From contig JAPXFQ010002083.1 of NCBI GenBank assembly GCA_028564705.1, positions 1-64,000 of the forward strand: a stretch of DNA of 64,000 nt, in the 5' to 3' direction. Positions 1 to 64,000 of the stretch are shown here, piece after piece. The notes below the pieces were generated by a model. The model had not been told where the DNA came from. It was given only the letters and a program-made list of their open reading frames with translations, and did no database searches. Made by a program: the position numbers and the translations under genes. This DNA is from Apricaphanius iberus. Taxonomy: Eukaryota > Chordata > Actinopteri > Cyprinodontiformes > Aphaniidae. The first letter of the stretch is position 1, and every line of letters begins with the position of its first letter.

Positions 1-164
1 AGCCACCAGCCAGAAACTGAATTTGGCACTTTCCACTTCAAATAAAATACAACTTATTTATATTAGTTAAAAACCTACTGAAGCTTTTGGATATGAAATG
101 TAACTAGTGCTTGATCAGTTTCTGCTATTGTTCACAGTAAAAAAGATCAATAAATATATAAAAA

Positions 165-168
<4 letters not shown>

Positions 169-217
<49 letters not shown>
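169..217. repeat. (TA)n microsatellite
   Basis: About 24 uninterrupted TA units. The short reading frame through it is only an artefact of the dinucleotide repeat. Confidence 0.95.
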
Positions 218-220
<3 letters not shown>

Positions 221-2310
221 GTGTCTCCAAATGGAGAAGATGGAAATATGGTAAAATGGGTAATGTTTTGCTTTGTTTTGTTCTATGATCAAAAGCAAAT
301 AGTTCTCAATTCAAAATAACCATAGAAACCACATATACACTGGAATACAAATATGGCAGCACAGCGGTTGGATTTATAATAATATAAATTATTTATTTCT
401 CCTAGCCTCTTTTGTCTATTTTTCCCTGAACTGTTATTAATCATTTCTAAACATTCATGTTTGGAATAAAATACAGCTTTGGTCTTGTTTAATAAACATC
501 AGGGTCTATACTTTGAGCAACAGTTGAAAATAAACAAATTTTTCCTGTTTTATTATCCTTTTATTGCGGATGAGTACGTCTATAACTCGTAGGGCCCACG
601 GAAGGGCCATAGGGCAAACACCATTTGTAATTAGATGCCAACTGGACTATGGGGAGCCTAAGTCACACCCTTCTACTTCCGGTCCATGGGTCCCCAAACA
701 AAACAAAAAAGAATGAGAGTCAATGGAGCGATAAAAGTAATTTTTTGATCCCTTTTGAAATGCGCCGTGGATTGAACATATATGATGTCAGTTAATTTTA
801 AAGACTAAGTTTGATGCAGCGAAAATGCTGCAAATGCAAAATTTACTTTAGGTTTTGTGTAAAAACGTTTAGCGGACTACAAATGTAGAAGAAGAAGGAG
901 AGCGAGGGTCGTAGCCTCCAGGCCGAATAAAAAAGGAGCATTAAACACGGAGAAAACCTCTATAAATCTGAACATGTGGAAAGTAGCAGCTATGTCGGGA
1001 TAAAGCAGTCGGTGGAGTGAGAGCCAGCATGGAGGAGAAGCTATACAAGCTGTAGGTGAGTGTTTTACGCGCTATAGCTAGTGCTAGCTCGCGCTAGCTG
1101 CGTGACGTCATATATGCAACTTCGGACTTCGGATTTGTAGGCATTTTACAATCATATAAACCCCAAATGACTTGACAAACACAGTTGAAATATTGCACCT
1201 TAAAAACAATTATTTAACCATTTAGATTTTTTTTAGCATCACGACATGCAGTAAATGTAGACAAAATGAATTTTATTTATTTAACAGAATTTGTTCTCAA
1301 AGCTCAGTGCGAGTTCATATTATTGCAAAAGAAGATAAATGTGTGGCGTTTTTACACCTTTATATTTTTGTCTTGGTGTTTCCTGAAAGAAATACCAGAT
1401 GTGTGCGAACAAACAACGAAAAACACAATATTTTGTATTTTCCGTACAGCCAAAGCGGTTGTCTTCTGGTAAAGTCACCTCAGAGGAGATTTAATAAAAA
1501 TAAAAATCAGGTGAAGTCATGCAGCAGATGACACAGATCACAGACAGATGTTTATCAGATCCCAGCATCATGGAGTCAGTCTGAAATATCACAGAGGACG
1601 CTGAGCTCTGTGCTGATTTAAGACACAAAGCATCATCCATAGATGACAGTAAGTATGTCTCTGCATCTTCCTCTTCATCTGATCTCCCTGCAGCTCACTT
1701 AAAGCTTTGAAGCTTGTCAACCCCCCGCCCCTCCACTGTGGTATTCATCCCTCCAGCGTCTCTCCCTCTGATGGCCTTGTAAAACCTGAAGCTCTGCATT
1801 AAAGCAGACTCTTTCCCACATCTAAGGACAGGCAGTGTGTGCGGATGGTTAGGAGGAATATTCCACCACAGTAGGTGTGTTACTTGGCGGGGTGCAGACT
1901 TCTAGTTGCAATGTAACAAAAGGCAATTAGCTGGTGGCTGTGAGACACGCAGTATGGGCTGTGACATTAAATTCATACTTATAGCAAGTAAAATGGGTTT
2001 TGGAACATCATTAGGAATCTTCTCGTTCGCGTTCTCGCCTCAAAACTAATGGGGATAGGGGTTTTTAGTCTGTGGCTCTGAAACTGAAATATATTTTTAG
2101 CACGTAACTCTACTTCACTTTTTATAAGGCTAATTTAATCAATAAGCATCAACATTATTGTTGTCAATTCCATGAAATCAAAATCTTACAGCGAATTAAT
2201 GACCTCTTTCAGTTTAATATTTCAGAAAAAAGTAAAAAGCAAATAAAAAGCAAAACATTTACGTTTTACAGTATTATAAAAAAGTTATATATGACAATTA
2301 AAATTATTTT
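218..2310. other. Gene-free interval, possible unclassified repeat
   Basis: No coding exon can be supported. The stretch around 545-1130 has the mixed texture of a dispersed element. It includes a self-complementary GCTAGC-rich stretch at 1068-1104 followed by TGACGTCA, a CRE-like octamer. No terminal repeats or target duplication were found, so no class is given. Confidence 0.4.
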
Positions 2311-2311
2311 A

Positions 2312-2470
2312 TCTGCACTCTTGCTTTTTATTGTAATTAATTATTTTTTAAGTTGATTGTTTTTTTTCTGTTTATCTGTTTTCTTAATTTATGCAACTGT
2401 GAAGCACTTGGAATTGCCTTGTGTATGAATAGTGCTCTACAAATAAACTTACCTTGCCTTGCCTTGCTTA
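2312..2470 (+). mobile_element. L2-like LINE 3' tail
   Basis: The sequence runs through GTGAAGCACTTGGAATTGCC, then a 'tgctctacaaataaactt' block, and ends in repeated CCTTG units. This is the typical 3' end of an L2-type LINE in fish, where a tail of short tandem units replaces poly(A). A related copy lies at 7,850-8,145. No open reading frame remains upstream, so this is a 5'-truncated remnant. Confidence 0.6.
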
Positions 2471-5400
2471 TATGCTGGTATGCACAATGCTGCCCTTCAC
2501 TTTTATAGGTTGAAATTCATTTTATACGTTTGAGTAAAAACCAGAATTAGAAAGCACACATTGTTTTACGTTTGTATTATTGTTGGTGTTTTCACTATAA
2601 GCTGAAATGTCCTATTCTCCTGAACTCAGCATAGATTTCCGACGCCATTTGAATGCAGCACAGGTGCAGTTCAGCTACTGACTTTTTTTGTTCTTTCCCA
2701 CTGCAGGAGCTAAAGAGGAGGTTTTCTCTGTTCATTTTTGGTTTATTGTTACGTGTAAATGACAGAAGGTGAGTTTCAATGCCTTTATTAAAAAAATTAA
2801 AGTAAAGTTAAAGACGACAGTGGCTTTGGTCCTCAATCCTTGCGAACACTAAGGGTCCGCTATATAGTATTACAGTATTATACAGTATTATAGTATCACT
2901 TATGGCACCTAAACAACAAACCTTGACATTTGGACATAATGAAAAAAAATTGAAATAATTTAAGTTTTTAGTTCTTGCAAAGTAACAGAGAAGCCTACGT
3001 GATACAGACAACATATTCTTAAGACATTTATACGAGGTTACTAGTACTTTGCTGAGAAATGTTCATCTTTACTCCTGGTGATCAGAAAGGTTATGTATCA
3101 TTACGGCAAAACACATGGATACATATACAGTATATACATTGATTTATTCCATGCTAAGGATTTCTAAACCAAATATAAAACCAAATAGGAAATTAAATGT
3201 AATCAAATAACCAATAACATTTTGATAATTGGTTAATTTAATAAAGCACATTTTTTGGCAAATAAAAACAAATATTTCTAATGCAAATAGTAAAACAAAA
3301 ATATACTTTTGTTGGACCCAAATTTTTTTGAGTGTATTTCAGTGCGGTTTAAATTTCAGTAAGTTTAGTGTTGCGTTTGTAAAAATGCCTGGATGCCTGT
3401 TCTTCATTGATGAAAGGTAGCTTCCAGCTCAAAAGTGCTTAAGCCCTGAACCAAGGGGACGTCCATGAGCTGGTCCTCTGAACTCCTCACTAAGACGGCC
3501 CTTCTATTTGGATCCATGAAAAAGAAGAAGTTCAAAAAATCTACGAAAGAACACAACATACAATTATAACCATTGACTAAGTCCTTCACTCATTTAATAA
3601 TATATTTTTAAGTTTTACCTTTTGTTAGGAATCTACGACTCTTCCTGGGATGGTTCATTGGAAAGATGAAAAAGTTTAACCTTTTAAACATTACTTGAGC
3701 AATCCAAAATCTACTCATGCATGAGGAGAGATGCACAGCAGGATTTTTTGATGCAAAGTTCCTCTTCAGTCCCACGTTATACTTTATGATTATCTGCTCG
3801 TTTTGATAAGGCAGCGTCTTTTCTCACAACATCTCAACAAAGAAGATAAAGAGAGGCCTATGATGAGCTCCCACCTGTGGTGGGGAGGGTGTCCTTGGAA
3901 GATAGATACAGCACTCTGTCTCTGCAATCTTCCCTGGTCTGAGTAAATACCCTATTGTCTGAAAATATGAGAAAATGTCTGTATAAAGGAGGATTACCTA
4001 CACATGTGTATAAGTATGCCATGTTGTGTAAGATGTTAGAAAGCCTCTAAGATTGTGGGAAAGAGAATTGCCAACGCCAACAGTGATAGAGTACATGAAG
4101 GCACCCTATTATCCGTTAACCCAACTTATCAGTGTGTCAATATCTAATGCAGCTTCAAATGAAACTTATCGCTAGACACCCTGTTTTCTTTGCTCATTCT
4201 GAACAGGCCGTGATTTACCTTGAGTGCTGGGAAAAACACCTCTGCCTCACATTTGCAAAAGCTTAACATCAGACAATAATAAGAAGTGTAACAGTAATGA
4301 TCGGACAGTTTTATAATCAAACAATGATCAAACAGTAATGTAATGAAATATATATATGTATATATATATATATAGGTAATATGTAAAAAAAAAAAAGGCA
4401 CAATTAGTATGCACCAAACATCTCTTGCCAACAGTTATTTAAACTGACCGTACATTTCAAAGGTTTCTTGAGGGCACCACGGGTGTAAATGCAGCGTACA
4501 GACAATTTCAGGTTTTCCCCCCTTCGTAAGGAGAAGTTTGAAAGATGGAGGCAAAGAATGATGTTTGTATGGCGTAAAAAAGAACGATTGGTATTATATT
4601 CATGCACATTCCTTTTTTTAACTTTTTCAATTCATATTGAAGAAACAACTTCTTTGGAGATCGGGTGAGATCAGCTCCATCTCCCTGGTGAAATGAACTG
4701 AGAGGTTTATGATGTGTGATCATAGATCATTCCCTTGATGAAAAACGGTTCAGAGCAGAGCAAATCGAGTCTGTAATCTGCAGGGAATAACAGCGACAAA
4801 GTGTCACAGAAAGTAGCTCCGGGTGGTCAGAAATGTCGCTAGATTTGTCGCTACGCCATTTTTGGAAGAAAATGTCATTAAGGGGTCTGAAAAGTCGTTA
4901 GCAATAGCAACAAAGTCGCTAAGTTGGCAACACTGAAATAACTTAGCTGGTAGCTACTTTATCTACCCCTGACTTAAGTTACAGTAACAGTTGAGGTTTA
5001 ACTTTATTGAAAGATTGACAGAACAAATAAAAATGGTCTGTTTAGAGGCTTTTTTTTTCTCTCCTGCACCTCAAATAATCGGAATTGAGAACCGTGTGGA
5101 ACAGGAATCGATAATCAGAACCGGAATTGGAATCCTTAAAATGAAAACGATGCACAACCCTAATCAATACCCGTTCAATATGCTATAATGTAAAAAACTT
5201 AGTTATTACCTGATATTTCATTTTAGTTCCAACATTCCAAGGTCTGCATTCCAAGTTTCATCGTTTTTTGTTGTTGTTGATGTTCCCGCTGATGTTCGTA
5301 CTGAACCCCGCCTCGTTGAAATGGGAAGGATAGGTGGAGATGTTCCTGTAATCCCACTGCTACCCTCAACCACCAAGCAGCCAATTGGCTGCAGTAAACC

Positions 5401-7840
5401 TGAGATTGCGCCATTTCGTCCGAAGACAGGATGTGTGAGCAGCAAAAGTGACCGGATAGCAACATGGCATAAGAAAGGTTCCGTATTGGATGAAAAAACA
5501 CAGCGATGACTGTTATGTGGTGATTGGCATTGGGGTGGCCAATAGGGTGACCAGGTCTCACCGTGGGGTGGCCAGGGCCACCCTCGGTCACCACGCAGCT
5601 CCGCCATTGCTACTGCACCTGCTATGAGGGGCTTGATTGATGGAGAATTACTACTTTTCCCAGTGGGCCACTCTAGATGTGAGAGTTTCTTCTAAACTGA
5701 GTCATTTCCACACTCATTACTGGTCTGAATGAGACCCAAATCAGGCCAGTCCTTCTGCCGGCTTCACTCTTGTGATCTCCAAGTGTAAAAATGAGATAAA
5801 CCTAATAATTTCTAACCTGGAAGATGAATTTTCCTATCTTCACTCTCCACTTGGGTTGTTTTTCAAATGTGCACTGAAGTCCTGAAATGTTCAAACATTA
5901 TCCAGTGGGAGAGGATGAAAAAGTGGGGAAAAAAAAGATAAACCCACTGATGGAAGAGCTTAGAGCTGATAGAAGCGTCCACTGCATGCTTTTTTTCCCT
6001 CATTCTCTGATGCTAAAAGACCTTTCATATACCCATTACTGTGCTTCCTACGAACTGGACCATGTCTTCCCAGGACGTTACCCCAACAGTGCGAGGTTAC
6101 ATCTTCAGTAAAGAATCTCCAGCTGTGAATGGACATGTGTGAGAAAAAAAAAAAAAAAAAAAAACTACACAGAAGGTCTGAATCAAATTCTTCTGAAATT
6201 CTCTGCAGCTCATGTGTGAAGACAGAAACATAAAACCTTCAATAAGGAGGAACTATCATGAGAACAGGACGCGTGTCAGTTGTTGTGTTTTATTCATACA
6301 AGTGTCGGGAACTGGAAACAGGGGAAAAAGACTTCAAAGTAAAAAACTAACATTTACACTTCAAAGACATGGTGGATATATAAATATATGTGTATGTATG
6401 TATGTGTGTGTGTGTGTGTGTTGGCTGGATTATCCTACAAGTGTGTGAAGAATCAATAAAGAGCGGCCGCGGCTGAGAGGATCAGAGGAATGTGTGAAAA
6501 ATTGATTTTCAGGGGATGATGTTTCATTTCGCTCTGGAGATGTTCCGAGCGGACTACAGTCGGAGCCGAGGAGACTCTCACAGTCGGTTGCTGAGCTCCT
6601 TTAATGAAGTACAGTCAACAGTCAGATCTTCAGGGGTCAGCAGCCGCCGAGAGGTTGTTCAATGTTTGCAAATACGGCCGAGGTCGGATTAATGAACCAA
6701 AGCAACAGATTACTGGAGAAACTGGTTTCAAAGCTCCTCACACGGGTTCAGCAATGGGACGGACTGGATTTCAGCATGGAATGACGTTTATAGTAAACTA
6801 ACTCCAACAGGTAAGGGTTTTACCTGTTCTGCTGCTCTGGAGGACACAATGCCAATGTAGAGAGACATCAGCAATGACCTTAAAAGATCAGTTTGGGAAG
6901 GGTCATAAGGCATTTAAAAACAGATTTGTGTCGCATTAACCAGAGAAAAAGATGCACAAAAAGAGAAAAAAGGGAAAGCAATAAATGTGTCAGGAATCGA
7001 ACCATGTTCTGCCTGCCTGTGTATACGACATCCTTTATCTACTCCTAAAGTAGATCTACTTTATCTCCCCGTCCCAGTCACGCGCAGGAATGTTTTTTAA
7101 ACAACTGTAAGCCAATCATTCATTGCCACTGAACATTCCAGTAAAGTCAACCCAAGCACAGACCAGGAAAAAACCACCAGAAGCTCCATCTCACACCCTG
7201 CAAACAACAGTTAGCATGGTAATTACTGATGTTCTTGATGGGACAATTATGGCAAGTCGGAGCCGGTTCCTGGGAATGATGTTCCACCTGAGCTGTGCTT
7301 CTCCTGGCTACAGGTTGGAAAACCTGTGGGAGATTCTAATCGTTGACGGTTATTAGCATTAAAACATCATTTTTGACAGAACCTTTTCAGTAGCTGCACC
7401 TGAAATGTGGAACCAACAGTTGAGCTAGTGAGACGACAGATCTTTTAAGTCTTCACTTGAAGTGCAGGTTGCAGGTTAGAGCCCTCCGTTAAACCACTGT
7501 GTAGAAAAATATGTTATGAAACTTTTCTAAATAAAAATATACTCATACAGAAATTCATTTAGATTTTGGAATCATTTTTGTGAGAAGATTTAACTTACGC
7601 CAGACCAGAAGTTTGCTAGATGAAACTATGAATTTTAATGCTAACTTTGACACAAAATAAGGTTTCACCGTTTACAGCTACACATATGATGGTGCACAAT
7701 CATAGAGACCTCCTGAATGCTCCAGGCGGCAGAGGAAGACCAGGGTGAGAATTATTGGCTAAAACAAAACATTGCTAAGCGAAGCTAACGCTATTAGCCT
7801 GGGTGCTGTAAGCTATCTCTACTGTTTCTTTTTACAACCT
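2471..7840. other. Gene-free interval
   Basis: Read on both strands, this shows only short chance reading frames, a (TA)n run near 4350-4376, a poly(A) run at 6147-6165 and a (TG)n run at 6389-6421. The G-rich stretch around 5520-5610, with repeated GGTGGCC/GGCCACC, may be a decayed transposon end. Nothing else can be supported. Confidence 0.5.
6389..6421. repeat. (TG)n microsatellite
   Basis: Interrupted TATG and TG units ending in a pure (TG)n run. Confidence 0.9.
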
Positions 7841-7849
7841 ACGTTGATT

Positions 7850-8145
7850 CTAATGTTTGATATTATTCTTTCAAAAAAGTTGGTAATTAGCAACTGATAC
7901 CATTATTGCTTTTATCAATTGAGTCTCGTGTTTTGTCCGTTTTTTTATTTATTTGCATCCTAAATTGTTTTAATCGAATGCTAAATGTTCTCTTTTATTG
8001 ATTTTATTGTTTCTCTGTTTTAGTTTTTTTAATTTTCACACTCTTGTCATATTTTTGGGTTCTTTGTCACCAAATCATGTAAAGCACCTTGAATTACCTT
8101 GTGTTTAGAGTATGCTATGCAAATAAAATTACCTTTCCTTACCTG
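7850..8145 (+). mobile_element. L2-like LINE 3' tail
   Basis: Second copy of the tail type seen near 2.4 kb: a T-rich 3' UTR, then 'gtaaagcaccttgaattacc', a TGCTATGCAAATAAAATTA block, and CCTTT/CCTTA units at the end. The sequence differs enough from the first copy to indicate independent old insertions. Confidence 0.6.
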
Positions 8146-8790
8146 TTAGACAACAATACTTATAATATAAAGATCCCATCGGCATAGAGATGAGCTTCTG
8201 ATCAATCCGTGATTGTGTCTCCTGTCTGCTGCAGGTCCAGAAGCAGCTGCTGACAGCAGTTCAATGGAGCTGTATTCACCGAATCACTCCGGCTGGTGTG
8301 AGTCGCACCTGATCTTCATTTCTGTGTCTCATGTTAAACTCCATCACATCGCTAGGATTTTAAACCTCTAGTCTGAATTGAGCACCACACATTTTTAGTA
8401 GCCAAAACAGAAGTTAAGTGCAGTTTGCGCTTCACAAAACGCAACCAGACACAGAAGATGGTGCCTTTAAAAAACCCAAAAACCAAACCTGTGGACTCAA
8501 TGTCCTGACAGGTTTCTTTTATATTTCATACACAATATTTGGCCATTTTTATTTAAAAAGAACACAATCAAAAACTAGTGAACACACAGACTCTAACAGA
8601 CAAATGCGAATTGAGCTGACGAAGCGCGTAGCACATGACTCCCCCATCTTACTTCACAGGTCAAATAAATGTTTCAAATAGTAACTTTTTGACAACATTT
8701 TATATGCATTCTAGAGAATATTTAACCTGCAAAAAGCTCTTCATGACAAATTTTTTTCATTGGCCTTTAATTAGGTTATATTCTTTTTTA
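8146..8790. other. Gene-free interval
   Basis: No exon, RNA gene or repeat boundary recognised between the LINE tail and the TTAA-flanked element that follows. Confidence 0.45.
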
Positions 8791-8794
8791 TTAA

Positions 8795-9781
8795 AGTGGA
8801 CCTGGCATGAAATTTGCATTTTTTGAGGTTTTTGATAATATATTTTAGTTCCCCCAGCCTGCCTACGGCCGCTAAGGTGTAAAAATTACTGATTAGTCTT
8901 TCCTTTGTCCCGGGGTTTGTCTGCCTACATGGTGAAATTAGCAATCAGAAATCGGCTATTTGGCAGTTCGGCATATGACGACACGTTTCGGCATATTACG
9001 TGTTGAGTTCCAGCCAATTACCCCCTTCACCGAACTACACCCTGCAAGTCCCTTCCTCCCTGGCGTGGAGAGCTACGGTAACAGGCAAACAACAAACCAA
9101 CAGCATGGAGTCCAGACCGCAACCAAACTGCACTGTACCTGGGTGCACAAAAGAGAACATACATCTTTTTGTCCTCCCCACTTCTGAGCCACTGAAAAGC
9201 TTGTGGATAGATTTTATGTATGCAGGGAATGTGCCCGACCGACTGCCGAAGCGTGTGGTAGTTTGTGGCAAACATTTCTAGGACGACCGTTTTTCCAGAC
9301 AATACAGCAGTGGATTCACAGATCGTCTTAAACTTCTACCGGGATTAATACCAACTCTCTGTGAACCAGCAAATATCCCTGTACAAGTAAGCATATTTCC
9401 TCAATAATGTCCTTCAGCTGTTGTAAACGTTGTGGCATTGTTTGAGTTGTTCACTTTTCAATTAGTTTCATAGCTAAGATTCAGAATTAGCTTCACAACT
9501 ATGTTTATGTAGCATTGGTGCTAGTATGCTTTTATTTGGGGGAAAAAGATTATATATTATAGTTGAACATTCGAAATATTGTTAGAGACTCATTGACCAC
9601 AGAAGCGCGTAGCCTAGGCCCCGGCCTCCGAAACCCGGTCGTTCTGTGCTAATGCTAACAGAAGGGCTACCTCGTCACACCTGCAATTCTACAACAAGGC
9701 GGAATTACGGCAAGCAATCCTTTGATATAGTTTTAAGGTACTTAGAGTGTGGCTAAAAAGGAATTTCATGCCAGTTCTACT
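8795..9781 (+). mobile_element. TTAA-flanked DNA transposon derivative with THAP-like exon
   Basis: Both ends abut TTAA (8791-8794 and 9782-9785). The termini are imperfect inverted repeats: AGTGGACCTGGCATGAAATT on the left, against AGTAGAACTGGCATGAAATT read inward from the right. TTAA target duplications are known for piggyBac and Kolobok superfamilies. Kolobok elements can encode a THAP domain, and a THAP-like exon lies inside, so Kolobok-like is the better inference. At 987 bp the copy is too short to carry a transposase and is non-autonomous or internally deleted. Confidence 0.7.
9104..9388 (+). pseudogene. THAP-domain-like exon, interrupted by a stop
   Basis: Translation from the ATG at 9104 gives a short N-terminus, then a C-x4-C pair (NCTVPGC), a hydrophobic and Trp-containing middle (LWIDFMYAG) and VVVCGKHF, the C-x2-H part of a THAP zinc module. 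The next codon is TAG at 9281. Beyond it the same frame continues with DDRFSRQYSSGF and a proline-rich end typical of THAP proteins, up to a GTAAGC donor near 9389. THAP domains bind DNA and occur in P-element and Kolobok transposases as well as host proteins. The in-frame stop and lack of further exons make this a broken remnant within its transposon. Confidence 0.65.
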
Positions 9782-9789
9782 TTAACTAT

Positions 9790-11960
9790 TTTTGTTAGGA
9801 ACTTTAATACTTTTATTGTGTTAAAATACTATCTCTTTTTTTCGTGTTTTCTTTAATTATATATTTTTATTCTTTTCTTTTGCCTTTATTAAAGTACTTT
9901 GGACAGCGATGTTGTAGTAAATTTGCTAGGTAAATAAATGTATTATTTAACAGAAAAGAATTGTCTTAGCTCCAATCCAAAAGTAGAGCGTTTTCAAACA
10001 GAGGTTGTTTAGCGCCATATGCCTCAACTGTCGAGTACGGTGGTGGAGGGCTCATGATGTGGCCACAGGTCCTTTGTACCTTTGCTGTCTTTAAGCATAC
10101 CAAAGACTCCTCTGATCACCATGCTGTCATAGAGTCAAACATGACACCATTAGTCAGAGAGATGATTTACCAGCAGTTAATCTACAAACAGAAAAGAGTT
10201 TTCACCCGTCCAGAACTCAAAATGATTGAAATATTGTTGCTAAACTTTAAACAGAAGCGGAGCAGAAACAAATGTCTGGAAATTCAATGAATCAAAGCGG
10301 CGCTGTGTAAAAATGTGGTCCGAATTCCTCCAAAACAATGTGTTGTGGTCGGAAACTGTGTTCTGCTGTTAAATGATGACCCATTAAACACCAGAACACA
10401 AATTTTTTGCTTGAACTGTGATGCCTTTTCTATAATAATCTATAATATACAACCATGTAGCTCTTCTCACCTCTCCTGCAAGGGAATGAAGTGAAACTTC
10501 TGGTCTGGTGAAGAAGGTTAAACACTTTGTTTTGAAACATAACGTCATCTCCGTAATATTGTTGGTTTCAGACTAAACAGCAATTTTCTTCTCAGAAAAC
10601 TGACAGTTTCTCAAAGCAAGAGGCCTGTTGGTGTAACTTGAGAGCAGAACTGAAAGAATCCAATCTTAGTTTTAGCAAAAGAAAACCAAGACGTTTACAA
10701 ACTACAAAGTAATGCAATTAGTGGTTTGTTGATGGCATAATTCAGGCTTTTTACCCAAAGTGCTTTTTTATCATGCGCATCACTTAAAACAAGTTTCAGA
10801 AACGACTTCAGTCTCTTACTAATCTGGCCTGTTTGAGTAAAACAACTGCTTCCTTTTCGGTTTGCTATTTCCAGAAGCGGAGGCAGCGCCTGAAGCAGCT
10901 ACAGCTGAGAGCATCTTCATTAAAATCCAGCTGGAAAGCAGCACTGCGACGGTCAGCACAACAGAAACTGTTGTTGGTGAGCTAACAAGCTGCCTCGCGT
11001 GTTTCCAGTGGGACAGATTGCAAAGGTGCAATGCAGCAAGCATGTGCCTAAAAAAGACAATAAACACTGCTGCTGCAAACCGCACTGTGTGTGTGTGTGT
11101 GTGAGAGAGAGAGTGTGTGCTCATCAATAATGAATGCTGGTGGTGTTGCAGGGATGTAGGAGACTTAGTGTTCATGTATATTTTAACAAGCAGTCATGTG
11201 TGGGTCTCTAAGCTCTGAGCGCTCTCAGAGGAGACACCGAGATTTAAAATGCCGACGAATGGGGGTGGGGGTGGGGGGGGAGCCGAGGAAAAGAAGAAGA
11301 AACACTTATTTCAAAATGTTAAAATGCTCTCATACACATGGTTTAGTAGAACATATGCAGCTGAAGGTAATGAAGAGCTATCTTTGAGCGTGAGGGGAAA
11401 AAAAGCGACCACTAGATGTGGCCTGAACAGATGTGCTTTGAATGAGGTATTTATGAATGGTCTGCAACTTTTCCTGTTTGGCGAATGATGGGTACAAAGT
11501 AACAAAAAAGGACAAACAAATAGGTCATCTTAAAATTGGTCGAAAAACTTTTCCAAGTTTAAAGAGTGGAAGAAAGTCAATGTTACGGATGTCTGATGGT
11601 AGAGTTAGGATTTAGGGATCAGGGCAACTGATGGCTCTGCTTCCCACGGTGCTGAGGCGGAGGGAGTCCAGTCTAGCAGCAGAGCACGGATTCAGCCTTC
11701 AGAACAACATCTAAACCCCCATGAGAAGTCGTCTGTCCCAGGTAAACCTCCAAAACCTCATGACCATAACCTCTGCAGCAATCTCACTATCTGATTATGG
11801 ACAAATAGGTGTGCATTTCAGTTCCATGCGGACCAAGAAGAAGCTGAGAGGCTGTGAGTTCACCCCACTGCATTTTAAGTAAATGTGTTTAATTTGTTTT
11901 TTATTAGATGCAGTCCTCTTATCAGCTTGAATATTATTTAGAATTAATAGAAAAATATAA
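9790..11960. other. Mostly empty interval with one exon-like stretch
   Basis: The only suggestive element is 10875-10974. It is preceded by a pyrimidine-rich acceptor (tttgctatttccag), followed by a GTGAGC donor, and open in a frame reading an Ala/Glu/Thr-rich peptide. I do not recognise the peptide and see no partner exons. A (TG)n run follows at 11086-11103. Confidence 0.25.
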
Positions 11961-11969
11961 TATCAAATA

Positions 11970-12474
11970 CACTCACCTAAAGGATTATCAGGAACACCTG
12001 TTCAATTTCTCCATAATGCAATTATCGAATCAACCAATCAAATGGCAGTTGCTTCAATGCATTTAGGGGTGTGGTCCTGGTCAAGACAATATCCTGAACT
12101 CCAAACTGAATGCCAAAATGGGAAAGAAAGGTGATTTAAGCATTTTTGAGCGTGGCATGGTTGTTGGTGCCAAACGGGCCGATCTGAGTATTTCACAATC
12201 TTACTGGGATTTTCACACACAACCATTTTTAGGGTTTACAAAGAATGGTGTGAAAAGGGAAAAAAACAGCCAGTATGCTGCAGTCCTGTGGGCGAAAATG
12301 CTTTGCTGATGCTAGAGGTCAGAGGAGAATGGGCCGACTGATTCAAGCTGATAGAAGAGCAACTTTGACTAAAATAAACAGTCGTTACAACCGAGGAATG
12401 CAGCAGTTCTGAAAGCGAAAAGAGGGTCAAACACCGTATTAGTATGGTGTTCCTAATAAACCTTCAGGTGATTG
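11970..12474 (+). mobile_element. Tc1/mariner-like transposon remnant
   Basis: The termini are inverted repeats: CACTCACCTAAAGGATTATC and onward on the left, with AGGAACACC further in, matching the complement of GGTGTTCCTAATAAACCTTC on the right. TA dinucleotides flank at 11968-11969 and 12475-12476, the target of this superfamily. Starting at 12118 is a peptide with MGKKGDLSIFERG and a helix-turn-helix-like stretch, followed in other frames by pieces such as MGRLIQADRRATL, as in the N-terminal DNA-binding half of Tc1-like transposases. The catalytic half is missing, so at 505 bp this is a deleted, inactive copy. Confidence 0.85.
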
Positions 12475-12479
12475 TATGT

Positions 12480-14206
12480 TATCATTTTGAAATCCAAAAT
12501 GACATTTAATTCTTTTTTAACCTGACTTTTTTTTAAATTAATATATATATATATATATTTTAGCCCCTTCGGTCAAAATGACGAACAACAAAAATGTCTG
12601 GCATGACCTCTGATCTCTGTCTCAGATGAGTGCAAATGGATGAGATGTGAGTTGGGAACCCAGAGAAAAGATAAGCAGAAGCAGAGGAGCAAGAAAACAG
12701 CTCCAGTATGGAGGTTTTGCTGGTATTCATCTGGTGTTGCCTTACGTACTGTAGAACACAGAAGGAATCGGGACACCGGAGCACCTGTTGCTCATCGTGT
12801 GCTAGCCTCAGAGATCAGTGCATGTATGTTTGTTCATTTCATCTCTTTCTGTTTTAAATTGTCTTCACTAATGTGAACGATGTGGAAAAATGTCTCCTCA
12901 AGGCACCAAGAGGGAATCAAAAGATTGAGATGCAGTTTGGTGAACATAGAGACCAGTAATGGTTCTGTTAATGTTGTAGCTGAAGTTATGTTATGAATAA
13001 TACGTCTTTACACAAATCCAGAATATGAACAAATCCTCACTTAATGCTTTTTGGTGGTTTTATTATGTTTCCTAATGTTTTTGACTGACTGCCTTCAGCT
13101 TTATGTCACCACTCTAGATGCCCCAGGTTCCTTCTGACTGCTTTATCCTGACACTTCCCTTTCCAGTGACTCAATCCACATTAGGAGGCTGAACAGTAAC
13201 TGGAAGGTTACAAAGTTTAAGCCACCGTCTGGCTGAAGACTTCAGGAATGCTGCTGCAGCTCAAAGACCGCGGCTGGTGTGTGCGTTCGTGTGCTGACTC
13301 TGCTGGAATTGGCTGCACTGAACCTGAATAGCTGGAATGCTGCCCGGCGCTGGAATGTGACCCCACGCTCGCGCACACGCTAACACACACACGCAGAGCG
13401 AGCCCGAGGGCGTGTTAAGGTGTGTATGAGCAAAAGAAAGGGACTTAATCAACAAAGAGTGTGTGAGACAAAAGACAAGAGGAATAGGACTTATGGGGGG
13501 GAGAACTGTCAGGCATGTTCACGTACAAATCACGAGCGAAAGAGACAAAAGGATGAAAGAGAGAGCTGTCTGGAGAGCTCTCTCAGAAATTAGGCCTAAT
13601 GAATAAAACTATTGTAATTTCACAGTCGGATGAGCTCATTTCTGAAAAGCTTGCTGAGCCCAAACTCTACCAATTAAAGCCAACCCTTATTTCCACTTTT
13701 CCTACACCAGTTTGTACAGTTGGACTTTAGTGTAGCATCAAGTTGTCATTTTATCACACAGGACTCATTATCAGCACCGTTATTGCGGGAAGCTCTCTGC
13801 TAATTTGTCTATTTTTTTTTTTCTCCCAGAAAATCATTAATGAGAACAAGAATATCTGCAGCGTTCACATGGGCCTTCTGGGGGTTTTCCAGTCTGCTCA
13901 GTAGAGCTGTTGTAACATTATTTAAATTAATGGAGTTGGAACACGGCTGTCGTACAGTAACATCGTGCTTTTAGTATGTCATGTTTAGTTTCCTTATCTT
14001 TCTGACCTGTTCGTTGATTTCTAATTGCTCAGCAACGTCATAGATGAGTTCTTTTGCACATTTTCTCATGTTATCATGTAAAACCTTCAAAGTAAAAATC
14101 TGAAAAGATAGAAGTACTTAAGTGTTTAGCCTTGTTTACTTTAATAATGTTAGATGAAATCCAGTACAGACCACTGCTTAGAAAATTCACCTAGTGAAAT
14201 AAGTCC

Positions 14207-14258
<52 letters not shown>

Positions 14259-17130
14259 TAATTTCAGTAGTACCTTCTGCTGATTTTGACATGATGGAAA
14301 ACAAGACTTTCTAAGTCAACCCCTTCTCACCTATGACATTCTGACTTATTTAAAAAAAATGTGTGTCTCTAAGTATTTGAACAGTCAAAGTTGGAACTTA
14401 CAGATTTTAAAGACGTACTTTGTGGATATTTCCCCTCTATTACCGGAGTATGCGGAGCAGCTTAACTGTCGGAAAACCAAATCTCTATGGAGGTGACGGT
14501 TTTACAAGCTCACTATCCAAAACAACAAAACACACCTAACTAACGGCGTGTCGGTTGGTAAACCACCAGTACCAAGCAGTAATGTTGAGCCACAAGCTAC
14601 AGTATTAAGATACGCCTCAAATCAGCTCGTTTGTTTGCATCTGTTTGGTAACATACTGCTGTAAAGTGAAACTCAGGGACAGTTTACACAACAAGGATTT
14701 TCAGCAAAGCGAAGGTATTTCTCTGCAATTTAGCCTGCCGTTTACACGGGAACAGGGTGTGGTGGTGGTGGTTGTGTGTGTGTCAAAAGCTTTTGATAAA
14801 TAGCTTCCAGAGTGGAGAAACTGGATGATTTGTTGTCATGTAAACGCAAGGCCGGGGAGTTTTGAGTATGGCCCCAACGGAGTAGTGGACTTGCAAACTC
14901 TGCCAACCTTCAACTCTTTTCCAGGTAATGAGACAGGAACCAAAGAACACTGCATACAAGGGGCATCCTGCCTTCTAAAGGCTGGGCATATGTACTACAT
15001 CGTTTTCATTTAAATGCAGCATCATGTTCACAATTCAAACATAAACTGCAACGTAAACGGACCCTCAATCAGTACTTCCACAAGGCGTCCAGAGCAAGAA
15101 AAGTTGTATAGTGTGGGAGGCTCCCAGGCAGTTACAGCTGCATAATAAATGCTAGTGTGCTGCCAAGATGTTTCCAAAACACATGTTTTTTTTAAGGTAT
15201 AAAAGGGAGTGCGTCTTAAAAGTAATTTTAAACAGTGAGCTGAAGTTAAACTTCTAAACTTGATCGAATTTTGTTTTGCAAAACAACAAAGCTAGCTTGA
15301 AAGTCACATTTTGTGACCAAAGCCATTATCTTTGCAGCATTTTCCTAAAAATCACCTCTTGCCGTTTCACAAAATATTAGTTTTTATGGTTAAGAGTTCC
15401 AAAAGAAGCAACAGAACAACCAGAAACTTGATGGTGTTCCGCTCATATGTAGAGAATACGTAGCAGTCCATGTAGTTCTAATGAATCGTCATGGTGCAGA
15501 CTTCGAAATTTCTTCTGCAAGGGTGATTATAAGCTGGTAACTTTTTATCAAGAAACATGATGGAAAAAAATAAAAGAAATTTTACTTTAAAAACCAAGAC
15601 AAAAAATGTGTAAGTCTTTAAAAGCACTCCCCACCAAAGCAATGCCAGGTCATTCCCAGATCTCATAATGGTGTTTTTTCTTTGTATTAGTAGTCTTATA
15701 TTTTTTTATTTCTCTGTTGAAGATACACCCTCAGAAGTTAGAGATGATAAATTCCCACTGGTTGAGGGTATGCGATTGTGGGAGTGCTCCTCAACAGGGC
15801 ATTATTGCAAAATAAAAAGTCCCACCCCTTGCTTCATGCTCTCCCCCTAAACCACGCCTCAATAACACAGGCACGCGTAGTCAGCATGGTTTCGTTGGGT
15901 CTTTGCCATAGTTAACAACTCGCAGGACACAAGCCATTTCAACCAATGTCACAAAATATAACGTGATCTTACCTGTCCAGGAGAAAATAAGCAACCAATG
16001 CATCGCTTAGCAAGCCATTAGCTTCCTTGAGTTGACGCCACCGTGTAAATGTAGCAGCTCTGAAGCAGATTAGGCTTTTGGTACGCTCTTCTTCGGCTTT
16101 CTTCTTTCTGATTGCTATTTTCATTTCGATTCATTTCGGGAAGCTAATCTGCTCTAACTTCGAACTAAATGCTACACCAAACAAACACGTCAGCTACTGC
16201 AGCTTGTGCAATCAATTAATCTGTTGGTAATGTAGCATGAGCTCACTTCCTCTTAACAGGCTAGAACGAGCGTTGCGTGCACACAAAGCACAGAGGGGGA
16301 GGTGCTGGAACACGAAAGCTTTGCTTACAGGCCTCTTATTTTGGACGGACCGTGGAAGTTGATTGGATGAGGTTTTCCCAGGGTTTCTCGCTGTAAAAAG
16401 AATGAAAATTACTCGGTCAAGTTTAAGAACTTCTAACTTATAGGTTGCCACTGGTATATGAAGAGCATTTTTGTAGTTTAAGAAAAAAGTTTTAAAATGA
16501 AATCTTATAAATCTTATGCCTTTAATGCTAAAACACGCCTTCCACACATATGGAATACCGTAAATATGGCTGGTGTAACTATCAACTCTTCTGATGCTCT
16601 TATATCTCATTAAACCAGCTGGCGCAAACTCTTTTTATGAATATTTTTATTTTTTGTTGAAATGCAAAACCTGGAGAGAAAAAAATTACTATCAGCTTGG
16701 ATAACTAAAAGCTGTTAGCTCCGCAAAACAGATGCCTAATCCTAAATTTCTGAGTTGCAACTAGAAGGCATTAGACACGGGTGTGACGTCAATCCCAGGT
16801 CAGAGGTCAAACCTAAGAGAGAAATCGAATGCGGCACATGTTATTATCATGAGCCCAAGATTTGAGGGCGTGCGCTTTGTGCTTGACACCCTGTATTTAT
16901 GTTTAAGGCTTTCATTTTAAAGTAAGAAAGGATGTAATTCTTGAGCGGGTACCCTGAAGCACTGACTTCTATTCAGGGCGGCCAGGAAATTGTTGTTTTA
17001 ATTAGGATGACTCTGATGTTGTTATCTGCTTCAGAGCTTCTGCTAGAGGTGGAATAAAGGGCTATTTCCATAGGTAGGCACTAACTGGATGCTTCTACAC
17101 TGGACAGAGATGGTACATTTAGAACACCTT
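12480..17130. other. Gene-free interval
   Basis: Only short chance reading frames and low-complexity runs, such as (TA)n at 12540-12559 and 14213-14255, poly(T) near 13813, and CA/GA-rich DNA around 13380-13570. No exon with matching splice sites and no RNA gene recognised. Confidence 0.5.
14213..14255. repeat. (TA)n microsatellite
   Basis: Pure TA run of about 21 units. Confidence 0.95.
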
Positions 17131-17159
17131 TTTGTTTCTTGTGAAAACTCAACAAAAGA

Positions 17160-17345
17160 GAAAATGCCTGCAGAGAGAGGTAAAGACTGCATTTAAGATC
17201 TCCAGGACACGTCAACCATCTCTGCAAAGCATTAACCATCGAGAGTCAACAGAAGAGTCATCAACCCTCAGGCCGAAGAAATGCAACACCACAAGATTTA
17301 GAAACGCTTACTTCACCACAGGCATCAGACTTTTGAACAGCTGAG

Positions 17346-17385
<40 letters not shown>

Positions 17386-17520
17386 TATTATTATTACTAT
17401 TATTATTATTTGATTATTATTTTTGATAATTGGTGAAGTAATTACTTTTTGACATCTAGGGTAGGTGATAGAATAAGCATTGCATCGTACTGGGAAACAT
17501 GTTTCTTACAATGCATATAA
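17160..17520 (+). mobile_element. LINE 3' end: last codons of reverse-transcriptase ORF plus 3' UTR
   Basis: Bases 17262-17343 read LRPKKCNTTRFRNAYF then TTGIRLLNS and a stop. This is the C-terminal motif of fish Rex1/L2-group LINE ORF2 proteins, where an arginine-rich stretch is followed by an aromatic pair and a final 'LLN'. A (TA)n run and a TTA-rich 3' UTR follow. The upstream coding sequence is scrambled, so this is a truncated remnant. Confidence 0.6.
17348..17383. repeat. (TA)n microsatellite
   Basis: Pure TA run just after the LINE stop codon, followed by TTA-rich DNA. Confidence 0.95.
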
Positions 17521-19285
17521 TAATAGAGGCTTTAAAACTGAATCAAAAGAGGGGGCTTTCAAGTTTTTTCTCTTTAAATCATCTCATCTGGTGAGTTGGA
17601 TGCATCGTTAGTCCTTTTTTTAGCAGCAAACAAATCCTGTCCTTCTTCACAAAGCCTGCTAAGAGAAGCTTAGATTGTTTTTTACGATCTCAGTTCTGTT
17701 TAGACTTCTCCTACTGCAGAAAGAACAAACGTCTTATGTCATTGTTTGATTTCAGATGGAAAACTTGGAAAATTCTGTGAATTATTGTAGAAAAAGAAGT
17801 TATTTCATCTGTAAAATGTAAATATTTATCCTAACGTGTGACGCTGTGACTGAATCATGAAGCAGGGATTCCTCCTGCTCTTTGACCAAACCCTGACTCG
17901 ATTAGATTCCTCCTGACGTCCACAGAGCATTCAGACCAGATCCTTACTGTATGAGGGGAATGTGTTCACATACCAGACATGCCACTGAGGCTCTAACGTC
18001 CTTTTTATTCACGGCGGTCATCTGACCATAGCATGATCTGTGTGCGTTTGTCAGGGAGAAGCCCAAGGGAGCGAATTAACAAACAGAGGCTGGGGACGCA
18101 CACATTAAAACCCGATTTGACACAAAGATAAACTCTGGAAGCAGAGTATTAGACAGCATTAATGTAATTCGTCTGGAGAAACGTTTGTGTGTGGAAGGGG
18201 GATTTAATCTATTATATGTGTAGTAATCCAGGGGGGGAAAAAGCCTTTAGATTGCAGACCTTTCTCACCAGATTAATGCCCCACTTTTTTCCGTATCGCA
18301 CGTAAGAAACAGATTTGGAGGAGTGGATCTGCGAAGATCATTCTTAGCCTTTCACCAAAATTACATCTAATTTTAAAGCCATGCTTAATACTAAGTGTTA
18401 ATTTAAAATACCTGAGAGAAAAAGGTAAAATGTCAACTAAAGGAGAACTTTTATTGCCTCCTCTGATCCTCAAACACAAGCTCTGACGTGCTTCAGGTTC
18501 CAGACAGAAGTACATTAGATAGCTGCATCCGTACAGTTCCCATGGGAGCAGACCCCATGTCCCTTGATCCCACAGTTGTGACAGGAATCTGAAAAATCTT
18601 AACTGCTGCACATTCCTGCACACAACTACTTTGTGTATGTTTCTATAATTGTGACTTTGTGAGAATTTGAAAAAAATAAATAAAAATAATAAATCACCAG
18701 TTTCTAATTAAACAACATCAAATCCAGAATAATCTTTATTGGCCAAGATTTTGTCCACAAAAGACACAAAGTATAAATATATAAGCTTTGAGGGAACAAT
18801 ATCTACATGTATGTGCATTTACAACCATTTTTTTTTTTTTGGTAGAGAAAAAAAATAAAAAGGGAACGTTGTGATTGTGCAAAATCTGCCCGTTTGGTTT
18901 CACAGCAGAGTAGCTGTTTACTCAGGCGTGAGGTGCTCGTTGTGCTCGTCAAAGAGGCAGCCTGGGGGACATGGCTGGTTTTTGTAAATAGATCTCTGTA
19001 GCTCCAACCTGAAGGCAAAACTCTACAAAGTTTGTGTTGAAGCCTGAAAATAATTCTCTGATAGACTATTACGATGTGCAGTTCCCGTTGCATACATAAT
19101 GAGGTAGAAGCTTGTCCTTTAAGGCAAGGCAACTCTATGTGTAGAGCACACAACAAGGCAGTTCAAAGGTGATTAGGGGAGAACAACAGGAAAGACACAT
19201 GTGACATATTTAAAACCCGCCATTCCAGATATTGTTAATCACTTACTCAAATGCAGTAATAAAAAGTTGGGTTTTAATCTTTGAT
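17521..19285. other. Gene-free interval
   Basis: No exon or RNA gene recognised. A stretch near 19,105-19,165 (minus) faintly resembles the L2-like LINE tails above, with CTTGCC units and a 'tgctctacac' block, but it is too decayed for a firm call. Confidence 0.4.
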
Positions 19286-19289
19286 TTAA

Positions 19290-19761
19290 AGTGAAAGTCT
19301 GTTTTTTTCAACCTGGATCTTATTTTATTTTTTTTTGCAATTTTTATGTTTTTTCACTCACCCTGAGATGTTTGGAGCCAGTTTGAGCCGATCAGCAATA
19401 ATAAAATGAATAATAATAAAGCGAATCTGCCGAGGAATCTGTAGATTCGTCAGATTTTCATTATTGTTTTATTCTTAAGCCCCCAAATCGGCACCAAAGA
19501 CAATCAAGAAACACTTCCGAGACATTCGTAAGTCAAAGGACTTGAATTATGGTAAAATTGAGACGTTTTGGGCAGATTAATCCTTATTATAAACGGCATT
19601 TGGACTGCACTCCCGTTCTGTGGATACAGCTGATCAAGACTGGATGCATAAATACTGCTGAACGGCTCAAACTGGCTCCAACCTTCTCAGGGTTAGTGGA
19701 AAAAAAACATAAAAATAGCTAAAAATATAAGGTCCAGATTAAAAAAAGTGGAATTTCCCTT
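19290..19761. mobile_element. TTAA-flanked MITE with long terminal inverted repeats
   Basis: TTAA lies at 19286-19289 and 19762-19765. Inside are imperfect inverted arms of about 110 bp. The left arm passes through CAACCTGGATCTTATTTTAT, CTCACCCTGAGA and GGAGCCAGTTTGAGCC, and the right arm is their complement (GGCTCAAACTGGCTCCAACC, then AGGTCCAGATT). No coding capacity. TTAA points to piggyBac or Kolobok mobilisation. A second copy of the same end is at 20,575-20,691. Confidence 0.7.
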
Positions 19762-19774
19762 TTAAACAGCTCAG

Positions 19775-20225
19775 TGTTTCAGCAGCTTTGCAGTCGTCAG
19801 GAAGTTTGTTCCATATAAGAGGAGCATAGAAACTGAAAGCTGCATCTCAGTGTTTGTTTCTCCTTCTAGGGATGATTAATAGAACTAGAGTTGGAGGAGC
19901 TGAGTGGTCTGCTGGGTTGGTACAGTGACAGCAGGTCTTCAGTATACAGTGATTTATAAATTAGTAAAAGTATTAATGATGTATATTCTCTGAGCTAGTG
20001 TAAGGACTTTACAACTGGGGTGATTTCCTTCTGTGATATTAGTCCTTTAATCCCAGAAATGTGACCCTGAAGGTTCAGGTCTGAGTCCATTATTACACCT
20101 AGATTACGTGCCTGGTCAGTACTTTTTAAATCTTTTAACTAAAGCTGAGTGCTGACTCTTGATCGTTCCTCTTTAGGTCCAAAGATAATTACTTCAGATT
20201 TGTTTCTTTTCATCAACATGGTTGG
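19775..20225 (-). pseudogene. LINE (L2/Rex1-like) reverse-transcriptase C-terminal fragment
   Basis: On the minus strand the translation contains MKRNKSEVIIFGPKEERS, then RNLGVIMDSDLNLQGHIS, then ITPVVKSLH, a TSLILLLIYKSL segment and PSRPLSSSNSSS. These follow the order of the thumb and C-terminal region of teleost L2-group LINE polymerases. Several in-frame stops and a deletion between segments show it is an old, dead fragment. It abuts the right end of the TTAA-flanked MITE. Confidence 0.75.
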
Positions 20226-20574
20226 CGCTTGCGTGTTTCCAAATTGCACAAACAAAATAACCAAGTGGATTAAGACTGTCGTATAGCACAGAGTTAAAGT
20301 CTTCCTGAGACTACAACTACCATGGGCCACTGCAGTAATGTCACTGAAATTCCAGCTTGTTGTAAGTTGTATTAAAAGCCATTAAATAGCACCAGAAGAA
20401 CATAAAGAAGCACTTCAGAAATGCCTTGAACTCAGAGGGGAATAGTTATAGCTATGAATAACAAAACATTGGTTAAATGAAGGAGTTTTGTGTCAGATTA
20501 TGCCTTATTTAGAGGCGGCACTTTGCATGCTCTGATTGGCTCGCATTAAATGGATTTACGCTGATCGCGACTGG

Positions 20575-20691
20575 TTATAAACTTCTCCTGAAGGACTCCA
20601 AGTGGATCCAAACTTGTCCGGGTGAGTAAATTAATGTAATTAATGCTATAAATAAGATCCAGGTTGAAAAAAATAACAAACTTACCCTTTA
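20575..20691. mobile_element. Second copy (one end only) of the 19.3-kb MITE family
   Basis: CCGGGTGAGTAAATT, then AAGATCCAGGTTGAAAAAAA and ACTTACCC, adjoining TTAA near 20,690, mirrors the right arm of the MITE at 19,290-19,761. I could not find a matching left arm, so this is a truncated or diverged copy. Confidence 0.5.
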
Positions 20692-21652
20692 AAATGGTAA
20701 AACAGCCCTTTAGTTTATTATCATTAGGATGTTAGGAGAAAACTTTCGCCTTTCTAGCAGTTTAGTAATCTTAGCCAGTCTGTGTATTTTTACAGTACAC
20801 ACAAAATGTTTGTAACTTTCTTAACTGTGTCCCTATATCTTTTTTCTACCAATTAATTACCAAAAAAATACTAATAGATAACCATCATAAAGTATTTGAA
20901 TCGGTCAACACCAAAGGACACCACAAGAACAGTGTCGTTTCTCACTTCAGAATAAGATAAATACAGGTTGCCTAGCTTAAAGGACTCACCGTAGTATGCC
21001 TTCATAATGATAGCTTACATTTACCTCAGACAGTCAAATTCTGACTGTGGTTGGATAGCCTTTAAATATCCACCTGCAACTTGGCAAACAGAATAAATAC
21101 CATTTATTGGGTTTCAGTCACAGTCAGCCATTTGCACCCACAAATTTGCGCATAGTTATATACAGATAAGCAGACTGGTAGGCAATTTGGGACTGGTTGC
21201 TTTGCCCTGGAGCACATCGACGGGATAGGCAGAAGCTGGAAATGAATCTAAAACTCTCCTGTTGCAAGGTACCTACTCTGCCAAACGAGCCACAGTCTCC
21301 AGAAACATGTCGATGTAAATTTGCAGAACCCCAAATTAGTCTCCTCTTCACTTCATAACTTGCAGATTTAACCAGCTCTTCAAAGGCTGAGTATCCGATA
21401 TGTGCTGCTACCATGCACGGCACTAGTTCAATGTTGAGACGTGTGCTTATTTCAAATGAGTGTCTCTTTAAACTTTTATTGTTGGTTTCCCGCGGTGAGG
21501 CCTAAAGCAGAGAATCGCCACAAGCTCCCTGTTAATCATTAACCAAAACTCCTGCTCTCTTTCTTCCCACAGAGACAAGACGGTGACAGCAGCTGTGACG
21601 TTCTGTTTGTTTATAAAGACAACAACACAGGAGACTCTATGGCACCTGAACG

Positions 21653-21653
<1 letters not shown>

Positions 21654-21699
<46 letters not shown>
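21654..21699. repeat. (CA)n microsatellite
   Basis: About 23 CA units. Confidence 0.95.
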
Positions 21700-21702
<3 letters not shown>

Positions 21703-21792
21703 CGGCATCCCTGATGTGTAATTTCCTCAATAAAAATCAATTTTTATTTATACTTGCATTTTCATCAAGAAAAAAATATGCATTTTTTCCCC

Positions 21793-22545
21793 TTCCTTAT
21801 TATATGCATTTTTGTTAAGAAAATTATATCTTTTGTTTTTTCCTTTGACTTTTACATGCTTTTTCAGTAGAGATGCAACGACACTACCGATACTTGGATT
21901 TGAGAACTTGCTGATACCGAGTACCAATACCAATACTTCTACTATACAAAAAAAAAGTATCTGCCCCGATACTATTGGTGCATCCCTCATTTTCAGCGAA
22001 AAGATTATATATTTTGTTTTTCCTTTTCTTTATACATTCATTCCTTGTTTTTACATTCCCTCGTCTCTTCTTTTTACTTTACCTCATGAATTTCTGCCTC
22101 ATTATGCAAATGAGGAGGGTGGCCCCACTTGGCCGAACTCTTCTACTATTGGTCAGTAAACAGAAAGCAGCAGGATCAATGTGCAGATGAATTGTGCATA
22201 CCTGTGCTTTTGGCCAGGAGAATGCCTTGCCTTGAAGTCCTACCAGAAATGTCTCAGACAGTTGAGAGGCTGCTCCAGTGAGCTTGAGACACAAATAATG
22301 AAGCTAACCTATTAGTATTCCAGATTTGGAGGAAGTTGCTGGCATGCACAATCCATCTTCACAAGGATCTTGCTCCTTCCTGTTTATTGAACAATAGTGG
22401 CGGAGTTGGACCAAGAAGGGCCGCCCTCCACATTTGGATAATGAGGCAGAAATGCATAAGATCAAGTAATAAGAGGATATAAGGGAATGTAAAAACAAGG
22501 ATTGACAAAATATATAAATTTCTTTGCAAAAATGCATAAATAAGG
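21793..22545. mobile_element. Long inverted-repeat element split by a hAT MITE
   Basis: The left arm (about 21,793-22,185) and right arm (about 22,330-22,545) are inverted copies. Both contain TATGCATTTTTG, CCTTGTTTTTACATTCCC, ATTTCTGCCTCATTAT, a GAGGGNGGCCC block and TCAGTAAACAG or TCAATAAACAG. The spacer is about 145 bp. The left arm is interrupted by the small hAT MITE at 21,868-21,988. No coding capacity; the family is not recognised, though foldback-type DNA transposons look like this. Confidence 0.65.
21868..21988. mobile_element. hAT-type MITE, about 121 bp
   Basis: It starts TAGAGATGCAACGAC and ends TTGGTGCATCCCTC, inverted versions of the TAGGGATGCACCGAT-type terminus common in fish hAT MITEs. 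Internally it has CCGATACT, CCGAGTACCAATACC and CCCCGATACT. The flanks are TTTTTCAG and ATTTTCAG, an 8-bp duplication with one mismatch. It lies inside the left arm of a larger inverted-repeat element. Confidence 0.75.
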
Positions 22546-22769
22546 AGAATATATATATATATGATTTTATCTTTTATTATGTCAGTTTTGGTCCTCCATA
22601 ATTCCCAACTCTCCACCACAGAATTAAAAGAATTATCTCAATTATTTGTAGAAGTCCATGCTTGTTAGTTGTGGTACAGAGTCTCCATCTAGTGGTAAAC
22701 AAAAGAAGTGACATTCTAATTCAGATGTTGCCACTGTTATGACACAGCCCTTATCAAGATTGCATAGAG

Positions 22770-23499
22770 CAGTGGTTCCCAAAGTGTGGGGCGCGCCCCC
22801 TAGGGGGGGCGTCGTGCCATTGCAGGGGGGGCGCGAGACAAATGAATGATAAACAAAATAACAAAATCACTACTTGACAGCTAGCAAAATGGTCAAAGCT
22901 GGACATTGAAACTGAACTCAGGGTGGCAGTCTCACAACTAAAACCCAGATTTGAGAAGATCTGCAGCAACAAGCAGGCTCACACCAGTCACTGAGAAGAT
23001 GGCAGGATTTAAGTCATTTTTTATGACAAACCTTTATTTTAATTTATTTTCCTCTCAGGGAGTTGTTCATAATTATTATCCCTTTTTGAACAGAGAACCT
23101 TTCTTTTAAAAGAATGAATGGATCACAGTGTGGAATTTTGTTACAACAAATTTAAAAAAGAAAAGCATTACGTTGTTAAGATGCTTGAAAAAATTACACT
23201 GACAGCAAAAATACTGTTGTACAGACTACAATTAAAAATTTACCCTTACATTTTTTACACTGGTAAGACTGTTTGTTGTTTTGTTACTTGAGGTTGTATT
23301 TTATTGTTATGCAACCCGTTGTTTATTGCAGTCAGCCCTTAATTCGTCCAATTTTCTTAATAAAAGGGTGAAAGTGAAATAAACTGCAGTGTACTCTGAT
23401 TGGACAAGGTGTGTGAGTGAGAGAATTTGCGCGGGGGGGGGCGTTTGGTGTTATGTAAACCAAAAGGGGGGCCCAGAAGAAAATGTTTGGGAACCACTG
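22770..23499 (+). mobile_element. Non-autonomous hAT transposon (ZBED5/FAM200-like source)
   Basis: The terminal inverted repeats are CAGTGGTTCCCAAA and, at the right, TTTGGGAACCACTG. The exact 8-bp sequence GCATAGAG flanks both ends (22762-22769 and 23500-23507), as expected for hAT. G-rich subterminal blocks (GGGGCGCGCCCCC and GCGCGGGGGGGGGC) sit just inside each end. An internal open stretch at 22,896-22,994 is a remnant of the transposase C-terminus. The 730-bp copy lacks the catalytic core and is an internal-deletion derivative. Confidence 0.9.
22896..22994 (+). pseudogene. hAT transposase C-terminal remnant
   Basis: A 32-codon open stretch plus stop reads KLDIETELRVAVSQLKPRFE and ends in CSNKQAHTSH. 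This is the carboxyl end seen in ZBED5/FAM200-like hAT proteins, which finish with a 'QAH-S-H' motif. It has no start or dimerisation domain of its own and marks the source family of this deleted element. Confidence 0.7.
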
Positions 23500-23507
23500 G
23501 CATAGAG

Positions 23508-24327
23508 AATACATAACAGTGATAGCCTCATTATGAATTACAAAAGCCTCTTTTTACTTCTTCAGTTCTGAAAGACTGGATTGGGAGTATCAGATATATT
23601 ATAAGTTACATATGATATATTATAAGTCTAAAAGTTGGGGTCGTTAAGGCTCACTGATGAAAAAGAGTTCTGTTACCCCGATTTAACTACTGTACTGTGT
23701 CATTTTATGGTAATTATAATGATGTTAAGAAATTATTATACACACCATTTTATTGCTGAATCTAAAACATTTTCAGGTTGATTTTTGATATATTGAATTG
23801 TTAATAAAAGCAAACAGGGGTGAAAAATGTACAGTCTCTGTGGGATTTTATTCAAACTCAGACACATTATACATTTTAAGCAATACTGCCAGAAGAAAAT
23901 AAATCCATGTCATGGTAACATCAGGTACATTGTGAAAAAAACAAAAATGTTTGCCCACCTTATGTAAGAAGCACACAGAATTGCTTACCTATTTAATGAC
24001 AACTTGTACATATTATTGTTTTAAAACAATGTGTTAAATGTCTAAAACCCTGGGGGGGAAATAGTAAATGAAGAAATAAAAATCATTGCAACAATGTATT
24101 CAATTGCGATTAAAAAGAGATTCTTTCGTGATATTTTGTGCCAACTAAATCGGCCACTGTTTTCTGTAAACCCACTAATCCAAATATAAAGCATTTGTTT
24201 TCACACACAAAAAAAAATTATTTATAATGATTCCAGTATTCGCATTAGACAGAATCTCATCCATACATGGATTCAATAAACATTTGGTCTGATAAGACAA
24301 ACCAGCTGGACCTCAGATCATTGCTGA
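23508..24327 (-). other. 3' flank of the TRIM gene with polyadenylation signal
   Basis: No coding sequence. On the minus strand AATAAA occurs at 23,847-23,852, about 480 bases after the TRIM stop codon. It is followed by G/T-containing sequence, so it is a plausible 3' end for the TRIM transcript. Confidence 0.4.
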
Positions 24328-25848
24328 TTATTTTAGCTTTAGGAACTCAGCAGAGGCTCCACCATAATACGAGAACAAGGAGAAAAGCCCAATCCCAGCA
24401 TATAGAGGCTGAGTGAATGTGGTCTGGACTCTGTGGAGGAGAGTCATGGTTTCAGAGACGCTGTAGAAAGACAGAATACCTGCTTTGTGATCCAGGTACA
24501 CCCCTACTCTGGAGGAAACTGGACCTGATAGTGGAGTTTTAACAAGGTTATGATAAAATGTGTAGCTGTCTGTATTACAAGATAATGACCAACATGTGTC
24601 ATTGAATCCAAACTCAGATTGTTTCAATATTCCTTTTCTGCTGATGTTGTTGTACGAAACTGCTACTTCAATCCCTCCTCTCCACTCCACCTCCCAGTAA
24701 CAACGTCCAGTCAGACTCTCTCCACTCAACACCTGAGAACAACCAGTGAATCTGTCTGGATGGTCAGGATAAGATTGTTGTTTCTCTGTTTTTGTTACTT
24801 TTCGGTTCCCCTCAGATAATAACAGATATCTGTTTACTGTGTTTGGATCCAGAGTGATTTCTTTTGAATATTTTAGGAATCCAGCTCTGGTCTTTGGTTC
24901 TGTTTCTGGTTCTGACAGTAGAACATCGACCTCATTGACCATCAATGAGATGTTTGTCCATGAGTCTCTCAGGATGTCCTGTACTTTTTCTCTGAGCTCT
25001 GATACAGCTACTGTTACATCCTCAAAGTATCTCTGAGGACGAATCTTGATTCTGGATGAGTTTGTAGAATCACTGAGAGCTGAAAGTGAGGGATGGTTGT
25101 GGAGAAACTGGTTTTGATCCTCTGTGTTTGAGAGCTGCTCCAGCTCAGAGTCTTTCCTCTTCAGCTCAGTGATCTCCTGCTCCAGCTTCTCCTGAAGCTC
25201 TTTGACTCGACTCACTTCAGTTTCCTGCTGAGATCTGATCTTCTGCTTCACATCAAAGCTTCTTTTCTGGAGGAGACGGATCAGCTCAGTGAAGATCTTC
25301 TCACTGTCCTCCACTGCTTTATCAGCAGAGACATTGATGGCCTCCACCTCCTGTTGAAGCAGCTTCACATCTTTCTCTTGAACCTGGATTCTCTGCTGGA
25401 TTTGTTGTCGCTTCTTGGATGGGTTCACCAGCTTGTGTTTCTTCAGTGGTGGAGCATCATAATGAGGTTGAAGGTGATTCTCACAGTAAGAACCTGGACA
25501 GGACAAACAAGACTTTGTAGCTTTCATCTTCCTCCCAGTACAGACATCACACGCCACATCTTCAGGTCCAGCATAGCAGTGATCAGCTGGAGCAGCTTGG
25601 AGTCCAGGCCTCTTCAGATCCTCCACTAAAGCTGCCAGCATGATGTTTTTTGTAAGGAGAGGTCTAAATCTGAAAATTTTCCTGCATTGAGGGCAGCTGT
25701 AGATTCTCTTCTGATCTTCTCCATCCCAGTGTGTTTGAATACAGGTCATACAGTAGCTGTGTCCACAGGAAATAGACGCAGGATCCTTCAGTAGATCCAA
25801 ACAGATCGAACAGGAGATTATCTCCTGATGAACTCTTCTCTGAGCCAT
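24328..25848 (-). CDS. TRIM E3 ubiquitin ligase (RING, B-box, coiled coil, PRY-SPRY)
   Basis: A complete intronless TRIM protein. In the 514-codon frame opening at 25,872, a C3HC4 RING spans residues 21-63 (CSIC, CGH, CMTC, CPQC) and should bind an E2 enzyme for ubiquitin transfer. A B-box-like zinc module follows at about 107-137 (CDVC, CLSC, HLQPHY), then a Glu/Lys-rich coiled coil at about 153-245 for dimerisation. A PRY-SPRY domain fills about 335-512 (LDPNTVNRYL, GRCYWEVEW, GVYLDHKAGILSFYS) and recognises substrate. I prefer the second Met (residue 9, MAQRRVHQE), as family members normally begin just before the RING, giving 506 residues. It resembles the multi-copy TRIM16/TRIM25/finTRIM-like group expanded in teleosts, several of which act in antiviral immunity. 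No frameshift or missing zinc ligand was seen. The exact subfamily is uncertain. Confidence 0.95.
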   Translation of the reverse strand: MAQRRVHQEIISCSICLDLLKDPASISCGHSYCMTCIQTHWDGEDQKRIYSCPQCRKIFRFRPLLTKNIMLAALVEDLKRPGLQAAPADHCYAGPEDVACDVCTGRKMKATKSCLSCPGSYCENHLQPHYDAPPLKKHKLVNPSKKRQQIQQRIQVQEKDVKLLQQEVEAINVSADKAVEDSEKIFTELIRLLQKRSFDVKQKIRSQQETEVSRVKELQEKLEQEITELKRKDSELEQLSNTEDQNQFLHNHPSLSALSDSTNSSRIKIRPQRYFEDVTVAVSELREKVQDILRDSWTNISLMVNEVDVLLSEPETEPKTRAGFLKYSKEITLDPNTVNRYLLLSEGNRKVTKTEKQQSYPDHPDRFTGCSQVLSGESLTGRCYWEVEWRGGIEVAVSYNNISRKGILKQSEFGFNDTCWSLSCNTDSYTFYHNLVKTPLSGPVSSRVGVYLDHKAGILSFYSVSETMTLLHRVQTTFTQPLYAGIGLFSLFSYYGGASAEFLKLK

Positions 25849-25879
25849 TTTACCTCTCACTAGCAGTGACAATGTTCAA

Positions 25880-28800
25880 ATCAACTCTCAGCAGATGTTG
25901 GTTACTCCCCGGTTAGAGAGAGGAGTAAAAATATGTCGATAATCTGGAATGACTTTGTTTCAAAGCAGGAAGATGACACATTTTCAAACTGACTCATTCC
26001 CAAAAGATGTGTGTTAAATTAACCCTTTTGGTTCTATGTTGCGTTAGAAATTTAAACCCAAACATATTGTTACGTTTTAGTTTAGACAGAACAATTATTT
26101 TTATTCAGCAAAACAGTCTAAAAAGAAATTGTCACAAAAATAATCAGAGGTCTTCTTTTTTTTCCGTTCATTTCAAGATCAGATCAGGTAGTTTATAATC
26201 CAGTCAATATTCACTCTATCTCATTCACATTTCCAAGCCGTTTGCAGTTGCAATCAGGAGCTTTTAACCCCTTGAGCACTCTAACCCCCATTTTTTGGGG
26301 GCACGCCTCCTAGAGTAAGATTTAACTTTCAACGTTCCATTATTTGTTATTACAGACACCAAAAGTTTGTCTAAAGTCATTAAAATTGAGTAGTTATGTT
26401 TATTTGGTTCTTTACAATGAAAACAAGCTGCTAATATGTATTTTTTCAGGCAGAATTCATATTTATATTTCATATTTTCTGTCTTTCAACCTCAATTACT
26501 CATGCCTGCTATGATTTTCTTGAGAATTTCCACATTGACAGTATCCCCATAGACCTTCCCATTGTATGAAAGCAATTTGAACCTTTTACCAGCTATAAAA
26601 ATCCTTCCACAGTGCTGGTATGCCAAATTCAGGAAAAAACTGCCTCAGAGATTAAACCCCAACAACTGCAAAAGTTGTATTAAAATGTTTTTGAAGCGAT
26701 CCCTACATCGCTGTAATCGTGGTCAGGGATCTGTGTTTCAGATGTCCCAACAGAGAAACTATTTTAAAAAAAACAGCCTAAGGAGATTAGAAATTTGGAG
26801 AAATTAAGTTTGTGCAAAAAATGAAGTTCAGAAAATAGCCTGAAAAGTAATTTTTGAATCCAGTCTGACCCCTGACCCCCCAATCTTAACACCTCCAAGT
26901 AAAAGAAAACTCCTCACATTGACCAAACAGAAAGCAAACAAACTGTCTTTATTACCTCAAACAAACTTTTACAGACTGCCACACTTGTACAGGCTTCGTT
27001 CCAGCACCCGGTGGCTTTCCGGTCTAACAGGTCCAGCAAAACTGATTCAACAGAATCAGTTCTCAAACACACCCTCGGTGTTGGAACGTTGTGTTCCTCA
27101 GAAAGAGTCTTTACATTTTTCTGATGTCTTCTCCTTTTCACAAGGATGGTTGCTGGAAACGTGATTGTGGCTCCCGCAGGTTGGTTATTTCTACAGTTTC
27201 TCCCTTTCCAACCTCCCATCTATTATGAATGAGAGCATGAGCTGACAAAGGACATCATAAAAAGGAGCGTAGATCTGCACAAACCTATGGTGGTCTTTAA
27301 TATCGTCATGAAGATGCTTGATTAGAAGGAGATGACTGCAGGGGCAGTTATCCGGAAATCGAGGAATCATGAAATCATCATCTGTTAAACATACTAGGGC
27401 TTTGACTTTTGCCCAAAAATTATATTTGAAGTTCGTCTGTTCGTTAATATTAAAATTATAATACATTACAATATTTATTAATTAAATTTTGACCATTAAA
27501 TGTCTTCAGTAAGACCGATATTGGTATCAAACTTAAGTTCTATATGTTAATAGACTACATGCACCAACGGCTGACTGTATCCGAATACTTCTACGAAGCT
27601 TGCTAGGTACTAGGCGAAAAGGAGTAAGTAAGCGATGTAGTAGATCCAAATCTCCAGTATGGATTGGAGTAGTAGTAGGAATAAAGTTCCCGGACAGCTA
27701 TTACTGCTACAGTAAGCAGCCGGTGGATGCTAGGCTATCCCACAATGCAGTGGAAGCCCCAAAATCGTAGGATAAGAGTGACCTCAGCACCTGAGGAACT
27801 GGCGACCATTTACATCGTCGCAATTTTGGCGTATAAATGTAAAAGTGTAGCGAGATTACTTTCATTGTTTTTTGACACCTGATTAAACATTTAAGATGAT
27901 GTTTAACAGGACCACAGGCAACCTTACGTAACCTAAACATCCAGCAAAATGGTGAAGCAGTACGTTCATTTTCATGCCTACTACTCGCTTGTTTGCATTG
28001 AATTGAAAACGTTTTCAAGCAAACACATTTTCAAAAAAAATACCCATACAGTTGTGAATGTTAAGAGATCCCTAAAATTTGTTCAAAAATCTTTCATTTT
28101 TAAAACATTCAAATTATATTTGAATAACGAAGTTTGGAGTCAAAGCCTTAAAAAACACACTCATTAACATTTATACCTTAAATACATGTGTTTTTGAAAT
28201 GTTTTTGGTGACACACCAGCATTTATTATTAAAGGCCTATTGTTCATTTTCAGAGCTGTCACTCCTGCGAGCGTCTCACTGCTTTACGGTATTAGGTAAC
28301 ACGCTACCAAATGGATATAAACAAACCTGTGGTTTTGGGACATGAGCTACGGCAGATCCATCAAAGAAACCAAAGAAGACACCATCAGAAGAAGCGAGGA
28401 AAAGAAAAAGAGAACGTGATAGAGCAAGCGTCAATACAAGAGTCACTATTGGCCTGACTTTTCCTCGCTGGAGAGCTCTTCAACTGAATGAAGTATGGAT
28501 GCTGATCTAGCTGTGTTGCTACTGGACTGTAAGGTAATAAATAATTGTTCTGGGGTTACTGTGTTTGGTCAGGCATGATGATGTAATACAGTGCGGGGAA
28601 AATTGTTTGACAGTTTACCAACGGACACATCGTTAGTTTGATGTTTTGTTGGTTTGGCTAGCGACCTTGTAAAACCATCAGTACACTGGCCTTTTCAGAT
28701 GCTCTCCATAGAGATTTTATTTTACAACAGTGGCCTTACGCTGCAAGACTTGAGAGGGCAAATATCCACAAAGTTAAACCTAGTTTATACCTTAATGCAG

Positions 28801-28890
28801 CACCATTATCCGTCAACGCAAGGATGGACTGAGTAGAGCCCAATTTTCTAACGATCCATTTCTGACAACAGAAAAGCCTATTAGTCGCTG
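25880..28890. other. Gene-free interval
   Basis: Upstream of TRIM and beyond I see only chance frames. A minus-strand frame at 26,914-27,219 (101 codons) is unrecognised and lacks supporting splice sites. The AT-rich 28,000-28,240 and 28,500-28,850 stretches show nothing definable. Confidence 0.45.
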
Positions 28891-28895
28891 TAACC

Positions 28896-30450
28896 TAGTG
28901 TTCCTCAATTATTTCCTGCCATGCCGCCCCTAGAGACCATATTTTTTTCATGCCCCCCATCCCCCCACCCCAACCAGATTGATGTCTAAAAATATTTAAT
29001 TATTTATTGATACAAACCGGCCCCAGCACACTGCATATACTATATAGTGTTTATGAAAAAATATTAATTAAATAAGATGCAGCTACTTCAAATGGTTGCA
29101 ACTCATTTTATTTTTTTAGGTCTTGACACTATTTCCAAGTTCAGTTTATTAACTCAGTTGGTGACATTTAATCCAGACTGCTCGGTCTGTGTGATGCTCA
29201 GAACACAAACAGTTCAAATGATTCACTGGGATGGGAATTTTCAAACTAATATGGAATATTAAAGCTTTTTTAAACTGTGTTAATTGATAACCTGTCAGCT
29301 TAACCAGTTTATTACATTTCAAGCTACATAACTTCACCTTTACTGTTTTTCTTTTCAGCTCTACAACCCTATGAAATCCATTCATTATGTTAGAAATGCT
29401 TTATTTCACAAGTTCCACTTTTTCCATTTAGATTTTTCTGAATTCTTCTTTTTCCATTCTAGTCATATTTATTCAACCCAAAAAAGTGTAATTGTGGTGA
29501 CTGAAAACAATTGACCAAATAAATAACTAAATATCACATTTACTGTTATTCACAACTATTTTCACAAATCTAACAGTGCTGTGGTTCAAGTATTTTCCTG
29601 TAATTTTTAAAGAACTAAAACATCCTATGTGCAAAACGAGTAATCTCATATTTTTCATAGGCCCTATTACATAAAATCTCTCACCACCTGATCAAGTCTC
29701 ATAGAGACCTGGAAACAGTAAATATTCACATTACTTCCATATTTTTCTAAGCCTGTGTTCATTTTTATTTCATAGTCCTTCCCAGAATCCAGTGAAATCA
29801 ATGTATGTCAGTGCTTTTATGTTTAACGGTCTGCAGCGCTTCGTTTGCGTTTTTTTACCTGACAGGGCTCTCGTTTCTTCTTGTTTTTAATGCAAACCTT
29901 GCTATCACTGGTCGTCACCGCGGACATACAGAATTTATAGAAGGATCTTCCCCCGATTCATAAATATCTCTGTCCCTCACGCTAAACGTCAACTTTTTTG
30001 TATGGGTTTTTTTCGGGGATGGGGGCGTCCGTGTTTCTGTGAGTTTTCTTGCTCTGGCGGGCAGGTTTAGTCTGTCTGCAACAAGAGGAGGGCCGACCTC
30101 CTGGTAAAAGCAAAGGTCAGCCTTACAGGAGCGGGAGCCGCCAGATCACTACAGGAACAGCTTTGTGTAGGCTACTCCATTTTTAGTTGTTAAATTCCGC
30201 GAATCCATCTCCGTTTCCCGCAGCATGGATTAGAGAACATCTTTGTCTCTCGGATCTGTCTGTGTAGACTTCTTCTGCTGGGCTGAACAGAAAGCTTGTT
30301 GATAAGTATGAGCACTGCTGCCACCTAGTTACTGGAGGCTTAATCACAGTTAAAGTATGAATAACAGGGGTGGGGGTGATCTGACGCCCCCCTAACAACC
30401 CCTTCGCGCCACCCCGGGGGGGCGGGCCCCACCATTTGAGAAGCACTGGT
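28896..30450. mobile_element. Probable non-autonomous hAT-like element
   Basis: The left end, TAGTGTTCCTCAATTATTTC, and the complement of the right end, CAGTGCTTCTCAAATGGTGG, are both variants of the CAGTGGTTCTCAAA-type hAT terminus. Subterminal C/G runs follow on each side (CCCCCCATCCCCCCACCCC and CCCCGGGGGGGCGGGCCCC). The internal DNA is non-coding. No convincing 8-bp duplication is preserved, so the outer limits are approximate. Confidence 0.55.
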
Positions 30451-31012
30451 GTAGAGAGCTTCAAATGGTCTTATTTTAAAGGCATTTGTGTGCTGAAGAG
30501 GGTATTATGTATGTGATCTCTGTCTGATGTAAATTCGCTGACTTTGGAAGCTTTTTACCTGTGGTCAGGTTTTTTTTTAACACCAACCTCGGATGATCCG
30601 CTCCTTTACATTTATGATTATAATTCATCCATACTTAGGTGTAGAGAGTTTCAATTGGTCTCATTATAAAGGTATTTGTGTGCTGAAGAAGACTATATGT
30701 GTATGGTCTCTGTCTGATTTAAACCCACTGACTTTTGTGGCTTTTTACCTTTTGTCGGGATTTATTTTAACAGCAAATTCGGATTATACGCCAGCTAACA
30801 TTTTTGTTCATAACTCATCCATACTTAGGTTTAGAGAGCATCAATTGGTCTCATTTTAAAGGTATTTTTGTGCTGAATAGGGTAATATGTGTATGATCTC
30901 TGTCTGATGGAAACCCACTGACTTTTTAAGCTTTTTACATTTTGTCGGGATCTATTTTAACAGCACGTCGGATGATCCGCTCCCTAACATTTTTGTTCAT
31001 AACTCATCCATA
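30446..31012. repeat. Tandem repeat, period about 190 bp, 3 copies
   Basis: Three successive units start near 30,450, 30,641 and 30,831. Each contains TAGAGAG, TCAAATGGTC or TCAATTGGTC, TGTGCTGAA, ATCTCTGTCTGAT, CACTGACTTT, GCTTTTTAC, and ends CATAACTCATCCATA. The first copy joins directly to the right end of the hAT-like element. Non-coding. Confidence 0.85.
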
Positions 31013-31013
31013 G

Positions 31014-31285
31014 TTACACCCTTAAAAAAAGGTTCAAGTTAGAACCAAAGGTGGTTTTTCGCAGTGATGCCACAGGAGAACCTTTATAGGTTCTACAAGA
31101 AACCTTTTCCCTATTGGTTCTTCAAAGAACCATTTATAATAGGGTTCTTTAAAGAACTTTGCTAGGTTCTCTGTGGAACTTTAAAAGCAAATCCTTTTAG
31201 GGCTCCACACAGAACCATTTATCAAGAGGTTCTCTGAATAACCAATTTCATTTGGGTGCTTTAGAAAACCAAAACCGGTTCTTAA
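31014..31285. repeat. GGTTCT/AGAACC-rich palindromic repeat
   Basis: The stretch is built from alternating GGTTCT and AGAACC words, many as local palindromes such as GGTTCTTCAAAGAACC. It begins TTACACCCTTAAAAAAAGG and ends near AAACCGGTTCTTAACC. The texture matches a non-autonomous DNA transposon family abundant in fish, but I cannot assign the superfamily. Confidence 0.6.
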
Positions 31286-31788
31286 CCATCTTCCTGATAG
31301 TGCTGGCTCCATTAGGAAACTCTAATAATAAATCTGCTTCTTTTTTTTTAAGATCAGAAATGGTTCATTTCAAATGTGCTGAAATTAACTAAAAATAAAA
31401 TTTAGAACATTAAATCACTGACCTACACCGGTCAAAGCTTTTTTTATGTACAACCAGATAAAACTTTGCTTTAGACATTATGAAGGAATTTCTAAACCAG
31501 TTTGCAACATAAGCTAAAAAAAGTAGATACAGATGTGATTTTTTTTGCAATACATGAGTTTTATACATTTCTTTCAAAGTAAAATACCACTGTTTGATAA
31601 TGAAAACTGCTGATATGACAAGTCTGCAGAGGCAAATGACCGAAACGGATCACTTAACTGTAATGCAGCTGTTGAAAACAGGTAAAAGTATCAATTCATA
31701 AAAATGGTATAAAACGGACATCCTCAAAGAAAGTCCAAACACACATCCATACCAAATAGCTTTTTACAGGTGCTGAGTCGGTAACATC

Positions 31789-32201
31789 TCAACTCACACA
31801 CTGCAAGGTTCCAAAATGCAGTTGGTTATCTGCTGCAGGAAAGTAGTTGTAACGTTTCAAGCAAGAAAGCTCCTATTCAGATGGTATCTTAAATATCATG
31901 TGACTTAGGTCACCAGATGGCTTTTGTACTAGCAGACATAATCCTATGCAAGACACAAAGGTATTGAAGATCTGGAAAAACACAATCTAATACCAATAAT
32001 GATGGTTTAGAGTGCCGATATTTTAGTAAATAACACTTTACACAAGCCATTATGTGACCCACATCACATGATATTTAAGATGGCGTCAATCTTTAAACTC
32101 ATGTCTGACAAAGAACTTTCTTGCTTGAAATGTTACAACTGCTTTACTGCAGTAAAAAAGTGTAACTGCATATTGGAGCTCTGCTGTATTAGAGTTGTTT
32201 G
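31789..32201. repeat. Hairpin-forming inverted repeat (MITE-like)
   Basis: The left arm (about 31,789-31,930) and right arm (about 32,035-32,201) are imperfect complements. Shared blocks include ATGCAGTT, CTGCAG, AGTTGTAAC-TTTCAAGCAAG, and ATCTTAAATATCATGTGA followed by GGTCAC and ATGGCTT. The spacer is about 100 bp. Non-coding. No clear target duplication was identified. Confidence 0.7.
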
Positions 32202-32330
32202 ACTTTTTCTCAAAAATTCAAAATCCTGTCAGGAGGATCTAGAGTTGAACATACTACAAAACATCTGGCAAATCATATGAACAGATTACCGTCAAATCAT
32301 AACGGACAAAACAGAACCAGGCTTGCTCTT

Positions 32331-33000
32331 TTACAGCGAGTTATAAAACCTTTGCACAGCAATTGGAGCAGAACCCTTCATTTCACAAACAAAGACTTCC
32401 AGAAAGGAAACAGCCTTTTTTAAGTTCTTAGGATACTCAACTTGGAAGATGTGGTACAGAGAAAAAGCAACAGCTAGAGCAAGAGAGATGTCAACACTGT
32501 CATCATCAAGGATCATCTCTTCACCATCCATCTTCACTGTGATGGCACTACTCTGCAGTGGATTTCCGTACTTGCACTTTGTCAGGACAATAGTTGGAGT
32601 TGGAAACACGGGATCCTGTAAAATGTAATCAAAGAAAGTTTTTTCTGCGACTTGATTAACCAGTTAACTTGATAACAAGGCGGCGTTTCGACTAGATTAG
32701 TCAATTGGCATAACAATTAAAACACACCATACGATTATCGCGATCAAGCTTTTTAATATTGCGATTTAGATTTCTTGCCCAGCCCTAATAAAATTAGATT
32801 ATGAAGTTGTAAAGGCACAACATCCCTCTTTTTTCCTCTTCTGTCTGTGAGCCATCAAGTACAACCAAACACTTATCCTTGAGGACATTTTTAGGAGCTT
32901 TGTCGACGATTTTATTTGGACATCTTGGCGAGGTTAATGATTACTTTTTTGTCCACGTCCACTTTGCTGATGAGCTTCATTTCCTCTAGAATCTAAGACA
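32331..33000 (-). pseudogene. Two exon-like blocks of an unnamed multi-exon gene, probably decayed
   Basis: The downstream block (32,331-32,615) has a good acceptor (tacattttacag) and an open frame starting DPVFPTPTIVL and containing LALAVAFSLYHIFQVEYPK before a stop. The upstream block (about 32,815-32,990) reads LEEMKLISKVDVDKKV and then, after a +1 shift, KNVLKDKCLVVLDGSQTEEE. Order and style recall the C-terminal ends of multi-copy teleost proteins, but I cannot name the family with confidence. The frameshift and lack of a clear donor suggest a pseudogene. A GGGCTGGGC / ATCGCGAT hAT-MITE-like remnant lies between the blocks at about 32,700-32,790. Confidence 0.45.
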
Positions 33001-34700
33001 CACACAGTATGACAGAAAAAAATGGCAACCAGAATTTAAGAAATACTTCTATTGGAATAGCTAATCTCTCACAGGCGTGGATCAATACTTGTATTCTCAA
33101 GTCACATCAGATTTTCTATAACAACAAATAAGTCTACAAAGTTATCTGACATTTTAGCCTGTATTTTTGTGTTTTATTGATGGCAGTCGGAGAAATGGAA
33201 CAAATGAGGTCTACAAGTTCACTCAAATGCCAAATGGGGCAACATTACATTAAAAAAGCTTCAAAGTCTTTCAAACCTTGTTCCATGAGGATGGGTATGG
33301 TCCACAAAAAGTCCTTTCGGTATTACATTGTGTACAATGTATTCTAGGATTTTGGACCCCAAACTGGCAGAAGCGAGCATACCAGGCTGCTCTCACAAAT
33401 GATTCGTATGTATTCTTATGAAAAGTGATGCACGGATATTCGTACATATTTCCACGAAATTCTGACCCAGGACGCTCCGTTCACATGACGTTTGCTCTGC
33501 AGGCATTCCCTGTAGACTATTTATTATTTTAAAATTAACGTCTACACCAAGCATGAATAAGGTATTTTAAAACAATTTTAGTAAAAGGAAAAGAAAGAAA
33601 CTTTATTCGTGAAGTCATTCCATCTTTAGTTTGCTGTCGAAAATTTCTTAATAAAAAGACAGAAGGGACATTGACTCGTCCAGACGTCACCGCATGACGT
33701 TCAGGTGTCATAATGAAATAAGAACCCCTATCGTTACAAGGTAGCCTACCCTTTACTTTTTAGTAAAATAAATTAATAAATAAAAACAGATTAGATCGTG
33801 TCAGAGTAATGTTTAGATCGCATGGCCTATATGTTAGAAGCCAGGGGTCATGTTATGGCATTTCACTCTGTCAGAATATGAATCCCTCCTATTTTTCACG
33901 TGGAGAGTGCTTTTCACGGCAGTGATGCTTATTTCGGTACAATACTGATTTTTGTTTTTTTAATACGTGACTGCTGCCACTGAGAGCCGTACTTCAGTCA
34001 TTCATCTGTCATCCTCCAACGTAAGTAGATAAGCAGTTTTTATAGCCTATCTATCAAACAAATGAAATATAAAAATGCTAAACTGACAATTTAGAAAGTT
34101 AGTCAGTGTGCAGTAGGATAGCCTAGTTATTTTTTACTTATTTTTCACATAGAAATGTCTGGCTTTGCTAAAGTTGGATGGTTAAAAAAAGCTAATGTCA
34201 GCAAAGAAGCAGAACATTTAAAGGGATGATATCTATAGATACATGAATAGGTGACTTTTCATTTATACAAGCAGTGTGTGTGTGTGTATGTGGGGGGGGG
34301 GGGTAGTCCACTTGTTATATAGGCCTATTATACAATGACCTTTTTTCATTTTTTTCTATTTACTTTTAAGAGATCATCCATCATCATCCGGTAGGTAATA
34401 TTGCTGCCAGATGCATCTGTACATTATGCTCTAATTTGTCACCCTCAGATTTGACTGAATGGTTGATTGACTGATTTACTGATTGACTGTTTACAATATA
34501 AACCTAAAGAGTGACTGAACAACTTAAGATACTGAATATTATAACTGTCTACAATTTGTTGTAGAAGGACTAGTTGAATGCTGATAATTATACAAATAGG
34601 GCTAATTAGATTTTTCTATTGTATGACCTGTTCTGATCATAGAGCTAATGTTTGTTTTTTGTTTTTGATTGTTTTTTCTTTGTTGTTGCTTTTTTGTCAT
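33001..34700. other. Gene-free interval
   Basis: No exon found on either strand. A short (GT)n and poly(G) run lies at 34,274-34,303. The stretch 33,390-33,900 is AT-rich and without recognisable ends. Confidence 0.4.
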
Positions 34701-35489
34701 TTCTCCCTTTCAGCTGGAATGCCAGGCTCAACACTGAAGTCATGTGCATTTTGCAAGCAACAAATTCGTGTTGCCTGCAAAACATGCAAACTATGTGGCC
34801 CAACAGCCTTTAAAGAAAAAAAATAGAACAGGCGAAAAGCAGGATTAACCAGCAATGGGCGAAAAAGCTAAAAGCAGGAGGGAACACCTGCAAGCTTGTG
34901 GATTCTGCCCATATTCTGGTAAGAACCCTCAACATTGTTGGAATGTCAGAAGTTTTGGATTATTTGGCTTAATGTTTGTGACAAAATGTCTATTTTTCAA
35001 AGACATCATTTTTTTACTTCTCTAAAGCTATTCGTATGATTATAAAAAAGGAAAAAATTAAAACAACTGAAAATCTGTAAATGTGACTGGAATTTCAAAC
35101 ATGTTTAGACCTAAATATTTGGTTTGTTTAAAGGCATGCTCAAAAGACACCATAGGAATTTAGGACATTTCAGCCACTAACAATATTAGTCATTTTCATT
35201 TTCAGTTCATCAATTTTGACGAGGAATCTTATTTGTTTGCAGATTCAGAAGTTCAAGATGGCTGGTTTGAACCCAGTTTTACTTGTGTAATTGTTCAAAT
35301 GCAATGTCTTTAGATTTAGCTTTTTTGCAGTCGGTGCAACCATCTAGAGCTTTTGATTTATAAAATCCTAGAAAAATATTTTTGGACTGATTAAATCTTT
35401 GCACTGATTAATTATTGGGATTCATTACTTGGAGACAAGGTGTGAGTAATGTGGCATCAATCCATATCATCATCTATTAAGTTGCATCT

Positions 35490-36095
35490 TAGGCCAGCAG
35501 ATAATATTATACGGGGAGTAAGACGACTAAATGTTATCCACTCCACACGGGAATTTACGCCCCATTTAAGGTCCATTTAAGGTCCCATGATTGCGCAATC
35601 CAATGCAGACCTGTGCATGTACTGGGCATGTGCGGGGAAAAAACAAACACAAAAAGAACACAGATTGACGCGTATAAACTACGTCACAGCCTACATAATA
35701 TAAACAAGAAGCTCTAAAGCACAGTTTATAATATCTCGTTGTCTGAAGAGAACAATGGCTGCTCAGAAGAAGAGAGAATTTGTGGTGTGGACCGACGACG
35801 AGATCGACTTGTTATTAAAAGTGACACAAGAATACAAAGCTGCCATGATGCTGCAAAATGTGGACGCAGCATTTGATTCACGTCGCTGCTCTGATTTAGC
35901 CGGGGACTGGAGAAGTTGCATACAGACGTGCTCATTTAGCCGTTGAGATAACAGTTAGACGGCTCTCTCACCCAGCTAATAATCATCCGGCCACAGACCA
36001 CAAACAACGGCAACTTAGTGTGGACGATAGGGGGGTGTAGACTAAATTGGTATACGTTTAAGGCATTATCCGGACTAGTGTGGACATGGCCTTAG
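35490..36095 (+). mobile_element. PIF/Harbinger-like element with Myb/SANT-like N-terminal ORF
   Basis: The right end reads, inward, GGCCATGTCCACACTAGTCC and GGATAATGCC, a terminus type common in fish Harbinger MITEs. The left limit is approximate. An ORF at 35,755-35,946 begins MAAQKKREFVVWTDDEID, followed by LLLKVTQEYK and a NVD motif. This is the first helix region of the Myb/SANT-like protein that Harbinger elements encode beside their transposase. It stops after 63 codons, so only the N-terminal part remains. Confidence 0.65.
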
Positions 36096-36264
36096 GTTTT
36101 CTGCCGTGCTGATTACATTTTCCTTTTTAAGTCACCCTCAGTTTATGGGAAAAACTACTAATAAGCCTTTAGTGTGGATATCCACAGACACAGGATCCTC
36201 CACGCCACGGGCTCTGCCTCCTAGGTCTGCAGGGTTTACTGCTGTTGTCAAACCAGATGTTTCC

Positions 36265-37130
36265 TGTCAGGCAATCATCACCTCCACTCAGGCCCACCTG
36301 TGCTGCTCTGCAACCATTAGTCTCTGATCCATATATAAGAAGCCCTCACTCACCTCCAACCTGTTCAGTCCTCTGGTCCACCAGCCCTTAACTCCTTCCC
36401 AGTGGTCGTCTCGCCTGCGGAAAACAGCCGACCCTCAGTCCAGCTCCCTCCTGTTCCAGCCAGTCCTGCTCCTGTCAGACCTGACCTGCCTGGTCCTCAA
36501 GCCACATCCTTTGCTTCCTCCAGGTTCTTCCTCCAGGTTCTGCGGCTGAAAGCCTGTTTCTATTCAATAAATCACAAGAACTGCTCTCAGTCTCTGCGTG
36601 GTTATGACAGGATGACTGAACTTGCTTCAAAGGCTTCAGCAGACCTTGAGACTCTCAGAACTGAGGTCCACACGCTCCGTTCCACGGTGGAACAGCTCGT
36701 CTCCAAGGTGGATTCCCTCTCAGAAACGCATGTTCGTCTGGCGGGCCTGGTCCACAGCAGCTCTGCTCCCCGGTTCTGCATGCCAGAGAAGTGGAACGGA
36801 GAGGATGGAAAACCTTATGGGCTACTAGCAGCACAGGACATGCTTTATGAATGTCAGCCTACCACCTATGCCGCCACTGCCTCCAGGGTGGTCCTCCTGA
36901 TGACTCTGCTCACCAGCAAAGCTCAAGAATGGGTGGCGGCTCTTTATTATCAACAATCTCCCCTCTGCAATGACTATTCTCGCTTTGTTGCTGCGATGCG
37001 CAACACCTTTGTTCGCCCTTCCAGTGACATACAGGTTGGAGGTGAGTGAGGGCTTTTTATATATGGATCAGAGACCAGTGGTTGCAGAGCAGCACAGGTG
37101 GGCCTGAGTGGAGGTGATGATTGCCTGACA
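36265..37130 (+). mobile_element. LTR-retrotransposon gag unit bounded by inverted LTR ends
   Basis: The unit begins TGTCAGGCAATCATCACC and ends GGTGATGATTGCCTGACA. The outer 100 bp (36,265-36,364 and 37,031-37,130) are inverted copies with few mismatches. The left side looks like a full LTR of about 345 bp: a TATA box (CATATATAAG at 36,330), AATAAA near 36,567, and an end near 36,609 (TTATGACA). A gag-like ORF follows. The right side is only the inverted first 100 bp of that LTR. The flanks are TTTCC and TTTAC, close to a 5-bp target duplication. This is not a normal LTR-gag-pol-LTR order. Confidence 0.75.
36612..37049 (+). pseudogene. Truncated Ty3/gypsy-like Gag fragment
   Basis: From the Met at 36,612 the frame encodes a heptad-like N-terminal helix (DLETLRTEVHTLRSTVEQL), then a capsid-like region with PEKWNGEDG and a segment ending AQEWVAALYYQQSP. 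This is the layout of Gag in sushi-type Ty3/gypsy elements of fish. The frame runs into the inverted LTR copy and stops, so the C-terminal capsid part, zinc knuckle and all of pol are missing. The longer frame opening at 36,402 reads through LTR sequence and is probably not its true start. Confidence 0.7.
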
Positions 37131-37873
37131 TTTACTTATAATCACAGAACCACACCTAGGTGATTAACACTATTGCTCAAGTTTTTGTAGTTCTCGATAA
37201 CTTTATACTACCTGATCATTTCGAAGACAGCAATACAGTTTACATTGTCTATAAAACAGTAAAAACATATTAGTTGACAGCATTAACTAAGAGAAGTCAT
37301 AGGTAACCGGAGGAAAGAGGCTGAAACATCTGTTCTGATGGACTCTGAAGGACAGATGGACCATGCCCCATTGGAAACTGAGGCCATGGTGGAAAATGGA
37401 GGGGCTTCAATTCTCTTAATACCTTGTGGTAAGAAAGACTAGATGACAAGTACTTACTTATTTACTTTGACCTCCTTCAGAGGTTAAGATTAAATAAATT
37501 CTTTTCAATGTGGGACTCTACACTAGACCCCGAAACTGAACCCCCCACCATGGTTTTTGAAACCACTCCACCTCCAGGGTTGTGTCCCCCACCTGCTTCT
37601 TCATCTCCACTGTACCCCAAACCAGCACACACAGGTAAGACCTCATTGATATAACTTGCAAGTGAAAAACAAGTTAACCCTCCATCATATGCCACTGTTG
37701 CCTGCAGCTACATTAAATTATGAGAACTATTTCCGGTTTAGAACTTTACATCCCTAGCATCTGTGCATTACATGCTAGTCTAGTCTCCTAGTACAGTGAT
37801 TAAAAGTTCTCAAAAGAAAGCATTGTTCATTTTACCATTTGTTCTATTTTATCATTCAACTTATGGTTACAGT

Positions 37874-38520
37874 GGGCCTCATTTATCCAAAATAGTAACT
37901 GTTTCACTGCCACTTTATGTCTATTTAGGTTTTTATTTTTATCTAAGCTACATTATAGGAGAAAAAGAGAGTAACTGTTTTTTTTTCTTCAATTTTTCTG
38001 GAGCTGCGACTATTGAGAAATCGACAATTTGTGGTAGACTTTTGAGTTTGACATTTTGCACCTTATTTAATGACAGACTATCATAAAAAAGGGGATCAGC
38101 ACGCACATCCCTTCCAAAAATATTGGGCCGCCGAAAACATGAATATTGAAAGAAAAAAAAGAAGACTCGCACACTAACTGCACCAATTAAGGCAGTAACT
38201 TTTTAAATCGACTACAATTTGGAGTCCTGCGGTGTGCGAGGTGCCCCTTGTTTATTTAATATGACAGAATATCATGACATAGTGTAGGCATAATTTTTCC
38301 AGATTAGGAATGTTTATTGTTGCCCAAATCTTGAATTTTTTGCGTGTTGCTATGAAGGTTTAGATGGGTGTAAAGTTTACACCACCTCCTGACTTGGTGT
38401 ATATTTTGTGCATACTGTACGCTCACATCCAGATTGATAAATGCCAAAAAGTGTAAATTTTTTGCGTCCCAAACATTTACACCCTGATTTGGTGGTGCGT
38501 AAGTTTGAGAAATGAGGCCC
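37874..38520. mobile_element. Harbinger-like MITE with GGGCCTCATTT termini
   Basis: It starts GGGCCTCATTTATCC and ends GAGAAATGAGGCCC, an inverted terminal repeat. AGT occurs on both sides, compatible with a 3-bp target duplication. Fish genomes carry many MITEs with this terminus. Non-coding. It sits in an intron of the double-CxxC gene. Confidence 0.65.
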
Positions 38521-38687
38521 AGTGAGTCTTGGGATCTGTTTCTTCTTACACAATGTCCCTTTAAGTTAAGAGTAAAGAGGACATTCTAATTATTATAGCT
38601 CCTGACTTTGAGACTATTCTGGTTGACTGCATGATACTTACGTAATATAAAATGTGTATTCGTACATTATGTATCTTGACATCTTTA

Positions 38688-39216
38688 AAGGGACATTGTG
38701 TAAGAATTACTGCCATCTAACATTTAATTTGTGTATCGAATAACAACGAATAATGAAATCTTGCACGTCACCATTTCAAACAAGTGTTGCAGCAACGGTA
38801 GCTGCCCTTTATCAAAAAGCCTCGACAACACTGATTAAATCATGTCATCCATTACTGCAGGGAAATTATTACTATTATCTAGATTATTGGCCTCAAAAGA
38901 ACAATAACAACAACGAAACATGCAAGTTCACTATGGTGTTGTTGACTCTATCCATCAGAGATGGAATTGTGTCTTCAACAAGTCGTATCCATGCTGTGTA
39001 TTTGTTCTGCTCAGCCACTTGTAGTTTCAAGATGGCAAACTGTTATGGCGCCTCCCTACCGGCCGACCTACGTATAAACAAATCTAAAATTCTTCACTTA
39101 GGAGAAAGTGTCAGATTAGTAGCGGAGGTAATAATACACCAATGATAACACATTTATAAATGCAGACATTGAATGTGGCCTGTAAACAACAGGAAATGTT
39201 TAACAATGTCCCTTAA
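38688..39216. mobile_element. TTAA-type MITE with AAAGGGACATTGT termini
   Basis: The left end, TTTAAAGGGACATTGTGTAA, and the right end, AACAATGTCCCTTAAA, are inverted. TTAA-like sequence at both margins suggests a piggyBac/Kolobok-type target. A lone further right end of the same family (TTACACAATGTCCCTTTAA) lies at 38,547-38,565. The reading frame at 38,753-39,145 falls entirely inside this element and is unlikely to be a gene. Confidence 0.65.
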
Positions 39217-41276
39217 ATTTTTTTTTAAATAAAACGGGTAAAATGTCTGTCTTCTCTTCATGATTGTTTTTTCTATTTTCTCTAATTGTACACTAGGACA
39301 CAGAACCACAACCCAAACCATGGTCTCCGAAGCCTCTCCATTTCCTGGGCCACTTGGTAGTATACACATGACCTTTTTTCACATTCAGATTTTTACATTC
39401 ATTAATAGTCTTTTCCACTGTCTAATACATCAGTTTTTTTGTTGTTTTTTTTGCCTACCTGTACAGCAGACCCTGCAACTACAACCCCAAACATACCATC
39501 GGAGTCATAAGGCCCTACTGGCCTGTTTCCCCCACCTTCTACGTCTTCTCCACCATTGCCCCCCCCCCCCCTTAAATGGATTGTAGAGGTCAGACATCAT
39601 GAATGCCACATGCAAGCAACAACAAACCTTGTGGAACAGCACATGTTTACATGAAAATATAAAGAGAGAATCCTTTAAGTTGATCAGCATCCTTGCTCTA
39701 TAAGATTTTAATACTTGATATTTTCTTAACTCAGAAAATGTCTATTTATGCTCAAGAATGTGCAAAACGCTTCCATTTTGACAAAGCTGACATGAGATAT
39801 ATCGGCAATCTGAACTTTTAATAACACCCTTCAACATGTTACATTAGGATAATTGTCTTACTTTTCCTCCAATTCCATAGGTGGCAGCAAACAAGGCAAC
39901 ACAGTGGCCCCCAAAAGGTAATTTTTATTATCTTTATTCATTCTAAAAGAGTTACAGTGTGCACATGAATGCATACATTAGGTGAAGCAGGTGCACGTGT
40001 GTTTACATACCCACCTAGGTATTAAGGATTTTTTTTTCACAATTGTAATTGGTTATAGTAATAATACTCATTAAAAACTAATGCTCATCTCTAACTCTTT
40101 TTCAGACTGTGAATTCCATAACAACATGGAAAGCTATCCCTACACCAAATTTGTGTCACAGAGGAGTCGAAATGTAAGTTTCATTTACAATTGTTTTTAG
40201 CTGAATACTGAATACTTTTGTTGACCATGAGTCAAAATTGTTTATACATATGCTCTACTGTATATGCTACACAAATAAAGGAGATTTATGGTTTTACACT
40301 TCTTCAGTAAAAACTGTATATTAAACAGACATAATCAATTGCCAAATTCAAAAACATTACTTTGATCAAATGCAGGCATGCTCTATAAAGAATTGTATTG
40401 CATCCAAATATTAAAATGGATGATAGACACATACAATTTAAGATCCTGTTATTACATTTGATGTTCTAAATAGGAATTTATAAATCTATGTGGTTATTTC
40501 TTTGAATCACTTCACCTTTCCTTGTTTTTCAGGGGAAAAAGGAGGTGAAAGTTAGGTGGTCCCCATGCCCAAAATGGTATGTATGCCATTCATTGCAGTG
40601 CAACATCCCAAATTCAACGTTGTAATTTAGATCTTAATTGCTGGTTGCTTTATCCATCCAGTCTATCCAAATGAAAGTAAAGCAAGTGTCTTCTTTCCTC
40701 TAGCCACATGAAATGGAAGGACTCGTGGGTGTCCGCAGATGACCTGAATCAAATTTAAATTTAATGGTCTACTGTTGCCATTTTTGCACGTATGTGTTCT
40801 TGTGCTTGTTCTGTAATGTTTTAACTTGTTGATTAAACTGTTTTTAAAAAGTGTTTGGCTTATATGTATTTGACCATTTAAAAAAATATGACAGCCACCT
40901 TTTGAAATTGTTATAATGTAACAGTGAAACGTTTACTGCTGCCATGGATCACTGATTTCATCTTGAGGAGTGGCACACTTCATTCCAACAGTTCAAATGT
41001 CATATTTTCCAACAGATAACTTTCTTAGTTCCTTTTGTTTGAGCCATATGAGCATTTTTGCTGTAGTTGATGAACTGGATTACTCAGTTCACCATCAGTT
41101 GTAAGGAGAGACACAATTTACTATACTGTGGCATTATTTGTGGTTCACTGATGAATGCTACATTACCCAGTCATCCACTATCCCCAATGTGATGCTAGGG
41201 AAGGTAAGGGAAATACCAGGGTTCCTACATTAAAAGGGGTGGCCTCATAGCACATGATGCCAATGGCATCATTACT

Positions 41277-41434
41277 TAGTTTGGACCAGAAGGAACCAGA
41301 ACCTTTTCAGATGAAAGAAGAGCAGCAAGAGCCAGAACATTCCTGGATAAAAGAGGAAGCATTGGAGCTCTGCATTAATGAACAAAAAGACCAGGTTGTA
41401 TTGAAGTGGGAGACTGAAGATACTTGGGTGCCTA
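41277..41434 (+). pseudogene. Isolated exon of a teleost C2H2 zinc-finger-type gene
   Basis: After an acceptor-like 'catcattacttag' the frame reads LDQKEPEPFQMKEEQQEPEH, then IKEEALELC and DQVVLKWETED, before a GTATCT donor-like site. Repeated EPE / IKEEQ-E / LVLKQE-type text is characteristic of the linker exon before the C2H2 finger array in large fish zinc-finger families. No finger exon follows in the window, so it is a stranded fragment. Confidence 0.6.
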
Positions 41435-43170
41435 GGTATCTAGATAAGTTATTCAAATGTTTCGCTTTTTCCAATGCATTGTAAGAATGCATTGTGGTCT
41501 AATCTCAGTTATACCAAATAGGTGAACAATTTTTAAGCTTTATCTTGGAATCTGATAGTGAATTCCAATGTTGAGCAGCCATTGTAATGAGGGGTGTCGG
41601 TCACTCAAAGCTGGATCCACTTAATTCAAAAAGTAATGCGTTATCACTCACTACAACAAAACAATGTAGTGATGTAAAGATTAAAAAGGAAAATGCTTGA
41701 TGTATTCTCATCATTAATGTTGGTGTCAGTTAATGAATCAGTTTATGTCATTATTGACTGAATAAACATTGTTTGAATGCATAAAAAACATTCTGTTGCA
41801 ATTTTACTCATATCTCTGCATGAGGGATCTACATTGTGAATGTGCTAGTGTGTACCATACACAAGATTACATATATTATTAGTTATTCTTTTTAAAGGGT
41901 GGGCAGAAATGATCATAAACCCATTCAAAAGAAAGTTGAAGGGGAAACAGAATATTTGTAAGACGCATGTGGGAGGGAATCCCGAGCCGTTTCTACGTGA
42001 CGTAATTGCTCCATCTTAACCCCCCCCCCAAGTTCTATAGTCATAACCAGCGACACATAGCATGTATCAGATACAATGACGTGTCACTGACCTTCTTTAT
42101 CCTCTTCCTATTGGCTGGTTTGAGTGCCCAAATCGTACATGTCATAGGGAAGCTATAATTGAGGGAACGTTTGGCTAAAATATCTTAAATAAACGTACAT
42201 ATTTATTTTTTCCCACCATGTATCGTTTTGTTAGTGAGTCAGTTATGGTTCGGCTGTATAATATGTTTGAAATATTAAGTGGGCATAGTTTTTAACAACC
42301 CTAACTATGGCCGGAAAAACCGGAAGAAAGTACCAGCCTTCACCTACTTTATTTAATAAAAAGATTATACATTGAAAGTGAACCACATATTTACATTTCA
42401 TTAGTAGATATAATCTAGAGGGACTGCAACAACTACTTCGGCATTATTAGGTTTTTGATAAATCCAATGGATATATAATTTTGTAAACCTACAATTCCAC
42501 CTCCTTTGAAAACCAGATAAACTACAATCATGGCGCTGATCTGTTTTAAGCTGCATGGCGCGGCCATAGTGATTGTAGTTTTTACAAACATCATTTTGTA
42601 CCGAATTTGAATGTGAAAATATTGAATTAACAATCTACCGGGGGGGTTAGAGGGATGCTGAACACAACTGTAGATTCAGATCTTAAAAATTCAAATTGTC
42701 AAATGGGTAAAAATTTGTTTTATCCATATTTGACAGTGCCCCCGGTTGGTGGGTTTAACATACCACATGAGAGCTCAGGTCAAGAGCTCTCAATAACAGT
42801 TGGTCCCATGTCTTTATACCCTTTTGTTGTTGATTTTATAAACTTTAAATGTGAACTGAGGTGAAGGTTCAATGGTCATATTTTCAAAGAAGGAGCCATG
42901 TAGAGAGTTCATACTTCCATATGTTATTCTCCAGATGACGACCTTTCCAAATATGTATTTGGTTTTGGTGAAAGCCAAAGTTTTTATTATTTTTTTCATT
43001 TCATTGTCAGACACATTTAGAAGCTAAGCTTCAGAGAGGATATGCACGACCCAGTATAAAAAAATTATATACTTGTTATTTTCCTTCAATTTTTTTGCAA
43101 AGTACATTTCAAAATATGTCACATTCAGAGTAATAATATTAATCACAATCTATTTAATATACTGTATATC
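41435..43170. other. Gene-free interval with a short palindromic element
   Basis: No exon found. At 42,512-42,594 the words AAACTACAATCATGGC and GGCCATAGTGATTGTAGTTT face each other as an 80-bp imperfect palindrome, probably a small MITE. The stretch 42,880-43,060 is AT-rich without recognisable content. Confidence 0.45.
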
Positions 43171-43174
43171 TTTT

Positions 43175-43756
43175 ATAGTGTCAGATTTAAGGCTCCTGGG
43201 ATGCTGTGCAGACCAGCTCAGTGTGATTGTTCAGCATCTCTTCAACCTGAAGCCTGGACAAAGTACCACTGCTCTGGAAAACATTGTGTGCTACCAGTGG
43301 CAATGCCTGAAGGATTTCCGTGGCTACAGGCCTGCAGCATTACCGTCCCACCTGATGAAGGCTCTGGTGCAGCTGGTTCTGTCCCACCTCCGCTGTCTGG
43401 GGAGCTCATCATTAGATCTGCTGCAGTTTGCCTACCGGTCTAACATCGGGGTGGATGATGCTGTCATCTTCCTCATGCAGAAAGCTCTTTCTCACCTTGA
43501 CACCAGGGGCAGCACTGTTAGGATCATGTTTTATGATTTCTCCAGTGCATTTAACACCATCCAGCCTGCACTACTGGGGGACAGGCTGCAGGACTCTGGA
43601 GTGGACCATCAACTGACATCATGGATCCCGGACTTCCTCACTAACCGTCCACAGTTTGAGGGTATGGGACTGTTTATCAGACTGGATCACCCGCAGCCCA
43701 GGGGCCCTTGTGGGAACTGTTTTGAACCCGTTCCTTTTCAGACTGTACACCTCTGA
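43175..43756 (+). pseudogene. LINE reverse-transcriptase fragment (CR1/L2/Rex1 group)
   Basis: The frame carries the fingers-palm region of a LINE polymerase: CADQLSVIVQHLFNL, then DFRGYRPAALPSHLMKALVQ, LQFAYRSNIGVDDAVIFL, and MFYDFSSAFNTIQP with the first catalytic Asp of the palm. It goes on to LTSWIPDFLTNRPQF, then degenerates before the 'GSPQG' and 'DD' motifs. Both ends are lost. The methionine at 43,073 is in flanking AT-rich DNA and is not part of the element. Confidence 0.85.
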
Positions 43757-44408
43757 CTTGACTGACTAGTTGTAGTTGTACAGTAATAACCTAATAGCAT
43801 TTGTCACCAGACAATTGTCCAGAATATCTTCACAGATTGTACAGTGGTCTTCTTAACCCGGAACTTAATGTAGTTCTCCCAGCCTTCCTTTTTTATTAGA
43901 GATCAACATTGTCATATTACAGACATCATTTCTGTGCCAACATCCGGATTAGCCAGTAAGTTGCATTTCATGGACCGCAGGCTACAAAAGGTAAGGTTGT
44001 TGGCCTATGAGATATTTCCACATATAGTGTCAAACTGCTCTTAAGTCCCTGCCTGTGGTTTTACGAGAGTGTGTGTGTACATGGGCACAAATCAAACATT
44101 TCATGTAAACAATGAACAATAAATGTATTCTAAAAGTACATAAATAACCTATTACGCACTTAGAAACTATAAATTGGCAGCTTTATGGAAACTTAAGCCC
44201 TATATATTCTACATTCAAGAAAGGATGTCATGTTGTTTTTAATCACACCAATACAAATATTGTTTATACTACATCATTATTTTATTATCAACATAGCAAA
44301 ATGTCATTTACAACAGTCAGTTAATAATATAGCAGCTCTAAATTTTGTTAAATGTCTTAAATGCACACACAGACTGAACCCACAACATTATCAATGGCAC
44401 TATTTGTT
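43757..44408. other. Intergenic DNA between LINE fragment and KDZ gene 3' end
   Basis: No exon or terminal repeat recognised. If the KDZ gene is a transposon, one of its ends should lie in or beyond this stretch. I could not pair any sequence here with the far side of the gene by eye. Confidence 0.4.
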
Positions 44409-44411
44409 CAT

Positions 44412-47400
44412 TTAATTTATTGCCTTCATGTCCATATCATCATCTTCATCTGAGCTGCTGTCAAAGTCACATTCTCTGCCTTCTTTATCAAACAACTCAT
44501 CTCCCTCTTCAACACCCTCCACAGATCCAACAAGTCCAGCCTGAATCATTTGCAAGTATTTTCTTTGGACTGTGACAAAAAGAGACTGCTGCTGGAACCT
44601 TCTTCGTTTTAGGTCTTCTTGAAGACCTTGAAGACTTTCTTCAGATAGCCACTGCAGCCTATCTTGATAGTGAACAGAAAGACTTTTAAAGAAAATCATT
44701 CCTGCTGTAGGATCTATCATAAATCAAACTACATTAACAAAACAATGAACAGAGTCACACTGAAAACAACACCCTAAAAGCAGAATCTGTAAGATTTTCT
44801 ATATTAATTGTAGCCTTGGTTTTCCCATGCTACCTTTAATGCAGCATAATTTTTTAATTCACGCTGCTTAGGTACGTCTCATAAGCTGTGTCTCATGACG
44901 TGATCTGGAGTTAGCCAGACTAAATAAATTGGTCAAAAATAACTAAAACTATAATTAGAGAGTTTAAAAACATGTAGTTTATCATTACTCCATATAAGAT
45001 AATTTATTAAATGACTAAGCTTTTGATACTTTTTCGGTGTGGAAAACGTGTAGTCTTTTTTTTCCACCAGAAGTCTGGTGTTGGGAAGAATCACCTTGAA
45101 ATCTCACAGATTCTGCCTTTAATCTTTGGCCAAAATACATACAGCTAATACTTACCTCTAGCACTGATAGATGAGCCACCTAAGGTCTTCTCCCTTTTTT
45201 TGATGAACTCCCAGTGTTGCCTTACTTCTGTAGCAAGGATCATCAACTCCTCCTCTAGTCTAAATATATGCATGACTTTGTCGAAAACCTTTTTTTTGTA
45301 AAGGAAATCCACTCCATCTGGAAATGCATTGACATTAATTTCAATACAACAAAAATTGTACAAACATAAATTACCTTTTGGACCATATAACATATATCCA
45401 TGTTAGAATGTTCAAATAATACAAATCATGTCACATACCAGAGGGTGGTAACTGCCAAGGAAATATATAGCCAGCTTGTAAAGCATTATCAACTGGACCG
45501 ATTAGATCTTTGTGTTGGACCATGTCATCATGCTGAGCTATATAGTTCTGTAGTTGCTGCTTTTCCCGCCAAATACGGCTGCGGATGACAGAGCGTCCAG
45601 TGTTGCTGTCTGTGAGACACCACAAATCAGCTACAGCATGGGAACAGCACATAATCATATGAAATGAAATCTTTAAGAAAAAAAAAGAAAAAAAATCAAA
45701 GGATGAATGTTGTACCTGTTTGGCTATAGAGCCGTGCTTTGCGCTGCCTTAAGCCCAGAGAAGTCTCCTCGATTCTTCTTCTCACTGTGATCAACGAATC
45801 ATCTCTGTCGGCAGGGAGTTCTATACAACACAAAGCACAACGTTTTTAAAGTCACACTCCGATCATGTTTTGAGCAATTTTTATAACATGCTAGGTGGTC
45901 TTTAAATTATGATTATGCTGGGTTTTTTTTTTTTGCCAAAATCACAAAACCTGTGCCGTTTTCTGGGACTTCGCTTCAGCAGAGTGGAGTAGCTCATCAG
46001 CAATTCGGCTCTGCGTTGTGGGCGGAACCATTGGCATGGAGACACCCCCCACCCGCGGTTAGCTGCCAGGCAGGAGGGCAGCTTGATTACAGGGCAGGGA
46101 AGACGAGCTGAGCCGCTGGATGGAGCTACTTGGGGAGCGGGGAAGAGCTGCGGCCGTAGCCACTCGGGGAGCGCTTACTTGGTGGAAGATATTGGAGTGC
46201 CAGGTAAGCAGCTAAAACATTTCTTTTAACTTTCTTGTTATGTTAGCTAATGCTAGAACAAACCCGGTTAGGGCAGCTACTGTTACTAATTATACACTAG
46301 ATTCCTGGTGGAACAGAAACCCCCGCCCACTCGCTGATGTATTGACCTGACACTCCGACGCAGAGTACAAATGTGCAAGCAGCTGGGTTGAAACGTCTTG
46401 AAAGCTAATACCAATATCTCTCCGTGGCGGAGTAGGAGCTTGTGGCCATGCCCAGTGAAGTTACTATGTAACAACTCCAGTATTTTTTAGCTGGCATTTT
46501 AACGTCTGCTACTGATTCACAGCCATTTGAATGCAGAAATACTCAGAAATGCAACTTTGAGCTGAATTTTCTCAAGATATGTCCTCTAGCATCAGAAAAA
46601 TGCCACAAGAACATGTTAACACCTAGAAAAACATGATTTCCATCGGAGTGGGTCTTTAAACGTTTTATAATCTAAGTTTCAATCCTGCCACTGTTGCTTA
46701 AAAGTAAATCAGACATTTCCAATACTAACCATGTTTAGCCCACCCCCGGACATCTCTGACCCACTGCTGTATGGTCTCTTCACTGACAGACATTTCACTC
46801 TTGAGGGTCTCAAGGCTCTGCTTTTCCTTCTGAAGATTTTGCTGTGTCTGTTGGATAAAAATGTGTTCAGTTCTTATTCTGATTGCTGTATGGAACCTTT
46901 AACAAAAAGACAACTAAGATGACAGTTACCTTACGAAGTCGTGTGCATAAGGTATCACACATGTTCTCCACCTTTCTTCTGTTCCAGCTCATGATCTGAA
47001 CAGTCAGCATGTCTGTGCGGGCTGTAAAAGAAAAACAATATCAGAATGTGCTTGACTGTTTCAACAGTGCTTACACTCAACTCTACAATACCTCTTCTGC
47101 TAGGAGTCATGAATTTGAATATTGTAGATATACGTACGACTTAGAAGACCAAAACAAACCTCCTTTACTCATAAACTTGGTATTTATGGCAGTCCTGGAG
47201 AGAAAGGAGTTGACCATTTCGACCTCCTCTCCTAAAGTGGAACCAGCTCCATCCTGACTGCCTCCTCCCCATTTTATCTGGCATTAAGGAAAATGTAGTG
47301 TGGTGCCTTAGTTCACTTAAACAGCCAATGGCGTTGTCATTCTATAATTCACGGTATCCACTATAGTACACTGGATTAGAAATGGAACAATTGCACCTTT

Positions 47401-50400
47401 AGAGAAATTACCTCACACTTTATTCCATGTGCTTTGGCATGGAGCACAGACAGTAAGGGCTTCATTGTGGTGAGCTGATTGTACTCAGGGCAGGTTTCAG
47501 ATATTCTTGTCATGTATGGCCAGTATTTACAGACAACATCCATACAAAAGAAAACTGGCGAGTTCATGGCTGCCACCTCCTTCTGTAGAAACACGGGGTA
47601 GGCAAATATTTCCCCCCTGTAGGGTTGCATTACAACATTAGAGCATACCAACAATACAAAAATAAGAGGCCAATTGTCATTGAATTTGTGACTGTATAAG
47701 ATTATGTGCAGTAACAGTGACAGTTTTTGTACCAGATGTGGGTTGATGTATATGTACCAGAACACAGGTCACTGATGTGCAGTGAACCGAAACACATTGA
47801 GAAAAATTGAAATAGATGGATCTGTAGGGATAATACTAAAAACATACCTGTACATATTCAGCGCACGGAGAATAATGCCATGGCGGCAAACAGCTACTTC
47901 TAGACCCTGACAGAAATTGCATTTTGTAATTTAACCCTATTCAGACATGCCTAAATAAAAACAAATATTCTGGACACCAGAAGTTTGACAACACAATCAT
48001 ATAGAAACTTTAAAAAAAATACAAACATGCGTATTTGTCAGTGTAATACAGATTCAATCTCATAACTTTTTCAGGTCTTTCTGATGAGATGCACAACCAC
48101 ACAATCTGACAATAAAAAAACTCTAAAACTCATACCTGCTCATCAAGGCTGGAGCTATTCCTCTTACTTGAGGTCTCTTTGGCTGCTTTCAGCTGAGATC
48201 TGCCACAGACCCCTTTTCCTGGTACCTACCATCAAGACAAAGTGACCACGCTCATATACAAATGTTGCATTCATCTGTGCTTTTTTACATGTAATTCCCA
48301 GTATGTAGTAGTATATGTAAATCCTTACGTGCTTGGCCCTCGTTTGAATGTCCTCCACAAATGCTGTTACCTCATCATCTCGACAGAGAAGCACACCTTC
48401 AAAGTAACCCCTTTCCTCAGAGCTAGCGAACATGCATTCCAAAATGAATTGGTAAGTCAACCATGAACAGTTGGAATTTCATTTTTGGTGAGTATGCAGA
48501 TTTACAGAAACAGATAACAGAAACACAAATACAAACTTACTGTGCATCCTTTCTGAACCGGTACAGCTTCCGATTTCCATCCACAGACACAGCCAACATG
48601 TGTGGAGTACAGGCTGGACAGGTAAATGGCTCCTCCAAACACAACTTGTCCACCATATTGGAGACAATCACCCACTCCATGAAGCTCTTGTGGAAAGTGT
48701 CAGAGCACACTTTCCCAGTCTGTTGAAAGATTTGTTAAGCCATAATATATACTTTAGACAGTAATACTTAAATGCAGCATTGAAAGTGATGGAACATATG
48801 TACATTTACATCAACACACCCTGCCACACTCTCTTGTTTGAGCTTCCAGCATCCTTATGAAGGCCAGACGAGAGTTACCTGGAGCTGCCAACTTCATTTC
48901 TTTGAATGCACGAAAAACTGCCATATCGAAGAGTGTGCAGAAATTAATAGAGGCAGGCCAGTAACCACTCATCTGAACATCATGTAATCCTGGTGTCCAG
49001 CTCGCACCACAGCCTCCACAGTGCAGCTCTGGGAGGGACAGATCATACCGTCCTGGTGAAAACATAACAATTCATGTTATTGATGACTAAATCCACAGAG
49101 ACAAGACATGGTGGTATAAAGCTTGTGCCGTGGGGTTACCTCGCATGTTGACAAACACCACAGGCCGTCCAGAGATGACAGTGACCCTCTCTGCAGGACA
49201 ATCACAAATTTCCTCTGGCAGTTCCATTGGTAATATTCTAACTGAAAAAGAAAAATGATTCGTTACGCACCAAAACCTGTAGAAATTATTTTATCTTAAA
49301 AAAGAAAGAACTCACAAGTTCAGGTGTTTCTTATTTTGCTCATTTTCAACATTGTGGAATATTAATTAAGACATCAAAGTTACTGAAAAACCCATACAGA
49401 AGTTATAGTTAGGAAAATTGATCTTAAACTCTCAACCATTTTCCTTTGCTTACTGTAAGCATGATCTTAACCAGCTTCATGACATTGTAACAAAGTTGGT
49501 TTTCTAACAGCCCTGAAGGATAGATACTCCTGCAAGACAGTCATTTAAAATAAAGGTGGCTAGTTGAATAAATTAAGATTTGCTCTGTTGCATTTTTCCC
49601 ACTTAATACATTATTTGATTATATAAATTATTCTACAAAGGAGAAAATGAAAAACAAAAAGCAAAACTTTGGAAAATTGGAAGTGAATAAAATTTCACTG
49701 CAACACACAATGAATGCATATACAGACACAAAGTATATATGTTCTACCGCATGTTTGATGTGAATAATGCCCCTTTGCATCACTTATCACCACAACTGTT
49801 GGGGGGAGAGGCATGTGGAAGCCGTTGATCCGGGACGTCCGATTGTGTAGTGAGTTGGACTTGTGATACATGACATCACAATCACTACAGAGGTATTGTG
49901 TGGGCATACATTCAGCACATCTAATTGTAGCTTCTGTCTTTTGGCATCTCTGACAGAGCCGTGGTTTCAGGTAGTTTTCTCTCAGCATACTGTCAAGGAG
50001 CTGAGGTCTGGCTTCCTTCCACCTCTCAGAAGAGGCACTGTTCCTCAGTTTCCAGTCACTGGCTGCTGTTTGAGAGCTGCAGTCAGGGGTGGGATCAGCA
50101 ACACTAGTCTCACTGAGCAGGCCCGTCAGCTCTTTAAGGACACTGTCTGATACAGAGAAAAAAAAGCATTGATAAAGCAAAATCAGACCTGAGCAGTCAT
50201 CCAAAATACTATCAAAATTACAATTTAAGTCAATGAAATAAAATCCCAGGGGGCTAGAGTATTCTCTAAAGGTGAAGTATGAGGCATGCCACCACTGTCC
50301 AGCTACCACTGTGGTGCTACTAATAGGTTCCAACATATATATCAGATTCTAAAGAAAAAAAGGTCCTGGATTAGTAGATCCTCGCAAAAATGTTTTTCAA

Positions 50401-51745
50401 TAAAAAGTTGAATGTCGAAAAATTATCATTCTGACAATTGAAGCTAAATATGCTTTAAGGTATTTGGATTATAAATGGTAAAGACGAAGTGTGCTGCCTA
50501 TACATGCACAAATGGAATCCCTACTGCACCATTTATAACAGTCATTCTATCAGAAAGCATTTAACAATAACCTATGCCAACAAGCTACTCTAGCCATAAT
50601 GTTTATGATTTTTGCAAAAAGAATCACTATTCTACAATGCTAAAAACAACTATTAACTATCCCCATTTTGCTGTTTATAAAACAATATGTGGGCATCATC
50701 TATTAGTACAATTGAGTATTTCAACACATATTATGGCCAGATTGTGCCAAAGTTCATGAGAATCTATGAGAGCCAAGTTGGAAAACTACTTTTCACTTAC
50801 CTAATCTTGCCTCTTGCTCATCAGGCATTTCTACTGAGGGTTCCTCTGGAGCACTGGGTATGACTGATCTGGATTGTTTCACTGTAAAAACAAAGTTCAA
50901 TGTTTAAGTATATCAACAGTACAGGGAAGTGTCAATAAAAATCTCATGTTGATTCATTAAAAGTGTGTGTGCACTATTACACATTTTCAACCCTGTCTGC
51001 AAATTGCAGTGGACTCTCACTACCTTCTTTAGTCCCAATTAGACTCCCCCATTTCCATACGGGGGAGAAGCCTTCAACAGTCCGATGAAGCAAGAAACAC
51101 TTTGCACATTATTGAAACTCAGACATAAGAAACTAACCATGCGAGTTTGATGGAGTCGACTTGATAGTTTGGGCAATGATATTGCCATTATCATCTCGTT
51201 GTCTCCAACGAAATGGATTAGGTCTTGATGTCCTCCTTTTTTTCTTTGTTCCCTAAAAATAACAACACAATCCAAACAATGACTACTGACTACTACAGAA
51301 GCATTTTAGTTATATATATATGCTCTTTCCAGGGCCACTATTGTCAATTTTAGGCAGAGGGCAGATCAAACTCGCCAAAAATGCCAAAAATACCCAATTG
51401 AGTACTCTATTTTTGCGTTCAGCACCATATTATTTTTGTAAACAATGTTAGAAAATGATATCCATAACAGTTAAAGGTTATTTCACAGTGTGTCTTGGTT
51501 ATATCACAATTGGTTCAACTGCTGTTGTTCATTTGAAGTTATCAGCACCGTCTGTGGCTGCATGCTTTGGACATTCTTATAACAAAACCAGACAAATTTC
51601 AAAATCAAGCGTAAACATGTCCATGATTCTCACAAAAAAAGAGGAAAAGATAAAGACATCACATTACCATTGCTGACTTAAGTTGTCCTGCCAGGGTATG
51701 TGCTTCTATGAGAAGGTCATTGAGTTGTGCTGTTTCTGAAGCCAT
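44412..51745 (-). CDS. KDZ (Zisupton-like) transposase protein, 18 coding exons, 900 residues
   Basis: Coding exons, 5' to 3': 51745-51668, 51252-51138, 50881-50801, 50146-49748, 49241-49140, 49052-48820, 48719-48541, 48422-48329, 48225-48136, 47906-47848, 47616-47412, 47277-47160, 47021-46930, 46847-46730, 45820-45716, 45609-45439, 45317-45156, 44713-44412. All junctions are GT/AG, phases agree, and the total is 2,703 bases with one terminal stop. Residues 156-192 form a B-box-like C/H cluster (CQRC, CAEC, CSDC, H, H). Cys pairs follow near 270 (LHCGGCG) and 370 (CPAC). Candidate catalytic residues are D383 (VSVDGNRK), D503 (CMDVVCKYWPY) and a Glu at 562-565 (LGEEVEMVN). A coiled-coil exon lies near 616-655, and the tail is acidic (SSSDEDDDMDM). 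The gene starts after a 5' UTR acceptor at 51,751. Known KDZ proteins share this order. It may be an active transposon or a host gene derived from one. Confidence 0.85.
44777..45120. mobile_element. MITE in last intron of the KDZ gene
   Basis: The left end, AAAGCAGAATCTGTAAGATTT, is the inverted match of the right end, ATCTCACAGATTCTGCCTTT. Non-coding, about 344 bp. It lies wholly between splice sites at 44,714 and 45,155 and leaves them intact. Confidence 0.7.
45847..46658. mobile_element. Non-autonomous DNA transposon in a KDZ-gene intron
   Basis: The terminal inverted repeats are TAAAGTCACACTCCGATCATG and, read inward from the right, TAAAGACCCACTCCGATGGA. The octamer AACGTTTT flanks both ends (45,839-45,846 and 46,659-46,666), indicating a hAT-like 8-bp target duplication. 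A TTAA reading is also possible but explains the flanks less well. The 812-bp interior is non-coding. It occupies most of the 909-bp intron between exons 14 and 15 without touching the splice sites. Confidence 0.8.
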
Positions 51746-51759
51746 AGTGCCTAAACAAC

Positions 51760-54650
51760 CAAAATAAAAGATGACCTCCCCAAGTAGGTAGTTGCTCCAA
51801 CAGGTAAGTTGACATTCTAATCAATGCAGTTGGAATAATTAATGAAATGTACAAGGGGGTTAAGTGTGTGTGTATACATATCACACATGCCACCATATGA
51901 AATAATAATGGTTTAAGGTTGTACATAATTTAGATTACACAGTCTACAAACACAGCCATGACTATACATACACATATACATACACGTCTCCCTGAATCCA
52001 ACCCAGAGGGGTGATGCTAGCATGTTTAATACAATTTTCTTGTGATAATGGGATCATTTATTTAACTATTGCTAGAAATTTTTTTTGTTTTCTTGAAATA
52101 ACAGATTATTCAGATGCTTGGTTCTGAGGGGGCTGAATCTGTTCCTGGACCATCACAGAATTACCACGGGTTACAAACATGCAATCAAACTCGTATCACT
52201 CCTGGCGAAAATTTATAGTTAAATCAGCCTAACATGCACATTTTTGCACTGTGGGAGGAAGCTTGTAAAGAACCTTCACATTGATGAAGAGCATACAAAC
52301 TCCACACAGGTTGACCCCAGAAACCTACTTCTTGTTAATGTAGGAATCGTACAAATAAAAAATGTGCATTGGCGAAATATTAGTATTATCGTTATTATAC
52401 ATATATTGTCTTTTATTGAGTGTGTTTGGTCTGCTGTGAGCAGCGCTGGTTTCCAGTCTAACTGTTGCTGGGATCAATGAGCTGCAATAGCTCCTTCATG
52501 CTCCCGATGCAGCAGTCTCTGAATGAGCTCTGCAGGGCTGTCTGTGTTTGGGTGGGGTGTCAGCGTAATGAGATCTTAACCAATTATGTTCTTGTCTCCC
52601 GCCACCTCAATTGGTGGGTCCAAGAGACATTCCACTACAGAGCTGTTCTGCACTGGGATGTCTCAGTGAAATCAAGCTAGCAACAGATGCAAGCTGATGT
52701 CAGATGGAGGAACATCGATCACTGATCATATATCCGGATTTTACTTCTATCAAGTCTGACAAAGGCGGTAATTGCAACGTATCTGATATATTTTTATCAA
52801 CGAAATGACACGAAAAGTAGCTGGAAATCATATGTAACACATACTTCATACAAATAAGTTAGAAACCTTCACACGAAAAGTAAAGTTACTTACCAAATAA
52901 GTTATTTTCCACGAAAGTAGAAAGTAAAGTTACTTAAATACGTTGTTTTGTTTAATAGTCTTTTTTCTCTCTCTCTTATTTATTTATCTAAGGTATATAT
53001 TTTATATTTTTTTTGTTTTGTGTGTCATTTGATGCATTTGCTTGTGTAACATGCATTACTTAAATAAAGTTCTTTGAAAAAAAAAAAAAAAAAAACCTTG
53101 AGACTCAAGAGCGGGAGATGGTTACATCAGGCTGGAAGACTACAGAGTTGGACTCTAGACAGACTGGATGATCGCTGGTTAGATCAGTACTGGTGTGAGG
53201 AACATGGACGTCTGATGTGAGGTGAGTCAAAAGCCTTTTATTTTTTTTTTTAGGGGATCTGAATTTTCATGATGACTTTGTGACTGCTTTTTGCTGGATG
53301 TGTTGTTAAGATAAGCCCTCTCCCTCCTCCGATGGTAATGGAAATAACACAATATCAGGCCGTATTGATCCGACCCATTTGGGTCTTATTATATTGATCT
53401 GTTTTCTCTACTCGAGATGTTTCTGCATCTAAAGGGATCGTTGTTGAAAAACGGGGTAAAAGTCTCTCAACCACGGTCTTCTGGCTGAAACTGGCAGCAG
53501 CCTACGTTAGCTTCAGTTAGCTCCCAACTAGCTTCTGACTAGCTTGTAGCTACGTCGGCTCGGAGTGTTAACCCTCCGCCCCCAGCCTCAAAGCGCCACT
53601 CTCAGCTCTACCTCTTTGCCCATTTTTGGAGTTTCTGAGAGTGACGAGGCGAGTGACGTGAACAACATGGCGGTGATGGGAACCTCCCAACTGGCCTCAT
53701 TTTTGTTATTCAGAAACCTATGGGGGACGTGCCGGAAGGTTAGTCCATTGTTTTATACAGTCTATGGTTATATCTAGTGTCTTTATAAAAGAACCAAATA
53801 AATAATTACATTTGTGAATAAGAAGACATAATGAACGTAATAAAAGAAAAAGTTACAGTGTCCTTTAAAAAAAGTGATATTTGTATTGACGTTTTAATAA
53901 TTATTTTCAATAATTATTTCTATTTTTAATGAAACATGACATAAATAGCTATTTTGCCTAATAATGCAAGGTAGCAGCTCTGTCTCATTCCAATGTCAGC
54001 CCATTCTCTGTCGCTCATCGCTCCTCTCAAGCAGCGAGACCGCTGTCACCGTAAAGTACCAAATAAAAGCGCACTACAAATGTAGGTGTGGCTCACTTGA
54101 TTATGGACAAACGAAATACAGTTGGCTTGACCGCAGTTTTTAACTGGTGGGGACAAAACTATAATTAATAAGTAATGCCGGGGAAATGTCCACGGTTTTA
54201 AAAACGGTTATGTTCACAGCCTACTTTCCTACAGGCACCCCAGAAAATAGCCGCGTGATAAAACACAAACTGATGACTTAACAGGTGTTGTGCCATAAAG
54301 TGATCGTCTGCCAAAATCTGATCAGGCGCCGCAGGAGCGCGCATGGCTTAGGTTTCTGCATTTCTCGACTTACCTCACAAAGATCGCGTCTTAAAATTAG
54401 GCAAATCAAACATTATCGACATCGAAATATTACAAATATCCCCGTGAAGTACTTTAGCAGATGTTTGTCTTCGTTTAATATCTTTTATTTTCTCCAGAAA
54501 TGTGACGTTTTTTATGTTTCAGAAGTTGTTTGAAACGTATCATAAAGGACCACATGCCAGAATGTAACTGAAAGATGGTTTGTAGTACAGATATGCTCTC
54601 TGTAAGATATTGATATTAATTTAAAATTAACATAACATAATGCTGCTGCA
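51760..54650. other. Upstream of KDZ gene: repeats, one poly(A)-ended insertion
   Basis: No coding exon supported. At 52,240-52,320 'tgggaggaagc' and 'gcatacaaactccacacagg' form a degenerate version of a motif dispersed widely in vertebrate genomes. At 53,063-53,096 AATAAAGTTCTTTG is followed by about 20 A, the signature of a retrotransposed 3' end. Its body upstream is not recognised. The stretch 53,270-53,770 ends in TTATACAGTCTATGG, a fish MITE-like terminus. Confidence 0.45.
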
Positions 54651-54669
54651 TTGAATGTAAAATGAAATA

Positions 54670-54890
54670 ATAGAGTAGTTGGCGATTCCAGCTTCCTCCA
54701 GTCACATGTCGATGTGCCCTTGGGCAAGGCACTTAACCCCAAAAATTCTACATCGTCCCACTGAGCCATGTTGGCTATCGGTGTATGAATGTGAGTGTGA
54801 ACAGGTGAATGTGGCTTCAATGTAAAGCATTTTGTGTGGTCAGTATGACTAGAAAAGCGCTATGTAAGCTCAGTCCATTCTGCAAATATT
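54670..54890 (+). repeat. High-copy teleost dispersed repeat
   Basis: The sequence passes through CACATGTCGATGTGCCCTTG, GGCAAGGCACTTAACCCC, a block of GAATGTGAGTGTGAACAGG and ends near GAAAAGCGCTATGTAAGC then CAGTCCATT. I recognise this order as a very common interspersed repeat of fish intergenic DNA, but will not assign a class. Confidence 0.7.
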
Positions 54891-55109
54891 TTTATGACAT
54901 CGGTTACAAAGTGTTATTAACATTGTTTTGTTTAGTTGGACATGAAACTACAGCCAATAGTTTATTGCTTTTTGTTGTTGACGGTACTACATGAGCTCTC
55001 CACCGTATTTTCCTTGAAAAAGTCTGATCAAACTTAAAAAGCTTCTATGTCTTTACAAAAACAGTGTCCCTACTATCTAAACACTTTATTTTACTTAAAG
55101 GTGACAAGA

Positions 55110-55878
55110 TGAAAGCATGAATACTACCCATCATAGCATACTGTCCCTTTTCCATCATCATAGATACCCTCAAAAGGCAAAGAATAACAATTTTATTCAC
55201 CGAAAATGGATTATAGCATCCTGGTTACATGTGAAGTTTTGTGGTCCTCTGGTGATTTACCTATCCGCTGAGAGGTTATGATGGTTCCTGTAGATTTGTA
55301 TGACGCGCTGGGTGCTTAAACAGATGCACTGGATCCAGTATGCGTTTTATGGTTTAAAACGACATGCGGCTATCACAGCAGTACAGTAGTTATATGAAGA
55401 AGGCAGGGATATTCCATCAAGTGAATACTTGACAGAACATAAACCAGGATAAAGGAATTGCGGTCAGCAAAAATGACGGCTACCCATGACTGCCTCTCTC
55501 CTCAGCTCCTCTGCACAGGTGAGTGCGCACCTTTGAAACGTCTGTACACGCCCCTCCAAGCACACATGCCCACACACACAAGGAGGTGGCAGACACACAC
55601 ACAGTGCTCACCCAACTAGGTGTCTTCTATATGAAGCGTTAAATATGTCTCACAATGACATTATTCATTATCTGTTGATTAAATTGTAATCATCACAGCA
55701 TTCTGGTCCTTTTCCATCATCATAGATAACATAAAAAAATAAATAAAATAAAAATCAATTTTACTTGCCAAAAATGGCATTCTGGTTTCATATGAAGGGT
55801 TAAATATTTATTTATTATTTATTACATGTTTATGGTACACACACACACAGTGCTCACCCAACTAGGTGTCTTCTATAC
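55110..55878 (-). mobile_element. 3' LTR of BEL/Pao element (approximate)
   Basis: On the minus strand a purine-rich tract (ACTGGGGGCTGG) is followed by TGTATAGAAGACACC, the expected polypurine tract and LTR start. The LTR contains an internal direct duplication: TATAGAAGACACCTAGTTGG with its (TG)n tail occurs at about 55,840-55,877 and again at about 55,594-55,631. A second pair of related blocks (ATCTATGATGATGGAAAAGG) lies at about 55,150 and 55,715. AATAAA occurs near 55,191. The far end is not certain because the partner LTR is outside the window. Confidence 0.6.
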
Positions 55879-56052
55879 ACCAGCCCCCAGTTATTGACTC
55901 CTACAATAATTAATCAAACAAAAAAAATAGAAGACATGAATATCATATTAATAACAAACAATGTAAATATCACGTGACTGTTAAAGTCCATAAAAAACAC
56001 ATCTTCTTGTGACTTTTCAATCTGCAATGTCCTCATGCAGTTTCTGCCTCAA

Positions 56053-56945
56053 TCAACAGACAAACTTTGGAAATAGGCTGGTCCACTTGATGCCCTTCTG
56101 CAGCAGCATGTCGTTAAGCTGTGTCTGATTCCATTGTTCAATAGCCACCTTTAGCTTCCGTTCTGCTCCAACAAAGTTTGTTCCGTTATCATAGCGTATT
56201 TCCCGGACCTGTCCCCTTCTGGCTATAAAGCGTCTGAGAGCATTAACAAAGGCATCAGTGTCCAACGATGGCGCCACCTCAATATGAACAGCCCTTAAAG
56301 CAAGGCAAGTTAACAGAACGCCATTCTTTTTACAACACTCCTCCTGCTTTTCACCTCAAATGGGCCAAAGTAATCCACTCCAACACAGGTAAATGGCGGC
56401 TGGTCTGGATGGATTCTATCCTTAGGCAAATCTGCCATTTGCTGACAAACGAGGGAAATATTTTGTCTTCTGCAAATAATGCATTTTGATAGAATCCCCT
56501 TTATTGCAGTAGTTGCTCCAGTAATCCAATATTTCTCACAGAGTCTGGATAACATATGATTTCTACAACTATGGCCAACTTCCTGGTGAATATGTTGGAG
56601 TAGTAGGGTGGAGATGTGAAGCTCCTTTGCCAGAATAACTGGATGTTTTGACTCTGCTGGCATAGATGATCTACTGAGCCTAGCACCAACTCGCAGGATT
56701 CCATCTTTCAGTGTTGGACATAATGTATACAGACGACTGGATTTATTTACATTCTCCCCTCTCTCCAGACTCTTGATCTCCTCTGCAAAGCATTTATTCT
56801 GACACAACTGTATTATTGCAAGCTCCGCCTCATTAAGATCTTCCACAGTGAGGTGGCTTGGCTCGTACTGTGTCTTCAATGCGCTTAACGACTCCTCAAA
56901 ATGTTTCTGTTCTCCCAAATTTTTGTTGCTCGGTACAGAGCTCAT
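56053..56945 (-). pseudogene. BEL/Pao integrase region, internally deleted
   Basis: The zinc-binding HHCC part is present (IHQEVGHSCRNHM, KCIICRRQ), then the first catalytic Asp (CVGVDYFGPFEV). After a break near 56,310 the second Asp motif follows (YDNGTNFVGAERKLK). Translation then passes abruptly from KGIKW, near 56,085, into what looks like the extreme C-terminal residues of pol (KVCLLIEAE in a shifted frame) and a stop. The segment with the third catalytic residue and the C-terminal DNA-binding part is deleted. Confidence 0.85.
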
Positions 56946-57355
56946 CTACAGCTCCTTTTTTTTCTTATAGCAGGACAACAACCATTGTTTGTACCTCAGC
57001 ATCCATGCTACAGACTTCCTTAAACGGGTCCAAGAGTTATTAAAAATAATTAACCAGATAAATTGTTGGATCTTCTTCTGTTCTTATGGCATTAACTGCA
57101 ATGGTGCTCTTTACTTCAGGGTCCTTATGCATGAGATGCTCACCTGCCTCAGGATTCACAGGCCACTCACTGTCAGGCTGACGTAAAACGTGAGGTCCTA
57201 ACACCCAGACAGGGTGTTTTAGAAACTTCTCCACCTTGACCCCTAGGGAAGCAGCGTCAGCAGGATTAGAGCCTGTATCCACGTATCTCCAGTTTTAAGA
57301 TCTCCGTCACTCTGTTCACCAAAAACACTTTGAATCATGCCGTTTTTTTTGTGCT

Positions 57356-57992
57356 TTAGAAGCACTGTCTGTCCAGAAAACAGTATCCTGGAAGTTGATA
57401 TGAAGTTCCTTTCGCCACAGAGCGTTGATACGCCATCGTAGCTGCCACAAGCTCCATTCTAGGAATGGTGACTGCCTTCAATGGGGCCACACGTGCCTTC
57501 CTTATTATAAAGGCAATGTGTTTCTGATGGTGCTCATTTTGAAGCAGCAGGTACATCAATGATCTGTAACCATCTTGGCTTGCATCACAAAAGTGGTGTA
57601 ATAGTGCTGTTATTGCATCTCCAAAATCCACAGGTTTTACGCATCCGTCGATCTTAAAGTTGTCCAACAGATGGAGGTCTTGCATCCAGTTCTTCCACTC
57701 TTTGGAGACTGCTTCTGGTATAGGCTCATCTCAACCAACTGCTCCTCTACAAAGGTCCCTCAAAATTAAATTTGCAACCAGAATGACAGGACTCAGCATT
57801 CATAAGGGATCTTAAATGGAGCTCACAGCTGAGAGGATTCTTCCGCGAGTAAGTGGCCTGTCATGTAGCACAACCTTAAATTTGAACATGTCAGACTGAA
57901 TGCACCATTGCACACCCAACACCCTCTCAACTGGCAAGAATAGCTGCTCAAAATCCAGCTTCATCACTCCTTTAGTTCTGTTTATCTCTGGA
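57356..57992 (-). pseudogene. BEL/Pao RT C-terminus and RNase H region
   Basis: The minus-strand frame holds HHFCDASQDGYRSLMYLL and VAPLKAVTIPRMELVAA, the two best-conserved RNase H blocks of BEL/Pao pol, with the first catalytic Asp in CDAS. Upstream (57,700-57,992) are connection-domain pieces such as LPVERVLGVQWC in broken frames. This segment was contiguous with the reverse transcriptase before the LINE insertion. Confidence 0.85.
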
Positions 57993-58007
57993 ATGCTCTC
58001 AAGAATT

Positions 58008-58572
58008 GTTCCTCCTGAATCCGAGGTTCGACTATCCGTTGGACCCTCCTCTCCAGAACCGCCGAATAGACCTTACCAGGGAGGCTCAGAAGTGTGATTC
58101 CCCTATAATTGGAACACACTCTGTGGTCCCCCTTTTTAAAGAGGGGGACAACCACCCCGGTCTGCCAATCCAAGGGAACTGCCCCCGATGTCCACGCAAT
58201 ATTGCAGAACCGCGTCAACCAACACAGCCCTACAACATCCAGAGCCTTGAGGAACTCCGGCCGAATCTCATCCACCCCCTGGGCCTTGCCACTAAGGAGC
58301 TTTTTAACAACCTCGGTGACTTCAACACCAGAGATTGGAGAGCCCGTCCCAGAGTCCCCAATCTCTGCTTCCAAACAGGAAGGCGTGTTGGTGGGATTGA
58401 GGACGTCTTCGAAGTATTCCATCCACCGACCCAAAACGTCCCGTGTTGAGGTCAGCAGCACACCATCGCCACTGTAAACAGTGTTGGTGCCAGACCGCTT
58501 CCCCCCCCTGAGACGCCGGATGGTGCCGGAAGCGGTCTGCCAACAACCGTTTTCGTCCTGGCCGTTGAACAC
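58008..58572 (-). pseudogene. Rex3-like reverse transcriptase, inverted 5' segment
   Basis: The minus-strand frame covers the region before and into the fingers: GRWMEYFEDVLNPTN, KAQGVDEIRPEFLKA, DWQTGVVVPLFKKGDH, SNYRGITLLSLPGKVYSAVL and RRVQRIVEPRIQEEQ, where it meets host DNA. The frame starts inside the element, so 5' sequence is missing. In an intact element these residues precede the plus-strand segment, after a short gap of about nine codons lost at the junction. Confidence 0.9.
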
Positions 58573-59279
58573 TGGACCAGCTCTACACCCTCGACAGGGT
58601 CCTGGAGGGTGCGTGGGTGTTCGCCCAACCGGTCTACATGTGCTTTGTGGACTTGGAGAAGGCGTTCAACCGTGTCCCTCGGGCTGTCCTGTGGGAGGTA
58701 CTCCGGGAGTATGGGGTACCAGGCCCTTTGATACGGGCTGTTAGGTCCCTGTATGAACGGTGTCAGAGTCTGGTTTGCATTGCCGGCAGTAAGTCGGACT
58801 CATTTCCAGTGAGAGTTGGACTCCGCCAAGGTTGCCCTTCGTCACCGGTCCTGTTCATAACATTTATGGACAGGATTTCTAGGCGCAGCCACGGCGTGGA
58901 GGGGATGCGTTTTGGTGACCTCAGGATCGGGTCTCTGCTTTTTGCAGATGATGTGGTCTTGTTGGCTTCATCTGAACGTGATCTACAGCTCTCGTTGGAA
59001 CGGTTTGCAGCCGAGTGTGAAGTGGCTGGGATGGGGATCAGCACCTCCAAATCCAAGACCATGGTCTTGAGCCGGAAAAGGGTAGAGTGCCTTCTCCGGG
59101 TCGGGGGTGAGGTCCTTCCTAAAGTGGAGGAGTTTAGGTATTTTGGGGTCTTGTTCACGAATGAGGGAAAAATGGAGCAGGAGATCGATGGACAGATTGG
59201 TAAGGCGTCTGCAGTTATGCGGGCGCTGTACCGGTCTGTCGTGGTGAAGAGAGAGCTGAGCCGAAAGGCAAAGCTCTAA
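58566..59279 (+). pseudogene. Rex3-like reverse transcriptase, 3' segment
   Basis: The plus-strand frame starts in the palm: LDQLYTL, MCFVDLEKAFNRVPRAVLW with the first catalytic Asp, LRQGCPSSPVLFITF, and LLFADDVVLLASS with the catalytic FADD motif. These motifs are intact. A stop at 59,277 interrupts just after SRKAKL. The remaining C-terminal part reads on, in part in another frame, from 59,331 (TRSRIQAAEMSFLRRVAGLS, then HLGIPPEELAQVAREKEVW) to the tail. With its 5' part inverted it is inactive. Confidence 0.9.
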
Positions 59280-59639
59280 ATTTCCCGATGGATCTACGTT
59301 CCTACCCTCATCTATGGTCACAAACGCTGGGTGGTGACCGAAAGAACGAGATCGCGGATACAGGCGGCTGAAATGAGTTTCCTCCGTAGAGTGGCTGGGC
59401 TCTCCCTTAGAGATAGGGGGAGAAGCTCGGTCATCCAGAGGGGGCTCAGAGTAGAGCCGCTGCTCCTCCACATCGAGAAAGGTGCCTGGGAACACCTCGG
59501 GATTCCTCCCGAGGAGCTGGCCCAAGTAGCCAGGGAGAAGGAGGTCTGGGTCTCTTTGCGTAGGCTACTGCCCCCGCGACCCGACCCCGGATAAGCGGAA
59601 GATGATGGATGGATAGATGGATGGATGCTCTCAAGAATT

Positions 59640-60600
59640 CTCGGTCGATTACTTAGCCACTTTGTTAAGCAAAATCCACCCATTTAGGACAGAGTCACCA
59701 GTTCTCTGTAGAGTGTGATTGCCTCCTCCTCAGTTGGAACAGATACAAGACCACATAGAAACAATGCAGGATTTTATTCACCATATCCTCCTTAAACAAG
59801 TGTCCAAAATCCTCAGCACATTTCTTCAAAGCGAATTTGGCACTGGCAGGTGATGACGTTGCGCCAAATAAATGAACTTTCATCCTGAACTCCACCGGTT
59901 CTTGCCATAACTCTCCATGTGGCCACCACAAAAACCTCAGTAGGCCAGCATCTTCTGGAGAGACTCGCATCTGATGGAACATGGATTCGATGTCCGCCAT
60001 AATGACGACCGGCTCCATTCTGAATCGAGTCACAACTCCTAACGGTGAGCTGGTAAGATCAGGGCCTTGAGGTAGCTGCTCATTGAGCAATTTCCCTTTA
60101 AACCTGGCAACACAATCAAACACCACCCTCAGCTTTCCTTTTACAGGATGATGGATGCCGTGGTGTGGTATATACCAGACTTTACCAATACGACCCTCCA
60201 GCTCATTCTCAGGTACCCTTTCGGCGTAGCCCTTCGCAAACAGGTTCTTCATAAAGATGGTATATTCTGAGTGGAGCAGTGGATCCCTCTGAAGCCTCCT
60301 TTTCAGATTACGCAGCCTCTGTTCCACAACCTTCATATTATTCGGCATGCTGACTTCTGGATCACTGAATGGCAGACAGATCTGATAATGACCATCCAGA
60401 TGTTTAATGGCTGCGCTCATCAGCTCTAAGAACTTCTGATCCTCTTTGGAAAGTCCTGGCTGCTCATCCATAATAGTTTCTGGAAAATCATTTTTATACT
60501 GCTGCTTCCACCTCTCATCCAAGTTTATAATGGAAATTCTGTTTACTGCAACTGACTCAATGGCCTGCCCATTAGTTCCTCCAATCAGTGGTCCATTCAC
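59640..60600 (-). pseudogene. BEL/Pao reverse transcriptase with lost active site
   Basis: An open minus-strand stretch of about 300 codons holds the BEL/Pao reverse-transcriptase N-terminal half: LRNLKRRLQRDPLLHSEY, GKVWYIPHHGIHHPVKGKLR, VVFDCVARFKGKLLNEQL, and VVIMADIESMFHQMRVSPED with the first catalytic Asp. At the position of the second active-site motif the Tyr-Val pair remains, but the paired aspartates are gone and the frame changes, so a small deletion has destroyed catalysis. The following residues continue in another frame until the LINE insertion. Confidence 0.9.
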
Positions 60601-61010
60601 TGTCCAGCCCAGTACAGTCCTGATAGCTTAAGGGCCATCATTCACGCTGCGGATCACCTCCAGTGGCTCCTTGGCTTTAGGAACATTAGTCCCTATAAGT
60701 AGATAAATTCCTGCTTCAATTTGAGGCAAAGGAATGTGCTTTAAGTATGACCACGTTCTCAAATCACTTTTAGTTGGTATATTGCTGCGATATACTGGAA
60801 TTGACTCCTGTGTGTAGACTCTGTGCAAGTCAATGAAGTTTCCACCATCCAGTGCAGCTATCTCCAACTCGTGCACCACGTAGCTGGTCACCACCCTTTC
60901 CTGACCCATACTTCTCAAGAGAATGTTGGTCTTTCTTCCAGTGAGATGGACTCTGTGCATTAAATCCTGAGTGCAGAATACGGCTGTGCTGCCTTGGTCC
61001 AGAAAGGCCT
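60601..61010 (-). pseudogene. BEL/Pao protease region
   Basis: The frame contains MHRVHLTGRKTNILLRSMGQ, VVTSYVVHELEIAALDG and a SDLRTWSYLKHIPLPQIE stretch, typical of the region between protease and reverse transcriptase in BEL/Pao pol. Upstream (60,990-61,010) AFLDQGSTAVF-like coding holds the expected 'D-G-S' aspartic-protease motif, across a stop. Frames are broken on both sides. Confidence 0.75.
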
Positions 61011-61233
61011 ATGTATGGATAGTTTTACAACCCCTTTTTGCTTTAACCTGGACTGGAACTATGGGAAGTTTGCAGTTCTGTTCTCCATCCCCCATAAGAC
61101 CACTTGAGACCAGGGTGTTGTCCATGGACGCTGTGACATTTCTCACAGTCTGGTTAGCTCCACTCACACTGTGCCTATGTAGTACAGTTGGGTGTTTCAA
61201 GCCACATTTTACACAGGAGATCCTTTTACGACA

Positions 61234-61693
61234 TTATTTGCTGACATGTCCTTTACACAGACACCCATAACAGAATCCTTTCTCCTTTAAGAAGCCTATC
61301 TTCTCTTTGTGGACCATTCTCTCCAACTGTGCACACTTATCCAGTGAGTGTCCTCCTTTACAGCATGGGCATGCATTCTTCCTGGTTTGGTGAGTCTCTT
61401 TGTTCTTATTCTCAGACCAATAATTTCTTTCCACACGGTCCACGGTGGTGGCAAAGCTTGTCCCTTTAATTCCAGAGGGGTTGTGCATTTTAGGTTTGTC
61501 CTTTATGAACTACAGGCGCATCTTGTGTATTGCCGAACACAGGGTCAGTGAGAATCTTCGCTTGCCTTTCAACAAAGGTTGTGATGTCAGTAAACCTTGC
61601 TCTCCTGTCAAATTTCTCCTGCAGGTCACAGGCATGACTCCTCCACCGGTCTCTTATTTCACTTGCCTGGACCACGCCACAGATTAAGTTAAC
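61234..61693 (-). pseudogene. BEL/Pao Gag, zinc-knuckle portion
   Basis: The minus strand reads WRSHACDLQEKFDRRARFTD and then, after a shift, ACPCCKGGHSLDKCAQLERM and GFCYGCLCKGHVSK: two knuckle-like Cys/His arrays (C-x2-C-x3-H-x4-C and C-x2-C-x3-H). The rest of Gag lies on the far side of the 1.97-kb insertion. Confidence 0.85.
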
Positions 61694-63665
61694 GATTTGC
61701 AAGCAAGAATAAGACTATAAATTGAGAATTTAAACAATTTATTGAAAGCACGGAGGAACGACAGTCTGGGAGAGGTGTCGTCGGAGGCCCGGGAGGAAGA
61801 CTCAGTGTGGGGGTGCAGTCTTCAGGAAACTCATCTTTCTGGACTGGTGGAAGAGGACTGAGGGAGACACGAAAGACCGCATCTAGGAAATGATGGTGAC
61901 GGCAGAGTTAAGATAACCCGAGAGCGAAGCCCAGGGACTCCGGAGAAGTATACAAAGAGGTAGCCAATGTTCTAATGAAATAGTGCACCCTTTCGAAGTG
62001 CTCATCACAGGAAGAGTTACACAACCCATCTTAACCTACAAGTTCTATGCCCCGACCCTAAGGTCACAGAGCGACAAAGATACTTGCTTAATGAAAAAAT
62101 GCCTAAACCTGGACGTAAAACATCATTTTAAGTTAATTTGAACATTTTTTTTTGTTTTGTTTTTTGCAGCGCGTGTGGATTAACTGAAAGTATGTCGCTA
62201 GTCATGTTTAAATGTGCAAGTATCCTTCAACCAATCGTGCATCTATCGAATTAAAAAGGCGTTTAAGTGAGCTGCATTTCTGAAAGGCATGAATCGTGTA
62301 GACACCTGCAGTAAACGCAGAAAAAACAGCGTGGAAGAAGAAACGGCTCTCCGCTGCAGACGACCGATTTGAGGTGGAGGACTGATGTTATTTCATTTAT
62401 TTATGTCGGTTTCTTTCTTTATTTATTTTTTATTCATTTATTTTATTTTTTAAAGCTCGAGCCTTCATTCTTATGTATGTAATTGTGAGCTAAATCCCTT
62501 TAATTGAGGATGGATTTCAACCCATGACTTAGACTTCTGTTGGAAAGACCTGTATGTGGAATGGGAGTTTACATGCACCGTGAATGACAAAACTATCGCA
62601 ATAAATAACTTCTCGAGCGGAAGGAAACATGATCCGAATGAATTAGATCGGGTCAGAGTAAAATGAATGGCATGTTTACTTTAACCATTCAGGCATGTAA
62701 TGCAATTTCTTGAGTCCAAGGAATGATAGGTTTACCGGCCCACCAGGTTACTCGGTGCAGGGCGACATGTCAGCTTGCTCCTGGGTGCTTGGGCCGAAGC
62801 CACAGAGAAGGGAACAGTGTCACCAAAAGAACCGCCCGATGGGGAAGCTTGAACGGCAGAAGCGGGAAGCTATGGACGGGACAGGGGTAGCACTGGGCGG
62901 AGGAGACGAAAAGAGAAGCCTAAAAAGAGCGTTGTGAGCGGAGCAGGTGAAGGTGATCCCCCTGAGCCACGAAGTACGCTGAGAGTTGTGCCACTGTCCA
63001 GCCGGACATGTCGGAGCGGCAACAGAGGAACGGCGAGCGTGAGGGGATGCCTGGACGTGAGGCGCTGAAGCCTGACGCCAGCCATGAATTGATGGAGGAG
63101 GAGGCGGCCTGGGGCGGGTGAGCCGAAGCGGCGGCCGAAAGTTTCTGAGGAGATAGCTCAATTCGGAGGATGAAGCTCCGAGGCGAAGCAGGTGAAGCGG
63201 AAGTATGAGGAGGGTGGCCCGAGCTGCCACCAGAGGTAGATCCCGCTGGGAGTTCTGAGGAGAAGAGGCCAAAGCCGGGGGAGATGGATCGGAATCCGGC
63301 TGGTTCGAGGGGAGCCGAACACGGCGAGAAGCATGGCGGACCGAGGGCTGGGGAGAAGCCCCTGCTGATATGTGGCCGGGAAGGTAAAGCTCCTCGGACG
63401 GATCAACGCCCCGAGTGTGAGGCCATCCATGCTGGGTACGATGAAGCGAAGTAGTAGAGCGAAGTAAGTGAGCAAAACGCACGCAATAGTCCAAACTGAT
63501 CGCAAAAACGAAGGACACAGACAAGAAACGAGAGCCAGACGGGGTTTATATGTGTATCACGGTGTGATTGGGAATGTGTCAGGGGACATAAGTGCCAGGT
63601 GAGGCGAGTTTAGGGCTGATTAGGATGTCCAAGGCGGATATAGGGAGTGTTCCTTACTCCTGAAC
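61694..63665 (-). mobile_element. 1.97-kb insertion of unknown class in BEL/Pao gag
   Basis: The 10-mer TTAAGTTAAC is present on both sides (61,684-61,693 and 63,666-63,675), and gag coding stops on one side and resumes on the other. Read on the minus strand the block starts with a TATA-like ATATAAA near 63,546 and ends with AATAAA about 45 bases before the junction, like a transcription unit. No terminal inverted repeats and no poly(A) tail. A 235-codon frame at 62,820-63,524 (Pro/Ser/Arg-rich) matches no family I know; its openness may just reflect GC-rich composition. A solo LTR, a non-autonomous LTR element or a DNA transposon are all possible. Confidence 0.6.
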
Positions 63666-64000
63666 TTAAGTTAACTTTGTCAACTCCATTTTGTATCGCA
63701 GTTTCTTTATAATGTCCAGCATATTAGAGTGCGTGTCCAGGTCGTGTAGGTACTGTACATCTTCCATAGCATTACAGCAGCTGCGGAGGAAGAGACTATA
63801 TTCCTGCAGAGTTCTCGCAGCATCTGTTTTGATTTGTGGCCATTATAATGCCCTCTCCATATAGGCCGATGCCACCTTCTTCTCATTTCCGTAATGCTCC
63901 TTCAATAAAGCCTTTGCTTTTGAATATCCTCTTTCTGCATCAATATGTTGGCAACTTCTCACAAGTTCCTTTGCATGTCCCTTTGTATATTGCTGTAGGA
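63666..64000 (-). pseudogene. BEL/Pao Gag, N-terminal portion (continues past window)
   Basis: The minus-strand translation contains TKGHAKELVRSCQHI, AKALLKEHYGNEKKVASAY, ARTLQEYSLFLRSCCNAM, and MLDIIKKLRYKMEL before the insertion point. These follow the DUF1759-type Gag region of BEL/Pao elements. The frame is nearly clean but carries at least one stop, and it lacks its 5' end because the window stops. Confidence 0.85.

Follow-up and report, generated by a model that had tools for sequence, protein, structure and literature searches.

The window analysed here, a stretch of 64,000 nucleotides from contig JAPXFQ010002083.1 of the cyprinodontiform fish Apricaphanius iberus, contains an open, many-exon gene which is, with high probability, the transposase gene belonging to a single, damaged copy of a large, ageing fish DNA transposon of the KDZ superfamily (~20 kb), and whose product carries CxC3 and B-box-like zinc clusters before an RNase H-like DDE core. 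As far as can be predicted from its sequence, the gene product is confirmed as a real transposase of the known KDZ group, and it is an ordinary member of a known superfamily. Gene, element and associated features are located in Table 1.

Exon structure and domains of the gene

The gene is read on the minus strand from 51745 to 44412 as 18 exons with GT/AG bounds and agreeing phases, and their 2,703 nt yield 900 codons (900 aa) in which the sole stop is the terminal TAA, while the alternative frames of the same 18 exons contain 44 and 67 stops. This exactly reproduces the sequence-only reading, which had described 18 coding exons with GT/AG borders, matching phases, 2,703 bases and a single stop. 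A dynamic-programming gene model based on generic splice and codon weights, to which no exon list was supplied, returned a 17-exon chain in which both borders were identical for 12 of the 18 exons (5-14, 16 and 17), exons 1-2 were absent, exons 3, 4, 15 and 18 were shortened and one false exon was placed within intron 14. When three acceptors were varied, 36 border combinations stayed open, one of which has the length of 2,703 nt. Alignment of homologues furthermore backs the chain from the N-terminus (Pleuronectes P0002) through the acidic tail (Misgurnus P0003), a tail that had also been noticed in the earlier reading. The least certain border would appear to be the 5' end of exon 18, where several in-frame acceptors are available and most aligned homologues have a gap of at least 7 residues.

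Table 1. Positions of the transposon, its termini, possible second-gene remains and the transposase exons in the window.
Feature	Position	Strand	Evidence
Whole transposon copy, about 19.6 kb with nested insertions	33383..52945		Comparison with other copies
Left terminus (CAGGCTGCTCTCACAAATGATTCG...) and left inverted repeat	33383..33460	+	Similarity of C1924, C127 and C1355 starts here
Decayed exon, possible second element gene, C-x2-C..C-x2-C motif	34727..34919	+	Frame disrupted in window, C127, C1355 and C1924
Short ORF, Myb/SANT-like	35755..35945	+	Weak: Myb_DNA-bind_6 E=0.18, below cut-off
Exon 18, acidic tail and stop	44412..44713	-	Splice model, homologue alignment
Exon 17	45156..45317	-	Splice model
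Exon 16	45439..45609	-	Splice model; 1 further in-frame acceptor
Exon 15	45716..45820	-	Splice model; further in-frame acceptors present
Exon 14, helical region	46730..46847	-	Splice model; helices in model of homologue P0004
Exon 13, KDZ domain ends	46930..47021	-	Splice model, Pfam
Exon 12, candidate catalytic E562/E563	47160..47277	-	Splice model, homologue alignment
Exon 11, candidate catalytic D503	47412..47616	-	Splice model, homologue alignment
Exon 10	47848..47906	-	Splice model
Exon 9	48136..48225	-	Splice model
Exon 8	48329..48422	-	Splice model
Exon 7, KDZ domain begins, candidate catalytic D383	48541..48719	-	Splice model, Pfam, homologue alignment
Exon 6, CxC3 (residues 224-330)	48820..49052	-	Splice model, Pfam
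Exon 5, CxC3 begins	49140..49241	-	Splice model, Pfam
Exon 4, B-box-like Cys/His cluster (residues about 152-194)	49748..50146	-	Splice model, Pfam, homologue alignment
Exon 3	50801..50881	-	GT/AG, phase match
Exon 2	51138..51252	-	GT/AG, phase match
Exon 1, start codon	51668..51745	-	GT donor, ATG; found in 4 aligned copies
Damaged right end	52817..52945		Homology with other copies ceases at 52920

It could be argued that open stretches have come together by chance in such a chain, given that some borders allow several in-frame choices and that all of them are predicted from sequence. This is, however, vanishingly improbable, as annotated fish proteins align along its length, Pfam matches span joined exons and most aligned copies keep the splice sites; coding by chance was thus ruled out by homology.

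The KDZ identity proposed in the sequence-only reading was borne out by a profile search, in which the Pfam KDZ transposase domain (PF18758) matched residues 378-598 with 104.8 bits (6.9e-30, cut-off 26.6). CxC3 (PF18804) was also matched, with 49.9 bits (3.1e-13, cut-off 26.6), so that the further cysteine clusters noted earlier do include a Pfam cluster, but this is CxC3 and not CxC2. The B-box-like cysteine cluster stands insofar as its spaced Cys/His residues are nearly invariant among homologues, but the B-box matches of the protein fall below the Pfam cut-off. The candidate DDE residues have held up, D383, D503 and E562/E563 being conserved in the homologue alignment; the RNase H-like core accordingly named above has these acidic residues, and its fold is predicted from a structure model of homologue P0004. 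The same model, which is of that homologue and not of the window protein, has the long C-terminal helices expected from the proposed coiled coil. On the other hand, CxC7 was not one of the nine Pfam families that were listed for the window protein at E values no higher than 1, a negative result to be read with the HMMER filters in mind, as these drop most matches above about 0.1; in the whole genome CxC7 was found at two short partial places. A profile search of solved structures gave seven weak matches, mostly to zinc fingers, with a best E=0.075.

The intron-rich layout had been regarded as unusual for a DNA transposon, a view contradicted by the Zisupton families with 18 and 31 exons that are on record among these multi-exonic elements, according to the available part of PMC9297572. 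In another KDZ family of the same genome (L001-L008), block borders lie near residues about 336, 396, 428, 546 and 584-591, and residues 428-547 form one block, as against two introns in the window gene. Because these borders fall near the same residues, the introns are for the most part characteristic of the family, within which some have been gained or lost; the multi-intron layout is a family property and not a host capture.

Ends, copies and contents of the transposon

The DNA transposon to which the gene belongs, as its minus-strand transposase, is ~20 kb long and runs 5'-CA..TG-3'. A search of the genome (1.195 Gb, 1,979 contigs) recovered at least 11 other copies or fragments, a count that is a lower bound: parts of the gene, including intron sequence, occur at eight other places (C1355, C1924, C127, C1929, C937, C771, C110 and C153), and other parts of the element at three further ones (C1156, C86 and C735). 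Full-length copies measure 19,560 bp (C127) and 21,948 bp (C1355). C1924, C127 and C1355 have a common left start, corresponding to 33383 of the window, while four copies (C1355, C937, C127 and C1929) have the same right end point, and the right tip is present on seven contigs. The terminal inverted repeats are imperfect and ~65 bp long, with 50 of 67 columns identical in C1355 and 48 of 65 in C127, and the score was equalled by none of 1000 dinucleotide shuffles in either copy. Target duplications of 7 bp were found in all three copies read at both ends (AACCTCT in C127, ACCAGGG in C1355 and GCTCTTT in C1924), an eighth base matching in one of the three. The ends and target duplications that mark a mobile element were seen in other copies (C127, C1355, C1924). 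In such an element the spliced transposase would bind the imperfect inverted repeats and excise the element, which would then be pasted in at 7-bp staggered cuts.

In the window copy, the right end is damaged. The last 165 bp of C1355 had no match in the window at E<=1 apart from 13 bases in an unrelated position. The 9-bp AATACGTTG at 52937-52945 is a possible remnant of the right tip, for which the case rests on position, since such a 9-mer occurs somewhere in 28 of 100 window shuffles. No target duplication was found, the flanks of 33383..52945 not matching each other, and neither an inverted-repeat search around the gene nor right-tip matching in the window gave a convincing terminal inverted repeat, which is explained by a right tip that is mostly missing, repeats that are imperfect and a left end at a distance of 11 kb from the gene. 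Having lost most of its right tip, the window copy is probably immobile itself; if expressed, it could supply transposase to other copies.

Part of the element is shared with another contig, as 34001-42192 of the window, compared base by base, matches C1929 with 99.9% identity and without any shift in contig coordinates (for 37434-42189 these were likewise found to be identical), after which the two diverge inside the element. This common stretch is alternatively a shared contig start, an assembly branch or a recent duplication, and either a rearrangement or an assembly branch may, on the sequence comparison, account for the join at 42192. With the gene on the right-hand side of that position, its frame is unaffected.

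Several other features were observed within the element and around it. In a Pfam scan of ten other element pieces, just two matches exceeded the cut-off, each to a retroelement-type family, and Rfam and tRNA searches of the window gave none. The decayed exon and the Myb/SANT-like ORF of Table 1 are remains of a possible second element gene. An ORF at 41251-41440 (plus strand) has no Pfam match and lies in a stretch also present in C1355 and C127; we take it to resemble the acidic N-terminal exon of fish C2H2 zinc-finger genes, and it is possibly host sequence captured by the element. Nested retroelement remnants comprise a DUF4939 ORF, presumably gag-like, and a reverse transcriptase fragment (36339-37049, 43028-43756), and integrase zinc-binding and reverse transcriptase fragments are located to the right of the element (56313-56945 and 58617-59279). 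At 24328-25872 on the minus strand there is an open TRIM-like ORF of 514 aa (RING, coiled coil, PRY, SPRY), a relative of which, with 76-86% identity, adjoins the C1929 copy.

Decay, selection and mobility

Among the six copies read across the gene, the frame is open in the window copy alone, which also has the fewest private coding changes; the five others (C1355, C127, C1924, C937 and C1929) are all broken, whether through stops, indels or the loss of exons or splice sites, while C110 and C153 were read in part only and C771, C86, C1156 and C735 lay outside the exon comparison. This difference between an open frame of 900 codons and five broken ones favours the view of a domesticated host gene, that is, a transposase retained by selection for a cellular function, as do the Zisupton-derived genes reported in fish and other vertebrates in the available part of PMC3424704. 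Private changes, defined as those unique to the window copy and scored at sites on which two or more other copies agree, are moreover rarer in its exons (16/2498) than in its introns (64/4039; Fisher p=0.0007, uncorrected for four copies tested), a deficit that could be a hint of constraint, though 15 of the 16 changes alter the protein. No significant deficit was found with the exon versus intron test in C1355, C127 and C1924. The raw counts, as in the window copy, run lower in exons than in introns in C937 (14/942 exon versus 46/1697 intron) and C1929 (17/1036 versus 25/1051); as these two copies are broken, the exon deficit in the window copy may not reflect function.

Against domestication, the 16 private exon changes comprise 1 silent, 15 replacement and 0 stop changes, where neutrality would predict 27% silent, 69% replacement and 4% stop (p=0.054 for the silent count), and codon positions 1, 2 and 3 account for 5, 7 and 4 of them, with no third-position excess. 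Judged by these substitutions, the window copy appears to bear no sign of protein-level constraint, and purifying selection was not detected in it. The eight other places with gene parts and intron sequence, and the three with other element parts, likewise speak for a multicopy element. In a tree of the window protein and 44 chosen proteins (of 121 found), the window protein groups with Sparus and Pleuronectes proteins (support 100/100), and 11 of the 13 species with at least two listed proteins have them split over the tree, as multicopy elements would give, those of the other two (Dissostichus eleginoides and Pleuronectes platessa) standing together. A host gene was rejected because of the copy number, the introns that the copies have in common and the balance of silent to replacement changes, and is considered very unlikely. 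Most likely the window copy is open because it is the least decayed, and its frame may have stayed open by luck, though the odds of this are modest: the chance of no stop is P=0.54 with 16 changes and 0.22 at the intron rate, and that of no indel P=0.054, estimates that concern a copy picked because it is open.

The intact transposase frame, with all splice sites present, may also be taken to indicate an element that was recently mobile and is still autonomous, and the parts on C110 and C1156, which are 97-98% identical to the window, together with a 231-bp fragment on C771 (99%), agree with this. However, the three long copies are 94-96% identical across a 1.9-kb core piece, and, leaving aside the stretch common to C1929, identity to the window is 89-98% in pieces >1 kb; the right tip is lost save for a possible 9 bp, the copy has no target duplication and the possible second element gene is frame-disrupted, while it is other KDZ families of the genome, with copies about 99-100% identical over some 3 kb, that give the impression of recent activity. 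Recent, autonomous mobility of this element therefore has a slim probability. The earlier view that an intact frame implies either recent mobility or a host role is not sustained, given a multicopy family with the divergence described, a mostly lost right terminus and no protein-level constraint.

Relationship to other KDZ elements

The closest parallels are the fish proteins with which the window protein groups. LOC115586188 of Sparus aurata and LOC128444819 of Pleuronectes platessa, which also have CxC3 and KDZ, are 72% identical over 72% of the query and 71% identical over 56% of it; compared as proteins only, they are shorter gene models of 651 and 614 aa, versus 900 aa.

Zisupton elements are large, as is the element in the window. 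Those of platyfish and other fish share with it, in the published descriptions available in part, the KDZ domain, terminal inverted repeats, a multi-exonic gene and a fish host. Their target duplications are given as 8 bp (available part of PMC12730594) versus 7 bp here, and their protein is described as having a CxC7 cluster and a length of 1,393 aa or more (PMC12062965, in part) versus CxC3 and 900 aa here; neither the 8-bp duplication nor CxC7 of Zisupton proper was found. The label "Zisupton-like" used in the sequence-only reading is thus apt at the superfamily level, but not beyond it, with no CxC7 match and a 7-bp rather than 8-bp target duplication. Fungal KDZ elements of the Kyakuja type resemble the window's element in their 7-bp target duplications and 5'-CA..TG-3' termini, as described in the portion of PMC12730594 drawn on here, and both features were found. 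Two Kyakuja families are described in that portion as being without terminal inverted repeats and as having a TET/JBP gene, whereas imperfect repeats are present in the window's element, and none of its ten scanned pieces matched a TET/JBP family. In the nematode Pristionchus pacificus, Zisupton families are multi-exonic KDZ elements, one with 18 exons, a protein of 1,166 aa and, in the available part of PMC9297572, no target duplication found, as compared with 900 aa and 7 bp here. Compared with both by published descriptions, the window's element would seem to fit neither Zisupton nor Kyakuja fully. It may tentatively be proposed, with rather more doubt than confidence, that the fish CxC3-KDZ proteins form a KDZ transposon lineage distinct from Zisupton, with 7-bp duplications and CA..TG ends as in fungal Kyakuja, which would make them an animal branch of Kyakuja type so far grouped under Zisupton.

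Three other KDZ groups in the genome (8, 4 and 3 loci compared) are about 99-100% identical over 3.3 kb, one locus over 2.8 kb only; these near-identical groups are L001-L008, L045/L047-L049 and L060-L062, and some of their loci are equidistant from contig starts (C103, C1116 and C1728). Recent amplification is the likely origin of the three groups, part of which may be assembly duplication, and they are candidates for recent activity.

Taken in a wider context, a gene found among repeats is not necessarily a host gene, even when it is long, intact and divided into many exons, as KDZ transposases resemble ordinary vertebrate genes and are listed in annotation as uncharacterised proteins. An element delimited by its ends, inverted repeats and 7-bp duplications provides a handle for classifying the large fish CxC3-KDZ group, and allows one to ask whether the CxC3-KDZ branch is separate from Zisupton.
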